Shown: positions 1 to 41,962 of the stretch, one piece after another | Layout of the letters: each line of letters opens with the position of its first letter | Position numbering within the stretch: position 1 is the stretch's first letter | IMG/VR virus record: IMGVR_UViG_3300035698_028846 | Coordinates: 1-41,962 of that record | DNA: 41,962 nucleotides | Origin: a virus | Strand: one strand, 5' to 3' | Program-made: the position numbers and the translations under genes | The notes under the pieces: generated by a model | What the model was told of the DNA's origin: nothing | Seen by the model: the letters and a program-made list of their open reading frames with translations, nothing else | The model's database searches: none

Positions 1-1752
1 AGTTACGCTCTCGTTGGAGTTATACACCTGCAGCGTAGTGACTGGCGTCGTAGCCAAAATTCCGACGTTGTCACCAAAGTAGGTTGTACCACCCTCAGAG
101 TATAGCGAGTAGTTAGTTGCTCCTTCGTCTATATCCTTAATGTAGACTCCATACGCAGTGGTGACTACGGCATCGCCGGCCTTTGCCAGTCCTACCTGAA
201 TCCCGAACATGGCGGTGACCGTCTGTGCTCCTGTAGAGGTAACCCCCGCCCAGAAAGAACCTCCAGTTACAGTGTTAGCCGCACCAGTTAATATAGTGGA
301 AGGCTGCCCAAGAAAGCCATAACTATTTTCACCAGCACCGATACTCATATCGGTTAGGATGAACTGGCCACGCCCAAAGTTAAAGAGTCCGATAGAGCCA
401 ATTGGTGGGGTATAACTGTTGCCACGGATGTCCAATGTCCAACCGGGGTCCGCAATCCCAACACCAATCTTAACCCCCGCTCCAGCCGGGTCGATCAGGA
501 AACGGTTGTTAGTCGTGTCAAATTGCAGGTGTACGAGGCCCCCACCGTCCACGACATTGAGGGCGTCTGCCAGGCCGTCCGGTATGGTGATCGAGTTATC
601 CCCAGTGGCTCCCTCGAAGAACACGTCCTGCGTGTGCAGGTCCCACCGATGCGAGGCGTCTCCCAGTGCCTGCCCGGTTTCGTCTGTGGGCATTACGTTG
701 ACCCCGGTACCCCAGGTATGTGTCCCCAACCAGACAGGCTCTTTGGTAGCAATCCAAGCCAATGCCGCGTTGGCCACTAGTCCTTCACCCTCGTTGAGCG
801 GCGCGGGGGCGTGGCCACCGCCTGCTACCATGCCCAGGGTAATGATAGCCCACACGGTCTCGCCCGGATTGGCTGCGGTGAGGGCTCTGGCAAATGTCCC
901 GCTGCCCCGGGCTGCCTCTCCCTCGGCCTGGCCCGCTGTGGTGCTGGCCTCCAGGTACTCACCTATTGCTACCGCCTCGTCTACCAGCACCTCGCAGTAG
1001 CCACAGATGCAAACCAGGCCAGCCGCGTCGTCGGCGATGCTCTCCATCACGACGCCCACAACCCCTGTGTCGCCCTCAGTTGTGGTAGTCGTGAAACTAT
1101 CTGCGTTGCCCGTGTCTACGATGACGGTCTCGCCGGCTATCCGCGGATTGCCTGACTTGTTCGTCAGCGTGATGATCAGATTGGGCACCTCGTGGTCTGC
1201 TGCGGCCACTGACGCCCAGGATGTCCAGGCTGAGAACATCACGTTGTTGTCGCCCAGCCAGCGGACGCCCCGGGCCCTCATGTAGATTGTGGTGCCGGGA
1301 TCGCAGGGGTGGAGATAGTAGCTGCCACGAGACACCAACACCTGGGCAGCGTCGGCATAGGGGCTACCGGCAGTGGAGTATTCGATTTCCCACGACAGGT
1401 CTTCGCCAGGGTAGGTGTCCCATTGGGCATAGACCATGGCGGGGTACGCCAGCACTGAGAAGTTGTTAGGTGGTGCCAGGAGCCCCGACCTGGACAGTGA
1501 GGACCCATGCTTGGAGATGATCTTGCCAATGATTACCAGGCGGCCCAGCCCCGCCAGCCTGGCCACAATCACCTGGTCTCCAACCTCGAGTTCCTCGTTG
1601 CAGGTGTAGACGCGGGTGTGCACACGCCCTCCAGATACACGCACGGATGCTGTGCGTGTTCCGCGCGGGTCGGCGCTGACAACCGTCCCCCCCATGAGGC
1701 GAGATGGCGACTCTTGTCTGATTATTCGCCGCAGACGCTGAATGTCACTCAT
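1..1752 (-). CDS. Tail-tip/fibre protein, 3' end outside window
   Basis: The open frame starts at an ATG (1752) behind AGGAG and runs without a stop off the left edge, giving 584 visible residues. Residues about 15-75 look like a small OB-type beta domain (a VGDQVIVARL strand followed by LVIIGKI). Residues about 95-184 look like a fibronectin type III domain, with WDTYPG, regularly spaced Tyr/Trp and an ending SAWTSWASVA. A Gly/Ala/Thr-rich beta region of the kind common in virion decoration or fibre proteins follows. Near the edge, repeated GVGIADPGWTLDI-like and GILATTPVTTLQV strings resemble the stalks of fibres that end in an intramolecular chaperone. The protein probably contacts the host. 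Its start overlaps the stop of the upstream gene (ATGA). The distal part is lower in G+C (27 of 60 bases at 301-360). The exact fold and C-terminus cannot be seen. Confidence 0.8.
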   Translation of the reverse strand, partial: MSDIQRLRRIIRQESPSRLMGGTVVSADPRGTRTASVRVSGGRVHTRVYTCNEELEVGDQVIVARLAGLGRLVIIGKIISKHGSSLSRSGLLAPPNNFSVLAYPAMVYAQWDTYPGEDLSWEIEYSTAGSPYADAAQVLVSRGSYYLHPCDPGTTIYMRARGVRWLGDNNVMFSAWTSWASVAAADHEVPNLIITLTNKSGNPRIAGETVIVDTGNADSFTTTTTEGDTGVVGVVMESIADDAAGLVCICGYCEVLVDEAVAIGEYLEASTTAGQAEGEAARGSGTFARALTAANPGETVWAIITLGMVAGGGHAPAPLNEGEGLVANAALAWIATKEPVWLGTHTWGTGVNVMPTDETGQALGDASHRWDLHTQDVFFEGATGDNSITIPDGLADALNVVDGGGLVHLQFDTTNNRFLIDPAGAGVKIGVGIADPGWTLDIRGNSYTPPIGSIGLFNFGRGQFILTDMSIGAGENSYGFLGQPSTILTGAANTVTGGSFWAGVTSTGAQTVTAMFGIQVGLAKAGDAVVTTAYGVYIKDIDEGATNYSLYSEGGTTYFGDNVGILATTPVTTLQVYNSNESVT

Positions 1753-2798
1753 GCTGGCTCCTCACATCCGCGAGCCTGAAGCTGCGACTCGAGTACCGGC
1801 GTCCCCTGCCCCTGGCCACCGCGCCAGGTGATGCGGTAGTTGATCGAAGACACCCGCCATTTGTCCCCATCGTAGGTAACAATGTCCTCCGGCTCAAGGG
1901 CAGGATTGGGCGGCAAGGTGAGTGTTAGGTTATGCGCTGCCTCCTCTGCAATTCTGTGGGCATCCTCTGCCATGTCGTAGGTGGCGTCCTCAGACAGGGC
2001 GTTGGGATCCTGCCCCGTGCCGAAGATGTGCCCCTGGTTACCTGTTCGGAAGACGTCGGACTCGTGCAGTGCCCCAGCAAGGCGGAGGTGGTTAGGCCAA
2101 AACATCTGTTGAGTCTCCATCGTTGCCACCTGCCGGGCCGCTTGGGCTTCCCAGTCTGAGTCGGTTGTGTCGTTACGCCAGACCTTGACGCTACCATCGT
2201 ATCGGGCCTGCGTGCGGATCAGCGACTGGGCAATCACCCGGCTCATCCCTGCCCCTGCAGCCTCGCCCGGGTCAACTGACGTCCACTCCATAAGCTGGTG
2301 GAGCTGGGGCACGCGCAGGTTGTCAATCGTCATGACGTCGGACTCGTAGACCCCAAAGCCGATTTTCTTCCCCTTGGTGTCATCGTACGGTACCGAGCGA
2401 ACCAGCAGCAGCTTGTCATCGAACCAGAGGGCACAGGCCACGTCATCAATCGTGTCGATGGCTGTATGCTGCTGTGGCCAGACCATCACGGTTACAGAGG
2501 CGGCCCCTGCCTCGGCGCAAGGCAACACGGCCAGATTGGAAGGAGTCCCATCGGCCATTTCGCCCATGGAGACCACCGTGCCGGTCCAGCAGAAGTAGTA
2601 GGCGTTGTAGCTACTGTCGCAGCAGAAGATGAACATCCCTCGATCGCCGGTCTTGTCGAACTTGGCGACGAAGCCCAGCTCGATCTCGGTGATGTGCCAA
2701 ATCTTGTACCACTGCGCTGCCCCACCGCCAACGCCTCGCAGAACGTCCGGCACAATAGCCCAGTTGCCCACGTCAGTTCCTGCCCAGTTAGAGGCCAT
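1749..2798 (-). CDS. Tail-tip protein with lectin-like N-terminus
   Basis: The 349-residue product starts at an ATG behind GGAGGCGAAGT. Residues about 40-170 read as a jelly-roll of the LamG/concanavalin type: alternating short beta strands (GMFIFCCDSSYNAYYFCW), a WFDDKLLLV strand and a closing IGFGVYESDVMTIDNLRV. This order is typical of such domains. The C-terminal half is mixed helix and strand, has a DAHRIAEEAAHNL helix and ends in strands (DIVTYDGDKWRVSSINYRI) like those of baseplate or hub proteins. It lies between another lectin-like protein and the fibre gene and overlaps both by a few bases, so it is probably part of the tail tip. No catalytic motif was recognised. The structural role rests on position, and the lectin-like reading is inference. 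Confidence 0.65.
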   Translation of the reverse strand: MASNWAGTDVGNWAIVPDVLRGVGGGAAQWYKIWHITEIELGFVAKFDKTGDRGMFIFCCDSSYNAYYFCWTGTVVSMGEMADGTPSNLAVLPCAEAGAASVTVMVWPQQHTAIDTIDDVACALWFDDKLLLVRSVPYDDTKGKKIGFGVYESDVMTIDNLRVPQLHQLMEWTSVDPGEAAGAGMSRVIAQSLIRTQARYDGSVKVWRNDTTDSDWEAQAARQVATMETQQMFWPNHLRLAGALHESDVFRTGNQGHIFGTGQDPNALSEDATYDMAEDAHRIAEEAAHNLTLTLPPNPALEPEDIVTYDGDKWRVSSINYRITWRGGQGQGTPVLESQLQARGCEEPA

Positions 2799-3615
2799 AC
2801 TTCGCCTCCATGTAAGCGATTACGGTCTCGCGGTCTGCTGTGGAGAGCGCGGTGTTCCACATTGCAATCTCCAGAATATCCCCGCTGTACCAGCCGTCGT
2901 CCCCAGTGTTGATCGAGCCTATGCGTGCGCTGGCGAACACTATCGGGTCCGCCCCACCAGTGTCCTGGCTGATCTCCGTGGTGCTCCGGTGGGCAGTGAA
3001 CAAGCGGTTCCCCCCGTCGTACTCGGCTGTTATGGTGATGACGCAGCCACCACCCACGCCCTCAATGGCGATTGTGGGATCGCTGTTGTGGAGTTCAACC
3101 TCGTTGTCTTCGTAGAACCGGAATGTGTTTCCCAGGTCCGGCGCACTGTCAAACAGCCCTCTGAGGTTGGTGGGCTCGAACACTGTGGCCATCAGGGTGA
3201 ACGGTAGCTGGTCTGCGGTGTCAAGGCCGGCCGCTATCAGCATGTCGTCGTTGACCCCGTCGAACCGTGCAGAGGGTAGCGAGTTCATAATGTTGGTCTG
3301 GTAGAGCGGCTGCTTGTTGGCAGTGGCCTGCACGGCATCAAAGTTGTTGCCCGACAGGTCCAGCAGGGCACCAATTGCCTCCCCGTCAGCGAGCGCCAAG
3401 AGGGCGCCCACGTCGTACCAGAACAGGAGCGTGCCCACGGTGTCTGGCCCCCCGCTTGCGGAGGCCATGGTGCAGGTCTCGTCTATCGCCGACTCAACTA
3501 CCGTGGAGTGGACACCAGCAAAGGCCAGCGTCCGCTTGATCGCCTCTTCGCGGCTGATCGCGGGCCCATTGTCGTGGCACTGCCAGTCCTTGAACTTTAC
3601 GTTATCATCACTCAT
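2788..3615 (-). CDS. LamG/concanavalin-like tail protein
   Basis: The 275-residue product contains a clear LamG-type (laminin G, concanavalin-like) domain over residues about 55-275. Landmarks are LLFWYDVGALLALADG, an SLPSARFDGVNDDMLI strand, central beta strands and a final GDILEIAMWNTALSTADRETVIAYMEAKYG, which is the usual ending of LamG-3 domains in secreted and phage adhesins. Such domains commonly bind carbohydrate. An upstream in-frame start (3633) exists, but ATG 3615 is preferred: it follows GAGG at good spacing and shares one base with the stop of the preceding gene (TAATG). The gene overlaps the next one by 11 bases. The likely role is host glycan binding at the tail tip. Confidence 0.8.
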   Translation of the reverse strand: MSDDNVKFKDWQCHDNGPAISREEAIKRTLAFAGVHSTVVESAIDETCTMASASGGPDTVGTLLFWYDVGALLALADGEAIGALLDLSGNNFDAVQATANKQPLYQTNIMNSLPSARFDGVNDDMLIAAGLDTADQLPFTLMATVFEPTNLRGLFDSAPDLGNTFRFYEDNEVELHNSDPTIAIEGVGGGCVITITAEYDGGNRLFTAHRSTTEISQDTGGADPIVFASARIGSINTGDDGWYSGDILEIAMWNTALSTADRETVIAYMEAKYGL

Positions 3616-6600
3616 TATGGTACCTCTGCCCACACAGGGCGTATCTCGTAGTAGTCAAGGTCGCCCATCACCCCTGTTTTGTTGGTCCACGTTCTCCCGC
3701 GATTGCGCGTTGTGAGCACATAGCCTGTGCCCGTGTCAGTTGAGGCTGCCAGAAATAGCTGGTCGATGTCGTTGTAGTAACAAGTGCAAAGCCTGAGATA
3801 GCCGGGGCTGATTGCTAGGTCGGCACGTGCCACGATTTGTGAGAAGGCTCCCCCCGTAGTTCTGTACACATAGTGACTGTCTCCCCCAATCATGTGCCCG
3901 TCAATGTTTGCGTCTCGCTCAAACCGATTTATGGCGCCCGTGACTGGTGTAATGTCTGTCCAAATACTATACTCGCTCCCGGGCACAAGGACAAAGTTCT
4001 CCCGGCCTGTGCCAGCGAGGCCGTAGCGACAAACTAGCAAACTGCCCATGTCGCCCAGCGCATCAATCTCCCGTCCTCCGTTTGAGGCTCCTTGATCAGA
4101 CAAATTGTATACTGCTGCGCCGGCCTCCGCTGATGCCCCATGCATGTATCTATTAACCGATCCGCTTCCGCAAGAGGATGAGAATTGGAATGTGTTCACT
4201 CGAATAGACAGAGAGGCTCGCCACATCCTCCAATAGTGTTGGGTGTGTACTGGGCAGCAAGTACCCCCGCAGACATAGTCGCTTGGCGCTACAATTAGGT
4301 CACCCTTGCCAGACCCGCCAGGTGGCATAAACAGCATCAAGAAGCGGTGATAGAACGCACCGCACCCACAGGCATCATCCGCCCCAGCAAGCATCCCGAT
4401 GTATCCATTGCGACTAACCTCAAATGTATTGAGACGCAGTGTCGTGACACCAAATACCCCTATGTCTACAGACGCAGGCAAGTCGTCGGGATCGAGAATC
4501 CGCACCCAGGCTGGTGTCGCCGTGTCTACACCGCCCCGATACAGCCCGTCGTCACAAAAGACCAGAACGTATCTGTTTGCCTGGTCAATGCGAATGCCAT
4601 TGATGTTTGTTAGCGCGCCGGTGACGTCCCCCCAGGTTGGAGGATCCTCTGTCCAGTTCTCCGTTCGCCAGACCGCCGAATCGTCCACGCGCACAAACAC
4701 AATGTCTGGGGCGTCCAGAATTGGGGGCGGCGGCACGGGTGGAGGCCAAGGCTCAGGATCATAGGGAGGCCAAGAGTCATCAGCGGCATAGCCATAGCCA
4801 ATGAGCCCAAAGCGGCCCGACATCACACAGGGGTTGTCATCTTGCCATGTTGACTGGCCCGCCAGCTCGATGGGGGCTGTGCCTCCGCCCCCGGCCCACG
4901 TCACAGCGACCCAGGTAATGCCATCCTCAGAATAGAAGGCATAGACCAGGGAGTAGCGCACGATGACCTTGAGCCAGAACCACTCGTCTACACTCCAGGG
5001 CATGGTGCTGTCGCTTGTGGCAAGCGTTGTGTCGTCTCGCTCGTCATCATCATCGGAGTCCAGTCCTGCCCCTTTCATCAATTTGAGCTTGTCGGTGTCC
5101 TCGTCGTAGATGAGGAAGTGCAAGTTGTCCTTGTCAAAGGTACGGAAGGCGATGCCGGCGTACTCGCCATTGCTTGTCGTGTTGACCTGACAGGCAGCCT
5201 CGGCAGAGCCGTTCAGCGCGTCGGTAACGAAGGTGCTGACTACCAGTCCCTCCTTGTTCTTGGAGGTTAGGTGGATCTCCTCGCCCCCAGGGGTCTTCCA
5301 AGAAGGCTTGTAGGGAGCCATGTGGCGCAGGCCGCCATAGCCTGTCCCGGAGGGGTCGTTGAAGGTGTCGCGTCCCGCCTGCATGCCCGGCCACTCGGCC
5401 GCGTAGTCCGAACGCACCCTGTTGACCCGCCCCAGGAAGTCCCTGGTGCTCAGGGCAAGTCCCTTCCTGGGCAGTGCTACTTGCTCTGCTCGCTCCACTA
5501 CATCCTCGAGGCTGACTTGTACCAGAAGGTCAACCCCGCCAACAGCGTAGCCCAGCTTATACAAGGCTTGAAGCCTGTCGTTTGATGTTGCCAGGGTGCC
5601 TGCCAGAACGGCGGCTGGGTTCGAGACCTCCACCTGGCTGTTCCGTATCTCGGCAGCCGTGGACTCCAGTCCCAGTATGTAGCTGGTCAGATCGTACTCC
5701 ACAGGGGTCTGGCCGGCCAATGCGCAACAGGGACTGCGGTAGGTCTTGTCTATGCCCACTACGTAGAGGTAGTCATCCCGTGCCAGGACTGCGTAAGGAG
5801 GCGTGAGGTCCTCAATCAGCTCTGGGAACTCCCAGTTCTGCCCATCCGCAGACCGGGTGAAGGCTGCCTCGCTGTAGGGGTACTCCTTCGTGCCGCCACG
5901 GCGTAGGTAGGATGTGAACACCAGGTTGTTGCACAGTGTTTGCCGCAAATGCGTGCGGAATACCGTCGCGCCCACATGGGGGGCCTCTGCAAGCGCCCAA
6001 GAATAGCCTGTCCCTATCCTGTCAATCGCGTCGGTTACAGCATGGTCAGACCAGCGTCCGTTAGAGACCCAGAAGGTGACAATTCCCTGAACCCTGGTTA
6101 CCTCTTGTGTCACCTCGGCCCCCACCACCCGCGAGCCTATGAGGGGCGGTAGGTCAGTGGCCAGGGTCAGCAGGTCACGGCCTGTCTCAAACGTGATGGC
6201 ATCAAAGGCGTGGACAGGGTAGGGCCAGTAGATGTCACTGGTCGTGCTGCTCCAGGACCCGTCAAACTCGTAGACGTGCAGGACACGGTTGCGGTTGGCG
6301 TTCATGGTGATGTAGTACAGCTTGGTTGTGCTCACGGCTGCCAGGAAGATGACGTTGGCAACAGCCCCCACCGTCTGTGCCGCCCCGAAGGCGTCGGTGG
6401 AGATGTCTGCGCACTCGATGTACTCAATGACCCCGCTGCCGCTGTAGTAGAATACCCGTGCTGTGACGTCATCGGTGACCAGGCTGGGCGACACGTCGTC
6501 ATCAATGTCGCTGTGGGCACCTGCAACAACTGACGCCCACACTTCGTCGCCCCCCGACTCGTCGGCAAGCCGCTCGACCTCCAGGTCGGAATGGCTCCCT

Positions 6601-6797
6601 GCGTAGACACGCAGGAGGTAGTCGCCGGCCACGGCAGCATCAAAGCACGCGCCGCTTCGCGCTCCCTCAACGTCGTGCTGTGCCCAGAGAGGGCCGTAGC
6701 GTTGCAACACGACAGACGCGGCCAGGTCCCCAATGGCTGCTTGGATGTCGGTGTACTGCTGAGTTGTAAGCCCGCTCTCGGCTTCCGAGATGCTCAT
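3615..6797 (-). CDS. Large tail-tip protein with lectin and propeller-like parts
   Basis: This 1060-residue protein starts at an ATG behind GGAGATG, four bases inside the end of the upstream gene. The N-terminal third is beta-rich and includes an Asp-box-like SADGQNW near residue 315. Residues about 470-640 look like a second concanavalin/LamG-type domain (YAGIAFRTFDKDNLHFLIYD, then YSEDGITWVAV). A proline-rich linker (PPPVPPPP) at about 680-697 leads to a C-terminal region of repeated strands that ends in TTRNRGRTW, an Asp-box (BNR) signature as in sialidase-type beta-propellers. It also has several Cys pairs (CGCG, CGGTCC), unusual for a phage tail protein. The size and place after the tape measure fit a central tip or receptor-binding protein. 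Enzymatic activity on glycans is possible but no catalytic residues can be assigned. Confidence 0.7.
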   Translation of the reverse strand: MSISEAESGLTTQQYTDIQAAIGDLAASVVLQRYGPLWAQHDVEGARSGACFDAAVAGDYLLRVYAGSHSDLEVERLADESGGDEVWASVVAGAHSDIDDDVSPSLVTDDVTARVFYYSGSGVIEYIECADISTDAFGAAQTVGAVANVIFLAAVSTTKLYYITMNANRNRVLHVYEFDGSWSSTTSDIYWPYPVHAFDAITFETGRDLLTLATDLPPLIGSRVVGAEVTQEVTRVQGIVTFWVSNGRWSDHAVTDAIDRIGTGYSWALAEAPHVGATVFRTHLRQTLCNNLVFTSYLRRGGTKEYPYSEAAFTRSADGQNWEFPELIEDLTPPYAVLARDDYLYVVGIDKTYRSPCCALAGQTPVEYDLTSYILGLESTAAEIRNSQVEVSNPAAVLAGTLATSNDRLQALYKLGYAVGGVDLLVQVSLEDVVERAEQVALPRKGLALSTRDFLGRVNRVRSDYAAEWPGMQAGRDTFNDPSGTGYGGLRHMAPYKPSWKTPGGEEIHLTSKNKEGLVVSTFVTDALNGSAEAACQVNTTSNGEYAGIAFRTFDKDNLHFLIYDEDTDKLKLMKGAGLDSDDDDERDDTTLATSDSTMPWSVDEWFWLKVIVRYSLVYAFYSEDGITWVAVTWAGGGGTAPIELAGQSTWQDDNPCVMSGRFGLIGYGYAADDSWPPYDPEPWPPPVPPPPILDAPDIVFVRVDDSAVWRTENWTEDPPTWGDVTGALTNINGIRIDQANRYVLVFCDDGLYRGGVDTATPAWVRILDPDDLPASVDIGVFGVTTLRLNTFEVSRNGYIGMLAGADDACGCGAFYHRFLMLFMPPGGSGKGDLIVAPSDYVCGGTCCPVHTQHYWRMWRASLSIRVNTFQFSSSCGSGSVNRYMHGASAEAGAAVYNLSDQGASNGGREIDALGDMGSLLVCRYGLAGTGRENFVLVPGSEYSIWTDITPVTGAINRFERDANIDGHMIGGDSHYVYRTTGGAFSQIVARADLAISPGYLRLCTCYYNDIDQLFLAASTDTGTGYVLTTRNRGRTWTNKTGVMGDLDYYEIRPVWAEVP

Positions 6798-7219
6798 CCT
6801 ACATCTCCATCGGCGTTGTCACGAAGATAGATTGTGGCCAAGAAGTGTGCGTGCATCGAGGTAATGCCTTTCACCCCAGTCATGCTTTCCAGGAACACCT
6901 TGAACCGGTAGGTGGCCCAGGCGGCCCCCTCGTCTCGGTAGTGGGGCATGAAGTACAGCGTCCGGCCCACGTCCGCTGTGAGTGTCACCAACTCAGCACG
7001 GGTTAACTTGAGCGTGAAGTGGTGATCATCAAATACAACCGGGTTGGCCCCATCCATCAGCCGGTGAACGTGCAGCGTTCCAGTGATGCTTCTCTCCACG
7101 GCTACGGCAGGCCCAAAGATGTCCTCCGCCCCCTCGAACAGCACCTTGTACTCGTTGGTAGGGAGGTTCGCTGGCACCTCGACGTCCAGTCTGATTGTCG
7201 CGTGTAGGGTAGCTGCCAT
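6794..7219 (-). CDS. Putative distal tail-like protein, 141 aa
   Basis: The 141-residue product starts at an ATG behind AGGAG and overlaps the next gene by ATGA. It is predicted largely beta, with a repeating strand pattern (SITGTLHVHRL, DDHHFTLKLTRAELVTLTADVG, ATYRFKVFLESM) and no signal peptide or membrane segment. It is the first gene after the tape measure in transcription order, where siphoviruses carry the distal tail protein or a small hub connector. Distal tail proteins are usually longer, so it may be only the ring-forming domain. Identification is by position, as no family motif was recognised. Confidence 0.55.
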   Translation of the reverse strand: MAATLHATIRLDVEVPANLPTNEYKVLFEGAEDIFGPAVAVERSITGTLHVHRLMDGANPVVFDDHHFTLKLTRAELVTLTADVGRTLYFMPHYRDEGAAWATYRFKVFLESMTGVKGITSMHAHFLATIYLRDNADGDVG

Positions 7220-7222
7220 TGC

Positions 7223-10200
7223 CTAGAACTCCTGTTGGGCGTCGCCGCCATACGGATCTGTCTGGACCACGCTTTCATACGACCCGCCTACCGAGTTGGC
7301 TCGTTGCTCAATGTAGTCGAACAGGCTGGTCAGTGCCTGGCTGGCTCGCTGAAACGCCCCGCCCGATTCGAATATTGCTGAGAACTCACTGACCTGGAGG
7401 GCGGTTGCCTCTTGCACTCCCACCATCGCTACCTGGAGAGCGGTGTATGCCTCGGTCTGGCCCTCGGTGTGGATGAGCATTGCCAACGCGTTGGCCTGCT
7501 GCTCCCCCCAGTACTCGCGCTCTGCCTCCATACGTTCGCCCTGAAACGCGAAGTTTTCCTGGAAGTAGGACTTGTCGGCGGTAAGCCTGCGCTGGGACAG
7601 GTTGTGCCGGTCCATGAAGTGACGACGAGACATATCCATCTCTCGCCGCGTCCACTGGATCCGCTGCTCAAAGAATTGCTTCCCGCGTGCGTGATCTTCC
7701 TCGGACCACTCGCGCCGCTGGTCCAAGCGCTCTCCCTGCTCACCCAGTTGGCCCTGCGCCATACCGAACTGAACGGTGGCCCGCTCGCGTTGCTTCATCA
7801 GCTGGCGACGCTGCCTGCCGGTGGAGTACCGCAATTGCTCGCCGATGTCCTCCATCTGCCAGCCGTACTGCATAGAAGTCTGGGCTCCCTTAAAAGCCAG
7901 GTCCTCCTCGGCCCAGTCGAACTTCTTTTGCTGCCGGCCGTACTGGATACCCATCTGCTCGCGCTGGTAGTTGGCTTGCCAGTCGAACCGCTGCGTCTGC
8001 AGCCCCTGGCGCTCGCCGAACTGCTGTAGGTTCATATCGAGCCCTTCCTGGGCAAAGCCGAACTGCTGCATCTGCCGGCCGTACTGCATCTGGCGCTCAG
8101 TGTCTTGGAAGCCGAACTGCTGGACTTGGTATGCTGCCTGCTGTTCGAATTGCGTCCGGGCCATGCCTTGCTTCCATAGCTGGTCCTCGCGGCCCATCTC
8201 ACGGCCCCGGGCCTGGAGATCCCACTGGGTCAAGTCTACCTCTTCGCCACCGACGTTGACAGTGGTCCGGCCCTGAGCATTGATGGTAATGTCCATGCCC
8301 TCCACTCCCGGCAATCCACCCGCTCCAGGAGTGCGGCGCAGGCTGGTCTCGCCACCCAGGATGCGCTGCCCCAGAATGTCGCCGCCCCAGTTAGAGCCGA
8401 TGCCCATGCCCGTTGTGGGATCCTTGGTCTGCCAGTCGGAAATACCCGCCTGCTGGCCCATCTCTGTCCAGGCCATCGGGCTGCCTTCTGCCATGCGTTG
8501 GAAGCGTCGGGCATCGGTCACTTCCATAGCACCTATGTCAAAGCCCATCGGGGCGGCACCGGCCATCTTCATCTGTTCCTGGAAAGGCATGACCATAGCA
8601 GCTACCCGGCTCTGCCTCCGCAGGTCAACCGGGTCGAGCCCAGCAAACTCCATCTGGTACTGAGCTGTCTCAGGGGCACCAAACTCATAGCCAGCCGCCT
8701 GGGCTATTCCTGTCGCGCCGACCGCTACCTGTTCCTGCTTACCTGGTGCGTAACGGGCCAGGCGGGCCGCCGCTTTCAGATCGTCCTTACTCCAATCAGG
8801 AGACTCGGGGGTGCGGCCTCCTCGGCCGTAAGACGCCAGGGCCTGGTCTGCCTGCGTGGGGGTGAGTCCGTGCTCGCGCTGAAGGTCCGTGGACGCATCG
8901 CGAAACGACTGAACGTCCTCTGTTGGTGGGGCTTCCTCGGCCTCTTCGGGAGACAGTATGCCTCCAAGGAGCCCGCCCCGGCCCCACCAGCTAGCAGCCT
9001 TGCCAATTGCTTCCTTGCCGCCCTCCCAGCCCACTGCTTTTGCCAGTGAGCCCCAGCCGGTCAATAACGCGGTCGCGGAAGCCTGATAAGGTGCCTTGAT
9101 AGCTCCCTTCAGTGCCCCCTGCCAGCTCTGGTAGCCCTCAAAACCCTCACCGCCCTTGCCCTCCAACGCGCCGCCCTCGCCATACAGTTCTCGTGATAGG
9201 GGCGCACCTATTTGAGCACCCAGGTAGCCACCCAAGACCATTGGGGTAGCAGCGCCGATGACGCTGCCTACCGCTCCCAGGCCTCCTGCCAGGCTAGCCA
9301 TGCCAGACGCTCCGGCCCCTGTCCCCATCATCCCGGCATACTTGGCGGCAGTCCCAGCAAGCATCCCAAGCCCCATGCGTGCACCAACTGCCCCTATGCC
9401 CAGGACGCCGGCGCCCATGGCGGCGTCACGTGTTGGAGACTCCTCAGTGCCGCCCATGCCCCCGATCCCTCTGACCGCACCACCAAAGATGTCCCAAGCC
9501 TGTTCGCCGAACTGGAGCTTCATGCGCTCCATGGCTCCCTGGCTCTGCATGATGTCGGTCACTGGGCCGGAGTAGCCCTCACCGATGCCCAACTGGGCCA
9601 TGGCTTGCTGCTGCTGGGCCTGGTAGCCTGCATAGTCCTGCATCGCGCCGCCGACCTGGCCCCCAGTGTACCGCCAGATGCGTTGGACGTTGAACATACC
9701 ATAGGCCAGTTGGCCCAGGTCTCCCCCGTACAGGCTCTTGCCTGAAGGGGCGAATCGCGCCAGCGCGGCACGCCCAGCACCTATTCGCTCGGGTGCCCCA
9801 AAGCCTGCGCCCATTGGCGCGGGTGTCAGGCCAGCTTGCTGCGCTTGCCGACCCAGCGCTCTCCACTGGCCTACCTCGCCGCGCATTCCCGCTGGCAGCC
9901 CACCAGGGAGTGACGCGGCCATGCCTACGACGCCTTCTGCCTGGCGAGCCATCACCCCTACATCGCGCTTCCACTCAGGGGTAGCCTTCAGCCGGCCCGA
10001 CTCAAAGTCGCTGATCTGCTGCTGCATGGTCTCGCCATACTTGCCCAGGTTCTCTCGCACGCTGCCGAGGGTTTCTGTGAACTTCTCCAGGGCATTTGTG
10101 GCTTCATCCACAGGAGAAACTGGCCCGCGTCCCCTGGCAGCACCTCTACCGGCCGGTCGCTCCTGGCCCAGATCCAGCGCGATGTCTTCCCCCTGCCTCC

Positions 10201-13200
10201 CCATCAGTTCCCCGATCTGGCCCAGCTGACCCGCTGTGGGGAACTTGCCGCCGCGCAGCCGCTCAAGCCCGGGCGCGACACCGGTCAGACCGAGACCAGA
10301 CACGCCGCGCAGGAACTCTTTCTCTCCCATGTCAGGCACTTGCTGCATGAACTGGGTGGCCATGTAGTGCTGCATCGGAGTAAACGGGGGCTTTGGTTCC
10401 CCTAGAGGCTTGAAGGTGCCAGAGATGTCCCCGGCCCCCGTGGACTGCCCGTAGAAGCGCACCCCGCCCCCTCCCATAAGTCCCTGGAGGGTCTGTTGCA
10501 TCAGGGTCAAGCCCTCTTGCGTGATCTTGGTCCCGGTTGCCTGTTCTGTGCCCACCGTGCGGGCCTCAGCAGCCTGCTCGTGCTCCTGGCGCAGCATGTC
10601 TTCCACAGAAGGATTCTGGAACGATGGACCGTGCAGCCCCTCGCTTGACTGTAGGCTGTAGCGGCTGTCACGCCGCCCGAATGTGTCTGCGTTGGGGTCC
10701 AGCTTGGTGTAGCGGGTACGGAAGGCAGCCTGCTCCTCGTCACCCATGCTCTGGAACTCCGCCTGCACTGCCGCGAACCGATCGCTGGAGGACGGCTTGC
10801 TGGCGATAGCACTGGTCACTGCATCAGGAGGGATGCGCTCCTTCTCAAGATGGCGGAGCAGGCCCGCCTCGCTCTCCTGAATGAAGGCTGGGACGTCGGC
10901 GGGCTCAGCATCGGATGGGTTCGGGAACTTCTCGGCGGCCGCGAACTTCTCGTACCGACCTGCAAACTGCTGGTACTGGTGATACTGACCACCCCGGCCA
11001 ATACTCATCTCCAGCCCGTACTTGCCTACTTCCTCTTTCCAGAGAGCCTGCGCCCCAGACCGGTCTTCCTGTTTCATCCCGCCAAGCAGCTTGTTCAGTT
11101 CCTTCCGCAGGGGAGACGTCTCTGGTTCCTTTTCCCATCCCCCCCCGGGGTCGCGCTGCCCTGCGCGAATTTGCTGTGACCTCTTGGCAAACTCATATAC
11201 CCCGGTCGCGCTTCCCTCTGCGGCAGGGTCAATGCCGATGACGGACCGAATTGTCTCAGCGATCACCTCGCGCAGTGCGGTTGAGCCGGTGCCAGTGCGT
11301 GTCTGCATCTCCTTCGCCACGCTCGTCTTGCTGGCGGTGGTGCCCAGCATCTGTTCCAGCACACCCATCCCGCTGCCCTGTGGGACCATCATCTCAACAG
11401 GAGCGTCGTCAGGCCCAGTGCCCTGGCGGGCAACGAAGTCTTCCCAGGTGCCCTCCAGCGGCCCACGAGCCATCTTCATTACCCTGGTAGCACTCTTTTC
11501 CCTGCCTGGTAGCGCAGCAGGATGCTCTGTTGCCTGTTCTGCCAATTTCTCAATACGGCTCCAGAGGTTCCAGTCCTTGACACGCTCCTTGTCACTCAGG
11601 TGTGTTAGCGGGGATAGGGCCTTGAAAGAGTCTAGCATTTGCTTGCCCTTCTCGGCAAGCCAGGACTTCTCCTTGCCAAACTCTGTGCTCTTGTAGGCCC
11701 CAGTGGAAGTCTTTCGCCACACCTTTTCACCAGGGACTGCGTCCCCTTTCGCGACCGCCTTGGCTGCGCCCAGCTCCAGCCCAACACTGAGGATAGGGGA
11801 TCGCTCGTGGAGTTCCTTCAAGGCTCCGCTGCGCTCTTCCTCCAACGCATCTGGTCCAGCGCTGAGCCCCCCATACACGGCCTCGCGGATGTTCTCCAGC
11901 AGTCCGCCGCGCTCTCCCGCTTGGTGTCTGCCTATTAGCCCCGTGAGGTTCTTCCACCGCTCCTCGTCTACGGCAGGGGACACCAGGCTGGCTGCAAGGT
12001 GTCTAGCCTCTATCTGTAGGGGCTCGTCGTTCTCGTCAGCCTGCATCTTCCTCAAGTCCAGCACATCATCAATTGTGTCATCGACGTAGCCCAGCAGGCC
12101 CTCGCGCACGTAGTTGTCTGGCTTTCCCTCTCCGTAGAGTCGGTCTCTCTGCCAGCCAAGCGACGCCAAGTTGAAGGAGCCAAGCCGCTCAACCACGTTT
12201 TGCCAGCCACCCTCAATGGGCTTCAGGTCCAACGCGGTCTGGAAGGGGATTGCCATTGATCGGCGAGCTTCCTCCAGCGCTGGGTGTCCTCTCATCCGGG
12301 CTTGGATGTTACGTATCACAAGATTGTATGCTTGGCCCTTGATCATGCCGCCAGTGACCTTCTCCTTCGACCTCTCCTGGAACTCGGCAAATGGTACCTC
12401 GGGGGCGTCCCTGGCTGTCTCGAGTTGTTCTCTGACCCCCGCCAGCGTGGAGCCTTGCTCCATCTTCTCCAGAGCCGAGCCCAGCTCGTCACTGATAGTG
12501 CCCGCCCTAAGCATTGTTCTGAGCTCAGCCTCGGTGGCTGCCTTGCCCTGTGCGTCGAGGTTCCACTTACCGTCTTTCTTGGTGTACCGCCCCTTGACCA
12601 GCCGCAGGAACTCGTCCACGTCCCAGTCCTTCTCTTGCATGTAAGCGACGGACTGGTTGACCCCGATCCTGCCACCAAATAGTTCGTTGATTTCTTCCCG
12701 TGACTCGGCCAGGCCACGTGTGATGGTCTCCTCTGGCTTCATGTAGCTGAGCGCGATCTTGCCTTGCCCAGGATCTACAATGGGATAGCCTGCCATGATC
12801 ATCTGGGGGCCAGGGATCTTCCCTGTGGTGACCAGGTCTTGAAGCTCTGCCAGGTCGTCCTCTGAGACTTTCCCGCTTGCGGCTGCGCCGAGCATTTGCT
12901 TCAGTATCCGGTCGCTAGTGACAAACTTGGTTAGGGGCACTCCCATCGCGGCTGTTGGGTGAGGACCAATCATTCGGCGTGTCTTTGCGCCAAGCAGGGA
13001 CTGGGCATGCTTCTTGGTGCTGCTGCCGACCATCAGGTCTTCGAACGCACTCTCTATCCTGCCAGAACGGTAGGTCTCTGCCATCTCGGCAAGCTCTTCT
13101 GGGGTGTAGTCCTTCGGGCCCTTGTCCTCTGGGATTATGTCGGGCGGTATGTAGTCCTCGCCCCTCAGTACGCGCTGCGACTCGCCTTCCAGTATCGAGG

Positions 13201-15682
13201 CTACAGCCCGCGGCAACTGATTGAGACGACTGACCTTGCGCTCTCCAACTTCGTGCTCCTGGAACCCATAGCCGAATGTCTGGGTAAGGGTCTGTGGGCC
13301 AGGGAAGTAACGGGTAGCCCCCTCGGCTCCCTCAAGAGCGATACCGCGGCCAGGGTGTGTCTCTCCGATGAGAGACATGACGAGAGACTGCATGGCCTCC
13401 GGTGCCTTGCTAGGGTCGTCGTAGCCGGCCTCACGCATCATGTCGCCGGCCTTCTCGGCGAACTTAGGCCACATCCTGCCAATTTCCTTAGCCGGGAGAG
13501 CCTTCTTGATGAACGCGGAGCCCACCTCGGACTCCGGGTCAACGTTGGCAGCGACGGCAGCCGCCAAGTGGGACATCATCCGCTGGTGGCCGACCCCCTG
13601 CTGGTGTATCTGCTTGGCCAGCCTGGGGTAATTCTCCCAGACGGCCTCTAGCGCATCTGTCTTGATCACTGATGCGCTACCAGCAAAGACCTGGGTACCC
13701 CTGACGGCAACGCGGCGCTGCATTCCTACGTCCATCACCTGGGCACTGATAGCCTCCTGAGTACCCGGAATTAGCGCGGCCTTAAGAGTCTTCTCGCTGA
13801 TGGCCTCGCCAGACTTGGGATTGTATAGCCGGCCCAGTTCAATTAGCTTCTGGGTCTCTGGGTCAGCCAGGTTGAAGGTCTGGGCTGGGAGCAGCCTCTC
13901 CTCCAGCGGGCTCTTGGGGCCCAGCATCCACTCCAGGAACTTCGCGCCGCTGTCCGTGTCCCACCGGCCCAGCTCCTCCCCCCAGATCTCCCTGCTCTCT
14001 TCGGGGGTGGCCACGGCTGCAACTGCTGCGCCAAGCTGGTGGGGCTCGTTGGGGGCGATGATCGCGTCAACGCCCATCGCTGTGGCGGTCTTGCCAAGAG
14101 AGGCACCGCCCTTCATAAAATGCTTAAGGGCCGTCAGCGCACCCGGGTGGGCGGTGCCAATTGCCTGAAACTGGATTTCTTTATACTCTTCGCCGGATCG
14201 GTCATACTTTGTTACGGTCTCGGCATGCTGCACAGTGACCTTCTCGAAGTCCTTGCCCCAGTCATAACCAACGTGGCTGCCAAATAGCCGTACGCGCTCG
14301 CCTGGCTTGAATGTTTGGCCAGGCTTGATGGTAAGGTCCTCGCCGGCTGGTAGCCTTACCCTGCGCGTCATTGTCCTTGTTGAACGACCAGCCGACTTGC
14401 CAAGCTCTGCACTGCCCTGGGGCAGCCATGCACCGAATGAGATCCAGGCGTCTGCTACCTGCACGGTCTCAGGGATTTCAGCCATCTGGCCCAGCACGTT
14501 GGACTGCACAGTCTCCAGCCCCGTGTAGGTAATTCCAAACTCCTGCATGAGCTGGCTTGTGCGCTTGGTTGATTTCCCGGGGTCACCTGTGACCACACTG
14601 ATTGGTAGGCCGGTCTCCTCGTCAAACTTAACTGAAAAGCCAGGCTCCTGTAGAGGAGCCTCGACGCTCGCTACCAGCCTGGATCCTCTGGCGAACTCTC
14701 GCTCCTTTAGGTCTAGTTCCCCCCCCTGTTCTGGCGTGCGCCCTTGCTGGAGCGCCCAGGCTTGTCCAATGGTAGCACCGGCTGCTCCTGACACCAAGCG
14801 TCCAGAGTCTTGTCCCTCACCCCTAGACTGTATGCTCTGTACCGCGCGCGGGGCGAAGTAGTGCGGCTCCTCCTCACCAGGCGGCCCAATCCATTCCTTT
14901 GCTCCACCCCGGGCAATGAACTCCTCGGCAACCGTTGTGTGGACCAGGCCCAGCACCTGTTCCTTGCTCATTGCTTCCACAGTAGACCAGGAAATGCCCG
15001 CCCGTGCAACGGCGACGTCTACGTTCTGGGCGCTAAAGCCGAAGAGGGACTGGGAGAGCGTGTACACCTCGCTGCGCTGGGGCATTACTTGGCCGATGTA
15101 TCCCGACCCTGCAGAGGACATGCCACCCCGCATTGCCGTGATGTCGGTCGCGCTCATGCCGGCGACTTGGCTCGGCGCGTCCCCAAGGTCTCTCTGCCAG
15201 GCTGCGGCCGTGATCGCCTGAACAAGAGGCTCTTTCCTCATCTTGGAGCGGCCAGGGATTTCAAGATCCCTGGCAATGCTGCGTAGCCCTTGCTCTTTAG
15301 GTCGTCCAGCCAGCGTCAGTTCGACAAGGGCGTCGTGACTCCGAAGCCGGCCCTCATACTCTGCCCGGCCTGGTAGGTCGGTACGCCGCGTGGCCCAAGA
15401 AGGAGTTGCAAGGGACGCAGGGTCTATGCCCTCACTCCAGGCAGGGTTGGTGGGAGGCTCCGGCGGACGTGCAGCCGCCTCGGCTCGCAGTCGTGCTAGT
15501 TCCGCTCCCTTCTCCCTGAATATGTCGGCAATGGTGGGCGGGGCTAGTGTCCAGCTCTCTTCCCCCCCGGGGCCACCAGCCCACTCATCAGCTGTGGGGC
15601 CGGTGGATACTATCGGCGGGGCAAGCGGATCGTCCTCACCGGGGAAGCCGTAGTCTGTTCGTCCAATTCGGATCTTGGCCAT
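7223..15682 (-). CDS. Giant tape-measure protein with putative RNA polymerase-like N-terminal half
   Basis: This is the longest gene, 2819 residues. The C-terminal part (about 1750-2819) reads as a tape measure. It has long helical, Gln/Met/Ala-rich stretches, a Gly/Ala/Met hydrophobic section at about 2085-2155 that could insert into a membrane, and regularly spaced aromatic repeats (QFGF, MQYG, RFDW, KFDW) at about 2490-2680. The N-terminal half is different, a mixed alpha/beta sequence. K524 and K531 precede GVDAIIAPNEP (537-547), as the beta-subunit Lys pair precedes PVDIVLNP. YPIVDPGQ (P967) leads to KDWDVDEF with D1019, D1021 and D1023, like the catalytic DxDGD loop. KGQAYN (1115-1120) and QTALDLK (1148-1154) resemble downstream conserved segments of YonO/QDE-1-type enzymes. 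The usual Gly of DxDGD is Val here. Tape measure is secure from size, composition and place after the tail chaperones. The polymerase reading is inference from motif order. Confidence 0.85.
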   Translation of the reverse strand: MAKIRIGRTDYGFPGEDDPLAPPIVSTGPTADEWAGGPGGEESWTLAPPTIADIFREKGAELARLRAEAAARPPEPPTNPAWSEGIDPASLATPSWATRRTDLPGRAEYEGRLRSHDALVELTLAGRPKEQGLRSIARDLEIPGRSKMRKEPLVQAITAAAWQRDLGDAPSQVAGMSATDITAMRGGMSSAGSGYIGQVMPQRSEVYTLSQSLFGFSAQNVDVAVARAGISWSTVEAMSKEQVLGLVHTTVAEEFIARGGAKEWIGPPGEEEPHYFAPRAVQSIQSRGEGQDSGRLVSGAAGATIGQAWALQQGRTPEQGGELDLKEREFARGSRLVASVEAPLQEPGFSVKFDEETGLPISVVTGDPGKSTKRTSQLMQEFGITYTGLETVQSNVLGQMAEIPETVQVADAWISFGAWLPQGSAELGKSAGRSTRTMTRRVRLPAGEDLTIKPGQTFKPGERVRLFGSHVGYDWGKDFEKVTVQHAETVTKYDRSGEEYKEIQFQAIGTAHPGALTALKHFMKGGASLGKTATAMGVDAIIAPNEPHQLGAAVAAVATPEESREIWGEELGRWDTDSGAKFLEWMLGPKSPLEERLLPAQTFNLADPETQKLIELGRLYNPKSGEAISEKTLKAALIPGTQEAISAQVMDVGMQRRVAVRGTQVFAGSASVIKTDALEAVWENYPRLAKQIHQQGVGHQRMMSHLAAAVAANVDPESEVGSAFIKKALPAKEIGRMWPKFAEKAGDMMREAGYDDPSKAPEAMQSLVMSLIGETHPGRGIALEGAEGATRYFPGPQTLTQTFGYGFQEHEVGERKVSRLNQLPRAVASILEGESQRVLRGEDYIPPDIIPEDKGPKDYTPEELAEMAETYRSGRIESAFEDLMVGSSTKKHAQSLLGAKTRRMIGPHPTAAMGVPLTKFVTSDRILKQMLGAAASGKVSEDDLAELQDLVTTGKIPGPQMIMAGYPIVDPGQGKIALSYMKPEETITRGLAESREEINELFGGRIGVNQSVAYMQEKDWDVDEFLRLVKGRYTKKDGKWNLDAQGKAATEAELRTMLRAGTISDELGSALEKMEQGSTLAGVREQLETARDAPEVPFAEFQERSKEKVTGGMIKGQAYNLVIRNIQARMRGHPALEEARRSMAIPFQTALDLKPIEGGWQNVVERLGSFNLASLGWQRDRLYGEGKPDNYVREGLLGYVDDTIDDVLDLRKMQADENDEPLQIEARHLAASLVSPAVDEERWKNLTGLIGRHQAGERGGLLENIREAVYGGLSAGPDALEEERSGALKELHERSPILSVGLELGAAKAVAKGDAVPGEKVWRKTSTGAYKSTEFGKEKSWLAEKGKQMLDSFKALSPLTHLSDKERVKDWNLWSRIEKLAEQATEHPAALPGREKSATRVMKMARGPLEGTWEDFVARQGTGPDDAPVEMMVPQGSGMGVLEQMLGTTASKTSVAKEMQTRTGTGSTALREVIAETIRSVIGIDPAAEGSATGVYEFAKRSQQIRAGQRDPGGGWEKEPETSPLRKELNKLLGGMKQEDRSGAQALWKEEVGKYGLEMSIGRGGQYHQYQQFAGRYEKFAAAEKFPNPSDAEPADVPAFIQESEAGLLRHLEKERIPPDAVTSAIASKPSSSDRFAAVQAEFQSMGDEEQAAFRTRYTKLDPNADTFGRRDSRYSLQSSEGLHGPSFQNPSVEDMLRQEHEQAAEARTVGTEQATGTKITQEGLTLMQQTLQGLMGGGGVRFYGQSTGAGDISGTFKPLGEPKPPFTPMQHYMATQFMQQVPDMGEKEFLRGVSGLGLTGVAPGLERLRGGKFPTAGQLGQIGELMGRQGEDIALDLGQERPAGRGAARGRGPVSPVDEATNALEKFTETLGSVRENLGKYGETMQQQISDFESGRLKATPEWKRDVGVMARQAEGVVGMAASLPGGLPAGMRGEVGQWRALGRQAQQAGLTPAPMGAGFGAPERIGAGRAALARFAPSGKSLYGGDLGQLAYGMFNVQRIWRYTGGQVGGAMQDYAGYQAQQQQAMAQLGIGEGYSGPVTDIMQSQGAMERMKLQFGEQAWDIFGGAVRGIGGMGGTEESPTRDAAMGAGVLGIGAVGARMGLGMLAGTAAKYAGMMGTGAGASGMASLAGGLGAVGSVIGAATPMVLGGYLGAQIGAPLSRELYGEGGALEGKGGEGFEGYQSWQGALKGAIKAPYQASATALLTGWGSLAKAVGWEGGKEAIGKAASWWGRGGLLGGILSPEEAEEAPPTEDVQSFRDASTDLQREHGLTPTQADQALASYGRGGRTPESPDWSKDDLKAAARLARYAPGKQEQVAVGATGIAQAAGYEFGAPETAQYQMEFAGLDPVDLRRQSRVAAMVMPFQEQMKMAGAAPMGFDIGAMEVTDARRFQRMAEGSPMAWTEMGQQAGISDWQTKDPTTGMGIGSNWGGDILGQRILGGETSLRRTPGAGGLPGVEGMDITINAQGRTTVNVGGEEVDLTQWDLQARGREMGREDQLWKQGMARTQFEQQAAYQVQQFGFQDTERQMQYGRQMQQFGFAQEGLDMNLQQFGERQGLQTQRFDWQANYQREQMGIQYGRQQKKFDWAEEDLAFKGAQTSMQYGWQMEDIGEQLRYSTGRQRRQLMKQRERATVQFGMAQGQLGEQGERLDQRREWSEEDHARGKQFFEQRIQWTRREMDMSRRHFMDRHNLSQRRLTADKSYFQENFAFQGERMEAEREYWGEQQANALAMLIHTEGQTEAYTALQVAMVGVQEATALQVSEFSAIFESGGAFQRASQALTSLFDYIEQRANSVGGSYESVVQTDPYGGDAQQEF

Positions 15683-15998
15683 ATTGCATCTCGGTGTTTG
15701 CTTGTTTGCGCCGTGCTCGCATCTTGGTGTTGGCCGCTTGGATCTGTTTCACTCTGGCCCTGCCAAGGCTGGCAGCATCAAGGTCTTGCATGAAATGCCA
15801 GGGCTGTTCAAGATAGCCGCCCGCTAGCGGAAGGCCCCACTCCTCTGTCTGTATCAGCCAGTAGAGAACGTCTGGCACTTGCTCGGGAACCTCTGCGCCA
15901 GGCGGCAGTTCCATCTCCATCTTGGCTTGGAGGAACCACTGCACGCTGTCTGCTATGGCAAGCCGCCTGTCTGCCGCTGTCTCGTATCCATCCCTTAG
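15636..15998 (-). CDS. Tail assembly chaperone C-terminal extension, made by -1 frameshift
   Basis: This frame continues the chaperone gene upstream after a -1 shift at 15998-16004. From CTA at 15998 it is open for 120 residues to a stop at 15636, and the fused product would be about 258 residues. An isolated GTG start at 15944 would give only 102 residues and lacks a good ribosome site, so frameshift expression is preferred. The sequence has an acidic, Pro-containing start, then VLYWLIQTEEWGLPLAGGYLEQPW, similar in character to the second tail chaperone domain (lambda T, or the downstream TAC gene of many siphoviruses), and ends in a basic tail. It overlaps the start of the tape-measure gene by 47 bases, as these genes often do. 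Confidence 0.75.
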   Translation of the reverse strand, partial: LRDGYETAADRRLAIADSVQWFLQAKMEMELPPGAEVPEQVPDVLYWLIQTEEWGLPLAGGYLEQPWHFMQDLDAASLGRARVKQIQAANTKMRARRKQANTEMQYGQDPNWTNRLRLPR

Positions 15999-16411
15999 AA
16001 AGGGACCGCCCAGTCAGGCACAACCTCCACAACCTTGGTGTGCCACTCGTAGACCAGACCAGGGGGTAGCTGGCCCAGGAGACGCATGAACCCTGGCCGT
16101 CCTATTTCCTCACGGTCCTCAAACCTGATGGTCTTCTCAACTTCCCCATCCTTGTCCGTGAACTCGACTACCAGGTTGGTGTCTACATAGGTGAGCCAGA
16201 TTTCCAGGGCCCACAGCTCGTTGAGATTGACCTCTACCTGGGTACGCAGAAAACCACTGATTGGCACCAGGGTCCGCCTGTCGAGCATCTTGCCTCGCTC
16301 GGACTCCGCTGCATAGTCAGGTGGTTTAACGGTTACGTAGGTCTCGCCCGTTGGGTCCGAGATACTGAGAAAGCACGTCTCGGGCACCGGGGTTGAAATT
16401 TTGATAGTCAT
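15995..16411 (-). CDS. Tail assembly chaperone, short form (gpG-like)
   Basis: The 138-residue product lies between the tail tube genes and the tape measure, the usual place of the first tail assembly chaperone, and its last sense codon is part of a slippery heptamer. Residues about 55-110 are mixed helix and strand (NELWALEIWLTYVDTNLVVEF, IRFEDREEIGRPGFMRLL), followed by a short C-terminal segment. Such chaperones coat the tape measure during tail-tube assembly and are absent from the virion. ATG 16411 is preceded by AGGAGG at a rather long spacing (14 bases), which may lower expression. There is little sequence conservation in this family, so assignment rests on position and the frameshift. 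Confidence 0.75.
   Translation of the reverse strand: MTIKISTPVPETCFLSISDPTGETYVTVKPPDYAAESERGKMLDRRTLVPISGFLRTQVEVNLNELWALEIWLTYVDTNLVVEFTDKDGEVEKTIRFEDREEIGRPGFMRLLGQLPPGLVYEWHTKVVEVVPDWAVPF
15998..16004 (-). promoter_or_regulatory. Programmed -1 frameshift slippery heptamer
   Basis: On the minus strand the sequence reads C-CCT-TTC in the frame of the upstream chaperone gene, immediately before its TAA stop. This fits the X-XXY-YYZ rule exactly, with X = C, Y = T, Z = C. Slipping back one base gives CCC-TTT-CTA and enters an open frame of 120 residues. Tail chaperone genes of lambda and many siphoviruses use this mechanism at the same map position to make a short and a long product in fixed ratio. 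No clear downstream pseudoknot was found by eye. Confidence 0.75.
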
Positions 16412-16432
16412 TGTAAGTCGTCTGACCTCCTA

Positions 16433-16909
16433 TTAGCTTTCGTTTTCGACCCAACCCTGCCAGCCACAGGAGAGCCCTGTACCCGCGTCGTTGGCGTCCA
16501 TTCTCATGCTGATGCTACGTGCTCCGCTGCTGTACTTCACGCAGATAGGCACGCGGTAGTTGCGCTCGTAGTGCTCGTTGCCAGCCAGGTTGCCGCTGCT
16601 GTGAACCTCCATGTGGCCATCAAGGTCAGTGCAGGTTCCGGCGCCAGCAGCCCGGTCACAACTTACCAGGTTCCCATGGACACTGTCGGAAACAGTGTTT
16701 AGGGCTACCCAGGACTTCCTGATGAGCGCCTGCTTGCCCGGTGGGATGTCGTAGTACAGCGTGGCGTCCGTGAGCACGACCTCGGTTGCCCCGGGGGTCT
16801 TGTCGTTGACCCACTTGTGGAGGCCCCGGCCGTCACGAGCAGCCTGGATGTCTACCTCATTGGCGCTCTCCACGGAGCCCATACTTGCTATGTGAACTGG
16901 ATCGGGCAT
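16433..16909 (-). CDS. Small structural protein next to tail tube gene
   Basis: The 158-residue protein starts at an ATG behind AGGAGG. It is beta-rich (TEVVLTDATLYYDIPPGKQALIRKSWVAL) with a segment holding two cysteines (SCDRAAGAGTC) and a C-terminal SGARSISMRMDAND then CGWQGWVENES. The strand pattern resembles small virion decoration or tail-tube accessory domains, but no family was recognised. It lies just downstream of the major tail protein gene and a strong hairpin, and before the chaperones. A structural or decoration role in the tail is inferred from context. Confidence 0.55.
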   Translation of the reverse strand: MPDPVHIASMGSVESANEVDIQAARDGRGLHKWVNDKTPGATEVVLTDATLYYDIPPGKQALIRKSWVALNTVSDSVHGNLVSCDRAAGAGTCTDLDGHMEVHSSGNLAGNEHYERNYRVPICVKYSSGARSISMRMDANDAGTGLSCGWQGWVENES

Positions 16910-16928
16910 AGTGTCCTCCTGTTAGAGC

Positions 16929-16954
16929 GGGGGACCGGTGCTACCCGGCCCCCC
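16929..16954 (-). terminator. Strong hairpin after tail tube gene
   Basis: In the minus-strand transcript, GGGGGGCCGG and CCGGUCCCCC form a 10-bp stem with a 6-base loop. One pair is G-U, and on the plus strand that position would be an A-C mismatch, so the structure suits the minus-strand RNA. No run of U follows, so it is not a standard intrinsic terminator. It may partially stop transcription, or protect the 3' end of the abundant tail tube message. Confidence 0.6.
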
Positions 16955-16964
16955 ACTATCCTGA

Positions 16965-18044
16965 CTACGAAGGCCAAGTGTAGTACGTTGGATCGCCGGT
17001 CTGGACCAAGTTCTCAAGCCAGACACGGAACGTGTCTGCAGCGGTCTGTTCCTGCGCGATGCCGGTGAACTGGAGCGCCAGCCACCCGCCGCCCACCAAC
17101 TCCGGTGGTCCGGCAGCCTGCCAGGTGAACTCTGGAGCGTAGACGTTCAGCTTCCAGGGGTTGGACATCCCAGTGGCGTTCCCGGGGCTGTTCAGATCGA
17201 GCTCGAAGGGAGCCGTGTGCACAGTCGGGGACCAGTCGATGTCGCCAGATCCCTCGACGTTGCTGCCTGTCAAGAGCGCCTGGTAGAGATCGGGGTCCTG
17301 CCACTTGTAGGTCCACGTCACAGACAGGGTCTGGTACTGGAGGATGAAGTCGTCGGGGTACGGGCTGCCGATGATCAGCTCCTCGCGTGGCGTGGTGTAC
17401 TGGTTGACCAGGTCGATCACCAGGTTGGTCGCTGGCTCCTCGACGTTGTCGAGCTTGAGGCTGCCCTGGTGAGCCAGAGGCACACTTGGGTAACGCTCAT
17501 AGGTGTTGTTGTAGGCCCACGTGTCCACCCCGACCAGCGAGAGCGCGGGCTCACGTCCGACGAAGGTAAACGCGCTGGTGGCAATAGCCCCGGGGGCCAC
17601 GGCCAGTCTCCAGCCAACAACCCGGCTGTCCAGCAAGAGCTCGCCGACATTGTCGCCTGTGCCCGTTGCCCCAGGGATGGAGCGCCGGACGGACATCCAC
17701 TTCATGTCGTAGTAGTTGTCAGGCGGGGTGAAGATATGGCGAGCCATTCCTGCCTCTGGGATGTCGTCAATGGTAGAGAGTTGCCCCACGGCCGCGTAGA
17801 GCAGCCAGCCGATGACGTCTTCCAAGCGCGGGTTCAGGATGGCCTGGCCTGCGCCAAACGCCATCTCCTTGTACGCGCCGGTGGGGTGGAAGCCTCCGCC
17901 AACCTCTGGCGGGAACTGCCTGATGGTCTGCTGCGGCCCAACATTGACACGGGACGCCTTGTGTCGATACCAGGTTGCGGCCAGGGTTCCCTTGGCTGCC
18001 TGGCCTCCATACGAGAATACTCCTTCTGTTGAAGCTACTGTCAT
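16965..18044 (-). CDS. Major tail (tube) protein
   Basis: The 359-residue product starts at ATG 18044, preceded by a perfect AGGAGG six bases upstream, the strongest ribosome site of the tail region as expected for a very abundant protein. An in-frame extension upstream to 18203 is rejected. The sequence is beta-rich, with features of large tail tube proteins: an N-terminal strand with FSYGGQAAKG, a central beta sandwich (VGWRLAVAPGAIATSAFTFVGREP) and a C-terminal second domain. It lies between neck genes and the tail chaperones, where the tube gene is expected. Its start overlaps the stop of a glycosyltransferase gene by ATGA, so the two are translationally coupled. Confidence 0.75.
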   Translation of the reverse strand: MTVASTEGVFSYGGQAAKGTLAATWYRHKASRVNVGPQQTIRQFPPEVGGGFHPTGAYKEMAFGAGQAILNPRLEDVIGWLLYAAVGQLSTIDDIPEAGMARHIFTPPDNYYDMKWMSVRRSIPGATGTGDNVGELLLDSRVVGWRLAVAPGAIATSAFTFVGREPALSLVGVDTWAYNNTYERYPSVPLAHQGSLKLDNVEEPATNLVIDLVNQYTTPREELIIGSPYPDDFILQYQTLSVTWTYKWQDPDLYQALLTGSNVEGSGDIDWSPTVHTAPFELDLNSPGNATGMSNPWKLNVYAPEFTWQAAGPPELVGGGWLALQFTGIAQEQTAADTFRVWLENLVQTGDPTYYTWPS

Positions 18045-19108
18045 AACACACCTCCTGTGGTGGTTGCGATGTCGCGGTAGACTTGACGCCAGTCCTGCCA
18101 TCGCGTGGCCATGTCGTGTCGCCGGGCGTCCTTGAGACCCTCCACTTGCAATGTTCGCCGCAAATGATTGTCCTCGATCAGCCTGCGCAACGCTCTGTCC
18201 CACGCTTCTGGTGTGTGCTTAACCAGTAGGCCGTTGTGGCGGTTCTGGACTGTGCCTCGGTACGACACACAGTTGGATGCAATCACCGCGCATCCCCCCA
18301 GCCTCTTGCCCACGGCTCTAGCAGCACACCAGCCCTCGATCGGCTTGATGGGGCTCTTCGAGCGGTTGAACTGGTCATCTGGATCAAGCGGGGCACACAG
18401 GATGTCTGCCTGAGCAAGCATCTCCGGGTACTGGCTGTAGTGGACTGGTGGTAGGAACCCTACCCCAAGCCCTTCCAGGTAGTCAGGTAGATACCCTCCC
18501 ACCAGAAGAGTCACTTCTGGGTAGTCCTCCAGCAGTCCGGGTAGCACTTCCTTCAGTACCTCCCAGTCGCGATAGTGGGTCTTGGTTCCCGCTAGCATGA
18601 TGGTCAGCCCATCAATCTCGCGCTTTGCCTGCCTTGCCGCCGCAGTGAACTTGTCGTATTCGATGGCGTTGGGCAAAACGTAGACCGGCTTGCCGCCACT
18701 CTCCTGCCTTGCCAGCGCCGCCAGTGTCTTGGTTGTAACGGTGACGGCGTCCACGTGGGCGATGTAGGGCTTCCAGGTACGGCCTGCCACCACGTCGGCC
18801 TCGCGGTACCTGCCACTGTAGTCATCGTCTGCCTCGTAGACTACCTTGGCTCCGTGCACCCGTAGAGCGTTGATGAGGCTTTCGCCAGCGTCTGGGTCCA
18901 CGGCCAGGGACCTGTGTAGGACAACTATGTCATTGCCGAACACGGGCTCCACGTCGTTGGTTTGCAGGAGGGCTGCAGCTCTTCGTAGGGTCATCCACGC
19001 GCAACTCTCCCCGCTGTTGTTGTTTATGTACATGAACGGCATGGTGATGCGGTAGATTTCTACCGCGCCTGCCATTCGTTTATTGCCGATCAGCCCGAGA
19101 ATGTTCAA
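18041..19108 (-). CDS. GT-B glycosyltransferase (GT4-like) in tail module
   Basis: The 355-residue protein has a GT-B layout. The N-terminal Rossmann-like half includes VVYEADDDYSGRYREADVVAG and a VLPNAIEYDKF segment typical of the domain junction. The C-terminal nucleotide-sugar half has TIMLAGTKTHYRDWEVL, LLVGGYLPDYL, LAQADILCAPLD and KPIEGWCAARAVG, followed by GCAVIASNCVSYRGTVQNRHNGLLV, the usual GT4 donor-binding region. The start is TTG behind AAGGAG at long spacing, which may keep its level low. It is the only enzyme inside the head-tail block and overlaps the tail tube start by four bases, so the tail tube or a neighbouring virion protein is a likely acceptor. Sugar and acceptor are unknown. 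Confidence 0.85.
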   Translation of the reverse strand: MNILGLIGNKRMAGAVEIYRITMPFMYINNNSGESCAWMTLRRAAALLQTNDVEPVFGNDIVVLHRSLAVDPDAGESLINALRVHGAKVVYEADDDYSGRYREADVVAGRTWKPYIAHVDAVTVTTKTLAALARQESGGKPVYVLPNAIEYDKFTAAARQAKREIDGLTIMLAGTKTHYRDWEVLKEVLPGLLEDYPEVTLLVGGYLPDYLEGLGVGFLPPVHYSQYPEMLAQADILCAPLDPDDQFNRSKSPIKPIEGWCAARAVGKRLGGCAVIASNCVSYRGTVQNRHNGLLVKHTPEAWDRALRRLIEDNHLRRTLQVEGLKDARRHDMATRWQDWRQVYRDIATTTGGVL

Positions 19109-19116
19109 TTAGGTGT

Positions 19117-19758
19117 CTAGCTCCTTACCGTGATGACCTGCACCCACACTGCGCCACGCCAGATGTAGTCGTCGTCTGGCCCCCCACCCTCCCAACAGTG
19201 CGACTTTGCGACGTGGGCCTCCAGGGCTGTCTCGCCCAGGGTATCTGTCATCCCGCCGCACTGCCATCCATGCTCATTGTCGGGGCGCTGGCTCTCGCAG
19301 TAGTGCTCCAGCAGTGCCCGGATGAGGTTGGCCAGACGGAGCGACTCCTCCTGGCTTTGATCCGAGTCAATGAAGTATGCCTCGAACGTAAGCCTAAAGC
19401 GTCGCCACCACTGTCTCGACCCGCCGATCTCGTAGGGATTGCCAAGCCGCAGGCCCAGGTTGGTTGCTGAGCTCTCTACCGCGCTTGCCATGGTGTGTTT
19501 CCACCCATCCGACATATCGTCGGGATCGTTGCAGTGAATTGCTACATAACTTGACGGTATCGCCGTGGCTCCGGATAGGATCGTTGGGTCGTCCTGAAGC
19601 CTGCCTATTTTGACCAGGGATGGGGCCAACACCCGGGCTACCCCGTTTGCGTCCGTGTAAGTGAGCATTGTCACAAATTCGGACGGAATGTTGTCCACCA
19701 TCTTGTCCTGCAGGTGGGCCTTCAGGCTTAGGACCAGGTCACTTGCCAACTCACCCAT
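19117..19758 (-). CDS. Neck/tail-completion protein
   Basis: The 213-residue product follows the head adaptor gene with a short overlap and precedes the glycosyltransferase and tail tube genes. The N-terminus is helical (ELASDLVLSLKAHLQDKM). The middle has SSYVAIHCNDPDD and RQWWRRFRLTFEAYFID, strands like those of tail terminator or minor tail proteins. A helix with SQEESLRLANLIRALLEHYC follows, and the C-terminal WRGAVWVQVITVRS strand is typical of tail terminators (gpU-like). The position also fits a head-tail connector. ATG 19758 follows AGGAG. The assignment is by order and fold impression, not by an established motif. Confidence 0.6.
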   Translation of the reverse strand: MGELASDLVLSLKAHLQDKMVDNIPSEFVTMLTYTDANGVARVLAPSLVKIGRLQDDPTILSGATAIPSSYVAIHCNDPDDMSDGWKHTMASAVESSATNLGLRLGNPYEIGGSRQWWRRFRLTFEAYFIDSDQSQEESLRLANLIRALLEHYCESQRPDNEHGWQCGGMTDTLGETALEAHVAKSHCWEGGGPDDDYIWRGAVWVQVITVRS

Positions 19759-20443
19759 AGCGGTCTCCTACGGGCTGGATCTTCGAATACTGTGGCGGCT
19801 GGTGGGCCGCCAGGATCTCGTTGTATCGACTCAGATAGTGCTCAGCTAGACGCAGGAGAGGGTTGTCCTCTGGCTGGCCCGCCTCACGACGGGACTTGTA
19901 CTGGCCCAGGTTCCCGGCCTTGGTCGAGGCAGGCTCTAGCGACACGGCTGCTGCGTAGAGTTTGATGGCCTCCAGAGCCCACCTCGGGACCGTAATGAGC
20001 GAGCTGTCACCGACCACTGTTGGATAGTAGGCAACGTAGTGAAGCGTGACGGCTTGTGCATTCGCAGGGATGCGGGAGAAGCTGACCTTCCCGGTGGGCC
20101 ACATGATGTACCCCAGCGGGCTCGATGTCGTAGTACGACTGGTGCTAGACCAGGCTCTCCCGGGCCAGTATTCGAGCTTAGTCAGCCACGTGTTCTCTGT
20201 CCAGTACACAGCGTAGATGCCGGCGCCCTCTTCCTCCACGATGTCGGCGGGCAGGTCGAACTCGTAAGTTGACCCGTCCCCGTCTATCGGGAAGTCAGAC
20301 GCTACACCGGTGTGGGAGGCAGCAAACGCAACCAGGGCGTCGTTGACCGCGTCCAACAGCAGGTCTTCGTCGTACTTGCTGTGGCTGGGGTCCTTTAGCT
20401 TCCTCCCAATCTGTGTCTTTAGAGTAGCCCACGTGACCGACAT
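19751..20443 (-). CDS. Head-tail adaptor protein
   Basis: The 230-residue protein has the pattern of phage adaptor proteins that bind the portal ring. The N-terminal helix bundle (WATLKTQIGRKLKD, KYDEDLLLDAVNDALVAFAA) is followed by a beta hairpin domain (STYEFDLPADIVEEEG) and a region ending in a long helix (PRWALEAIKLYAAAVSLEPAS). A C-terminal tail continues to QPVGDRYG. It follows the capsid gene directly, starts at an ATG behind AGGAGG, and overlaps the next gene. This is the usual position of head-completion protein 1. Confidence 0.7.
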   Translation of the reverse strand: MSVTWATLKTQIGRKLKDPSHSKYDEDLLLDAVNDALVAFAASHTGVASDFPIDGDGSTYEFDLPADIVEEEGAGIYAVYWTENTWLTKLEYWPGRAWSSTSRTTTSSPLGYIMWPTGKVSFSRIPANAQAVTLHYVAYYPTVVGDSSLITVPRWALEAIKLYAAAVSLEPASTKAGNLGQYKSRREAGQPEDNPLLRLAEHYLSRYNEILAAHQPPQYSKIQPVGDRYG

Positions 20444-20455
20444 GGCCCCTCCTGC

Positions 20456-21808
20456 TTAGATGTTGACTACCTGTCCCAGCTTGCGGATCGGGCCGGCGTA
20501 GAAGTACACCTCGAACCGGCGTGGATACATCTGCTGGTACTTCATGTAGGCGTCCCACGAGAAGCGCCAGATGCTCTCGGTGTCGTCTACTGGGGCTGGG
20601 TTGTAGGTTTGTGGTGGCTGAAGCACCCCAGAAACTACACCGCGCGGGCCCTTGATGAACACGCAGGCGTGCACTGGTCGGGCGTGGGTCACGTACCCGA
20701 ACACGGTGCCTCCCAGGTCGGTCTGGTAGTAGTCCACAGTCACGGGCTCGGTGAAGCTGAGGTGCGTGCTGTCAACTACCTCGTGGATCTCACGGACGAT
20801 GTTCTCAGCGTGGTCGAACTTCACACCGTTGATCACTTCCAACGTGGTGTTGGCCGCTGGGCGGAACGTGTGCAACGTGACCAGGTCGCCGGCCTCGAAG
20901 CCCACGGAGCTCGCCACGTCGATGCTGTGGGTTGCGCCAGACTGGCCGACCATCCACACCCCGTCTACCTTGTCGGCCGCCAGGCCGGTGTCGGGATCAG
21001 GGGAGCCGTCGCCCAGTGCGATGCTGACTCCGATTGTGGTCTGAGTCTGGACTTCGCCGCAGTTCCACAGGGTCATGATCGGGTGCTGGGCGAAGCGGCA
21101 GCTCTCATACTCGCCAACCTCGTAGTTGACGGTCATCACGCCGTCCGTGTATTGCTTCCGAGAGAGGAACTCCCCGGAGTCGTTATCACGGATGGTGTAG
21201 ACGGCCGACGGCGAGGAGATGGCGATGATGGGGTCCTGCGAGGGATCAGCCTGGTAGTCCTTGCCCAAGTGCACCGCTCGGCAGACGTCCAGGTCGAACA
21301 CGTCGGTTGCATCCAGGTCGCCAAAGTCACTGGCGTTGCCTGCAAACATCACCATGGACTTGCGCAGGAAGGCGTTCCGGGCCAACAGGTCCAAAGAGCC
21401 GACCATGTGGGGAGCCAGGCGGTCGCCTATGATCCGGCGGAGGCCAGGCTGGCCGTTTTCCTTCCAGTAGGTGATGTAGTCGTCGTACTTGTGGAGCTGT
21501 ACCTTGTCGCCGTAGCGGGAAGCGGTGATTTCCAGCTGGCGGGAGTCCAGGTAGAGCTGGGGCAGCCAGATCGCCCGGTTGTCGAGGGTGGCGATGTTAT
21601 GCTCCGGATCCAGGACCTGGGTGAAGACCATCTTGCCGGCTCGCTGCGCCAGCAAATTCACGCCATAGGTCACCATCCCATAGAAAAGGGACTTGAACCG
21701 GAATGCCTCGAGCAACTCAGGGACGTAGACTGTCCGCTGGTTCTTGTCGAAGTCCTCCCACGGCGTGTCGCCGTAGTAGGTATCGAACCCTGTATTTGGA
21801 TATGCCAT
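20456..21808 (-). CDS. Major capsid protein
   Basis: The 450-residue protein lies directly after the scaffold gene and has a strong ribosome site (AAGGAGG before ATG 21808). The N-terminus has helices such as VPELLEAFRFKSLFYGMVTYG and an arm-like first 30 residues. The middle includes a helix and loop region (YKENGQ-type, then RRIIGDRLAPHMVGSLDLLARNAFLR), consistent with the HK97 fold spine helix. Residues about 235-345 look like an inserted beta domain (SIALGDGSPDPDTGLA, HSIDVASSVGFEAGDLVTLHTF), common in larger capsid proteins. The end, YPRRFEVYFYAGPIRKLGQVVNI, resembles N4-gp56-type capsid proteins. No protease gene is visible, and the arm may not be cleaved. Confidence 0.85.
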   Translation of the reverse strand: MAYPNTGFDTYYGDTPWEDFDKNQRTVYVPELLEAFRFKSLFYGMVTYGVNLLAQRAGKMVFTQVLDPEHNIATLDNRAIWLPQLYLDSRQLEITASRYGDKVQLHKYDDYITYWKENGQPGLRRIIGDRLAPHMVGSLDLLARNAFLRKSMVMFAGNASDFGDLDATDVFDLDVCRAVHLGKDYQADPSQDPIIAISSPSAVYTIRDNDSGEFLSRKQYTDGVMTVNYEVGEYESCRFAQHPIMTLWNCGEVQTQTTIGVSIALGDGSPDPDTGLAADKVDGVWMVGQSGATHSIDVASSVGFEAGDLVTLHTFRPAANTTLEVINGVKFDHAENIVREIHEVVDSTHLSFTEPVTVDYYQTDLGGTVFGYVTHARPVHACVFIKGPRGVVSGVLQPPQTYNPAPVDDTESIWRFSWDAYMKYQQMYPRRFEVYFYAGPIRKLGQVVNI

Positions 21809-21868
21809 CGTTATGCCTCCTTACTTGTGATGTTGATTCCCGGATGCGAAGGCACGTGTTGGCTAAGA

Positions 21869-22588
21869 CTACCCCTTAAAGGTACTAGAAGCCGCGTACC
21901 ACTGCTCCCGGAGCTCTGTGAACCGCGTCATATCGCCTTCCTTCAGAGCCAGGGTCATTTCATCAGCCAGAGTGTCGGTGTTGATCTTCTGGCTGGCCGG
22001 GGGTGATGCTGGCGGACGCGAGCCCTGCGCTTTCGCATGGGCAGCGGCCTGTGCCGTTGGCACGAATTGCTCGGATAGTACCTGCATCTTTGCGCGGAAG
22101 TCATCCGCGTCTGTGGCCTTCGGAAGCGCCCCTGCCGTCAGTAGTGGGGCCAGACCAGGGAACTCAGCCGCGATGATGCGTAGCTGCTCGATCTCCTGTG
22201 CCTGGGCGTCCAACTGCTGTTGAAGCGTGGTCGCCTGTCCTTGAGCCTGGGCCAACTCGTCCCTGGCCCCTCCGAGCTCTCCCTCGTACTTGGACTTGAC
22301 GTCGTCGTCGGTGAAGGCTACATCGCTGAGCCGCTCAATCTCTGCTGTGAGGGTTGCGCTCTCGTCCTTCAGATCAGCAATCGTCTTGTCCAGTCCCGAC
22401 TGAATCTTGCGCTGCTCTGCCAATGAGGCGTCGCGTTCCGCAATTACCTGTTGCAAGGCCGGGGTGTTGTCACTAGCCGGTGGTGCGCTAACGCCTACCA
22501 GTGGGGCCGCAGCGGGGGCGGTGACGCCCTCTCCACTTTCCCCGGCAGTCGGTGGGGCACTCTGTCCAGTGGTTCCATCCTCCTTCAT
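21869..22588 (-). CDS. Scaffolding protein
   Basis: The 239-residue protein has the classic scaffold layout. The N-terminus is disordered and Pro/Ala/Gly-rich (1-45). A long acidic coiled coil follows (about 45-140, e.g. LDKTIADLKDESATLTAEIERL then ARDELAQAQGQATTLQQQL), then a linker. The short helical C-terminus (DTLADEMTLALKEGDMTRFTELREQW) is of the type that contacts the capsid protein. It sits between portal and capsid genes and has a strong AAAGGAGG site. It would be expelled or degraded before DNA packaging, and no protease was found in the window. Confidence 0.85.
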   Translation of the reverse strand: MKEDGTTGQSAPPTAGESGEGVTAPAAAPLVGVSAPPASDNTPALQQVIAERDASLAEQRKIQSGLDKTIADLKDESATLTAEIERLSDVAFTDDDVKSKYEGELGGARDELAQAQGQATTLQQQLDAQAQEIEQLRIIAAEFPGLAPLLTAGALPKATDADDFRAKMQVLSEQFVPTAQAAAHAKAQGSRPPASPPASQKINTDTLADEMTLALKEGDMTRFTELREQWYAASSTFKG

Positions 22589-22591
22589 TGC

Positions 22592-24082
22592 CTATTCCTC
22601 CTTTGATGCTTTCGGTGTCGGAGCGGTGGGCCTGTTCATTCCTGCCTGCTCCCCCTGTGAGCCTGCGCCCCCGAAGGGGTTACTCCCAGCAGCGGGACCA
22701 AGCGTTGCCTGGTACTCCATCCACTCTTTGATAAGGTTCATCGCCGTCTTGGTGTCACGAATGTCGCCAATCCGGTCAAGCGCTGTCTCTGGATCTATGA
22801 GACCGGCATTGAGCCGTAGAATGAGTTCGTTGATCAACTGGTCGCGGCCACGGGGCATGATCGGTGCCCACTCTTGCCAGATGCGGATATTGCGTAGGTC
22901 GGCCTGCGTGACGCCCCCAATCCCCTTGTCTGCGCAGATTGCAAGTATGTGGCGAGCAACCTGGTTCAGGCCCGATGTCCACAGCGTCCTCTCCTGCCGG
23001 ATGTGTACCAGCAACGGGATCATCCGCAGTGCCAGGGTCAGACCCGAGCGCTGACTGCCTTCGTCAATGCCAAAGCAGACTGGCGGGCAGTAGGCCTCGG
23101 TGCGTGCCAGGTTCATAAGCTCCGTAGCCCACGTGATTGTCGCCACGTTGGGCTGAATGCCGGTGGGGTATGTGATCTCTGGCGGGTCCATCCCGGGGGC
23201 GGACGTTCCCAGGTCAAGGACCGTGATGCCATGGGCTAGCTGCCGCAGCGTTATCTTCCTGGCATTCTTGACTGCCGGCAGCATGCGGGCGTTCTCGCTC
23301 ACGATATCACCGACGTCGGCGAACCGCTCGTTGATCTCCTGGGCAATATCGTCTTTCCCCTCTAGCAGGGAAACGCCGTAGAACTCGCCCACTCGGATGT
23401 GGGGAATGTAGGTGTAGGGCACTATGCCGCCTATTGGAGTGCCTGACAGGGCATGCCCCCCCCACTTCGCCAGTGTGCCGTCTACGCTGATCTCGTAGCT
23501 GTCCTTCTTCCAGTGTTCCTGGTAAAGTGCGTGGTCGGAGCTAACCTCCGCCTGGTACATTAGCCTTGCCTGCAACTTAGTGATCTCAAAGCAGATGATG
23601 GCTTCCAGGAGCTGCCAGTATTGGGTGGGGGCGGATACAGGGAAGAAGTACTCTGGCATCACGTGATCAATGCGGATCGGCAGCCGGCTCTCGTCTTCCA
23701 GGGTGGCGTCGAAGGCTGCTCCGTAGACACAGCCTCCCAGGATCTGAGTGATTAGACCACCCTCTTGCTGCAGGGCACGGCCGCTGTTCTCGGTCCACAC
23801 TCGGTTGACAATGTCCGTGAGCTTGGCCGCCGTGTCTCGTTGCTCGGTGCTAGAACCACGACCCCAGGGCTCTACTATGGCGGTTACCAGGGGATCGTTG
23901 CCGTCCTGCACCTCGCCGAACAAGAAGCCGGCGTGGAGCATACAGACCATGTTGAACGGATTGAGTTTCAGCGGGTATTTGGCCGTGCTGTCGCTGCTTG
24001 AGATGGGATCGTCCAGCCAGCTCCCATCAAAGTGCTGCCAGAACGCCCAGTACTTTGCCCTCTGGTCCCCCCAGAGGGACAT
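22592..24082 (-). CDS. Portal protein
   Basis: The 496-residue product matches the portal layout of the SPP1 gp6-like group: an N-terminal segment (YPLKLNPFNMVCMLHAGFLFGE), a beta-rich wing (CVYGAAFDATLEDESRLPIRIDHVMPEYFFPV), then a helical stem and crown (ERFADVGDIVSENARMLPAV, TALRMIPLL-like helices, RDQLINELILRLNAGLID). The C-terminus is Gly/Pro-rich. ATG 24082 is chosen because it follows GGGGAG by six bases and lies just after the stop of the upstream small gene. An in-frame GTG further upstream (24145) would overlap that gene. The portal forms the 12-fold ring through which DNA enters and leaves the head. Confidence 0.85.
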   Translation of the reverse strand: MSLWGDQRAKYWAFWQHFDGSWLDDPISSSDSTAKYPLKLNPFNMVCMLHAGFLFGEVQDGNDPLVTAIVEPWGRGSSTEQRDTAAKLTDIVNRVWTENSGRALQQEGGLITQILGGCVYGAAFDATLEDESRLPIRIDHVMPEYFFPVSAPTQYWQLLEAIICFEITKLQARLMYQAEVSSDHALYQEHWKKDSYEISVDGTLAKWGGHALSGTPIGGIVPYTYIPHIRVGEFYGVSLLEGKDDIAQEINERFADVGDIVSENARMLPAVKNARKITLRQLAHGITVLDLGTSAPGMDPPEITYPTGIQPNVATITWATELMNLARTEAYCPPVCFGIDEGSQRSGLTLALRMIPLLVHIRQERTLWTSGLNQVARHILAICADKGIGGVTQADLRNIRIWQEWAPIMPRGRDQLINELILRLNAGLIDPETALDRIGDIRDTKTAMNLIKEWMEYQATLGPAAGSNPFGGAGSQGEQAGMNRPTAPTPKASKEE

Positions 24083-24098
24083 GGGATACTCCCCGGGA

Positions 24099-24341
24099 TC
24101 AGGAAGTGTCGGTGTTCGAGAGAATACTGTTCTTTGCACTCTCACTCTCCTGGAGAACTTGGATGGATATGCTCCCCCCAGTCAGAAGGGAGATAACCTT
24201 GGGCAGCGGATACCAACGCTTGAGCAGATGGTCAAACACCTGCACGCCGTCAGGGGTGAGCCTTAAGCCGAACCGGGACAGGCTCCCGTTCTCACGGCGG
24301 TAATATAGTGCGTCTCGTTTGCCGATGTAGAATTTGCCCAT
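24099..24341 (-). CDS. Small unknown protein before portal, 80 aa
   Basis: A short frame reads MGKFYIGKRDALYYRRENG then SRFGLRLTPDGVQVFDHLLKRWYPLP, with a C-terminal tail rich in Ser. The first half is basic and beta-like, with no membrane segment. It is the first gene after a leftward promoter and leader hairpin, and ends 16 bases before the portal start. No Shine-Dalgarno sequence is visible, and a TTG at 24353 is an alternative start. The gene fills its gap with ordinary amino-acid use, so it is probably real, but its function is unknown. Confidence 0.5.
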   Translation of the reverse strand: MGKFYIGKRDALYYRRENGSLSRFGLRLTPDGVQVFDHLLKRWYPLPKVISLLTGGSISIQVLQESESAKNSILSNTDTS

Positions 24342-24354
24342 AATAAAACACAAT

Positions 24355-24391
24355 AGAGGCCAGCAGCCGATACTCTCGGCAACTGGCCTCT
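24355..24391 (-). terminator. Leader hairpin, terminator- or attenuator-like
   Basis: AGAGGCCAG (24355-24363) and CTGGCCTCT (24383-24391) are a perfect 9-bp inverted repeat. Inside lies a second stem, CCGA/TCGG. On the minus strand the stem is followed by ATTGTGTTTTATT, a moderately U-rich tract, while the plus-strand side has none. It lies in the leader between the promoter at 24451-24479 and the head genes, so it could attenuate that promoter or mark readthrough control. Confidence 0.65.
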
Positions 24392-24450
24392 GTATACTTG
24401 CGGACTCTTAGCAGAAAACAGATGGCCTGCGCATGTGTAGAACTACCCAC

Positions 24451-24479
24451 ATTTTACCATGAGTTGTAACTTTTGTCAA
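24451..24479 (-). promoter_or_regulatory. Leftward sigma70-type promoter for head-tail genes
   Basis: On the minus strand TTGACA (24474-24479) and TAAAAT (24451-24456) are separated by 17 bases, the ideal sigma70 geometry with a perfect -35 box. The -35 contains the stop codon of the small gene upstream. Transcription would begin about 24444 and run through a leader of about 90 bases into the portal, scaffold and capsid genes. Confidence 0.75.
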
Positions 24480-24661
24480 GGGCTACCTGGGGCGGACATC
24501 ACATTTTGCTCTGGCTCCACCTTCGCTACCTTCACAATGTGGTCTTGGTGCACAAATACCAGCCAGCGGCCCGGCTCCCCCAGTATTCGCCGCAGGGTTG
24601 CCAGGTCGCTCTCTGCCACTCCCATTGCTTGGAGTGCTGCTAGAATGGCTGGCTCGAGCAC
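24476..24661 (-). CDS. Small unknown protein, 61 aa
   Basis: The frame most likely starts at GTG 24661, right after the stop of the previous gene (TAGCGTG) and 13 bases behind GGAG. A longer in-frame form from 24751 would overlap that gene by about 90 bases and is rejected. The product has a helix (LEPAILAALQAMGVAESDLATLRRIL) followed by strands (GRWLVFVHQDHIVKVAKV). Its function is unknown. The last codons overlap the -35 box of the head-gene promoter. Confidence 0.5.
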   Translation of the reverse strand: MLEPAILAALQAMGVAESDLATLRRILGEPGRWLVFVHQDHIVKVAKVEPEQNVMSAPGSP

Positions 24662-24662
24662 G

Positions 24663-24941
24663 CTAGGCCAACAGCTCCTGTACCAGGGCACCGGCGTAGA
24701 CGTTACCTTCCCCGATAGCGAAGTTATCCAGGACCCTGGGCGCGGCCTCATTCAGGTCCTCGAGTGCCTCCGGGTTTCCCTGCAACTGGCAGAGGGCTTC
24801 GTGGCCCGCCTGAACGATGGCGTCCAGGGGGTCGTCCTCGCTGAGTGGGCCGTCAATCTGCGTGACCTCGGCCAGTGCCCCGCCCAGTACTGCCGCCTGC
24901 AGAATTACTACTTGCATCTCATCCATTTTGTCACCCATCAT
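24663..24941 (-). CDS. Small acidic helical protein, 92 aa
   Basis: The product is about 91-92 residues, starting at one of two adjacent ATGs behind AGGAGG. It is acidic and helical (MDEMQVVILQAAVLGGALAEV, LDAIVQAGHEALCQLQGNPEALEDLNEAAPRVLDNF) with no Cys cluster or membrane segment. It follows the large terminase gene with a gap of 10 bases. It could be a packaging or head accessory protein, but no family was recognised. Confidence 0.6.
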   Translation of the reverse strand: MMGDKMDEMQVVILQAAVLGGALAEVTQIDGPLSEDDPLDAIVQAGHEALCQLQGNPEALEDLNEAAPRVLDNFAIGEGNVYAGALVQELLA

Positions 24942-24951
24942 CTCCTCCTTG

Positions 24952-26598
24952 TTACCTATGTCTTCCAGCGTTACGCCGCGCTACACGGGGATTGCGTTGT
25001 CTATTGCTGCGGCCTCGCGGCCCGGAGGGCTGCATGTCTTGTTCTTCGTCCCCGGCCTCTTGCTCATCAATGAGGAACAGGCGGTTCATTACCCCGCCAA
25101 TCATAAACAGGCATGATGCAACGTCCTGTTTCAACTTCTTGTCTGGCATACGCCAGTTGGCGAGCTGCATCCAGATACCCTGTACCTTCTTGGGCATTAG
25201 GAGCAGGACCTTACCAAGGATCAGCTTGAGAGCCAAAACCATCTGCATCTTCTGATGCTGCATGTTCAGGCCCTCCATCAGTAGCCCGCGCTGAGCGAAC
25301 ACCAGCTCGTCAAAGCCCTTCTGGACACCGGTGGCGTCGAAGGCTGCCCAGATCGGCTTGTAGGCTCTGTACCACTCGTCCATCTGGTTGATGAAGGGCC
25401 AGTAGGAGCCCCTCCCGTCAATCCAGTGAAACGCCGCCAGTTCTGCCGGCACATGCGGGAATCCTGTGACCTTTATCACCATCACCACGGCGCTGTTGCG
25501 GTGTGGCGGGGTACCCTGGCCGGGGTCTCCTACCAGGATGTAGCGGTCGAATGGACTGGCGGGCGTGACCCACTTGGTAACGCCAGCGCCCTGCGCCTCG
25601 GCCCGCTCATAGCCGGGCAGGTCGTTCGCCTGCGCGGACTCCATCATGTCGTCCAGTCCCGTGCACTGGCACGGCTTCAGCAACTCTCGAGTGAACTCTT
25701 TCCCCTTCGGGAGAGGGCGCTCAGACAACATCAGCTGCCGGCGCTTCTCTGGATCCTTGATGCGCCGTCCCATCGCGGCTATCTGGTCTGCCGTCAGGTA
25801 CGGGTTGTCGTAGGTGGTCGCCAGGATGGACATGTAGTACTGGGGCAGCTCCTCGGCCATGTCGAAGCGTTCCCACAACTCGGGGTCGTAGTCGGCGGTG
25901 CTCATCACAATGAGCTTGCCCAGCCGCCTGCGGCCGCCAATCTGGCCACGCATGCGTGAGCCAAGGTTGACCAGCAGCTCGTCCAGGTCGGTGTGGGCCA
26001 CTTCGTTGAGCTTGCCTGCCTCGTCTACGATCGCAACGTCACCAGACCAAGACAGGATTTTGCGCCCCTGCTCGTCGGCGCTCATGAACTCAATGGAGGA
26101 GCCGTTGTAGAAGACAATCTTGGGGTAGGGACGCTCCACCATCTTGACGATCATCTGGCTAACCCAGGTGGGGCGCTCGTCGCGGTTGTCATAGTCCACC
26201 AGTTCCTGGCGGATGGCGTCATACATCTGCTTTGACTGCCAGCCCACCGGGGCAAGGTCCATGGCCTTGAAGTTGGGGACCATGCAGCACCAATAGCAGA
26301 GAATGGCCCCAACGCCTACGGTCTTGCCGCTCCCAAAGCCAGCGATGATGGTCGCATCAAGGCGTCTATCGTGGGCGACGGCTAGCTGCCAGGGCAGGGG
26401 TATCCAGGGCACGTACTCATTTGGCTTCAGGTCCCAGTCGTCTGGAGACTTTCCTACCAAGCCTGGGCGCGGGACGCCATGGATGGGCGCGAAGTAGTGG
26501 CCAGTGAACGCGGCCATGCCACCGGTATCCAACTTGGTGGCAGCCTCCATCACCTGCCTGTCTGTGTCAGTTAGTTTGTAGCGCCCGCCATAAGCCAT
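24952..26598 (-). CDS. terL: Terminase large subunit
   Basis: The 548-residue protein has both enzyme domains of a large terminase. In the ATPase part, GFGSGKT (87-93) is Walker A and VAIVDEAG (188-195) is Walker B with the catalytic Glu. The likely coupling motif is VMSTADY (231-237). In the RNase H-like nuclease part, acidic residues lie in ILVGDPGQG (D358), AAFDATG (D421) and KLKQDVASC (D492). The C-terminus is basic and Arg/Asn-rich. ATG 26598 is behind AGGAGG. It pumps DNA into the capsid through the portal and cuts it. No small terminase subunit was recognised beside it. Confidence 0.92.
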   Translation of the reverse strand: MAYGGRYKLTDTDRQVMEAATKLDTGGMAAFTGHYFAPIHGVPRPGLVGKSPDDWDLKPNEYVPWIPLPWQLAVAHDRRLDATIIAGFGSGKTVGVGAILCYWCCMVPNFKAMDLAPVGWQSKQMYDAIRQELVDYDNRDERPTWVSQMIVKMVERPYPKIVFYNGSSIEFMSADEQGRKILSWSGDVAIVDEAGKLNEVAHTDLDELLVNLGSRMRGQIGGRRRLGKLIVMSTADYDPELWERFDMAEELPQYYMSILATTYDNPYLTADQIAAMGRRIKDPEKRRQLMLSERPLPKGKEFTRELLKPCQCTGLDDMMESAQANDLPGYERAEAQGAGVTKWVTPASPFDRYILVGDPGQGTPPHRNSAVVMVIKVTGFPHVPAELAAFHWIDGRGSYWPFINQMDEWYRAYKPIWAAFDATGVQKGFDELVFAQRGLLMEGLNMQHQKMQMVLALKLILGKVLLLMPKKVQGIWMQLANWRMPDKKLKQDVASCLFMIGGVMNRLFLIDEQEAGDEEQDMQPSGPRGRSNRQRNPRVARRNAGRHR

Positions 26599-26625
26599 GT
26601 ACGATCCTCCTGTGTCACAGGAACT

Positions 26626-27651
26626 TCACGCATCAAATATGCCCACAGAGTAGATCTCTTCCAGCCGGTCTATGATGGGGTCCCAGTCCAGATGCTTGTC
26701 AGCGTATGCCAGGGCCCCGATTGTCAGCTTGTGTATCAGTGAGTTTCTCTTGAGCAACAGCTTCCTGCCTGCCCGGAGAAGCTTGTCGTAGTTGTAGTTG
26801 ACGCGCAAGCAGTTCCTGCCGCCAATGAGATCATCGCTGCCCTCGATGATTGCCACAACGCTGGTGGTCCCGCAGGCCATCGCCTCCACAGGAGCACACG
26901 CTCTCCCCTCGTAGCGGCTGGCTTTCAACAGGAACAGTGCCTGGGAGTACATCTGGCGCATCTGCAAGGTGGTCGGCTTTAGCTGGAAGGAGTCGAACTC
27001 CCGTATGTACGGGTTGGACGTGGCCGCGTAGCCCCACAGCTTGACGCCAAACTCTTCCCGCAGTTGCATCGCCACCCGCCAGCCAATCTCTTCGACGTCC
27101 TTCGCCTGGTTGCGGGCATCCCCCTCTACGAGGATGGCGCGTTGTTTGTCTCCGTCAGGATAGAAGTCGTCTCGGTTTACGCCATTCCCGATGACGGCCG
27201 AGGGCAATTCCCACAGATCCCCCATGGTGTCTTGTAGCCATCGGGCTATGGTGATGACCTGGAAGCCGGCCTCCTTTGCTAGGGCGTAGGACGCCTTGGC
27301 GGCTCTGTGGCCAGCAGTCTGCGGGCCGAAGAACTCGTGCTCCATCATCTGCACGAAGTAGTAGCGGCATGGCTGCTCCCACCGCAGGTGCACCGGTATC
27401 TTGAGGGCGATGTCCACAGTCTGGTAGCCGGTGGCCACTACAGCGTCGAAGGGCTTGGCGTTGTAGAAGAACCCGAATGGGGCAATCGGCGCGTTCAGCT
27501 CCATCCACTTGGGCTTCTGGTGTCCCGGGGCCGCCACAGTGACGTCGTGCCCCCTGGCGGTCAGCCGATTGACGTGCTCGAAGATGATGCGGATCCCCCC
27601 GCAGGGGCCTACCCCAGGGGTCAGGTAGCAAATTCTCAGTGGCTCAGTCAT
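26626..27651 (-). CDS. GT4-type glycosyltransferase
   Basis: The 341-residue protein has GT-B hallmarks. The N-terminus CYLTPGVGPCGGIRIIFEHVNRL with GHDVTVAAPG is the acceptor-side start typical of GT4. VIGNGVNRDDFYP (about 154-166) is the domain crossover. A donor domain ends in LLKASRYEGRACAPVEAMACGTTSVV, the EX7E-like motif, and DLIGGRNCL. The start ATG follows GGGAGG and overlaps the end of the next cassette gene. It is the last gene of the cassette, next to the terminase. It probably adds a sugar from a nucleotide donor in the cytoplasm, with an unknown acceptor. Confidence 0.85.
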   Translation of the reverse strand: MTEPLRICYLTPGVGPCGGIRIIFEHVNRLTARGHDVTVAAPGHQKPKWMELNAPIAPFGFFYNAKPFDAVVATGYQTVDIALKIPVHLRWEQPCRYYFVQMMEHEFFGPQTAGHRAAKASYALAKEAGFQVITIARWLQDTMGDLWELPSAVIGNGVNRDDFYPDGDKQRAILVEGDARNQAKDVEEIGWRVAMQLREEFGVKLWGYAATSNPYIREFDSFQLKPTTLQMRQMYSQALFLLKASRYEGRACAPVEAMACGTTSVVAIIEGSDDLIGGRNCLRVNYNYDKLLRAGRKLLLKRNSLIHKLTIGALAYADKHLDWDPIIDRLEEIYSVGIFDA

Positions 27652-28333
27652 AGTGGCCTCCCTTGATCTGTTCCTTCACATAGATTGAACCGCCACGCTT
27701 GTGAGTGACACAGTAGTTGGTGGCGTGCCAGTGGTGTGTCACCATCGCCTTGTTCACAAATACGTACCGTGCCCCGGCCTGTACTGCGCGGAGATGGAAG
27801 TCCCAGTCAGTGGCTGGCCCAGCCTCGTTGGTGAAGCCCTTAACCTTGCGGACCAGGTCGGTGCGGAACAGGCACATGGGGAAGTTGATCCAGTTGTGCC
27901 GCTTGAGCATGTCCGTATCCATGGGCTCGCCGGCCGACTGTATGGGCTTGGGGACCTGTAGCTGCACGCAGTGGGCCACGTCTGCGGCGGTCTCCTCGAG
28001 GGTCTTGACCATCGTGGTGAGAAAGGACGCTCCCCACTCGTCATCATCCTCCAGGTTGGCAAAGTAGGCATGCCCCTCGTAGAAGTGGTGGAAGGCTTCG
28101 TTGAGAGCATAGCCCAGGCCGCGCTTGGGCAGTACCAGGAATCTGATCTTCGGGTGGTCCAGCACGCCGCTCAGAGCCTTGACATACTCGTCTGTGTTAA
28201 ACGACCCCCCATTCTTGGCGATGACCAGGTTCCAGTTAGTATACTTCTGGTGCAGGAGCGACTTCACCGCCCGGCAGCACATGTCGGGTCGGTTCAGTGT
28301 AGGAATAGCGACGAGAACCATTGGTCTTTTCAC
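27644..28333 (-). CDS. GT2-type glycosyltransferase (GT-A)
   Basis: The 229-residue protein shows the GT-A fold of family 2. VLVAIPTLNRPDMCCRAVKS and LVIAKNGGSFN form the nucleotide-binding start. ANLEDDDEW (about 91-99) is the DxD metal-binding motif. TNEAGPATDWDFHLRAVQAG is the usual ED/WD acceptor-side segment. The start is GTG behind GGAG. It overlaps the GT4 gene by eight bases, so the two products probably act in one pathway. It lacks membrane segments and so would work in the cytoplasm. Confidence 0.85.
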   Translation of the reverse strand: MKRPMVLVAIPTLNRPDMCCRAVKSLLHQKYTNWNLVIAKNGGSFNTDEYVKALSGVLDHPKIRFLVLPKRGLGYALNEAFHHFYEGHAYFANLEDDDEWGASFLTTMVKTLEETAADVAHCVQLQVPKPIQSAGEPMDTDMLKRHNWINFPMCLFRTDLVRKVKGFTNEAGPATDWDFHLRAVQAGARYVFVNKAMVTHHWHATNYCVTHKRGGSIYVKEQIKGGHYD

Positions 28334-28334
28334 G

Positions 28335-28532
28335 TCAACTCCTCTGGGCTGGCCGAAAATACGCGACCGTCCGGAAACGGTCTGCCTCCTCTTGGGTCAC
28401 GGTTTCGCAAGTAGGCTGGCCCAGCGCCACGTAGTCTTCCCAGTGCTTGATAGCCACTTTGCTCATAGAGTCGTCGCGCGCCATGAAGATGGTCGGCGCA
28501 TCTGCAACCTTGATACAACAGTCAAAATCCAC
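28335..28532 (-). CDS. Small unknown protein in glycan cassette, 65 aa
   Basis: The product starts at GTG behind AGGAGG and ends directly before the GT2 start. It contains CCIKVADAPTIFMARDDSMSKV and a helix IKHWEDYVALGQPT, with Asp-rich and aromatic residues, and has no membrane segment. The strong ribosome site and tight spacing argue it is real. It could be a small partner of the neighbouring transferases, but nothing in it identifies a family. Confidence 0.6.
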   Translation of the reverse strand: MDFDCCIKVADAPTIFMARDDSMSKVAIKHWEDYVALGQPTCETVTQEEADRFRTVAYFRPAQRS

Positions 28533-28546
28533 GTTTCCTCCTATGT

Positions 28547-29323
28547 CTAGCCGAACTTCGGCAACCAGTCGCTCAGCAGGTATCTGTAGTCCTTCGGTAC
28601 GTCCAGGTCATTCGAGCACACAGGGGCTCCTCCTGGCTCCAGCATGCGGTAGGGGGCCGCTTGCCTGAACACCTTTCCTTCTGGTGGCAGGCCGGCCTTG
28701 CCCCAGCGCCCCATTTCCAGGGTCCATCCCCACTTCTCGCGGTGGCGGTACTTGTCCCCCAGTCGGCGGTACATCCGCGCCGCCTCGGGCGTCAGCAGCG
28801 GCGTAATCACATGGCGGCCCTTTACCAACACTTGGCAGGGGGCCGGCTGGGCGAGAACCTCCGTCAGCCCCTCGTCTGACCACACGAAGTCGCACTGGAG
28901 TATCACCAACTGGTCCCACCAGTCGGTGCCAATCATGTCCAGGGACTGCATAGCCGAGTTGTCGTAGCTCTTCAGGTCGGGCTCGGGCATCAGCAATGGA
29001 ATGCCGTGCTCGGCAACATGCCGCAGCCGGTCGTAGGTCCAGGGCGGCTGGTCCACCTCTGCCATTGCCTCAGCCGGCAGGTTACTGGTGGGGTTGGCGA
29101 CACACTTCTTGAGAAACCCCGTGTACCGGCACCCCGGCCGTCCGATGGCGACGAAGACCTGGTAATCCAGTAGCTGTAACTGGTTGCTCAGGCGGCCAAC
29201 CGGCGTGTCCCCATACTCCCAGCCGATGGGCAACAGCGCTTCTGGGCAGCAGGGCGGGACGCCGATGAAGTTGTAGCCTACAGCCTTGTACCCCGCCGCG
29301 AGAATGATAGCAACTTTCTTCAT
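28547..29323 (-). CDS. Nucleotidyltransferase-like protein (sugar-phosphate type)
   Basis: The 258-residue protein begins KKVAIILAAGYKAVG, like the LAAG opening of sugar-1-phosphate nucleotidyltransferases, followed by EALLPIG and GRLSNQLQLLDYQVFVAIG. A VILQCDFVW segment sits where the product-binding Asp is expected. The usual GxGxR and PK residues are altered, so activity is uncertain. A related protein is encoded at 30986-31738: both share PWT...G.PLLMP.P and a C/GDxVF/W strand. The gene overlaps the GT9 gene by ATGA. A role in making an activated sugar or alcohol for the transferases is likely but not proven. Confidence 0.65.
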   Translation of the reverse strand: MKKVAIILAAGYKAVGYNFIGVPPCCPEALLPIGWEYGDTPVGRLSNQLQLLDYQVFVAIGRPGCRYTGFLKKCVANPTSNLPAEAMAEVDQPPWTYDRLRHVAEHGIPLLMPEPDLKSYDNSAMQSLDMIGTDWWDQLVILQCDFVWSDEGLTEVLAQPAPCQVLVKGRHVITPLLTPEAARMYRRLGDKYRHREKWGWTLEMGRWGKAGLPPEGKVFRQAAPYRMLEPGGAPVCSNDLDVPKDYRYLLSDWLPKFG

Positions 29324-30096
29324 GACTGACTCCTTTTGTATGCCGGATCGAACGTGTTCTCCTCGTCCGGGGCCGGGCCGTCGCCCAGCAGGTGTACCAC
29401 CATCGGAACGATGCGTCTGGGGGCCCAGCGCCAGCCCGCTACCCAGCTATTGGGTACGTACTGCGATTCTGGGCCAGACCGCTGCTTGCGGTTGAAGATG
29501 ACCACCATGGGCCGCTCCAGCGCCGCGCCCACATGCAGGAAAACCGAATCTATCGTTATCAAACAACGCGCCTTGGCCACCACGGCTGCTGCCTCCCTGA
29601 TAGCCAGGGGGGCATTGTCTACTCCCTGGCAGAGGAGGGGGCCGTTGTCAATTTGCTTCACGTGATAGCCCTTGCCTACAAGGAACGCTGCCAAGCCGGC
29701 CATGCGCTTGTAGGACCGGCCGCCGTGCGGGTACTTGTTGGCCATGGCCACGTCACATCCCTGGGCCGCCTCTATCTCCTCCGGCAACAGGTATAGCCGG
29801 GGAAGGCTCCGCTCCACACCCAGCGTGTCGCACTGGGCAAAGCACATCCAGGTGTGTTTATCCCAGCAGTCCGCGTGGCACACACGGAAAATGGGGTCGC
29901 CCTTGTCCCAGTCGAATGGCCGGCCCCACAGAACGATTTCCTCTATCCGTGGGTCGTGCAAGATCAGTTGCTCATAGCCGGGCGTGACCATGAAGGAGAC
30001 CTCTGCACCTGGGAACCGCTTCTTCAGCCCTGGGATCGCGGCGGTTAGGCTGAGCACGTCGCCGTGCCCTGCTGGCCGTCTAAGTTGGATCCGCAT
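29320..30096 (-). CDS. GT9 heptosyltransferase-like glycosyltransferase
   Basis: The 258-residue product fits family 9 (ADP-heptose:LPS heptosyltransferase type). RRPAGHGDVLSLTAAIPGLKKRFP and VSFMVTPGYEQLI with DPRIEEIVLW form the N-terminal half. The C-terminal donor half ends in ARCLITIDSVFLHVGAALERPMVVIF, the (D)SG.xH.A-like region. It is shorter than bacterial heptosyltransferases (about 330). It follows a DUF4254-like small gene often seen with such enzymes. Transfer of a heptose-like sugar is expected, but the donor is not defined. Confidence 0.85.
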   Translation of the reverse strand: MRIQLRRPAGHGDVLSLTAAIPGLKKRFPGAEVSFMVTPGYEQLILHDPRIEEIVLWGRPFDWDKGDPIFRVCHADCWDKHTWMCFAQCDTLGVERSLPRLYLLPEEIEAAQGCDVAMANKYPHGGRSYKRMAGLAAFLVGKGYHVKQIDNGPLLCQGVDNAPLAIREAAAVVAKARCLITIDSVFLHVGAALERPMVVIFNRKQRSGPESQYVPNSWVAGWRWAPRRIVPMVVHLLGDGPAPDEENTFDPAYKRSQS

Positions 30097-30304
30097 ACAC
30101 CTTGCCCCCTATGTCGCGCTCTCCCAGCCGCCTGTCTATCGCCCTCACCAGCTCGTTGCGCTGCCCATTGGCGACCTGAATAGCCTTGGCCTCGGCCAGT
30201 GTGGCCGTGCCATCTGTGACACGGTCTATCAGGTGCCAGATGCGGATGTTGATCACAGTCAGCTCGTCTATCATCTGCCCCAGCGTCTTCGTCTCAATTC
30301 CCAT
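30080..30304 (-). CDS. DUF4254-like small protein linked to glycosyltransferases
   Basis: The 74-residue protein reads LGQMIDELTVINIRIWHLIDRV, then EAKAIQVANGQRNELVRAID. This helix pair, with a conserved ELx(I/T)N and N.QRN.L...ID pattern, resembles the DUF4254-type proteins that accompany heptosyltransferase genes. It starts at an ATG behind AGGAGG and overlaps both neighbours. It may act as a regulator or partner, and the family's biochemical role is unknown. Confidence 0.65.
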   Translation of the reverse strand: MGIETKTLGQMIDELTVINIRIWHLIDRVTDGTATLAEAKAIQVANGQRNELVRAIDRRLGERDIGGKVYADPT

Positions 30305-30989
30305 CTTGCCTCCTGAGTATCATGCTGGCAAAGGTGTAGTAGTGCACGAAGTTGCCAGCGTAGGTGTAGTCGTGCTCGCCGCCGAACCAGTCGAAGCCTC
30401 TCTGCCGGCCAATCTCATACAGGGCCATCATCTCGGCCTCGCCAAACTTGATGTTCTTGGGCTTGTCGGGGTGGTAGTCTGTCGTGATCGCCACAAGGCC
30501 TCCGGGGTTGACCAGGTCGAGCATTCTATTGAAGAACCTTACTCGCTTGGCCGCGTCCCGGTCGCTGGTGGCAATCCGCTTCGATGCGTCTGCCGAGACG
30601 TGCTCTATGACGCTGATGGACACAACGGCGTCGAACTTCTCGTTAGAGACGTACTCACCAGGGAAGAGCTGCTGGACGTAGGGCAGGGAGATGCCGAGCC
30701 GCGCCTCTTGCTCCGACGTCCAGTCGTGGCAATCCTTGCGGTCAACCTGCATTATGTCCATGTCGAGCATGGCCGCTGCTGGTGCGAACAGGGAGGCTCC
30801 CCCGCCGATCTCGAGGACGGTCTCCGCCCCGTTGGCTACCAGCGCGGTCAGCACCAACCCGTACTCCCAGGCGCGGTGCGGGTGGTCGAACCTGTACGGG
30901 ACGCCCGCTAGGCCATGCCTGACATCGAGCACATGCGGCACCTCGGCAATGTCGTAGGTGTTTGATTGCAGTGTCTGGGAATAGATCAT
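30294..30989 (-). CDS. Class I SAM-dependent methyltransferase
   Basis: The 231-residue protein has motif I ETVLEIGGGASLFAPAAAMLDMDIMQVDRKD, with Asp at the end of strand 2. KFDAVVSISVIEHVSADASK is the motif IV region and LDLVNPGGLVAITTD is the post-IV segment. The C-terminus (HYYTFASMILRR) closes the fold. It lies between the DUF4254-like and a nucleotidyltransferase-like gene, so a sugar or glycan intermediate is a plausible substrate. ATG 30989 follows GAGGAGG. Confidence 0.85.
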   Translation of the reverse strand: MIYSQTLQSNTYDIAEVPHVLDVRHGLAGVPYRFDHPHRAWEYGLVLTALVANGAETVLEIGGGASLFAPAAAMLDMDIMQVDRKDCHDWTSEQEARLGISLPYVQQLFPGEYVSNEKFDAVVSISVIEHVSADASKRIATSDRDAAKRVRFFNRMLDLVNPGGLVAITTDYHPDKPKNIKFGEAEMMALYEIGRQRGFDWFGGEHDYTYAGNFVHYYTFASMILRRQDGN

Positions 30990-31738
30990 ACTGGGTCCTC
31001 CTCTGCCAGGGCGAGAATGTTCTTCCAGGAGTGGTGGCTCACCTCTATCCAGTCCTCCATCATCCAGTCAAAGACATCCTTGCGCTCGCCCCAGACCTTG
31101 CTGGGGGCGCAGGTTCCGCGCCTGGCCCAGACCAGGGACTGGTCCTGGTTGGGCAAGCTCCGGAGAAAGCTGAGGAACTTCATAAAGGCTCCCCTGGTCA
31201 GGAACTCTATAGAGTGCTTTGTCCAGAACCAGAATTGGGAAGGCCATGCGGTCCAGTCCAGCAGGTACTGTAGGAACCCTGTCCTGAAGACATAGTCGCC
31301 AGCAGTGATGACAATGCGATCGCAGTCCTCGGCAAGTATCGCCGGCGCCATCTTGAGCAGCGTGGTCCAGCAACTCTGCCCCTTAGCGTGGGGGTCGGGC
31401 ATCAAGAGGGGGAAGCCGCCCTGCTCGATGACGTAAGTCACCTGCTCGTCAGTCCAGGGGCTCTTCCCATAGTCGCTGACGCCCACTCCATAGACCTCTG
31501 CGTCGTGATACTCAACCACGGTGGGGTCGCAGCCGGGGTTCCCCATGCCCACGAAGACCTTGTCTACCCCCATCTTCTTGTACCACTGTGCCATCTGCCT
31601 GGAGAGGACGGTGTGGTCTGGGGCGAGTTGCCAGAACATCTCTGGTGTCCTCTCTGGGATAGGGTAGCCCTTCTTGCGTGTCCTGACTTCCTCTACGGGA
31701 TCCCAGCCCGCGCCGGTGATCGCAACGACGGTCTTCAT
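30986..31738 (-). CDS. Second nucleotidyltransferase-like protein
   Basis: The 250-residue protein starts KTVVAITGAGWDP and shares with the 28547-29323 product a PWT...V...GGFPLLMPDP segment and a RIVITAGDYVF strand, in the position of the Asp strand of nucleotidyltransferases. The G.G.R signature is again absent. Pro-Glu rich PIPERTPEMFW near residue 28 may be an active-site variant. It overlaps the methyltransferase gene by ATGA. The two probably are paralogues that arose by duplication and may have diverged in substrate. Confidence 0.55.
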   Translation of the reverse strand: MKTVVAITGAGWDPVEEVRTRKKGYPIPERTPEMFWQLAPDHTVLSRQMAQWYKKMGVDKVFVGMGNPGCDPTVVEYHDAEVYGVGVSDYGKSPWTDEQVTYVIEQGGFPLLMPDPHAKGQSCWTTLLKMAPAILAEDCDRIVITAGDYVFRTGFLQYLLDWTAWPSQFWFWTKHSIEFLTRGAFMKFLSFLRSLPNQDQSLVWARRGTCAPSKVWGERKDVFDWMMEDWIEVSHHSWKNILALAEEDPV

Positions 31739-32148
31739 ACCTGGCTCCTGATGCGCCCCTTGATGGCGCTGGACGACTCCAGCGGGCAGTAGGGAACCAC
31801 GATGACCTTGCCCCCCATGCCCGCCATGACTTGCCTGACCACCTCGACTGCTGCAGGTGCGTGGCTAGAACTCTCCATCAGCACGTCTGGCCTGATGGCC
31901 AGGACGTTGTCCAGGGGAGAGTAGGTTGTCTGGGCCACTGCCAGGTCAACGTACTTGATGGCCCGGGCGATGCGTAGCCGTTGGCCGAAGGGCAGCACGG
32001 GCTTGCCCTTCATCTCCATCACGGCCTCGTCGGTTAGGATGCCGACTATCAGCTTGCCATCCGGCCCAGCGATGGCCTTGGAGTTTCTTAGCATCTCCAA
32101 GTGTCCATCGTGGAGGATGTCCAGGACGTAGTAGGAGTAAACTAGCAT
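31735..32148 (-). CDS. TagD/RfaE-type cytidylyltransferase-like protein
   Basis: The 137-residue protein has the HxGH motif as LDILHDGHLEML (residues 9-20), following a VYSYY strand. The next strand IVGILTDEAVMEMKGKP and PFGQRLRIARAIKYVD match the layout of glycerol-3-phosphate and related cytidylyltransferases, and SSSAIKGRI resembles the ISTT-type closing motif. Such enzymes make CDP-activated alcohols or ADP-sugars. It would supply an activated precursor to the transferases. Start ATG overlaps the next gene by four bases. Length fits the family. Confidence 0.8.
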   Translation of the reverse strand: MLVYSYYVLDILHDGHLEMLRNSKAIAGPDGKLIVGILTDEAVMEMKGKPVLPFGQRLRIARAIKYVDLAVAQTTYSPLDNVLAIRPDVLMESSSHAPAAVEVVRQVMAGMGGKVIVVPYCPLESSSAIKGRIRSQV

Positions 32149-32495
32149 TATCCGAATAGCCCCCCTTCCTCTTCGCCCGTAAAGCTGTCAACTATCCAGG
32201 CCCAGAGCCCCATCTTGATGTGCCAGTAGCGGTAGCACATGTAGATGCAGTAGCCCACAGTAAACACGCCAACGCTCCAGAAGATGGTGTTTACCCAGTC
32301 GCCGTTGTAGGCGTTGTGGTACACCTGCAGAACGTAGATGAACCAGGAAACGATGTAGAACTTCCGTGACACGTCACGGGCAGACTGGCGGCGGCGAACC
32401 TTTGCGCCCTGCCAGTAGTACTTGAACCTCGTCGGTACACCCAGTACCAGAATAAGCCACGCAACGATCTTAGCGATAATACCCAGAATGTGCAT
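32148..32495 (-). CDS. Small membrane protein, PQ-loop-like
   Basis: The 115-residue product has about three membrane segments: IIAKIVAWLILVLGVP, FYIVSWFIYVLQVYHNAYNG and TIFWSVGVFTVGYCIYMCY. Between the first two lies a basic stretch (KVRRRQSARDVSR). The order resembles small PQ-loop/SemiSWEET transporters, with a Pro before a basic loop and then 'vS..f', but the Pro-Gln pair is absent. ATG 32495 follows AAGGAGAGGG. It could transport or anchor a glycan intermediate. Classification is tentative. Confidence 0.55.
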   Translation of the reverse strand: MHILGIIAKIVAWLILVLGVPTRFKYYWQGAKVRRRQSARDVSRKFYIVSWFIYVLQVYHNAYNGDWVNTIFWSVGVFTVGYCIYMCYRYWHIKMGLWAWIVDSFTGEEEGGLFG

Positions 32496-32561
32496 TTCCC
32501 TCTCCTTATAATGGATTGTTTGCCGCGAATAAAGCCGGGGTGTCGTGGGGTTCTTATCTTC

Positions 32562-33242
32562 TCATGCCGTTGTCCCCCAGTAGATGCGCATGTACTCGTT
32601 GGCCCACGCGGGGCCGTTGTCTCTCATCCAGTAGGACAGGAGGTTGACCTCGTGAATGTCTTCGGGGATGCCGTGGAACCGGAACCGTGCAAACTCCACG
32701 AACTTCTCCTCTGTGCACTCCCCTGCCTTGATGTAGGGGCCGGTCATGTCCAGTGGCAGGAAGTCTGCCCCGGTCCTCACCGCGACGTCGGCTATGTGGT
32801 CGCCCAGCGCGGCGTTGCCCAACGACAGCAGGGCGATAATCCGGTGCTGCCCGTTGGCCAGGAACAGGCCCTCCGGCACGGGGTTGTTCGACGTCGTGGT
32901 GGTAGGGTTCACCACATGCTTGAAGTAGATCTTGTCTTCGGTGGCGTCCCAGCCGTCCTGGTCGATGCTACGGCGGTAGGTGACAAGTTTTCTCAGGCGG
33001 GCCATGTAGTACCGCTCAACCCGGTACTCCCGCTCTGGGCCTTCTGGCAGGGGGTCCAGCATGCCGATGGCCTGGTACACGGGATCTGCAATGACAACGT
33101 GGCGAAAGATGGCGGAGTCGCGGGCAGGCACCATCATCGACAGCAGGTCTTCGTGCAGGGCGCTCAACTCTTGGAGAGCGGCCGCCTGGTCCCACACATC
33201 GTACCGCAGAGGGAACAGGACTTCACTCAGTTGGATAGGCAT
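32562..33242 (-). CDS. ParB/sulfiredoxin-like protein in glycan cassette
   Basis: The 226-residue protein contains LFLANGQHRIIALLSLG (about 145-161), the G-x-H-R signature strand-helix of ParB/sulfiredoxin-type domains. ParB nucleotide-binding folds and phosphotransferases share it. The N-terminus is helical, with a VIADPVYQAIGML segment, and the C-terminus is mixed. No DNA-binding helix-turn-helix is visible. It lies between a small membrane protein and a sulfotransferase. Possible roles are nucleotide binding or kinase-like activity on a small molecule. The true function is unknown. Confidence 0.6.
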   Translation of the reverse strand: MPIQLSEVLFPLRYDVWDQAAALQELSALHEDLLSMMVPARDSAIFRHVVIADPVYQAIGMLDPLPEGPEREYRVERYYMARLRKLVTYRRSIDQDGWDATEDKIYFKHVVNPTTTTSNNPVPEGLFLANGQHRIIALLSLGNAALGDHIADVAVRTGADFLPLDMTGPYIKAGECTEEKFVEFARFRFHGIPEDIHEVNLLSYWMRDNGPAWANEYMRIYWGTTA

Positions 33243-33885
33243 ATCGTTTCATCTCCTGTGCTTGTCTGTAGAGCTCGCAATCGTCTTGGTTCAGTCTCTC
33301 GATCTCGGACACGAGCGCCTGGTTGGCCAGCAGCGCTTGCTTCATAGCAGGGTTGTTGGTCTTGTTAGTGTGGACCACCGGGTAGCCCGGCACCCATCCC
33401 AGCATCTCGGCCAGGCGGGCCAGGTCCTGCGTGAACCTCTCGGCCAGGCCAACGAAGGTAAACAGCTTCAGGTTGCCACCTGCTGTGAAGAACGTCATCA
33501 GGTTCCGCTTTGTGGGCATGTTAATGTACTCATAGATGCCGCAGGGGTCAATGATGCTATGAGTCAGGTCGTGGATGTAGGCAGAGATGACCCTCGGCAC
33601 CGGGGCGCGCAGCCAGGTCACGCGGGGAACGTCGGGGAACAGCCCGTCGTATAGCTGTACCGGCACGTGGTCTGCCAGCCAGTTGACATTGGGCGGTAGC
33701 CGCTTCTTCATAGCCGCGTCCCACGTTGTCTTGCGCAGGGTGTAGTCTGCGCGCAGCAGGGTGTCTGTCTCTGGCCGGAGCCCGATGACGCGGTAGGCGT
33801 TGTACTCCTCGCCATAGACGTACCTCACGGCCTCTGCAAAGGACACCCCGCTTGTCTTGGGGATATGCACAAAGATCAGGTTCAC
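33223..33885 (-). CDS. Sulfotransferase (PAPS-dependent, Sulfotransfer_2 type)
   Basis: The 220-residue protein starts with IFVHIPKTSGVSF (4-16), the 5'-phosphosulfate loop of PAPS-dependent sulfotransferases. VTWLRAPVPRVISAYIHDL (89-107) is the 3'-phosphate loop with the usual RxPxxRxxSxY pattern. Other helices are as in Sulfotransfer_2. The start is GTG, which overlaps the previous stop by one base. It would sulfate a glycan, using PAPS from the host. Acceptor is not known. Confidence 0.85.
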   Translation of the reverse strand: MNLIFVHIPKTSGVSFAEAVRYVYGEEYNAYRVIGLRPETDTLLRADYTLRKTTWDAAMKKRLPPNVNWLADHVPVQLYDGLFPDVPRVTWLRAPVPRVISAYIHDLTHSIIDPCGIYEYINMPTKRNLMTFFTAGGNLKLFTFVGLAERFTQDLARLAEMLGWVPGYPVVHTNKTNNPAMKQALLANQALVSEIERLNQDDCELYRQAQEMKRYAYPTE

Positions 33886-35045
33886 TACTCTAGCCCTCCC
33901 CGATAAACGTAGTAGGGCTCGTCACCGAGCCAGAAGTCGTCATCAATCAAGCCAGCCCGCTTGCACTGCTGGTAGATCACCGTGCCGGGGAAGACCCAGG
34001 TGGCTCCCACGCTGCCCATGTCGTCGGGCTGGAGCCTCTGGAGAAAACTCGCAGTCTCTCGATCGGTCTCTGGCGTGGTGCCCGGAAAGTTCTTGATCAT
34101 CAGCGCCCTGAAGTGAATCCCCGCCTTCCGGCAAGCCTCGCGTCCCTCAAGCATTGCCTCCAGGTCAATGCCCTTCTTCATCCTTCGCAGAATTGCTGGA
34201 GAGCCACTCTCGACGCCAAAGGCAAGTTGGTAGCAACCGGCGCTTGCCATGCGGCACGCGAGATCTGTGTCTATCTGGTCGGCGCGGGCGTTGCCAACCC
34301 AGGAGAAGTTGTACTGGTCAAGCATGTCGCAAAGCTCCATGGTGGCCTGGCGGTCCTTGGTCAGACTGTCGTCCTGAAAGCCCAAGTGTCGTGCTCCCAT
34401 GTCCCACAGGTGAGCCAGGTGGTCTGCCATCCACGCCGCGCCATGGGCTCGCGGCTCGCCGTTCACCCACCAGGCTGAGCAGAATGTGCAGTGCCCAGTG
34501 CAGCCACGGCCAAGGAGGACGGAGACACGAGGGATCCTTGTTAAGTCGTGGCCTCGGAGCACGCTGTATTTCTTGGCAACCCGGGCAGCATGGAGTGTAA
34601 AGTCTATTTTCCCCCAGGCAGGTAAGGGCATAGCGTCCAGATCCTCAATTCGCATCCTGATAATCTGGGGCAAGTCTTGACCCTCACAAATCGCTTTCCA
34701 GGCTAGCTCGCCATCACCGACAACGAAGTGGTCGATGAAGTCGCCGTAGTGCTCGACCATCTGCTGTAGACACGTTGCAACGTGGGGGCCGCCTGCAACA
34801 GTCACTGCGCCGCGCTCCTTGGCCCTGCGCAGGTAGTCCAAGCTGTTATGCCGACCCCTGGTATAGACAGGCACGCCTACCACGCGAGGGTGTAGCTTCT
34901 CGATGCCAGCCAGGCCCGCGCTTGTGTGCAGTGCGTCGTCGTAGATTTCCGTCTCCTTGTCCATTGCGGCTATGTAGAGCAAGCCCAGGGGAACAGGGGC
35001 GTAACGCTGCATGGCCATAGATGACGGGTTTATCAACAGGTTCAT
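33885..35045 (-). CDS. B12-binding-type radical SAM enzyme
   Basis: The 386-residue protein has two parts. Residues about 20-115 form a cobalamin-binding-like Rossmann region with VVGVPVYTRG, AVTVAGGPHVAT and HFVVGDGE, typical of radical SAM enzymes with an N-terminal B12 domain. GRGCTGHCTFCS (179-190) holds the three cysteines (C182, C186, C189) for the 4Fe-4S cluster in CxxxCxxC spacing. Later LAFGVESGSPAILRRMKKG is the common SAM-binding-barrel strand. It overlaps neighbouring genes by ATGA and TAGTG. It could methylate an unreactive carbon of a sugar or a peptide. Anaerobic hosts commonly use such enzymes. Confidence 0.85.
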   Translation of the reverse strand: MNLLINPSSMAMQRYAPVPLGLLYIAAMDKETEIYDDALHTSAGLAGIEKLHPRVVGVPVYTRGRHNSLDYLRRAKERGAVTVAGGPHVATCLQQMVEHYGDFIDHFVVGDGELAWKAICEGQDLPQIIRMRIEDLDAMPLPAWGKIDFTLHAARVAKKYSVLRGHDLTRIPRVSVLLGRGCTGHCTFCSAWWVNGEPRAHGAAWMADHLAHLWDMGARHLGFQDDSLTKDRQATMELCDMLDQYNFSWVGNARADQIDTDLACRMASAGCYQLAFGVESGSPAILRRMKKGIDLEAMLEGREACRKAGIHFRALMIKNFPGTTPETDRETASFLQRLQPDDMGSVGATWVFPGTVIYQQCKRAGLIDDDFWLGDEPYYVYRGGLE

Positions 35046-35584
35046 TCTGGCTTCTCCAGTACTGCGTAGACGAAGGTCTCGTCGGACCAGGCGAAGGGGC
35101 GGGGTGTGGCTCTGTACGGCGCGAGCAGTTCTTTTATGCCTTTCCAGTCAAAGCGCCACAAGTGGTCGGCCTCCTTGTCCCAGGTGTCCACCCACGGGGT
35201 TGTGATGAGCAGGACGCCCCCCGGAGCGGTGACGCGGTAGCACAAATCCACGGCTTGCTGGGGGTCCTCCACATGCTCAATGGTCTCCATAAACAGGACG
35301 GTGTTGTATTGCTCCTCGTGGCTCTCCAGGTCGTACAGGTCCATCTGCAGCGTTCGGATCCCCTCGGGCGGCGGCGGGTCAATCGGGAGGATGTCTAGCA
35401 TCGTGACGGTGCACCCCTGGCGGTGTAGCCAGATAGCGAATGCCCCCTGGCCGCTGCCAACATCAAGGGCCGTGCCAGGCTTGTAGTTCTCGTGAACGAA
35501 CATGAGCCTCTGGTGTCCCTTCAGGCAGTGCAGGTTGTGGCCCAGCACGGGGGGCTCGGCCTCGTCGCGTAGTCTAAGTCTCAT
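35042..35584 (-). CDS. Class I SAM-dependent methyltransferase
   Basis: The 180-residue product has motif I TALDVGSGQGAFAIWLHRQG, followed by VTMLDI as the Asp strand, METIEHVEDPQQAVDLCYRV and APGGVLLITTP. It is short, as for a catalytic core without extra domain. The last part WSDETFVYAVLEKP ends the fold. It overlaps the radical SAM gene by ATGA and the next methyltransferase gene, so all three are probably coupled. ATG 35584 follows GGGAGG. A small-molecule or glycan substrate is likely. Confidence 0.85.
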   Translation of the reverse strand: MRLRLRDEAEPPVLGHNLHCLKGHQRLMFVHENYKPGTALDVGSGQGAFAIWLHRQGCTVTMLDILPIDPPPPEGIRTLQMDLYDLESHEEQYNTVLFMETIEHVEDPQQAVDLCYRVTAPGGVLLITTPWVDTWDKEADHLWRFDWKGIKELLAPYRATPRPFAWSDETFVYAVLEKPE

Positions 35585-36140
35585 TCAATCCTCCCAGGTG
35601 CACGGTCGCGGCTATCTGGTCGCCACGGGGCGACAGGCTCACGTCCGCTGTCCCATACATGAAAAGCAAGCTGGTGAGCTGCTCAAGCGAAAAGCGCCAG
35701 AGGTGGCTGGGGTCGTCTTGATGATACTCGTGAGGCACAACGATTACAAGTCGCCCGCCAGGCTTTGTGACCCGCATTGCCTCCCTCAGCAGAAGATGCG
35801 GGGCGCGGGCATGCTCCAGCACGTGGGAGCAGGTGCACCCGTCAAACGACGCCGAGGCAAACGGCAGGACCGTAACATCACCGCGCACCCACTGCAACTT
35901 GTTCGGCGGAAGGGTCTGCGCCATCTGCAGTGCGACTGGGCTATAGTCAATCCCCACGATCCTCAACGGGTAGTCGCGGGCCACGTACCAAGCCTGCTGC
36001 CCACAGCCACAGCCTAGATCAAGCCAGCGCCCCTGCCGGCAGTGCTCTCTCATGGTCCGTGTAGTGAAGTGGTTCTTCCAGAACGCTAGCCGAATCCCAC
36101 GCTCTGCAAACACCTCATCATAGTAGGCGCTGCCCTTCAT
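35574..36140 (-). CDS. Class I SAM-dependent methyltransferase
   Basis: The 188-residue protein starts KGSAYYDEVFAERG, the usual N-terminal helix of UbiE/Methyltransf_11-type enzymes. Motif I is WLDLGCGCGQQAWYVARDYP with RIVGIDYSPVALQMAQ. FDGCTCSHVLEHARAPHLLLREAMRVTKPGGRLVIVVP is the motif IV and post region. ATG 36140 with GGGAG upstream is chosen, where it overlaps the end of the previous gene by four bases. A longer in-frame start at 36167 is less likely. It probably acts on a glycan intermediate. Confidence 0.85.
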   Translation of the reverse strand: MKGSAYYDEVFAERGIRLAFWKNHFTTRTMREHCRQGRWLDLGCGCGQQAWYVARDYPLRIVGIDYSPVALQMAQTLPPNKLQWVRGDVTVLPFASASFDGCTCSHVLEHARAPHLLLREAMRVTKPGGRLVIVVPHEYHQDDPSHLWRFSLEQLTSLLFMYGTADVSLSPRGDQIAATVHLGGLNET

Positions 36141-36847
36141 TCGATCTCCCTGATTGTCTCTAGCCAAGCGCTCGATGCCTGATAGGTCACCCGCCCTGGC
36201 AAGGGGACTGGCGTCAGTTCCAGCCTGTCTGTCAGGCGGCTGGGGTCGCTGAAGCCAGACCCGCTGATCGTCGCATAATGCAGGGCCTTCCTCCGCAGCC
36301 GTGCCTCAGCAAAGTAGCTGAAGTGGACGATGGCAATCCCAGTAGTAACCGATACTCTAGCACATGGCCCGGTCAATGTCGGCTGCTCGTGGATGCGGCG
36401 CTGCCACGTAGTCTCCGGCGTCTTTCTGAGGAGGCGAAGGTGGAAGGTCTCGAAGTCTATGGGCAGGCAGGTGTCCCGCTCCTTGAAGATGTGGTAGACA
36501 GGCACCTTCCAGGCAGCGCACCTGTCCTGGCTGTTTTCAAGCAGCCCCCTGAGACGGCTAACCATCCCGTCGCTCGGCAACTCGTCGGGGTCCCACTTGA
36601 GCACCCAGGCGCCGTCTGGTACCTGGCTCAGCATAATATTGCGCAGGTCCCCATAGTGGGGCGGGTCGGCCTGCTGGTTGAGGATGACGTCCACGTCGTC
36701 GTCGCACTGCTCAAGCCACTCGCGGGAGCCGTCCGTGGAGCCGTTGTCCATTATGATGACGTGGTCGCAGAACGCCTGCAGCCGCTCGGTGACGTAGGGG
36801 AGGAACGGCCGGTCGTTGTAGACCATCATGTTGGCGAAGAGTTTCAT
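36137..36847 (-). CDS. GT2 glycosyltransferase (WaaE-like)
   Basis: The 236-residue protein starts at ATG 36847. KLFANMMVYNDRPFLPYVTERL and VIIMDNGSTDGSREWLEQ form the GT-A nucleotide fold, and WVLKWDPDELPSDGM is the metal-binding DxD with the usual DE. RLLRKTPETTWQRRIHEQP and a later VHFSYFAE are typical of the WaaE/GT2_4 set. An upstream in-frame start at 36922 overlaps the prior gene and has no ribosome site. One base separates it from the prior stop. It transfers a sugar to an unknown acceptor. Confidence 0.85.
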   Translation of the reverse strand: MKLFANMMVYNDRPFLPYVTERLQAFCDHVIIMDNGSTDGSREWLEQCDDDVDVILNQQADPPHYGDLRNIMLSQVPDGAWVLKWDPDELPSDGMVSRLRGLLENSQDRCAAWKVPVYHIFKERDTCLPIDFETFHLRLLRKTPETTWQRRIHEQPTLTGPCARVSVTTGIAIVHFSYFAEARLRRKALHYATISGSGFSDPSRLTDRLELTPVPLPGRVTYQASSAWLETIREIE

Positions 36848-36848
36848 A

Positions 36849-37439
36849 TCAGCACACCATCTCCATTCTGCGAACCTTCTGGTAGAATAGCTCTTTGTTC
36901 CTGTCGTGGGGAGCCTCTGCAATGTCTTTCAGGGCCCGCCGCGTCCTGCCATGTAAATGCTCGATGGGCAGCTTGTCGGTCACGTGCAGGGCGAACCCCA
37001 GGCGCTGGGCACGCCAGCAGAAGTCCACGTCCTCAAAGCTATTGCGGAATTGCTCGTCAAAGCCACCAAGCAGATCCCAGAGCCCGCGATGTATGCTTAT
37101 CAGCCAGCCGGCCAACCAGCCACCATGGGGGTTCCAAAGGTCTGGCCCCTCAAGGGGTGCGTTCCCCAGGTACTGCCGGTATGGCCCCGAAACGATAATG
37201 TCATTGTTGATGAGGAGAAGCCGGTCGCCGCTGGCCGCCCGGGCCCCTGCGTTGTAGGCAGTCGCAAAGGGGACCAGGGTGTCGATGTTCACGTCCCCCC
37301 GCCCAAGGCCTCCGTTGTCCACGACGATTATCTCATCGCGGGGATCGCAGAACTCGCGCAGGCCGTCCACCGCAGGGATAGTTAGCCTGTCCCACAGGTT
37401 CACACCAGCCGACACGATGACGATGGATAGTTTATCCAT
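36849..37439 (-). CDS. GT2 glycosyltransferase (rhamnosyltransferase-like)
   Basis: The 196-residue protein starts at ATG 37439: MDKLSIVIVSAGVNLW, EIIVVDNGGLGRG, then NAGARAASGDRLLLINND with the DxD-like ND pair, GWLISIHRGLWDLLGGFDEQF and FEDVDFCWRAQRLGFALHV. These are the standard motifs of GT2 rhamnosyltransferase-like enzymes, including the ED/WR acceptor motif. It is shorter than many (about 300). The long upstream in-frame extension is discarded because it runs antisense-like over the methyltransferase gene. It overlaps the methyltransferase gene by eight bases. Confidence 0.85.
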   Translation of the reverse strand: MDKLSIVIVSAGVNLWDRLTIPAVDGLREFCDPRDEIIVVDNGGLGRGDVNIDTLVPFATAYNAGARAASGDRLLLINNDIIVSGPYRQYLGNAPLEGPDLWNPHGGWLAGWLISIHRGLWDLLGGFDEQFRNSFEDVDFCWRAQRLGFALHVTDKLPIEHLHGRTRRALKDIAEAPHDRNKELFYQKVRRMEMVC

Positions 37440-37995
37440 TGGGCTGCTTGATTGCCTGCAGCACCACCCGCAGGTCGTCGGCGTACCACTGCGCTCCCCA
37501 GGGAGCCCTCGCCTTTGCCCTGGTGTGGTAGTCATACACCCTGAACCTGGCATCAAAGTCGTAGGGGGGCATCTCTGCGCCGTTGATGAACTGGCCGGGG
37601 CAGAAGTAGAGGAACGTCCCGATGTTCCAGGGCTGCTTGTGGGTGGGGTCCTGCACGTAGCCGGGGCAGATCCCGTCCGGTACGGAGATGATGACCAGCG
37701 CCCCATGCTTGCAGATGCGCCAGATCTCCTCCATCGTCCCTACCCGGTCCTCCAGGTGCTCCAGCACCTGCAGGGCGTAGACGACGAGGAAGCTATCGCT
37801 GGCCAGGGTCCAGGGGAAGTCCTCCAGGTCCATCAGGTAGTCGGCGTCCGACGTCGGCGACATGTCCACGCCCCACGCGCCGGGTTGCTTGTCGTTGCCG
37901 CAGCCCAGGTCAATGATCGGGGGGCGTGGCGCGCCTGGAAGGCTGGCCTGGGCGACCAGGGCGGCGGCGATCTCTTCGGGGGTGTACTCATTCAT
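37432..37995 (-). CDS. Class I SAM-dependent methyltransferase
   Basis: The 187-residue protein has IIDLGCGNDKQPGAWGVDMSPTSDADYLMDLEDFPW, a motif I and Asp strand as in small glycan-associated methyltransferases, and ALQVLEHLEDRVGTMEEIWRICKHGALVIISVPD for the later strands. Start ATG 37995 lies behind GAGG. An in-frame extension to 38052 has no ribosome site. It is the first gene of the glycan cassette in transcription order. Confidence 0.85.
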   Translation of the reverse strand: MNEYTPEEIAAALVAQASLPGAPRPPIIDLGCGNDKQPGAWGVDMSPTSDADYLMDLEDFPWTLASDSFLVVYALQVLEHLEDRVGTMEEIWRICKHGALVIISVPDGICPGYVQDPTHKQPWNIGTFLYFCPGQFINGAEMPPYDFDARFRVYDYHTRAKARAPWGAQWYADDLRVVLQAIKQPNG

Positions 37996-38002
37996 TGTCG
38001 CT

Positions 38003-38131
38003 CTACCTCCAGATTGCGGAGCCCATCCAGGGCCACGCTCGAGTCTTGCCAAACGCCAGGAAAGCCAGGTTGTAGGCTACCCACAGGGTTTCGTCTGCCA
38101 GGCCGGTGAACAGATCCCTTACGTCTTGCAT
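38003..38131 (-). CDS. Small unknown protein, 42 aa
   Basis: A 42-residue frame starts at ATG 38131 directly behind GGAGGAG: MQDVRDLFTGLADETLWVAYN then FLAFGKTRAWPWMGSAIWR. It is aromatic-rich and partly hydrophobic and ends seven bases before the next start. A longer in-frame form (to 38347) runs through another gene and is rejected. The strong ribosome site suggests a real small protein, function unknown. Confidence 0.5.
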   Translation of the reverse strand: MQDVRDLFTGLADETLWVAYNLAFLAFGKTRAWPWMGSAIWR

Positions 38132-38385
38132 GGCTCCTCCTCTATGAGGATCTCCAGGTCCCTGGGCATCACCTCCACGCTCAGGCACAGCGCCTCGCCA
38201 GCCGCCATCGTCAGGGTGGCGGCCCGGCAACGTAGCGGCTCGCCATCTATCAGAAGCTCCTTGACCCGGTACAGCCTCTCCCTGATCCGCAGGGCCGCTG
38301 CATCGTGCTCCTCGTACAATGGGACTCGGTCCAGGACTATTGTCCACCGGCGTGTCTTGGTTGGTTCCCTATTTGCCTTGCTCAC
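38119..38385 (-). CDS. Small unknown protein, 88 aa
   Basis: The product starts at GTG behind AGGAGG and overlaps both neighbours. It is charged, with a basic start (MSKANREPTKTRRW), then strands and helices (TIVLDRVPLYEEHDAAAL, RIRERLYRVKELLIDGEPL, ALCLSVEVMPRDLEILIEEE). No Cys cluster or membrane segment is seen. It may be a small regulator or part of an early function set. No family was recognised. Confidence 0.6.
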   Translation of the reverse strand: MSKANREPTKTRRWTIVLDRVPLYEEHDAAALRIRERLYRVKELLIDGEPLRCRAATLTMAAGEALCLSVEVMPRDLEILIEEEPCKT

Positions 38386-38761
38386 TGTCTCCTCCTACCA
38401 TCTCCGCCACCCAAAGGAATGCGCGGGCTATCTGGGTCACTGTCCGCTCAACGTTCTCCTCGCGCTCGTCGGGAGGATTGAATTCGTCGGTCAGTAGGTG
38501 CACCATCTCGTGCACGAAGTAGTACTCCAGGTCCTCGTCGCTCGCCTCGGCGATCGCGTACAGATTGACCTCGACAATCGCTTCGAGGTAGGCCCAGCTG
38601 GGGTACGTGATCATCGCGGACTCGACGTAGCCGTCCTTCTTGAAGTGGCCACGATCCTCGTAGTACACGAACTCGATCTTCCGCCACCACAGCAGCCCCA
38701 GGGGCCTCAGCCACTTGTCAGCCAGGGCCGTGATGCGAGCCTTCTGTGTTTCACGATCCAC
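38369..38761 (-). CDS. Zincin-like metallopeptidase domain protein
   Basis: The 130-residue product contains EYYFVHEMVHLLTDE, with H84-E85-x-x-H88, the zinc-binding HExxH of zincins. An acidic helix follows (DEREENVERTVTQIARAFLWV) that may supply the third ligand. Its size and the placement of the motif fit small phage zincin-like proteins. The start is GTG at 38761 and overlaps the zinc ribbon gene by 11 bases. Proteolytic activity is plausible but its target is unknown. Confidence 0.75.
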   Translation of the reverse strand: MDRETQKARITALADKWLRPLGLLWWRKIEFVYYEDRGHFKKDGYVESAMITYPSWAYLEAIVEVNLYAIAEASDEDLEYYFVHEMVHLLTDEFNPPDEREENVERTVTQIARAFLWVAEMVGGDSEQGK

Positions 38762-38948
38762 AGCATATTCTCCAGGGAGTCGTCAGCCACCTCCAGAAGC
38801 GGGCTGGCCATAGCCATACGCTGGCCTGCTTGGCGTGGGCACCACACTCCCCACACTCTGCTGTTGCCTGTGGCTTGCAGTCCCACCACAGGACCGTCTC
38901 TACCGCCCCGCACTCAGGGCACCAGTAATCAACCTTCTGGCTTGTCAT
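38751..38948 (-). CDS. Zinc ribbon protein, 65 aa
   Basis: The product starts MTSQKVDYWCPECG and holds C10, C13, C32 and C35 in two CxxC knuckles (CPECG and CGECG), followed by a Trp-rich tail (KQASVWLWPARFWRWL). This is a typical zinc ribbon, which may bind nucleic acid or protein. ATG 38948 lies behind GAGGG. Its tail overlaps the zincin gene. Confidence 0.7.
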   Translation of the reverse strand: MTSQKVDYWCPECGAVETVLWWDCKPQATAECGECGAHAKQASVWLWPARFWRWLTTPWRICCGS

Positions 38949-39345
38949 CTGTTCCCTCGCCGCCGCCTGGCAGCAACTCGGTGTTCTGGGGACCAGCGTT
39001 TGCCGCAGATATTTGAGCAGCCATGCGCTGGACTACCTCGTCTATTCCCACGCCCAACAACTGCGTCGCGATGGTGTTCAGCGTGCTCACGTCGCCCATC
39101 TTCTCCTTGGATAGGGTGTAGAGCAGCTGGGCCAGACGATTCGTCGGCATCATCGGCTCTATCAAAATCCAGACGTCCATGTCCACGATGCCGGTGCCCG
39201 TGGCGATCGCACTCCCCGGAGTGACGATGCCTTGGCTCAGGTTCACCGCCTGGCGGCCGGCCAGTATCCATCCCGAGCTGAGCCGAGCCTCTATTTCCGC
39301 CTTGGGGATCCCCTGTGTAACAGGTATTGTGTGTACCAATGGCAT
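38929..39345 (-). CDS. Unknown protein, 138 aa
   Basis: The 138-residue product starts at ATG 39345 behind AGGAG. The N-terminus has IPKAEIEARLSSGWILAGRQAV, a short alpha-beta pattern, then a VDMDVWILIEPMM strand and a helical middle (NRLAQLLYTLSKEKMGDVSTLNTIATQLLG). A Gly/Glu-rich disordered C-terminus ends in EGTDDKPEG. No known family. It lies between zinc-binding genes and overlaps one of them, so it is part of the early block. Confidence 0.55.
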   Translation of the reverse strand: MPLVHTIPVTQGIPKAEIEARLSSGWILAGRQAVNLSQGIVTPGSAIATGTGIVDMDVWILIEPMMPTNRLAQLLYTLSKEKMGDVSTLNTIATQLLGVGIDEVVQRMAAQISAANAGPQNTELLPGGGEGTDDKPEG

Positions 39346-39569
39346 TACTCTTTCTCCTTTTTCTCAAATCCGCCGCTACCAAACTTCAACTGCTCACTGC
39401 TCTCTGCATCCACGGCGGCCCGGACTGCCTCGGCCAGGGCGGCCAGCGCTGCCCTCACCGCTGGGTCTTCCGCCGCATGCCGGTCGCAGGGGTGCACCAC
39501 CATAACGTCGCCGTCGCCGAACATCGACACCGATATGTAACAGCCGCATTCATACATTGCTGTGCCCAT
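39345..39569 (-). CDS. Small unknown protein, 74 aa
   Basis: The frame starts at ATG 39569, sharing bases with the previous stop (TGATG). It reads MGTAMYECGCYISVSMFGDGD then MVVHPCDRHAAEDPAVRAALAALAEAVRAAV, with two Cys and two His near the start (CGC, HPCDRH), suggesting metal binding, then an Ala-rich helix and a basic Lys/Glu tail. A longer in-frame form to 39725 is rejected because it covers the adjoining gene. Function unknown. Confidence 0.55.
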   Translation of the reverse strand: MGTAMYECGCYISVSMFGDGDVMVVHPCDRHAAEDPAVRAALAALAEAVRAAVDAESSEQLKFGSGGFEKKEKE

Positions 39570-39808
39570 CAGTCCTCCAGTAGGTCGTCGTACTCTTGAG
39601 CCCCGGGCTGGTTGGCCCGTTCGTTCCTGTCGGGGGTCGTGCCGCTCGTGGCCCAGCCAGAACCCTTGTAGTGTACTGCCGGGGCCGAGAAGATGCGTTG
39701 CGTGGTCTCCCCACAAATTGGGCACTCCGACTCTCTTGGCGCGTCCCCCATCCGGTGGTCTTCCTCAATGGATAGGGCGCACTCGTCACACCGATATAGA
39801 TAAATCAT
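39569..39808 (-). CDS. FmdB-like zinc ribbon protein
   Basis: From ATG 39808 the 79-residue product reads MIYLYRCDECALSIEEDHRM, then C29-P-I-C32 and IFSAPAVHYKGSGW. This matches the FmdB/CxxC_CXXC family, in which a Y.Y.C..C start, a second CPxCG pair and an FKGSGWY-like end are the hallmarks. An upstream in-frame ATG (39856) would add 16 residues and overlap the adjacent gene. The role of phage FmdB proteins is not clear. They may act as small regulators. Confidence 0.75.
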   Translation of the reverse strand: MIYLYRCDECALSIEEDHRMGDAPRESECPICGETTQRIFSAPAVHYKGSGWATSGTTPDRNERANQPGAQEYDDLLED

Positions 39809-39812
39809 TTGC

Positions 39813-40160
39813 TCATTCGGGCTGTCGAAAGACCAGCACCCGCTCTTGGTCGCCATCGGCGTCTCGCCCCCTGTCTGTGCACTTCAGGCCGAACGAAGTC
39901 AGAAACCTCTCGAGCGCCCCCTCGAAGTTGATCTGCATCAAGCCTGTCCATCGTACCGTCGCCCGTATCGAGAAGTCCTCCGGCCGTACTTCCTTGAGCG
40001 GAGCCCGGAAAACCAGGGACCGGGTGTAGTCGATCAGGTCGCTGCCGCTGGCCGTAAACTCTAGCCCGTACCTGGCGAACAGCACCTTGAGATCATGCTC
40101 CATCGCTGGGACCGGCGTGAGATCGTTCCACTTTACCTCTAGCCTGCTTACGTTGTTCAC
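39813..40160 (-). CDS. First gene of the leftward early block, 115 aa
   Basis: The product starts at GTG 40160 behind AGGAGG, only about 20 bases from the -10 box of a strong leftward promoter, so it is the first gene to be translated from it. It is a mixed alpha-beta protein with two similar halves: ARYGLEFTASGSDLIDYTRSLVFRAP and TSFGLKCTDRGRDADGDQERVLVFR. Both halves have a (Y/F)GL.(F/C)T...D....VFR pattern, an internal duplication. No known family was recognised. Confidence 0.65.
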   Translation of the reverse strand: MNNVSRLEVKWNDLTPVPAMEHDLKVLFARYGLEFTASGSDLIDYTRSLVFRAPLKEVRPEDFSIRATVRWTGLMQINFEGALERFLTSFGLKCTDRGRDADGDQERVLVFRQPE

Positions 40161-40177
40161 GTTTGCCTCCTGTACCT

Positions 40178-40205
40178 ATCATACCACACTGGCCAGATAA
40201 GTCAA
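40178..40205 (-). promoter_or_regulatory. Leftward sigma70-type promoter for early block
   Basis: On the minus strand TTGACT (40200-40205) and TATGAT (40178-40183) are 16 bases apart, near-consensus sigma70 boxes. The -10 extends into AGTGTGGTAT, identical to the sequence at a second leftward promoter at 41525-41552. The transcription start would be about 40171, with a leader of about 10 bases before the GTG start. Confidence 0.75.
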
Positions 40206-40233
40206 GCGCTTTGGATTTGGGCGAGTAGCCGTA

Positions 40234-40281
40234 ACGTTCACGGGGGTTATGTAGATGTATCTGTGTGGTTGAAGTGAACGT
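40234..40281. repeat. Inverted repeat, possible operator
   Basis: ACGTTCAC (40234-40241) and GTGAACGT (40274-40281) form a perfect 8-base inverted repeat with a 32-base gap. It lies between the leftward promoter and the start of the rightward gene array. Such an arrangement could be a binding site for a dimeric regulator that controls both directions. Confidence 0.45.
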
Positions 40282-40359
40282 ACCCACCCCGGGTGTGGTC
40301 TGTGTGTTTGAGCGGGCCCGGGGGGCAGGGTGCGTATCCTATACGGGAGGTGCCTTACG

Positions 40360-40458
40360 ATGAAGGAGTTCTTTGTAGCGCTAGTGCTGCTCGCGGTGAT
40401 CAGCGTCGCAGCGTATGTCTTCGTTATCGCCCCGACATTGGCGTCGGTCGGGCTGTAA
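40360..40458 (+). CDS. Tiny membrane protein, 32 aa
   Basis: A 32-residue frame with ATG 40360 behind GGGAGGTG reads MKEFFVALVLLAVISVAAY then VFVIAPTLASVGL. It is almost wholly one membrane helix with a charged N-terminus. It lies between the leftward promoter region and a strong terminator. Short single-helix proteins of this kind can act on host membrane functions, but no homologue is recognised. Confidence 0.6.
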   Translation: MKEFFVALVLLAVISVAAYVFVIAPTLASVGL

Positions 40459-40466
40459 CAGGAAGT

Positions 40467-40493
40467 GGGCCTCCATGGGGGGGCCCCTTTTTT
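40467..40493 (+). terminator. Intrinsic terminator 1 of rightward array
   Basis: GGGCC (40467-40471) and GGCCC (40482-40486) form a GC stem, and six T follow (40488-40493). It ends the transcript of the 32-residue membrane protein gene. Confidence 0.75.
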
Positions 40494-40552
40494 GAGGTGA
40501 CGGTGCCCCAGAGATGGGATAAGCCGGCACACACTACGCATCGGGAGGTGCT

Positions 40553-40753
40553 ATGATGACGGAGCTTACACCCAAGACACTGCTTGACCTAGTGGCGAAG
40601 GAGTGCGTGGTAGTACGTATCTATGGTGGGGCCAGTGTCCACATCAGCAAGGTAGGTGGTGGAGCGCTGTTCACAGGCACAGTGAGCGATGGGCTGCGCC
40701 TGCTACGCTTCTGCTGGGACAACAAGATCGCAGTAGAGCAGTACACCAGCTAG
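40553..40753 (+). CDS. Small unknown rightward protein, 66 aa
   Basis: The frame starts at one of two ATGs behind GGGAGGTGC. The 66-residue product is mixed alpha-beta (LTPKTLLDLVAKECVVVRIYGG, SVHISKVGGGALFTGTV, LRLLRFCWDNKIAVEQYTS), with no cysteine cluster or membrane helix. A terminator follows within a few bases. It is small and fits an early host-takeover gene. No family was recognised. Confidence 0.65.
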   Translation: MMTELTPKTLLDLVAKECVVVRIYGGASVHISKVGGGALFTGTVSDGLRLLRFCWDNKIAVEQYTS

Positions 40754-40757
40754 GCAA

Positions 40758-40784
40758 AGAGGCCCCTACGGGGGTCTCTTTTTT
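40758..40784 (+). terminator. Intrinsic terminator 2 of rightward array
   Basis: AGAGGCCCC (40758-40766) and GGGGTCTCT (40771-40779) form a 9-bp stem, with one G-U pair, and six T (40779-40784). It directly follows the 66-residue gene. Confidence 0.8.
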
Positions 40785-40835
40785 GATGACCGCACAGGGG
40801 ACTACCCTGGTGGCACACGCACAGGAGGTGCATGG

Positions 40836-41129
40836 ATGGCTACACTGAACGACGAACACAAGCGCGGAGTCAAGCAAGCTCTCGCATCATTGGTCGGCAA
40901 CTACTGCTGGTCCAGTGTTGATGCGGTGGATGCTGTGTCTGAAGCGGTGGTGCACTTCGGTCTCCAGGTCGGCAACTTCACCGACCACATGACCGGAGGG
41001 CCCTCATACCGTGAGCTGTCCCGCTATGCCTGTGCTGTTGATACCAGTGAGAGTAGGGCTAACACTCGCTGGGAGGTCAACAGCGTGGGGCGTAAGGTGG
41101 TCAGGCGCGCACGGATGCTGATGGCATAG
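40836..41129 (+). CDS. Small unknown rightward protein, 97 aa
   Basis: ATG 40836 is preceded by AGGAGGTG; an out-of-frame ATG four bases upstream opens a short alternative frame. The product has helices such as DEHKRGVKQALASLVGNY and VDAVDAVSEAVVHFGLQVG, and ends in a basic helix (NSVGRKVVRRARMLMA). No family was recognised. A strong terminator follows, so it forms its own unit. Confidence 0.65.
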   Translation: MATLNDEHKRGVKQALASLVGNYCWSSVDAVDAVSEAVVHFGLQVGNFTDHMTGGPSYRELSRYACAVDTSESRANTRWEVNSVGRKVVRRARMLMA

Positions 41130-41150
41130 ACACCACGCACCACATATAAA

Positions 41151-41189
41151 CCCCCACCCAACGTGAAAGCGTGGTGGGGGTATATTTTA
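41151..41189. terminator. Intrinsic terminator 3, probably bidirectional
   Basis: CCCCCACC (41151-41158) and GGTGGGGG (41173-41180) form an 8-bp stem with an extra ACG/CGT pair inside. On the plus strand TATATTTT follows, and on the minus strand TTTATAT follows, so it could stop transcription from both sides. It ends the 97-residue gene on the plus strand. Confidence 0.7.
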
Positions 41190-41421
41190 CCAGGGCAGCG
41201 CCCAGTAGGGAGCGCTCGGCCACCGGTCCCAAGTACCGTGTGGTGCCGCCGCACTGGGTAGGGCGAGGTGTACACCCCCTCCCCGTGCTGCCCCTCTACA
41301 GAGCAGGCCCCGGAAAGGGAGTACCCTTTGCTGCAGCCGGCTCGCTCCGCGCAGACGCTACGTCCAACGAAAGCATTGTTTGCGGCAAAACGCCCCCTCC
41401 AGCCCCCTGGTAATGACACCA

Positions 41422-41473
41422 CATAGCACAAGACGGACTGCCAGAGGCACAATCCGTCTCATGTACTGCTATG
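41422..41473. other. Nested RNA hairpin
   Basis: Two 7-bp stems are nested: CATAGCA (41422-41428) with TGCTATG (41467-41473), and AGACGGA (41431-41437) with TCCGTCT (41453-41459). Two bases on one side and seven on the other form the internal loop, and the apical loop has 15 bases. The structure is possible in either strand. It lies some 50 bases downstream of the leftward promoter start. Confidence 0.6.
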
Positions 41474-41524
41474 CTTCTTCTCTTACGGTAGCTGCTCTTG
41501 TAGTGGTCGCTGTATCGCCTACGT

Positions 41525-41552
41525 AGTATACCACACTATGAGCCAATGGCAA
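41525..41552 (-). promoter_or_regulatory. Second leftward sigma70-type promoter
   Basis: On the minus strand TTGCCA (41547-41552) and TATACT (41525-41530) are 16 bases apart. The 10 bases ATACCACACT (plus strand, 41528-41537) are identical to those at the 40178-40205 promoter. No leftward gene follows for over 1 kb, so its product is probably an RNA. Confidence 0.65.
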
Positions 41553-41801
41553 GGGCTGTACACCAGTACACAGGGGGTGAGCGTGTGTGCGGGTAGCATT
41601 GGCGGGGTGCGTGCAGGGGTGTAACCCCTAAGCATACCAGCACCCCTATGCCCATCAGTGGTCCCCTCACTATGTGTGGCCCTGTGTAGTGGGTATTGTG
41701 GGCAGGCGTGTGTGGTGCCCCTCTATGGGCTCTATGTCTATAGGGAAGGGGGACTGGGCGCGATTGGGTATTGCGTAGACCCTTGGGGCGGTTGGGGTAA
41801 T
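41553..41801. other. Non-coding, G/T-rich stretch
   Basis: This stretch has no convincing gene on either strand. It is rich in G and T on the plus strand (GTGTGTG, GGGGTG runs) and holds a strong hairpin near 41604-41646. Short open frames on the minus strand lack ribosome sites and run through hairpins. It may be a regulatory or replication region, but no direct repeats or known origin motif were seen. Confidence 0.4.
41604..41646. other. Long compound hairpin
   Basis: Three stacked stems fit in 43 bases: GGGGTGC (41604-41610) with GCACCCC (41640-41646), GTGC (41611-41614) with GCAT (41632-41635) including one G-U pair, and AGGGGT (41615-41620) with ACCCCT (41624-41629) and a 3-base loop. 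This gives 17 pairs, with small bulges on the right arm. No T run follows directly, so it does not look like a terminator. Confidence 0.6.
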
Positions 41802-41830
41802 GGGGCGCTTTATATAAGGCCCTTTTTTTA
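41802..41830 (+). terminator. Intrinsic terminator before right-edge gene
   Basis: GGGGC (41802-41806) and GCCCC (41819-41823) form a stem that can be extended by CTT/AAG after one bulged G, and seven T follow (41824-41830). It would end a rightward transcript from the non-coding stretch, before the next gene. The TATATA in the loop could also serve as a -10 box. Confidence 0.65.
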
Positions 41831-41882
41831 TGCCGTAAGTCCTGAGCCCGTATGGCAGGCAGCAAGGACAAGGGGGAGAAGA

Positions 41883-41962
41883 ATGTCTCACCTGTACCAC
41901 ATGACCACAGCTAGCTTAGTATGCTGCATCCAGATACTGGACGTTGCCTGTGAGCGCACCAG
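41883..41962 (+). CDS. Partial rightward gene at window edge
   Basis: ATG 41883 is preceded by AAGGGGGAGAAGA, a good ribosome site, and the frame stays open to the edge for 26 codons (MSHLYHMTTASLVCCIQIL and onward). An in-frame ATG at 41853 without a ribosome site is an alternative start. It fits the pattern of the rightward small genes, each after a terminator. Too little is present to identify it. Confidence 0.45.
   Translation, partial: MSHLYHMTTASLVCCIQILDVACERT

Follow-up and report, generated by a model that had tools for sequence, protein, structure and literature searches.

Can a single phage protein be both the ruler of the tail and an RNA polymerase? The question is raised by a 2819-residue gene in the window, a 41,962-base virus record from IMG/VR that we analysed over its whole length and in which terminase, portal, major head protein and tail genes, the 2819-residue gene among them, form a head-tail cluster. 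Because this gene is very large and placed after the tail tube gene, we assigned its product as a siphophage tape measure, an assignment that the hydrophobic stretches near residues 2087-2155 also fit (Table 1). The initial annotation had located a polymerase-like domain within the tape-measure gene itself, and this is what we found: residues 340-1275 of the 2819 lie in one open frame with the tape measure, and the relatives described below are alike. Ahead of the domain there is a Rho_N-like motif (PF07498) that stays under the Pfam cut-off in the window (E 2.6e-4), passes it in the relative L016 (E 4.3e-7, 30.2 bits) and is just under it in L011 and L013; judged from sequence, residues 133-160 are a possible nucleic-acid-binding element preceding the polymerase domain.

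Table 1. Position of the tape-measure gene, its domains and motifs, and two neighboring structural genes in the window.
Feature	Position	Strand	Evidence
Tape-measure protein gene, 2819 residues, with N-terminal RNA polymerase-like domain	7223..15682	-	Single open frame; directly after the tail-tube gene and two small tail genes; same place in relatives
Two-barrel RNA polymerase-like domain, residues 340-1275	11858..14665	-	AlphaFold model; Foldseek against PDB, ranks 1-20
Rho_N-like motif, residues 133-160	15203..15286	-	Pfam PF07498
C-terminal tape-measure part, residues 1276-2819, Gln/Gly/Ala-rich	7226..11857	-	Composition, hydrophobic stretches
Two hydrophobic stretches, possibly membrane-spanning, residues 2087-2113 and 2125-2155	9218..9424	-	Kyte-Doolittle window scan
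K520 and K524, conserved Lys pair, beta-like barrel region	14111..14125	-	K520 19/22, K524 21/22
G965-Y966-P967, RxP-strand equivalent	12782..12790	-	P 22/22, R 18/22
DWDVD, Asp triad D1019/D1021/D1023, DxDGD equivalent	12614..12628	-	Three Asp in 22/22
KGQAYN 1115-1120, (M)GxxYN segment after the Asp triad	12323..12340	-	G1116 19/22, Y1119 16/22, N1120 16/22
QTALDLK 1148-1154, YQxxLD segment	12221..12241	-	D1152 20/22, Q1148 18/22, L1151 18/22
Tail tube protein gene	16965..18203	-	Pfam Phage_tube_2 E 2.8e-6; phrog_290 E 1.7e-7
Major head protein gene	20456..21808	-	phrog_1357 E 3.3e-4; 63-74% identical in nearest clade

Two further observations concern other genes of the window. A glycosyltransferase group 1 gene (18041-19108) is placed among the structural genes for head and tail, just upstream of that for the tail tube, and the region 26626-37706 holds a cluster of glycosyltransferases, methyltransferases, a sulfotransferase and a B12-binding radical SAM protein, in a number that is unusual for a phage and possibly connected with glycan or DNA modification.

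Used directly as a query, the domain gave no match in viral contigs, annotated phages, genome contigs or PDB sequences. Relatives were found via the major head protein, and the genes occupying the same genomic place were taken as their tape measures; among 50,697 annotated phage records no relative was found, the head protein giving one marginal partial match. In the nearest clade (99/99 support) the head proteins are 63-74% identical. The N-terminal domain is 46-47% identical to that of the window in L011 and L016, 28% in L013, 22% in L015 and 19% in L018, with values of 11-16% in further relatives. The conservation counts given here refer to 22 aligned domains from tape measures 11-47% identical to that of the window. 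The carriers are an uncultivated siphophage group, apparently a distinct and widely distributed lineage, and the same design recurs among more than twenty diverged tape measures. An additional 2741-residue frame of tape-measure size in the 90.8-kb record of L003 (L111:11777-19999) shows GRDP followed by GDKDAD and a weak profile match (E 5.5e-5), and may perhaps hold a still more diverged polymerase domain.

At the level of sequence, neither Pfam, PHROGs, PDB sequences nor PF00623 returned a significant RNA polymerase match for the domain, and profile-profile comparisons with gp96 and gp64 of the Thermus phage P23-45 and with E. coli RpoC were all non-significant. A core-motif profile run against known polymerases among decoys likewise reached no significance, although the Asp motifs of TSP4, gp96 and AR9 and the RxP strand of gp64 fell in register with it. 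Many families of the two-barrel superfamily are reported to lack significant sequence similarity to one another beyond the DxDxD region (PMC10770324).

The fold was more informative. Built from 22 sequences, an AlphaFold model of residues 340-1275 reached a pLDDT of 64.5 and a pTM of 0.49, a moderate confidence; the block means lie at 72-93 across residues 900-1059, and pLDDT falls below 50 around K520/K524. When this model was compared with 350,542 PDB chains using Foldseek, ranks 1-20 were all two-barrel RNA polymerases, which are mutually homologous and count as one event. The best match was a chain of the phage AR9 polymerase (E 5.6e-5, probability 1.00), and the top 20 included the largest subunits of Pol II and Pol III, Thermus and archaeal enzymes and also second-largest-subunit chains, from ASFV and Pol I. 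Whole-chain TM-scores were low (0.07-0.27). In a viral structure library the top match was an annotated phage DNA-directed RNA polymerase (E 3.5e-4, probability 0.98). A second model, made for the relative L049, had poor quality at the Asp triad, and its matches were weak, the first being a bacterial RNA polymerase chain (E 0.08). The secondary structure predicted around D1019-D1023 runs strand, helix, loop with DxDxD, strand, an order that fits the classical barrel. Between the barrel regions the model places about 300 mostly helical residues, whose relative placement is not reliable and which could be a clamp. Structure prediction thus supports, at the moderate confidence of the model, the two-barrel kinship that had been proposed for this region.

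All the motifs named in the initial annotation are present at the residues given there, namely K524, K531, GVDAIIAPNEP from 537, YPIVDPGQ with P967, KDWDVDEF, KGQAYN at 1115-1120 and QTALDLK at 1148-1154. Four residues, P967, D1019, D1021 and D1023, are invariant across the aligned domains, and the conservation of the three Asp in the aligned homologs is complete. The one motif that needed correction is the Lys pair, which had been set at K524/K531: K531 is not conserved, and the pair is K520/K524. These two Lys are found in near relatives; in distant ones the aligned position is occupied by K-(G)xxx(x)-K. Three residues separate K520 from K524, whereas seven lie between K1065 and K1073 of the E. 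coli beta subunit. The order Lys pair, RxP, DxDxD, (M)GxxYN, YQxxLD is common to nearly all aligned tape measures, and at the triad distant relatives mostly show [GA]D[aromatic or aliphatic]DxD, as in GDWDAD, GDFDLD, GDIDKD and ADFDKD.

Could an ordinary tape measure have acquired, by chance, an Asp-rich loop resembling DxDGD? Such a coincidence would agree with the outcome of the sequence searches, none of which was significant, and shuffling the window's tape measure alone produces DxDxD by chance about 18% of the time. Over the family, DxDxD occurs in 24/24 aligned tape measures against about 4 expected when each sequence is shuffled, although the proteins are related and do not amount to 24 independent trials. 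The invariance over 22 tape measures, together with the 20 RNA polymerases that top the fold search, leaves chance resemblance scarcely credible. The proposal of a diverged two-barrel RNA polymerase-like region in the N-terminal half is borne out by the fold search and by the conserved predicted active-site residues, and we regard the domain as very probably homologous to two-barrel RNA polymerases. What the results show is a kinship of fold with RNA polymerases, the conservation of predicted catalytic residues and, in more than twenty diverged phages, a fusion within one open frame at the position of the tape-measure gene.

Whether the domain still works as a polymerase is a separate matter, on which two replacements bear. 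The Gly of DxDGD is Val in the window, as the initial annotation had read it, and Gly is missing almost throughout the family, being absent from all 24 aligned members but L085 (DNDGD). The RxP Arg, which in cellular enzymes is thought to help recognise the ribose of the incoming nucleotide, is present in E. coli RpoC, AR9 gp270 and P23-45 gp96 and gp64, and is kept in 18 of the 22 aligned domains; in the window, L011, L016 and L015 it is replaced by Gly. With both the RxP Arg and the DxDGD Gly replaced, we have less confidence in the window protein as a fully competent polymerase. The Gly, for its part, is typical rather than defining, since the superfamily motif is given as DxDxD in the 2024 description (PMC10770324).

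These replacements are what one would expect had the domain come from a two-barrel RNA polymerase and lost its catalysis, wholly or partly, in the window's clade, to persist in the tape measure in a structural or DNA-binding role. Yet that same clade, at 22-47% identity, retains the three Asp and K524, which would be unexpected in an inactive protein, and we consider a loss of catalysis unlikely. The missing Arg could also be read as a sign that an enzyme of the same fold acts during DNA entry on another substrate or template, as a primase or with a relaxed choice of sugar, and the same barrels are indeed found in archaeal DNA polymerase D (PMC10770324). Most relatives keep the Arg, however, and the precedent nearest in function is an ordinary RNA polymerase, so that a change of substrate is very improbable. 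We infer that the domain is probably catalytically active as a polymerase.

That precedent is gp96 of the hot-spring Thermus phage P23-45, a tape measure of 5,002 residues in which an active virion RNA polymerase makes up the N-terminal part (PMC10770324). Its active fragment spans residues 327-1124, with 779-DFDGD-783; the protein is found in virions and transcribes the pre-early genes (PMC10770324), and the tape-measure-fused virion polymerase was proven by biochemistry and a crystal structure in 2024 (PMC10770324). In view of this precedent the arrangement in the window is of a known kind, and the suggestion that it was new falls away. As in the window, the polymerase of gp96 precedes the rest of a giant tape measure and has the Asp triad; its RxP strand has an equivalent in the window that keeps the Pro and has Gly for Arg. 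The two phages also agree in the order of their genes, from terminase, portal and head protein through the tail proteins to the tape measure. Carriers of the gp96 type are the Thermus phages P23-45, P74-26, G20c and TSP4 (PMC10770324). We considered whether the window protein might belong to the gp96 sequence family, and this was ruled out: the two show no significant sequence similarity (hhalign probability 0.2-2%), and a tblastn search with gp96 retrieved ten Thermus phage records and no others.

The window protein differs from that of P23-45 in its undetectable sequence similarity, its changes at the active site, its longer segment between the barrels and the apparent lack of a second polymerase. 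Where gp96 keeps DFDGD and RNP, the window has DWDVD and GYP, and the connector between the barrels, short and disordered in gp96 (613-679), takes up about 300 residues in the window. Neither the window nor two 82-kb relatives, records that may be incomplete, yielded a second phage polymerase: PF00623 revealed none in 12 records, most of which are fragments, and the two 82-kb relatives had no other frames of at least 330 residues with DxD[GAKRLWSV]D. Counts of intergenic words in the window and two relatives gave no repeated promoter-like motif, though the early region may lie outside the window. The same count, run on P23-45 (L102) as a positive control, recovered CATAAAGGAATAA, an AT-rich repeat that is plausibly the promoter motif, likewise AT-rich, reported for the virion polymerase of this phage.

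Other known polymerases resemble the domain in part. The best structural match, the non-virion RNA polymerase of phage AR9 (PDB 7s00, 7s01), was obtained with chain d, whose length agrees with that of the beta-prime N-terminal subunit gp270. In gp270 the motifs follow the order seen in the window, RNP and then LTLGISNNLLSALSGDYDG, with a GDYDG loop. Unlike the protein described here, the AR9 enzyme is multisubunit, non-virion and not fused to a tail protein, and it keeps the RxP Arg as well as the Gly after GDYD. QDE-1 and gp66 of crAss-like phage have both barrels in a single chain, as proposed here, and neither is fused to a tape measure. The similarity to QDE-1 claimed in the initial annotation holds in so far as this enzyme is within the top 20 of the fold search; at rank 20 (E 0.76) the match is weak. 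The crAss-like gp66 (6VR4) was not among the 50 fold matches listed. YonO was cited in the initial annotation as a further single-chain two-barrel polymerase.

Taken together, these results lead us to favor, with a probability of about 0.7, the reading that the tape measure carries a single-chain double-psi beta-barrel RNA polymerase, at residues ~340-1275, which is packed in the tail, expelled and transcribes the entering genes. Presence in the virion, injection, early transcription and catalytic activity are suggested by analogy with P23-45 gp96. In such a scheme, which resembles the one proposed for P23-45, the tape-measure protein would be packed inside the tail tube as a ruler and, on infection, would be expelled with or ahead of the DNA. 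The C-terminal part, with its hydrophobic stretches, would then help form the entry channel, while the N-terminal polymerase would transcribe the first genes as they enter. Within the active site, the catalytic magnesium would sit at D1019, D1021 and D1023, opposite K520/K524 on the other barrel, and the segments G1116-N1120 and D1152 would make up the bridge/trigger region. The virus thus probably delivers its own RNA polymerase together with its DNA.

In two related phages the halves of the protein are conserved to different degrees. Between L011 (9011-17065) and L015 (9608-17494) the C-terminal part is 64% identical over 842 residues and the polymerase part about 25%, and this difference suggests, on sequence grounds, that the polymerase half is exchanged or is changing very fast. 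In the sister phages L081, L087, L089, L093, L094 and L097, genes of tape-measure size gave no match to the polymerase domain, which offers a natural comparison with and without it. The head proteins of L087, L089, L093, L094 and L097 are about 28-32% identical to the L033 query. We put forward only tentatively, as a doubtful but possible history, that a large uncultivated siphophage lineage has made the fusion independently of the Thermus phages, has no second phage polymerase, has an altered active site (lacking the DxDGD Gly and, in the window's clade, the RxP Arg) and passes the polymerase half from phage to phage with the tape-measure half left in place. If true, phages would have arrived at such fusions repeatedly as a means of transcribing their DNA while it enters.

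For work on the superfamily, the family provides a sequence signature by which such polymerases can be recognised even where the usual family searches draw a blank, and its natural active-site variants, with loss of the DxDGD Gly and of the RxP Arg, test which residues a two-barrel polymerase needs. The fusion has so far been reported for a few Thermus phages. Because more than twenty diverged tape measures, in which no sequence kinship to gp96 can be detected, show the same design, it may be a general coupling of genome entry with the first transcription.

Follow-up and report, generated by a model that had tools for sequence, protein, structure and literature searches.

An uncultured tailed phage carries, directly before its structural genes, a cassette of 18 tightly coupled open reading frames (ORFs; positions 26626-37995, minus strand). 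In our best reading, the cassette is a new and elaborate version of phage virion glycosylation, a process already known in principle. Cytosolic enzymes expressed late in infection would glycosylate virion proteins and decorate the attached glycan, an interpretation to which we give about an even chance.

Layout and genomic setting of the cassette

The window, i.e. the whole stretch of 41,962 nucleotides that was analyzed, is an entire viral record. The cassette lies on the same strand as the terminase, portal, capsid and tail genes that follow it, and its last gene is separated from the large terminase gene by 27 bp (Table 1). The capsid protein of the window is encoded at 20456-21808, and a tail protein at 16965-18203. 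Thirteen of the 17 junctions between the ORFs are overlaps; the spacing is +1 at two junctions, +14 at one and +66 at another (for this count the start of GT2c was set at 37439). The first-pass annotation, which had described sixteen or more coupled genes, nearly all of them overlapping, is confirmed in this respect. Shine-Dalgarno-like GGAG or GGAGG stretches are located 5' of nearly all 18 ORFs. The overlaps would be compatible with a single transcription unit, while scans for sigma-70 promoters and terminators performed no better than on shuffled sequences. Three genes had been missed previously, the DUF4254 gene, the conserved 65-aa ORF and, beyond the interval considered at that time, the glycosyltransferase gene at 18041-19108.

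Table 1. Position, strand and profile matches of the genes discussed (bit scores, with cut-offs where available)
Gene product	Position	Strand	Evidence
Glycosyltransferase between two structural genes	18041..19108	-	phrog_7162 E 7e-23; PF13692 34 bits vs 27
Terminase large subunit (anchor gene)	24952..26598	-	phrog_2 E 1e-19
GT4-type glycosyltransferase adjoining terminase	26626..27651	-	PF13692 23.7 bits, below cut-off 27
GT2a, glycosyltransferase kept next to GT4	27644..28333	-	PF00535 65 bits
65-aa ORF	28335..28532	-	counterpart at same place in L005, phmmer E 9.5e-9
NTa, N-terminal IILAAG stretch like sugar nucleotidyltransferases	28547..29323	-	no family match
Short GT9 (heptosyltransferase-type), 258 aa	29320..30096	-	PF01075 26.5 bits vs 22
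DUF4254-like small protein	30080..30304	-	PF14063 24.3 bits, just under 27; E 3e-5
MTa, probable methyltransferase	30294..30989	-	PF13489 26.4 bits, just below 27
NTb, paralogue of NTa	30986..31738	-	no family match
Nucleotidyltransferase, HldE-C/TagD/Fom1 cytidylyltransferase type, HDGH motif	31735..32148	-	PF01467 (CTP_transf_like) 37 bits vs 21
Small membrane protein, the only one of the cassette	32148..32495	-	hydropathy maximum 2.46
Protein with NGQHR stretch, ParB-like by eye only	32562..33242	-	no family (Pfam, PHROG, NCBIfam)
Sulfotransferase, N-terminal motif FVHIPKTSG	33223..33885	-	PF03567 (Sulfotransfer_2) 24.1 bits vs 22
B12-binding radical SAM protein, cluster motif CTGHCTFC	33885..35045	-	PF04055 (Radical_SAM) 53.5, PF02310 (B12-binding) 37.4 bits, both over cut-off
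MTb, methyltransferase	35042..35584	-	PF13489 67.6 bits
MTc, methyltransferase	35574..36140	-	PF08241 85 bits
GT2b, GT2 glycosyltransferase	36137..36847	-	PF13704 39.6 bits vs 27.5; PF00535 32.1 vs 23.3
GT2c, GT2-like, weak	36849..37439	-	PF00535 17.9 bits vs 23.3
MTd, methyltransferase	37432..37995	-	PF08241 28.7 bits vs 21.2; PF13489 28.2 vs 27

The cassette had been regarded as phage-borne, and this view stands. The record is viral as a whole, structural genes follow the cassette, and the GT4 gene adjoins the terminase gene in five other contigs, for which reason an assembly join with host DNA on the terminase side was rejected. A join on the far side is unlikely because relatives of genes that lie upstream of the cassette occur near the terminase elsewhere (38369 in L027, 38929 in L017). 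The GC content (0.54-0.65) and codon usage of the cassette match those of the structural genes (RSCU correlation 0.98).

Predicted enzymes

Of the five glycosyltransferases originally proposed, GT2a, GT2b and the short GT9 exceed the cut-offs of their families, whereas GT2c is weak and GT4 falls just below its cut-off, which is passed by the L014 orthologue of GT4 (31.9 bits with PF13692). The short GT9 also matched TIGR02201 on the donor-binding segment (E 6e-11). Hydropathy analysis revealed no hydrophobic or transmembrane segment in any glycosyltransferase of the cassette, and by Pfam and hydropathy the cassette contains no flippase, polymerase, polyprenyl initiating enzyme or polytopic protein, which suits a direct transfer of sugars in the cytosol. 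In particular, the membrane-spanning glycosyltransferase and flippase of a Gtr-type O-antigen seroconversion cassette (GtrA, GtrB, Gtr-specific) were not found, nor were the initiating transferase, flippase and polymerase of a polyprenyl-linked polysaccharide locus detected by Pfam.

It is conceivable that the glycosyltransferases add sugars to modified bases of the phage genome, and DNA glycosylation by phage glycosyltransferases is a well-established precedent (cited in PMC12619734). GT2a gave a near-threshold match to the TET-associated glycosyltransferases (TAGT; 26.9 bits, cut-off 27.5). However, its orthologues in L005 and L014 lack this match, and the best PDB matches of the GT2a profile are chondroitin synthase and bacterial polysaccharide enzymes. 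Moreover, no TET/JBP or thymidylate-synthase homologues were detected in the window and 12 related records, which are fragments (the TET search was run without a positive control), and sulfotransferase and radical SAM genes would be unexpected in such a pathway. Hence, modification of DNA appears improbable.

Four methyltransferases had been suggested as well. MTb, MTc and MTd score above the cut-off, while MTa narrowly misses it. The sulfotransferase, B12 radical SAM and cytidylyltransferase calls were upheld by the family matches listed in Table 1. The nearest NCBIfam models of the radical SAM protein are HpnJ, the PhpK P-methyltransferase and AprD4, all far under their equivalog cut-offs, and its nearest solved structure is that of AprD4 (6fd2). 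The nucleotidyltransferase is related to phrog_7878 (E 9e-15) and TIGR02199 (E 5e-18), and its closest solved relative is the cytidylyltransferase domain of Fom1 (5x3d, E 3e-12). As the pairing of a cytidylyltransferase with a B12 radical SAM enzyme is found in fosfomycin biosynthesis, the genes might produce a free small molecule or a phosphonate-type metabolite, for which the match of the radical SAM protein to the PhpK family (E 1e-27, far below cut-off) could also be adduced. On the other hand, the nucleotidyltransferase also matches HldE-C, no PEP mutase was seen, and five or more glycosyltransferases would be left unexplained. A metabolite of this kind is therefore extremely improbable.

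By contrast, the designation of two further proteins as nucleotidyltransferase-like could not be confirmed. NTa and NTb did not match any Pfam, PHROG or NCBIfam model and are paralogous to each other (29% over 126 aa, E 4e-9, BLASTP). AlphaFold models of NTb (pLDDT 39) and of the protein with the NGQHR stretch (pLDDT 36) were unusable. The small membrane protein has neither a Pfam family nor a PDB match, and its assignment by eye to the SemiSWEET/PQ-loop type was dropped for this reason. It is also unrelated to the membrane protein that adjoins the nucleotidyltransferase in phage Mimi.

Recurrence and variation in related phages

The first-pass annotation had called for a comparison of gene sets, which revealed a recurring pair and a variable remainder. 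GT4 adjoins the terminase in the viral contigs L004, L005, L006, L014 and L038 (41-57% identity), and GT2a is located beside it in L005 and L014 (51-53% identity). Past GT2a, the gene content of the relatives differs from that of the window; one relative possesses two sulfotransferase-like genes at the corresponding place. Searches with the radical SAM and sulfotransferase genes, and with other cassette genes as single queries, did not identify related loci among the viral contigs. A relative of 69 kb (L015) is devoid of the cassette, which is therefore dispensable. That the genes are unrelated cargo without a joint pathway would agree with a content past GT2a that is not common to L005 or L014, yet the coupling of eighteen genes with mutually related functions, codon usage that is the phage's own and the recurrence of the GT4-GT2a pair make this highly improbable.

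Glycosyltransferases of relatives are also found within structural modules. The gene between two structural genes of the window is present in seven related loci, while the same structural genes abut in 13 others including L014; it was thus rejected as a lineage-wide gene. In otherwise different phages, members of the GT4 family follow the major head protein gene (L040) or, fused to a methyltransferase, immediately precede a protease-capsid gene (L042). The more distant L019, L027 and L033 encode a protein of 486-489 aa with a C-terminal methyltransferase directly after the portal. Among isolate phages of the collection, tblastn detected nothing similar to the terminase, capsid protein, sulfotransferase or radical SAM protein. 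A terminase profile gave one match in 84,980 genomes, on a 4-kb contig of an Acidobacteria MAG without the cassette; in 297 Acidobacteria genomes, the NT paralogues were absent and the terminase was restricted to this contig.

Proposed function and comparison with known systems

That the cassette builds and decorates a glycan, as proposed initially, fits its enzyme content, while the virion as the target is what we infer. Phage-encoded glycosyltransferases are present, and the genes are coupled to the structural module. A cytidylyl- or adenylyltransferase-type enzyme, perhaps along with NTa and NTb, would activate the phosphate of an unusual sugar or polyol. As the proteins of the capsid or tail are synthesized, the soluble enzymes GT4, GT2 and GT9, together with the glycosyltransferase encoded at 18041-19108, would assemble a short chain directly on them. 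This chain would be decorated by the sulfotransferase, the B12 radical SAM enzyme and the methyltransferases, of which there are three or four. GT4 and GT2a may form a conserved base for this pathway, and the remaining genes may be a variable set for decoration. Late expression, the acceptor, the order of the steps, and sulfation and methylation of the glycan are predictions of this scheme. Its most specific form, in which a methylated and sulfated glycan involving a B12 radical SAM step is placed on the phage's own capsid or tail, with exchangeable decorating genes behind the GT4-GT2 pair, is doubtful. Adjacency to structural genes indicates at most shared regulation, and for some phage glycosyltransferase genes next to head genes the targets could be glycans of the host or DNA. 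The decorating set is larger than in the virion glycosylation described in the literature cited here, which also counts against the virion as the target.

Alternatively, the enzymes may make or decorate an envelope glycan of the host during infection, resulting in superinfection exclusion or in the release of progeny from receptor-bearing debris. The GT9, HldE-C-like and DUF4254 genes resemble bacterial heptose and lipopolysaccharide genes, the content past GT2a varies among relatives as in surface-glycan loci, and there is one small membrane protein in the cassette. Furthermore, a Stealth_CR2-like gene lies beside the GT4 gene of L040, and L038 contains a sulfatase-family gene. However, flippase, polymerase, ligase and polytopic glycosyltransferase are all absent, and the late structural position of the cassette, together with the glycosyltransferases within the structural module of relatives, speaks against this possibility, which we consider rather unlikely. 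Scores for ADP-heptose pathway equivalogs were low (HldE-C 65 bits vs 181, heptosyltransferase 42 vs 170); the proteins belong to the same superfamilies but are not equivalogs. While bacterial heptose loci likewise combine HldE, GT9 and DUF4254, the GT9 of the window is short, the full pathway is missing and the context is that of a phage. Searching ten proteins with PADLOC models gave no support for anti-phage defence (a single meaningless match, E 0.006).

A precedent for virion glycosylation is provided by mycobacteriophages, whose capsid and tail-tube proteins are reported to be glycosylated by phage enzymes (cited in PMC12619734, PMC11600133). According to PMC11600133, cluster O phages possess an O-methyltransferase gene followed by three glycosyltransferase genes. 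What the mycobacteriophage system (Freeman et al. 2023, PMC10527164, as described in PMC12619734 and PMC11600133) and the window have in common are phage-encoded soluble glycosyltransferases, in cluster O with a methyltransferase alongside. In the window, the genes are far more numerous and include predicted enzymes of the nucleotide-sugar, sulfotransferase and B12 radical SAM types. The Arthrobacter phages Mimi, Racecar, Talia1610 and Atuin harbor a glycan block with three glycosyltransferases, one of which is related to the structural-module glycosyltransferase of L038, and a nucleotidyltransferase similar to that of the window (45% over 70 aa). Unlike the cassette, this block lies away from the terminase and includes a UDP-glucose dehydrogenase, while sulfotransferase, radical SAM and methyltransferase genes are not annotated. 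In Escherichia phage phAPEC8 and its relatives, four glycosyltransferase genes are arranged in tandem. Their products fall into the same broad group (28% identity to that of L038), but the block lies next to replication genes and contains no decorating enzymes. The cassette had been called unusual, which has to be qualified. The sulfotransferase and radical SAM genes have no isolate relatives by tblastn, and the literature search did not yield a phage paper combining the two; multi-gene glycan cassettes, on the other hand, are present in some isolates, for example Mimi and phAPEC8. Phage-borne sugar enzymes are thus already known; what is unusual is how many genes, and which, are combined here.

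If virion glycosylation is the correct reading, an uncultured phage lineage spends about 11 kb on a variable, decorated particle glycan, and virion glycosylation, represented by a few glycosyltransferases of actinobacterial phages, would be extended to an entire pathway with a sulfation step. The GT4-GT2 pair is conserved while its neighbours change, and it provides a sequence handle for finding further sets. Such a pathway would suggest diversifying selection on phage surface chemistry, for example through binding to host surfaces or recognition of virions in the environment.

Gene content and organization of the cassette

The record is a complete IMG/VR entry of 41,962 bases and of class linear, and is thus a fragment of a phage rather than a chromosome. 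All of its main genes are located on the minus strand. Since terminase, capsid and tape-measure protein gave no similar protein in any isolate phage of the collection (tblastn), the lineage is distant from the isolates. Within 40160-41962, clear minus-strand genes are absent, the GC skew takes a positive turn and plus-strand ORFs appear; judged by the skew and these ORFs, transcription may diverge there.

Family models agreed with the gene types that the first-pass annotation had listed for the 18-ORF cassette beside the terminase, namely five glycosyltransferases, a cytidylyltransferase-type enzyme, a sulfotransferase and a B12-binding radical SAM protein. Its four methyltransferases were also right in kind, one of them scoring just below the cut-off, while two supposed nucleotidyltransferase-like proteins (NTa and NTb) matched no family but are paralogues of each other. 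The sulfotransferase is probable, not certain, given a score of 24.1 bits (cut-off 22) and a clear HIPKTSG stretch at the N-terminus. GT4, the glycosyltransferase gene adjoining the terminase, falls under the family cut-off in the window and over it in the orthologue of contig L014. Overlooked had been a DUF4254-like gene, a 65-aa ORF, an NGQHR-containing protein and a small membrane protein, the latter being the only cassette ORF hydrophobic enough for membrane segments.

Thirteen of the 17 junctions overlap, two are +1 and the widest gap measures 66 bases. Ribosome-binding-like stretches precede nearly all ORFs, and codon usage correlates with that of the structural genes (0.98). By these features the cassette looks like one polycistronic unit; a promoter scan of it revealed nothing distinguishable from chance.

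Structural genes and selected further features of the window
Feature	Position	Strand	Remarks
Virion structural protein	2788-3633		PHROG model
Tail protein	16965-18203		PHROG model
Glycosyltransferase	18041-19108	-	phrog_7162, E 7e-23; PF13692, 34 bits vs 27
Major head protein	20456-21808	-	PHROG model
Portal	22592-24145	-	PHROG model
Terminase	24952-26598	-	PHROG model
65-aa ORF	28335-28532	-	conserved in L005
DUF4254-like gene	30080-30304	-	
Small membrane protein	32148-32495	-	no family match
Protein with NGQHR stretch	32562-33242	-	no family match

Comparison of the terminase side

Terminase and capsid queries collected 30-odd related contigs. GT4 is located directly before the terminase in L005, L014 and L038, and also in L004 and L006, where the contig end cuts it; L004 and L005 were counted as one phage since they are identical across the GT4 end. 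The next gene, GT2a, precedes GT4 in L005 and L014. Past GT2a, the 65-aa ORF of L005 is followed by the end of a gene that is unrelated, and L014 carries a pair of sulfotransferase-like genes that score 23.7 and 15.9 bits with PF13469, short of its cut-off of 27. In L038 their place is taken by a HAD phosphatase gene, an ORF that looks GIY-YIG-like by eye, a gene without assignment and a sulfatase-family gene. GT4 was absent from L015 (69-kb contig) and from more distant relatives having several kb upstream of the terminase. Hence, one clade has a GT4-GT2a base, and what lies past it is exchangeable.

Upstream, too, the cassette of the window is bordered by phage-type genes: 38369-38761 has a 39% relative immediately after the terminase in L027, and a relative of 38929-39345 lies before the terminase in L017. 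By eye, the former encodes a small metallopeptidase-like protein with an HEMVH motif. A zinc-ribbon protein is encoded at 39569-39856 (PF09723, 34.2 bits vs 34.4), and the 69-kb relative L047 encodes a 535-aa protein, Ro60/TROVE-like by eye (8702-10309).

Placement in structural modules and the possible acceptor

Conserved structural genes flank the inserted glycosyltransferase at 18041-19108 on both sides. Both neighbours are present in 21 related loci, of which seven contain the glycosyltransferase, in a gap of 866-929 bases (window: 913), and in 13 the site is empty and the neighbours abut. L032 harbors a shorter unrelated insert (~660 bases) between relatives of 19117-19758 and 16965-18203. 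The cassette and this site are independent, since L014 has the cassette without that gene and L015 that gene without the cassette.

In L040, a 29% GT4 relative follows the major head protein and precedes tail-sheath-like genes (names by eye); behind it come a gene without assignment, one for a HAD hydrolase and one that is Stealth_CR2-like (4560-5303, 29.6 bits, below cut-off). A GT4 relative fused to a methyltransferase directly precedes the protease-capsid gene of L042 (by eye). Three distant terminase relatives share a conserved 486-489-aa protein after the portal with a C-terminal methyltransferase (L019 6588-8048, L027 14901-16367, L033 3692-5161); its N-terminal half matched no model and looks glycosyltransferase-like by eye. 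Judged by these placements, several phages have independently taken sugar and methyl transfer genes into their structural modules; this is the main argument, one from position, for a virion acceptor. The strongest competing explanation is remodelling of the host surface, which agrees with the lipopolysaccharide type of several cassette genes; however, membrane glycosyltransferases, a flippase and a polymerase are absent from the cassette, and the glycosyltransferase sites lie within structural modules. Glycosylation of DNA is weakened as an explanation, as the TAGT score is below cut-off and was seen in the window only, and a base-modifying partner was not found in this record, which is a fragment.

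Content, coupling, position, recurrence and variability of the cassette are direct observations. As is established for the families, sugars from nucleotide donors are transferred by GT4, GT2 and GT9 members, and the CTP_transf-like group activates phosphates of sugars or polyols. Sulfotransfer_2 members work with PAPS, and the B12 radical SAM group carries out methylation or rearrangement at unactivated carbons. The cassette enzymes would act within one pathway on a virion protein, with methyl and sulfate groups finishing on the glycan. HldE-C and Fom1 cytidylyltransferase are equally close to the nucleotidyltransferase (31735-32148), and among solved structures the radical SAM protein lies nearest to AprD4, a sugar deoxygenase-type enzyme.

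The cassette had been called unusual. Virion glycosylation as such is known already, two reports citing glycosylated capsid and tail-tube proteins of mycobacteriophages (PMC12619734, PMC11600133), and isolate phages also have multi-gene glycan blocks. This cassette is unusual in its scale, in having a sulfotransferase and a radical SAM enzyme, and in its location beside the terminase together with a remainder that is exchangeable.
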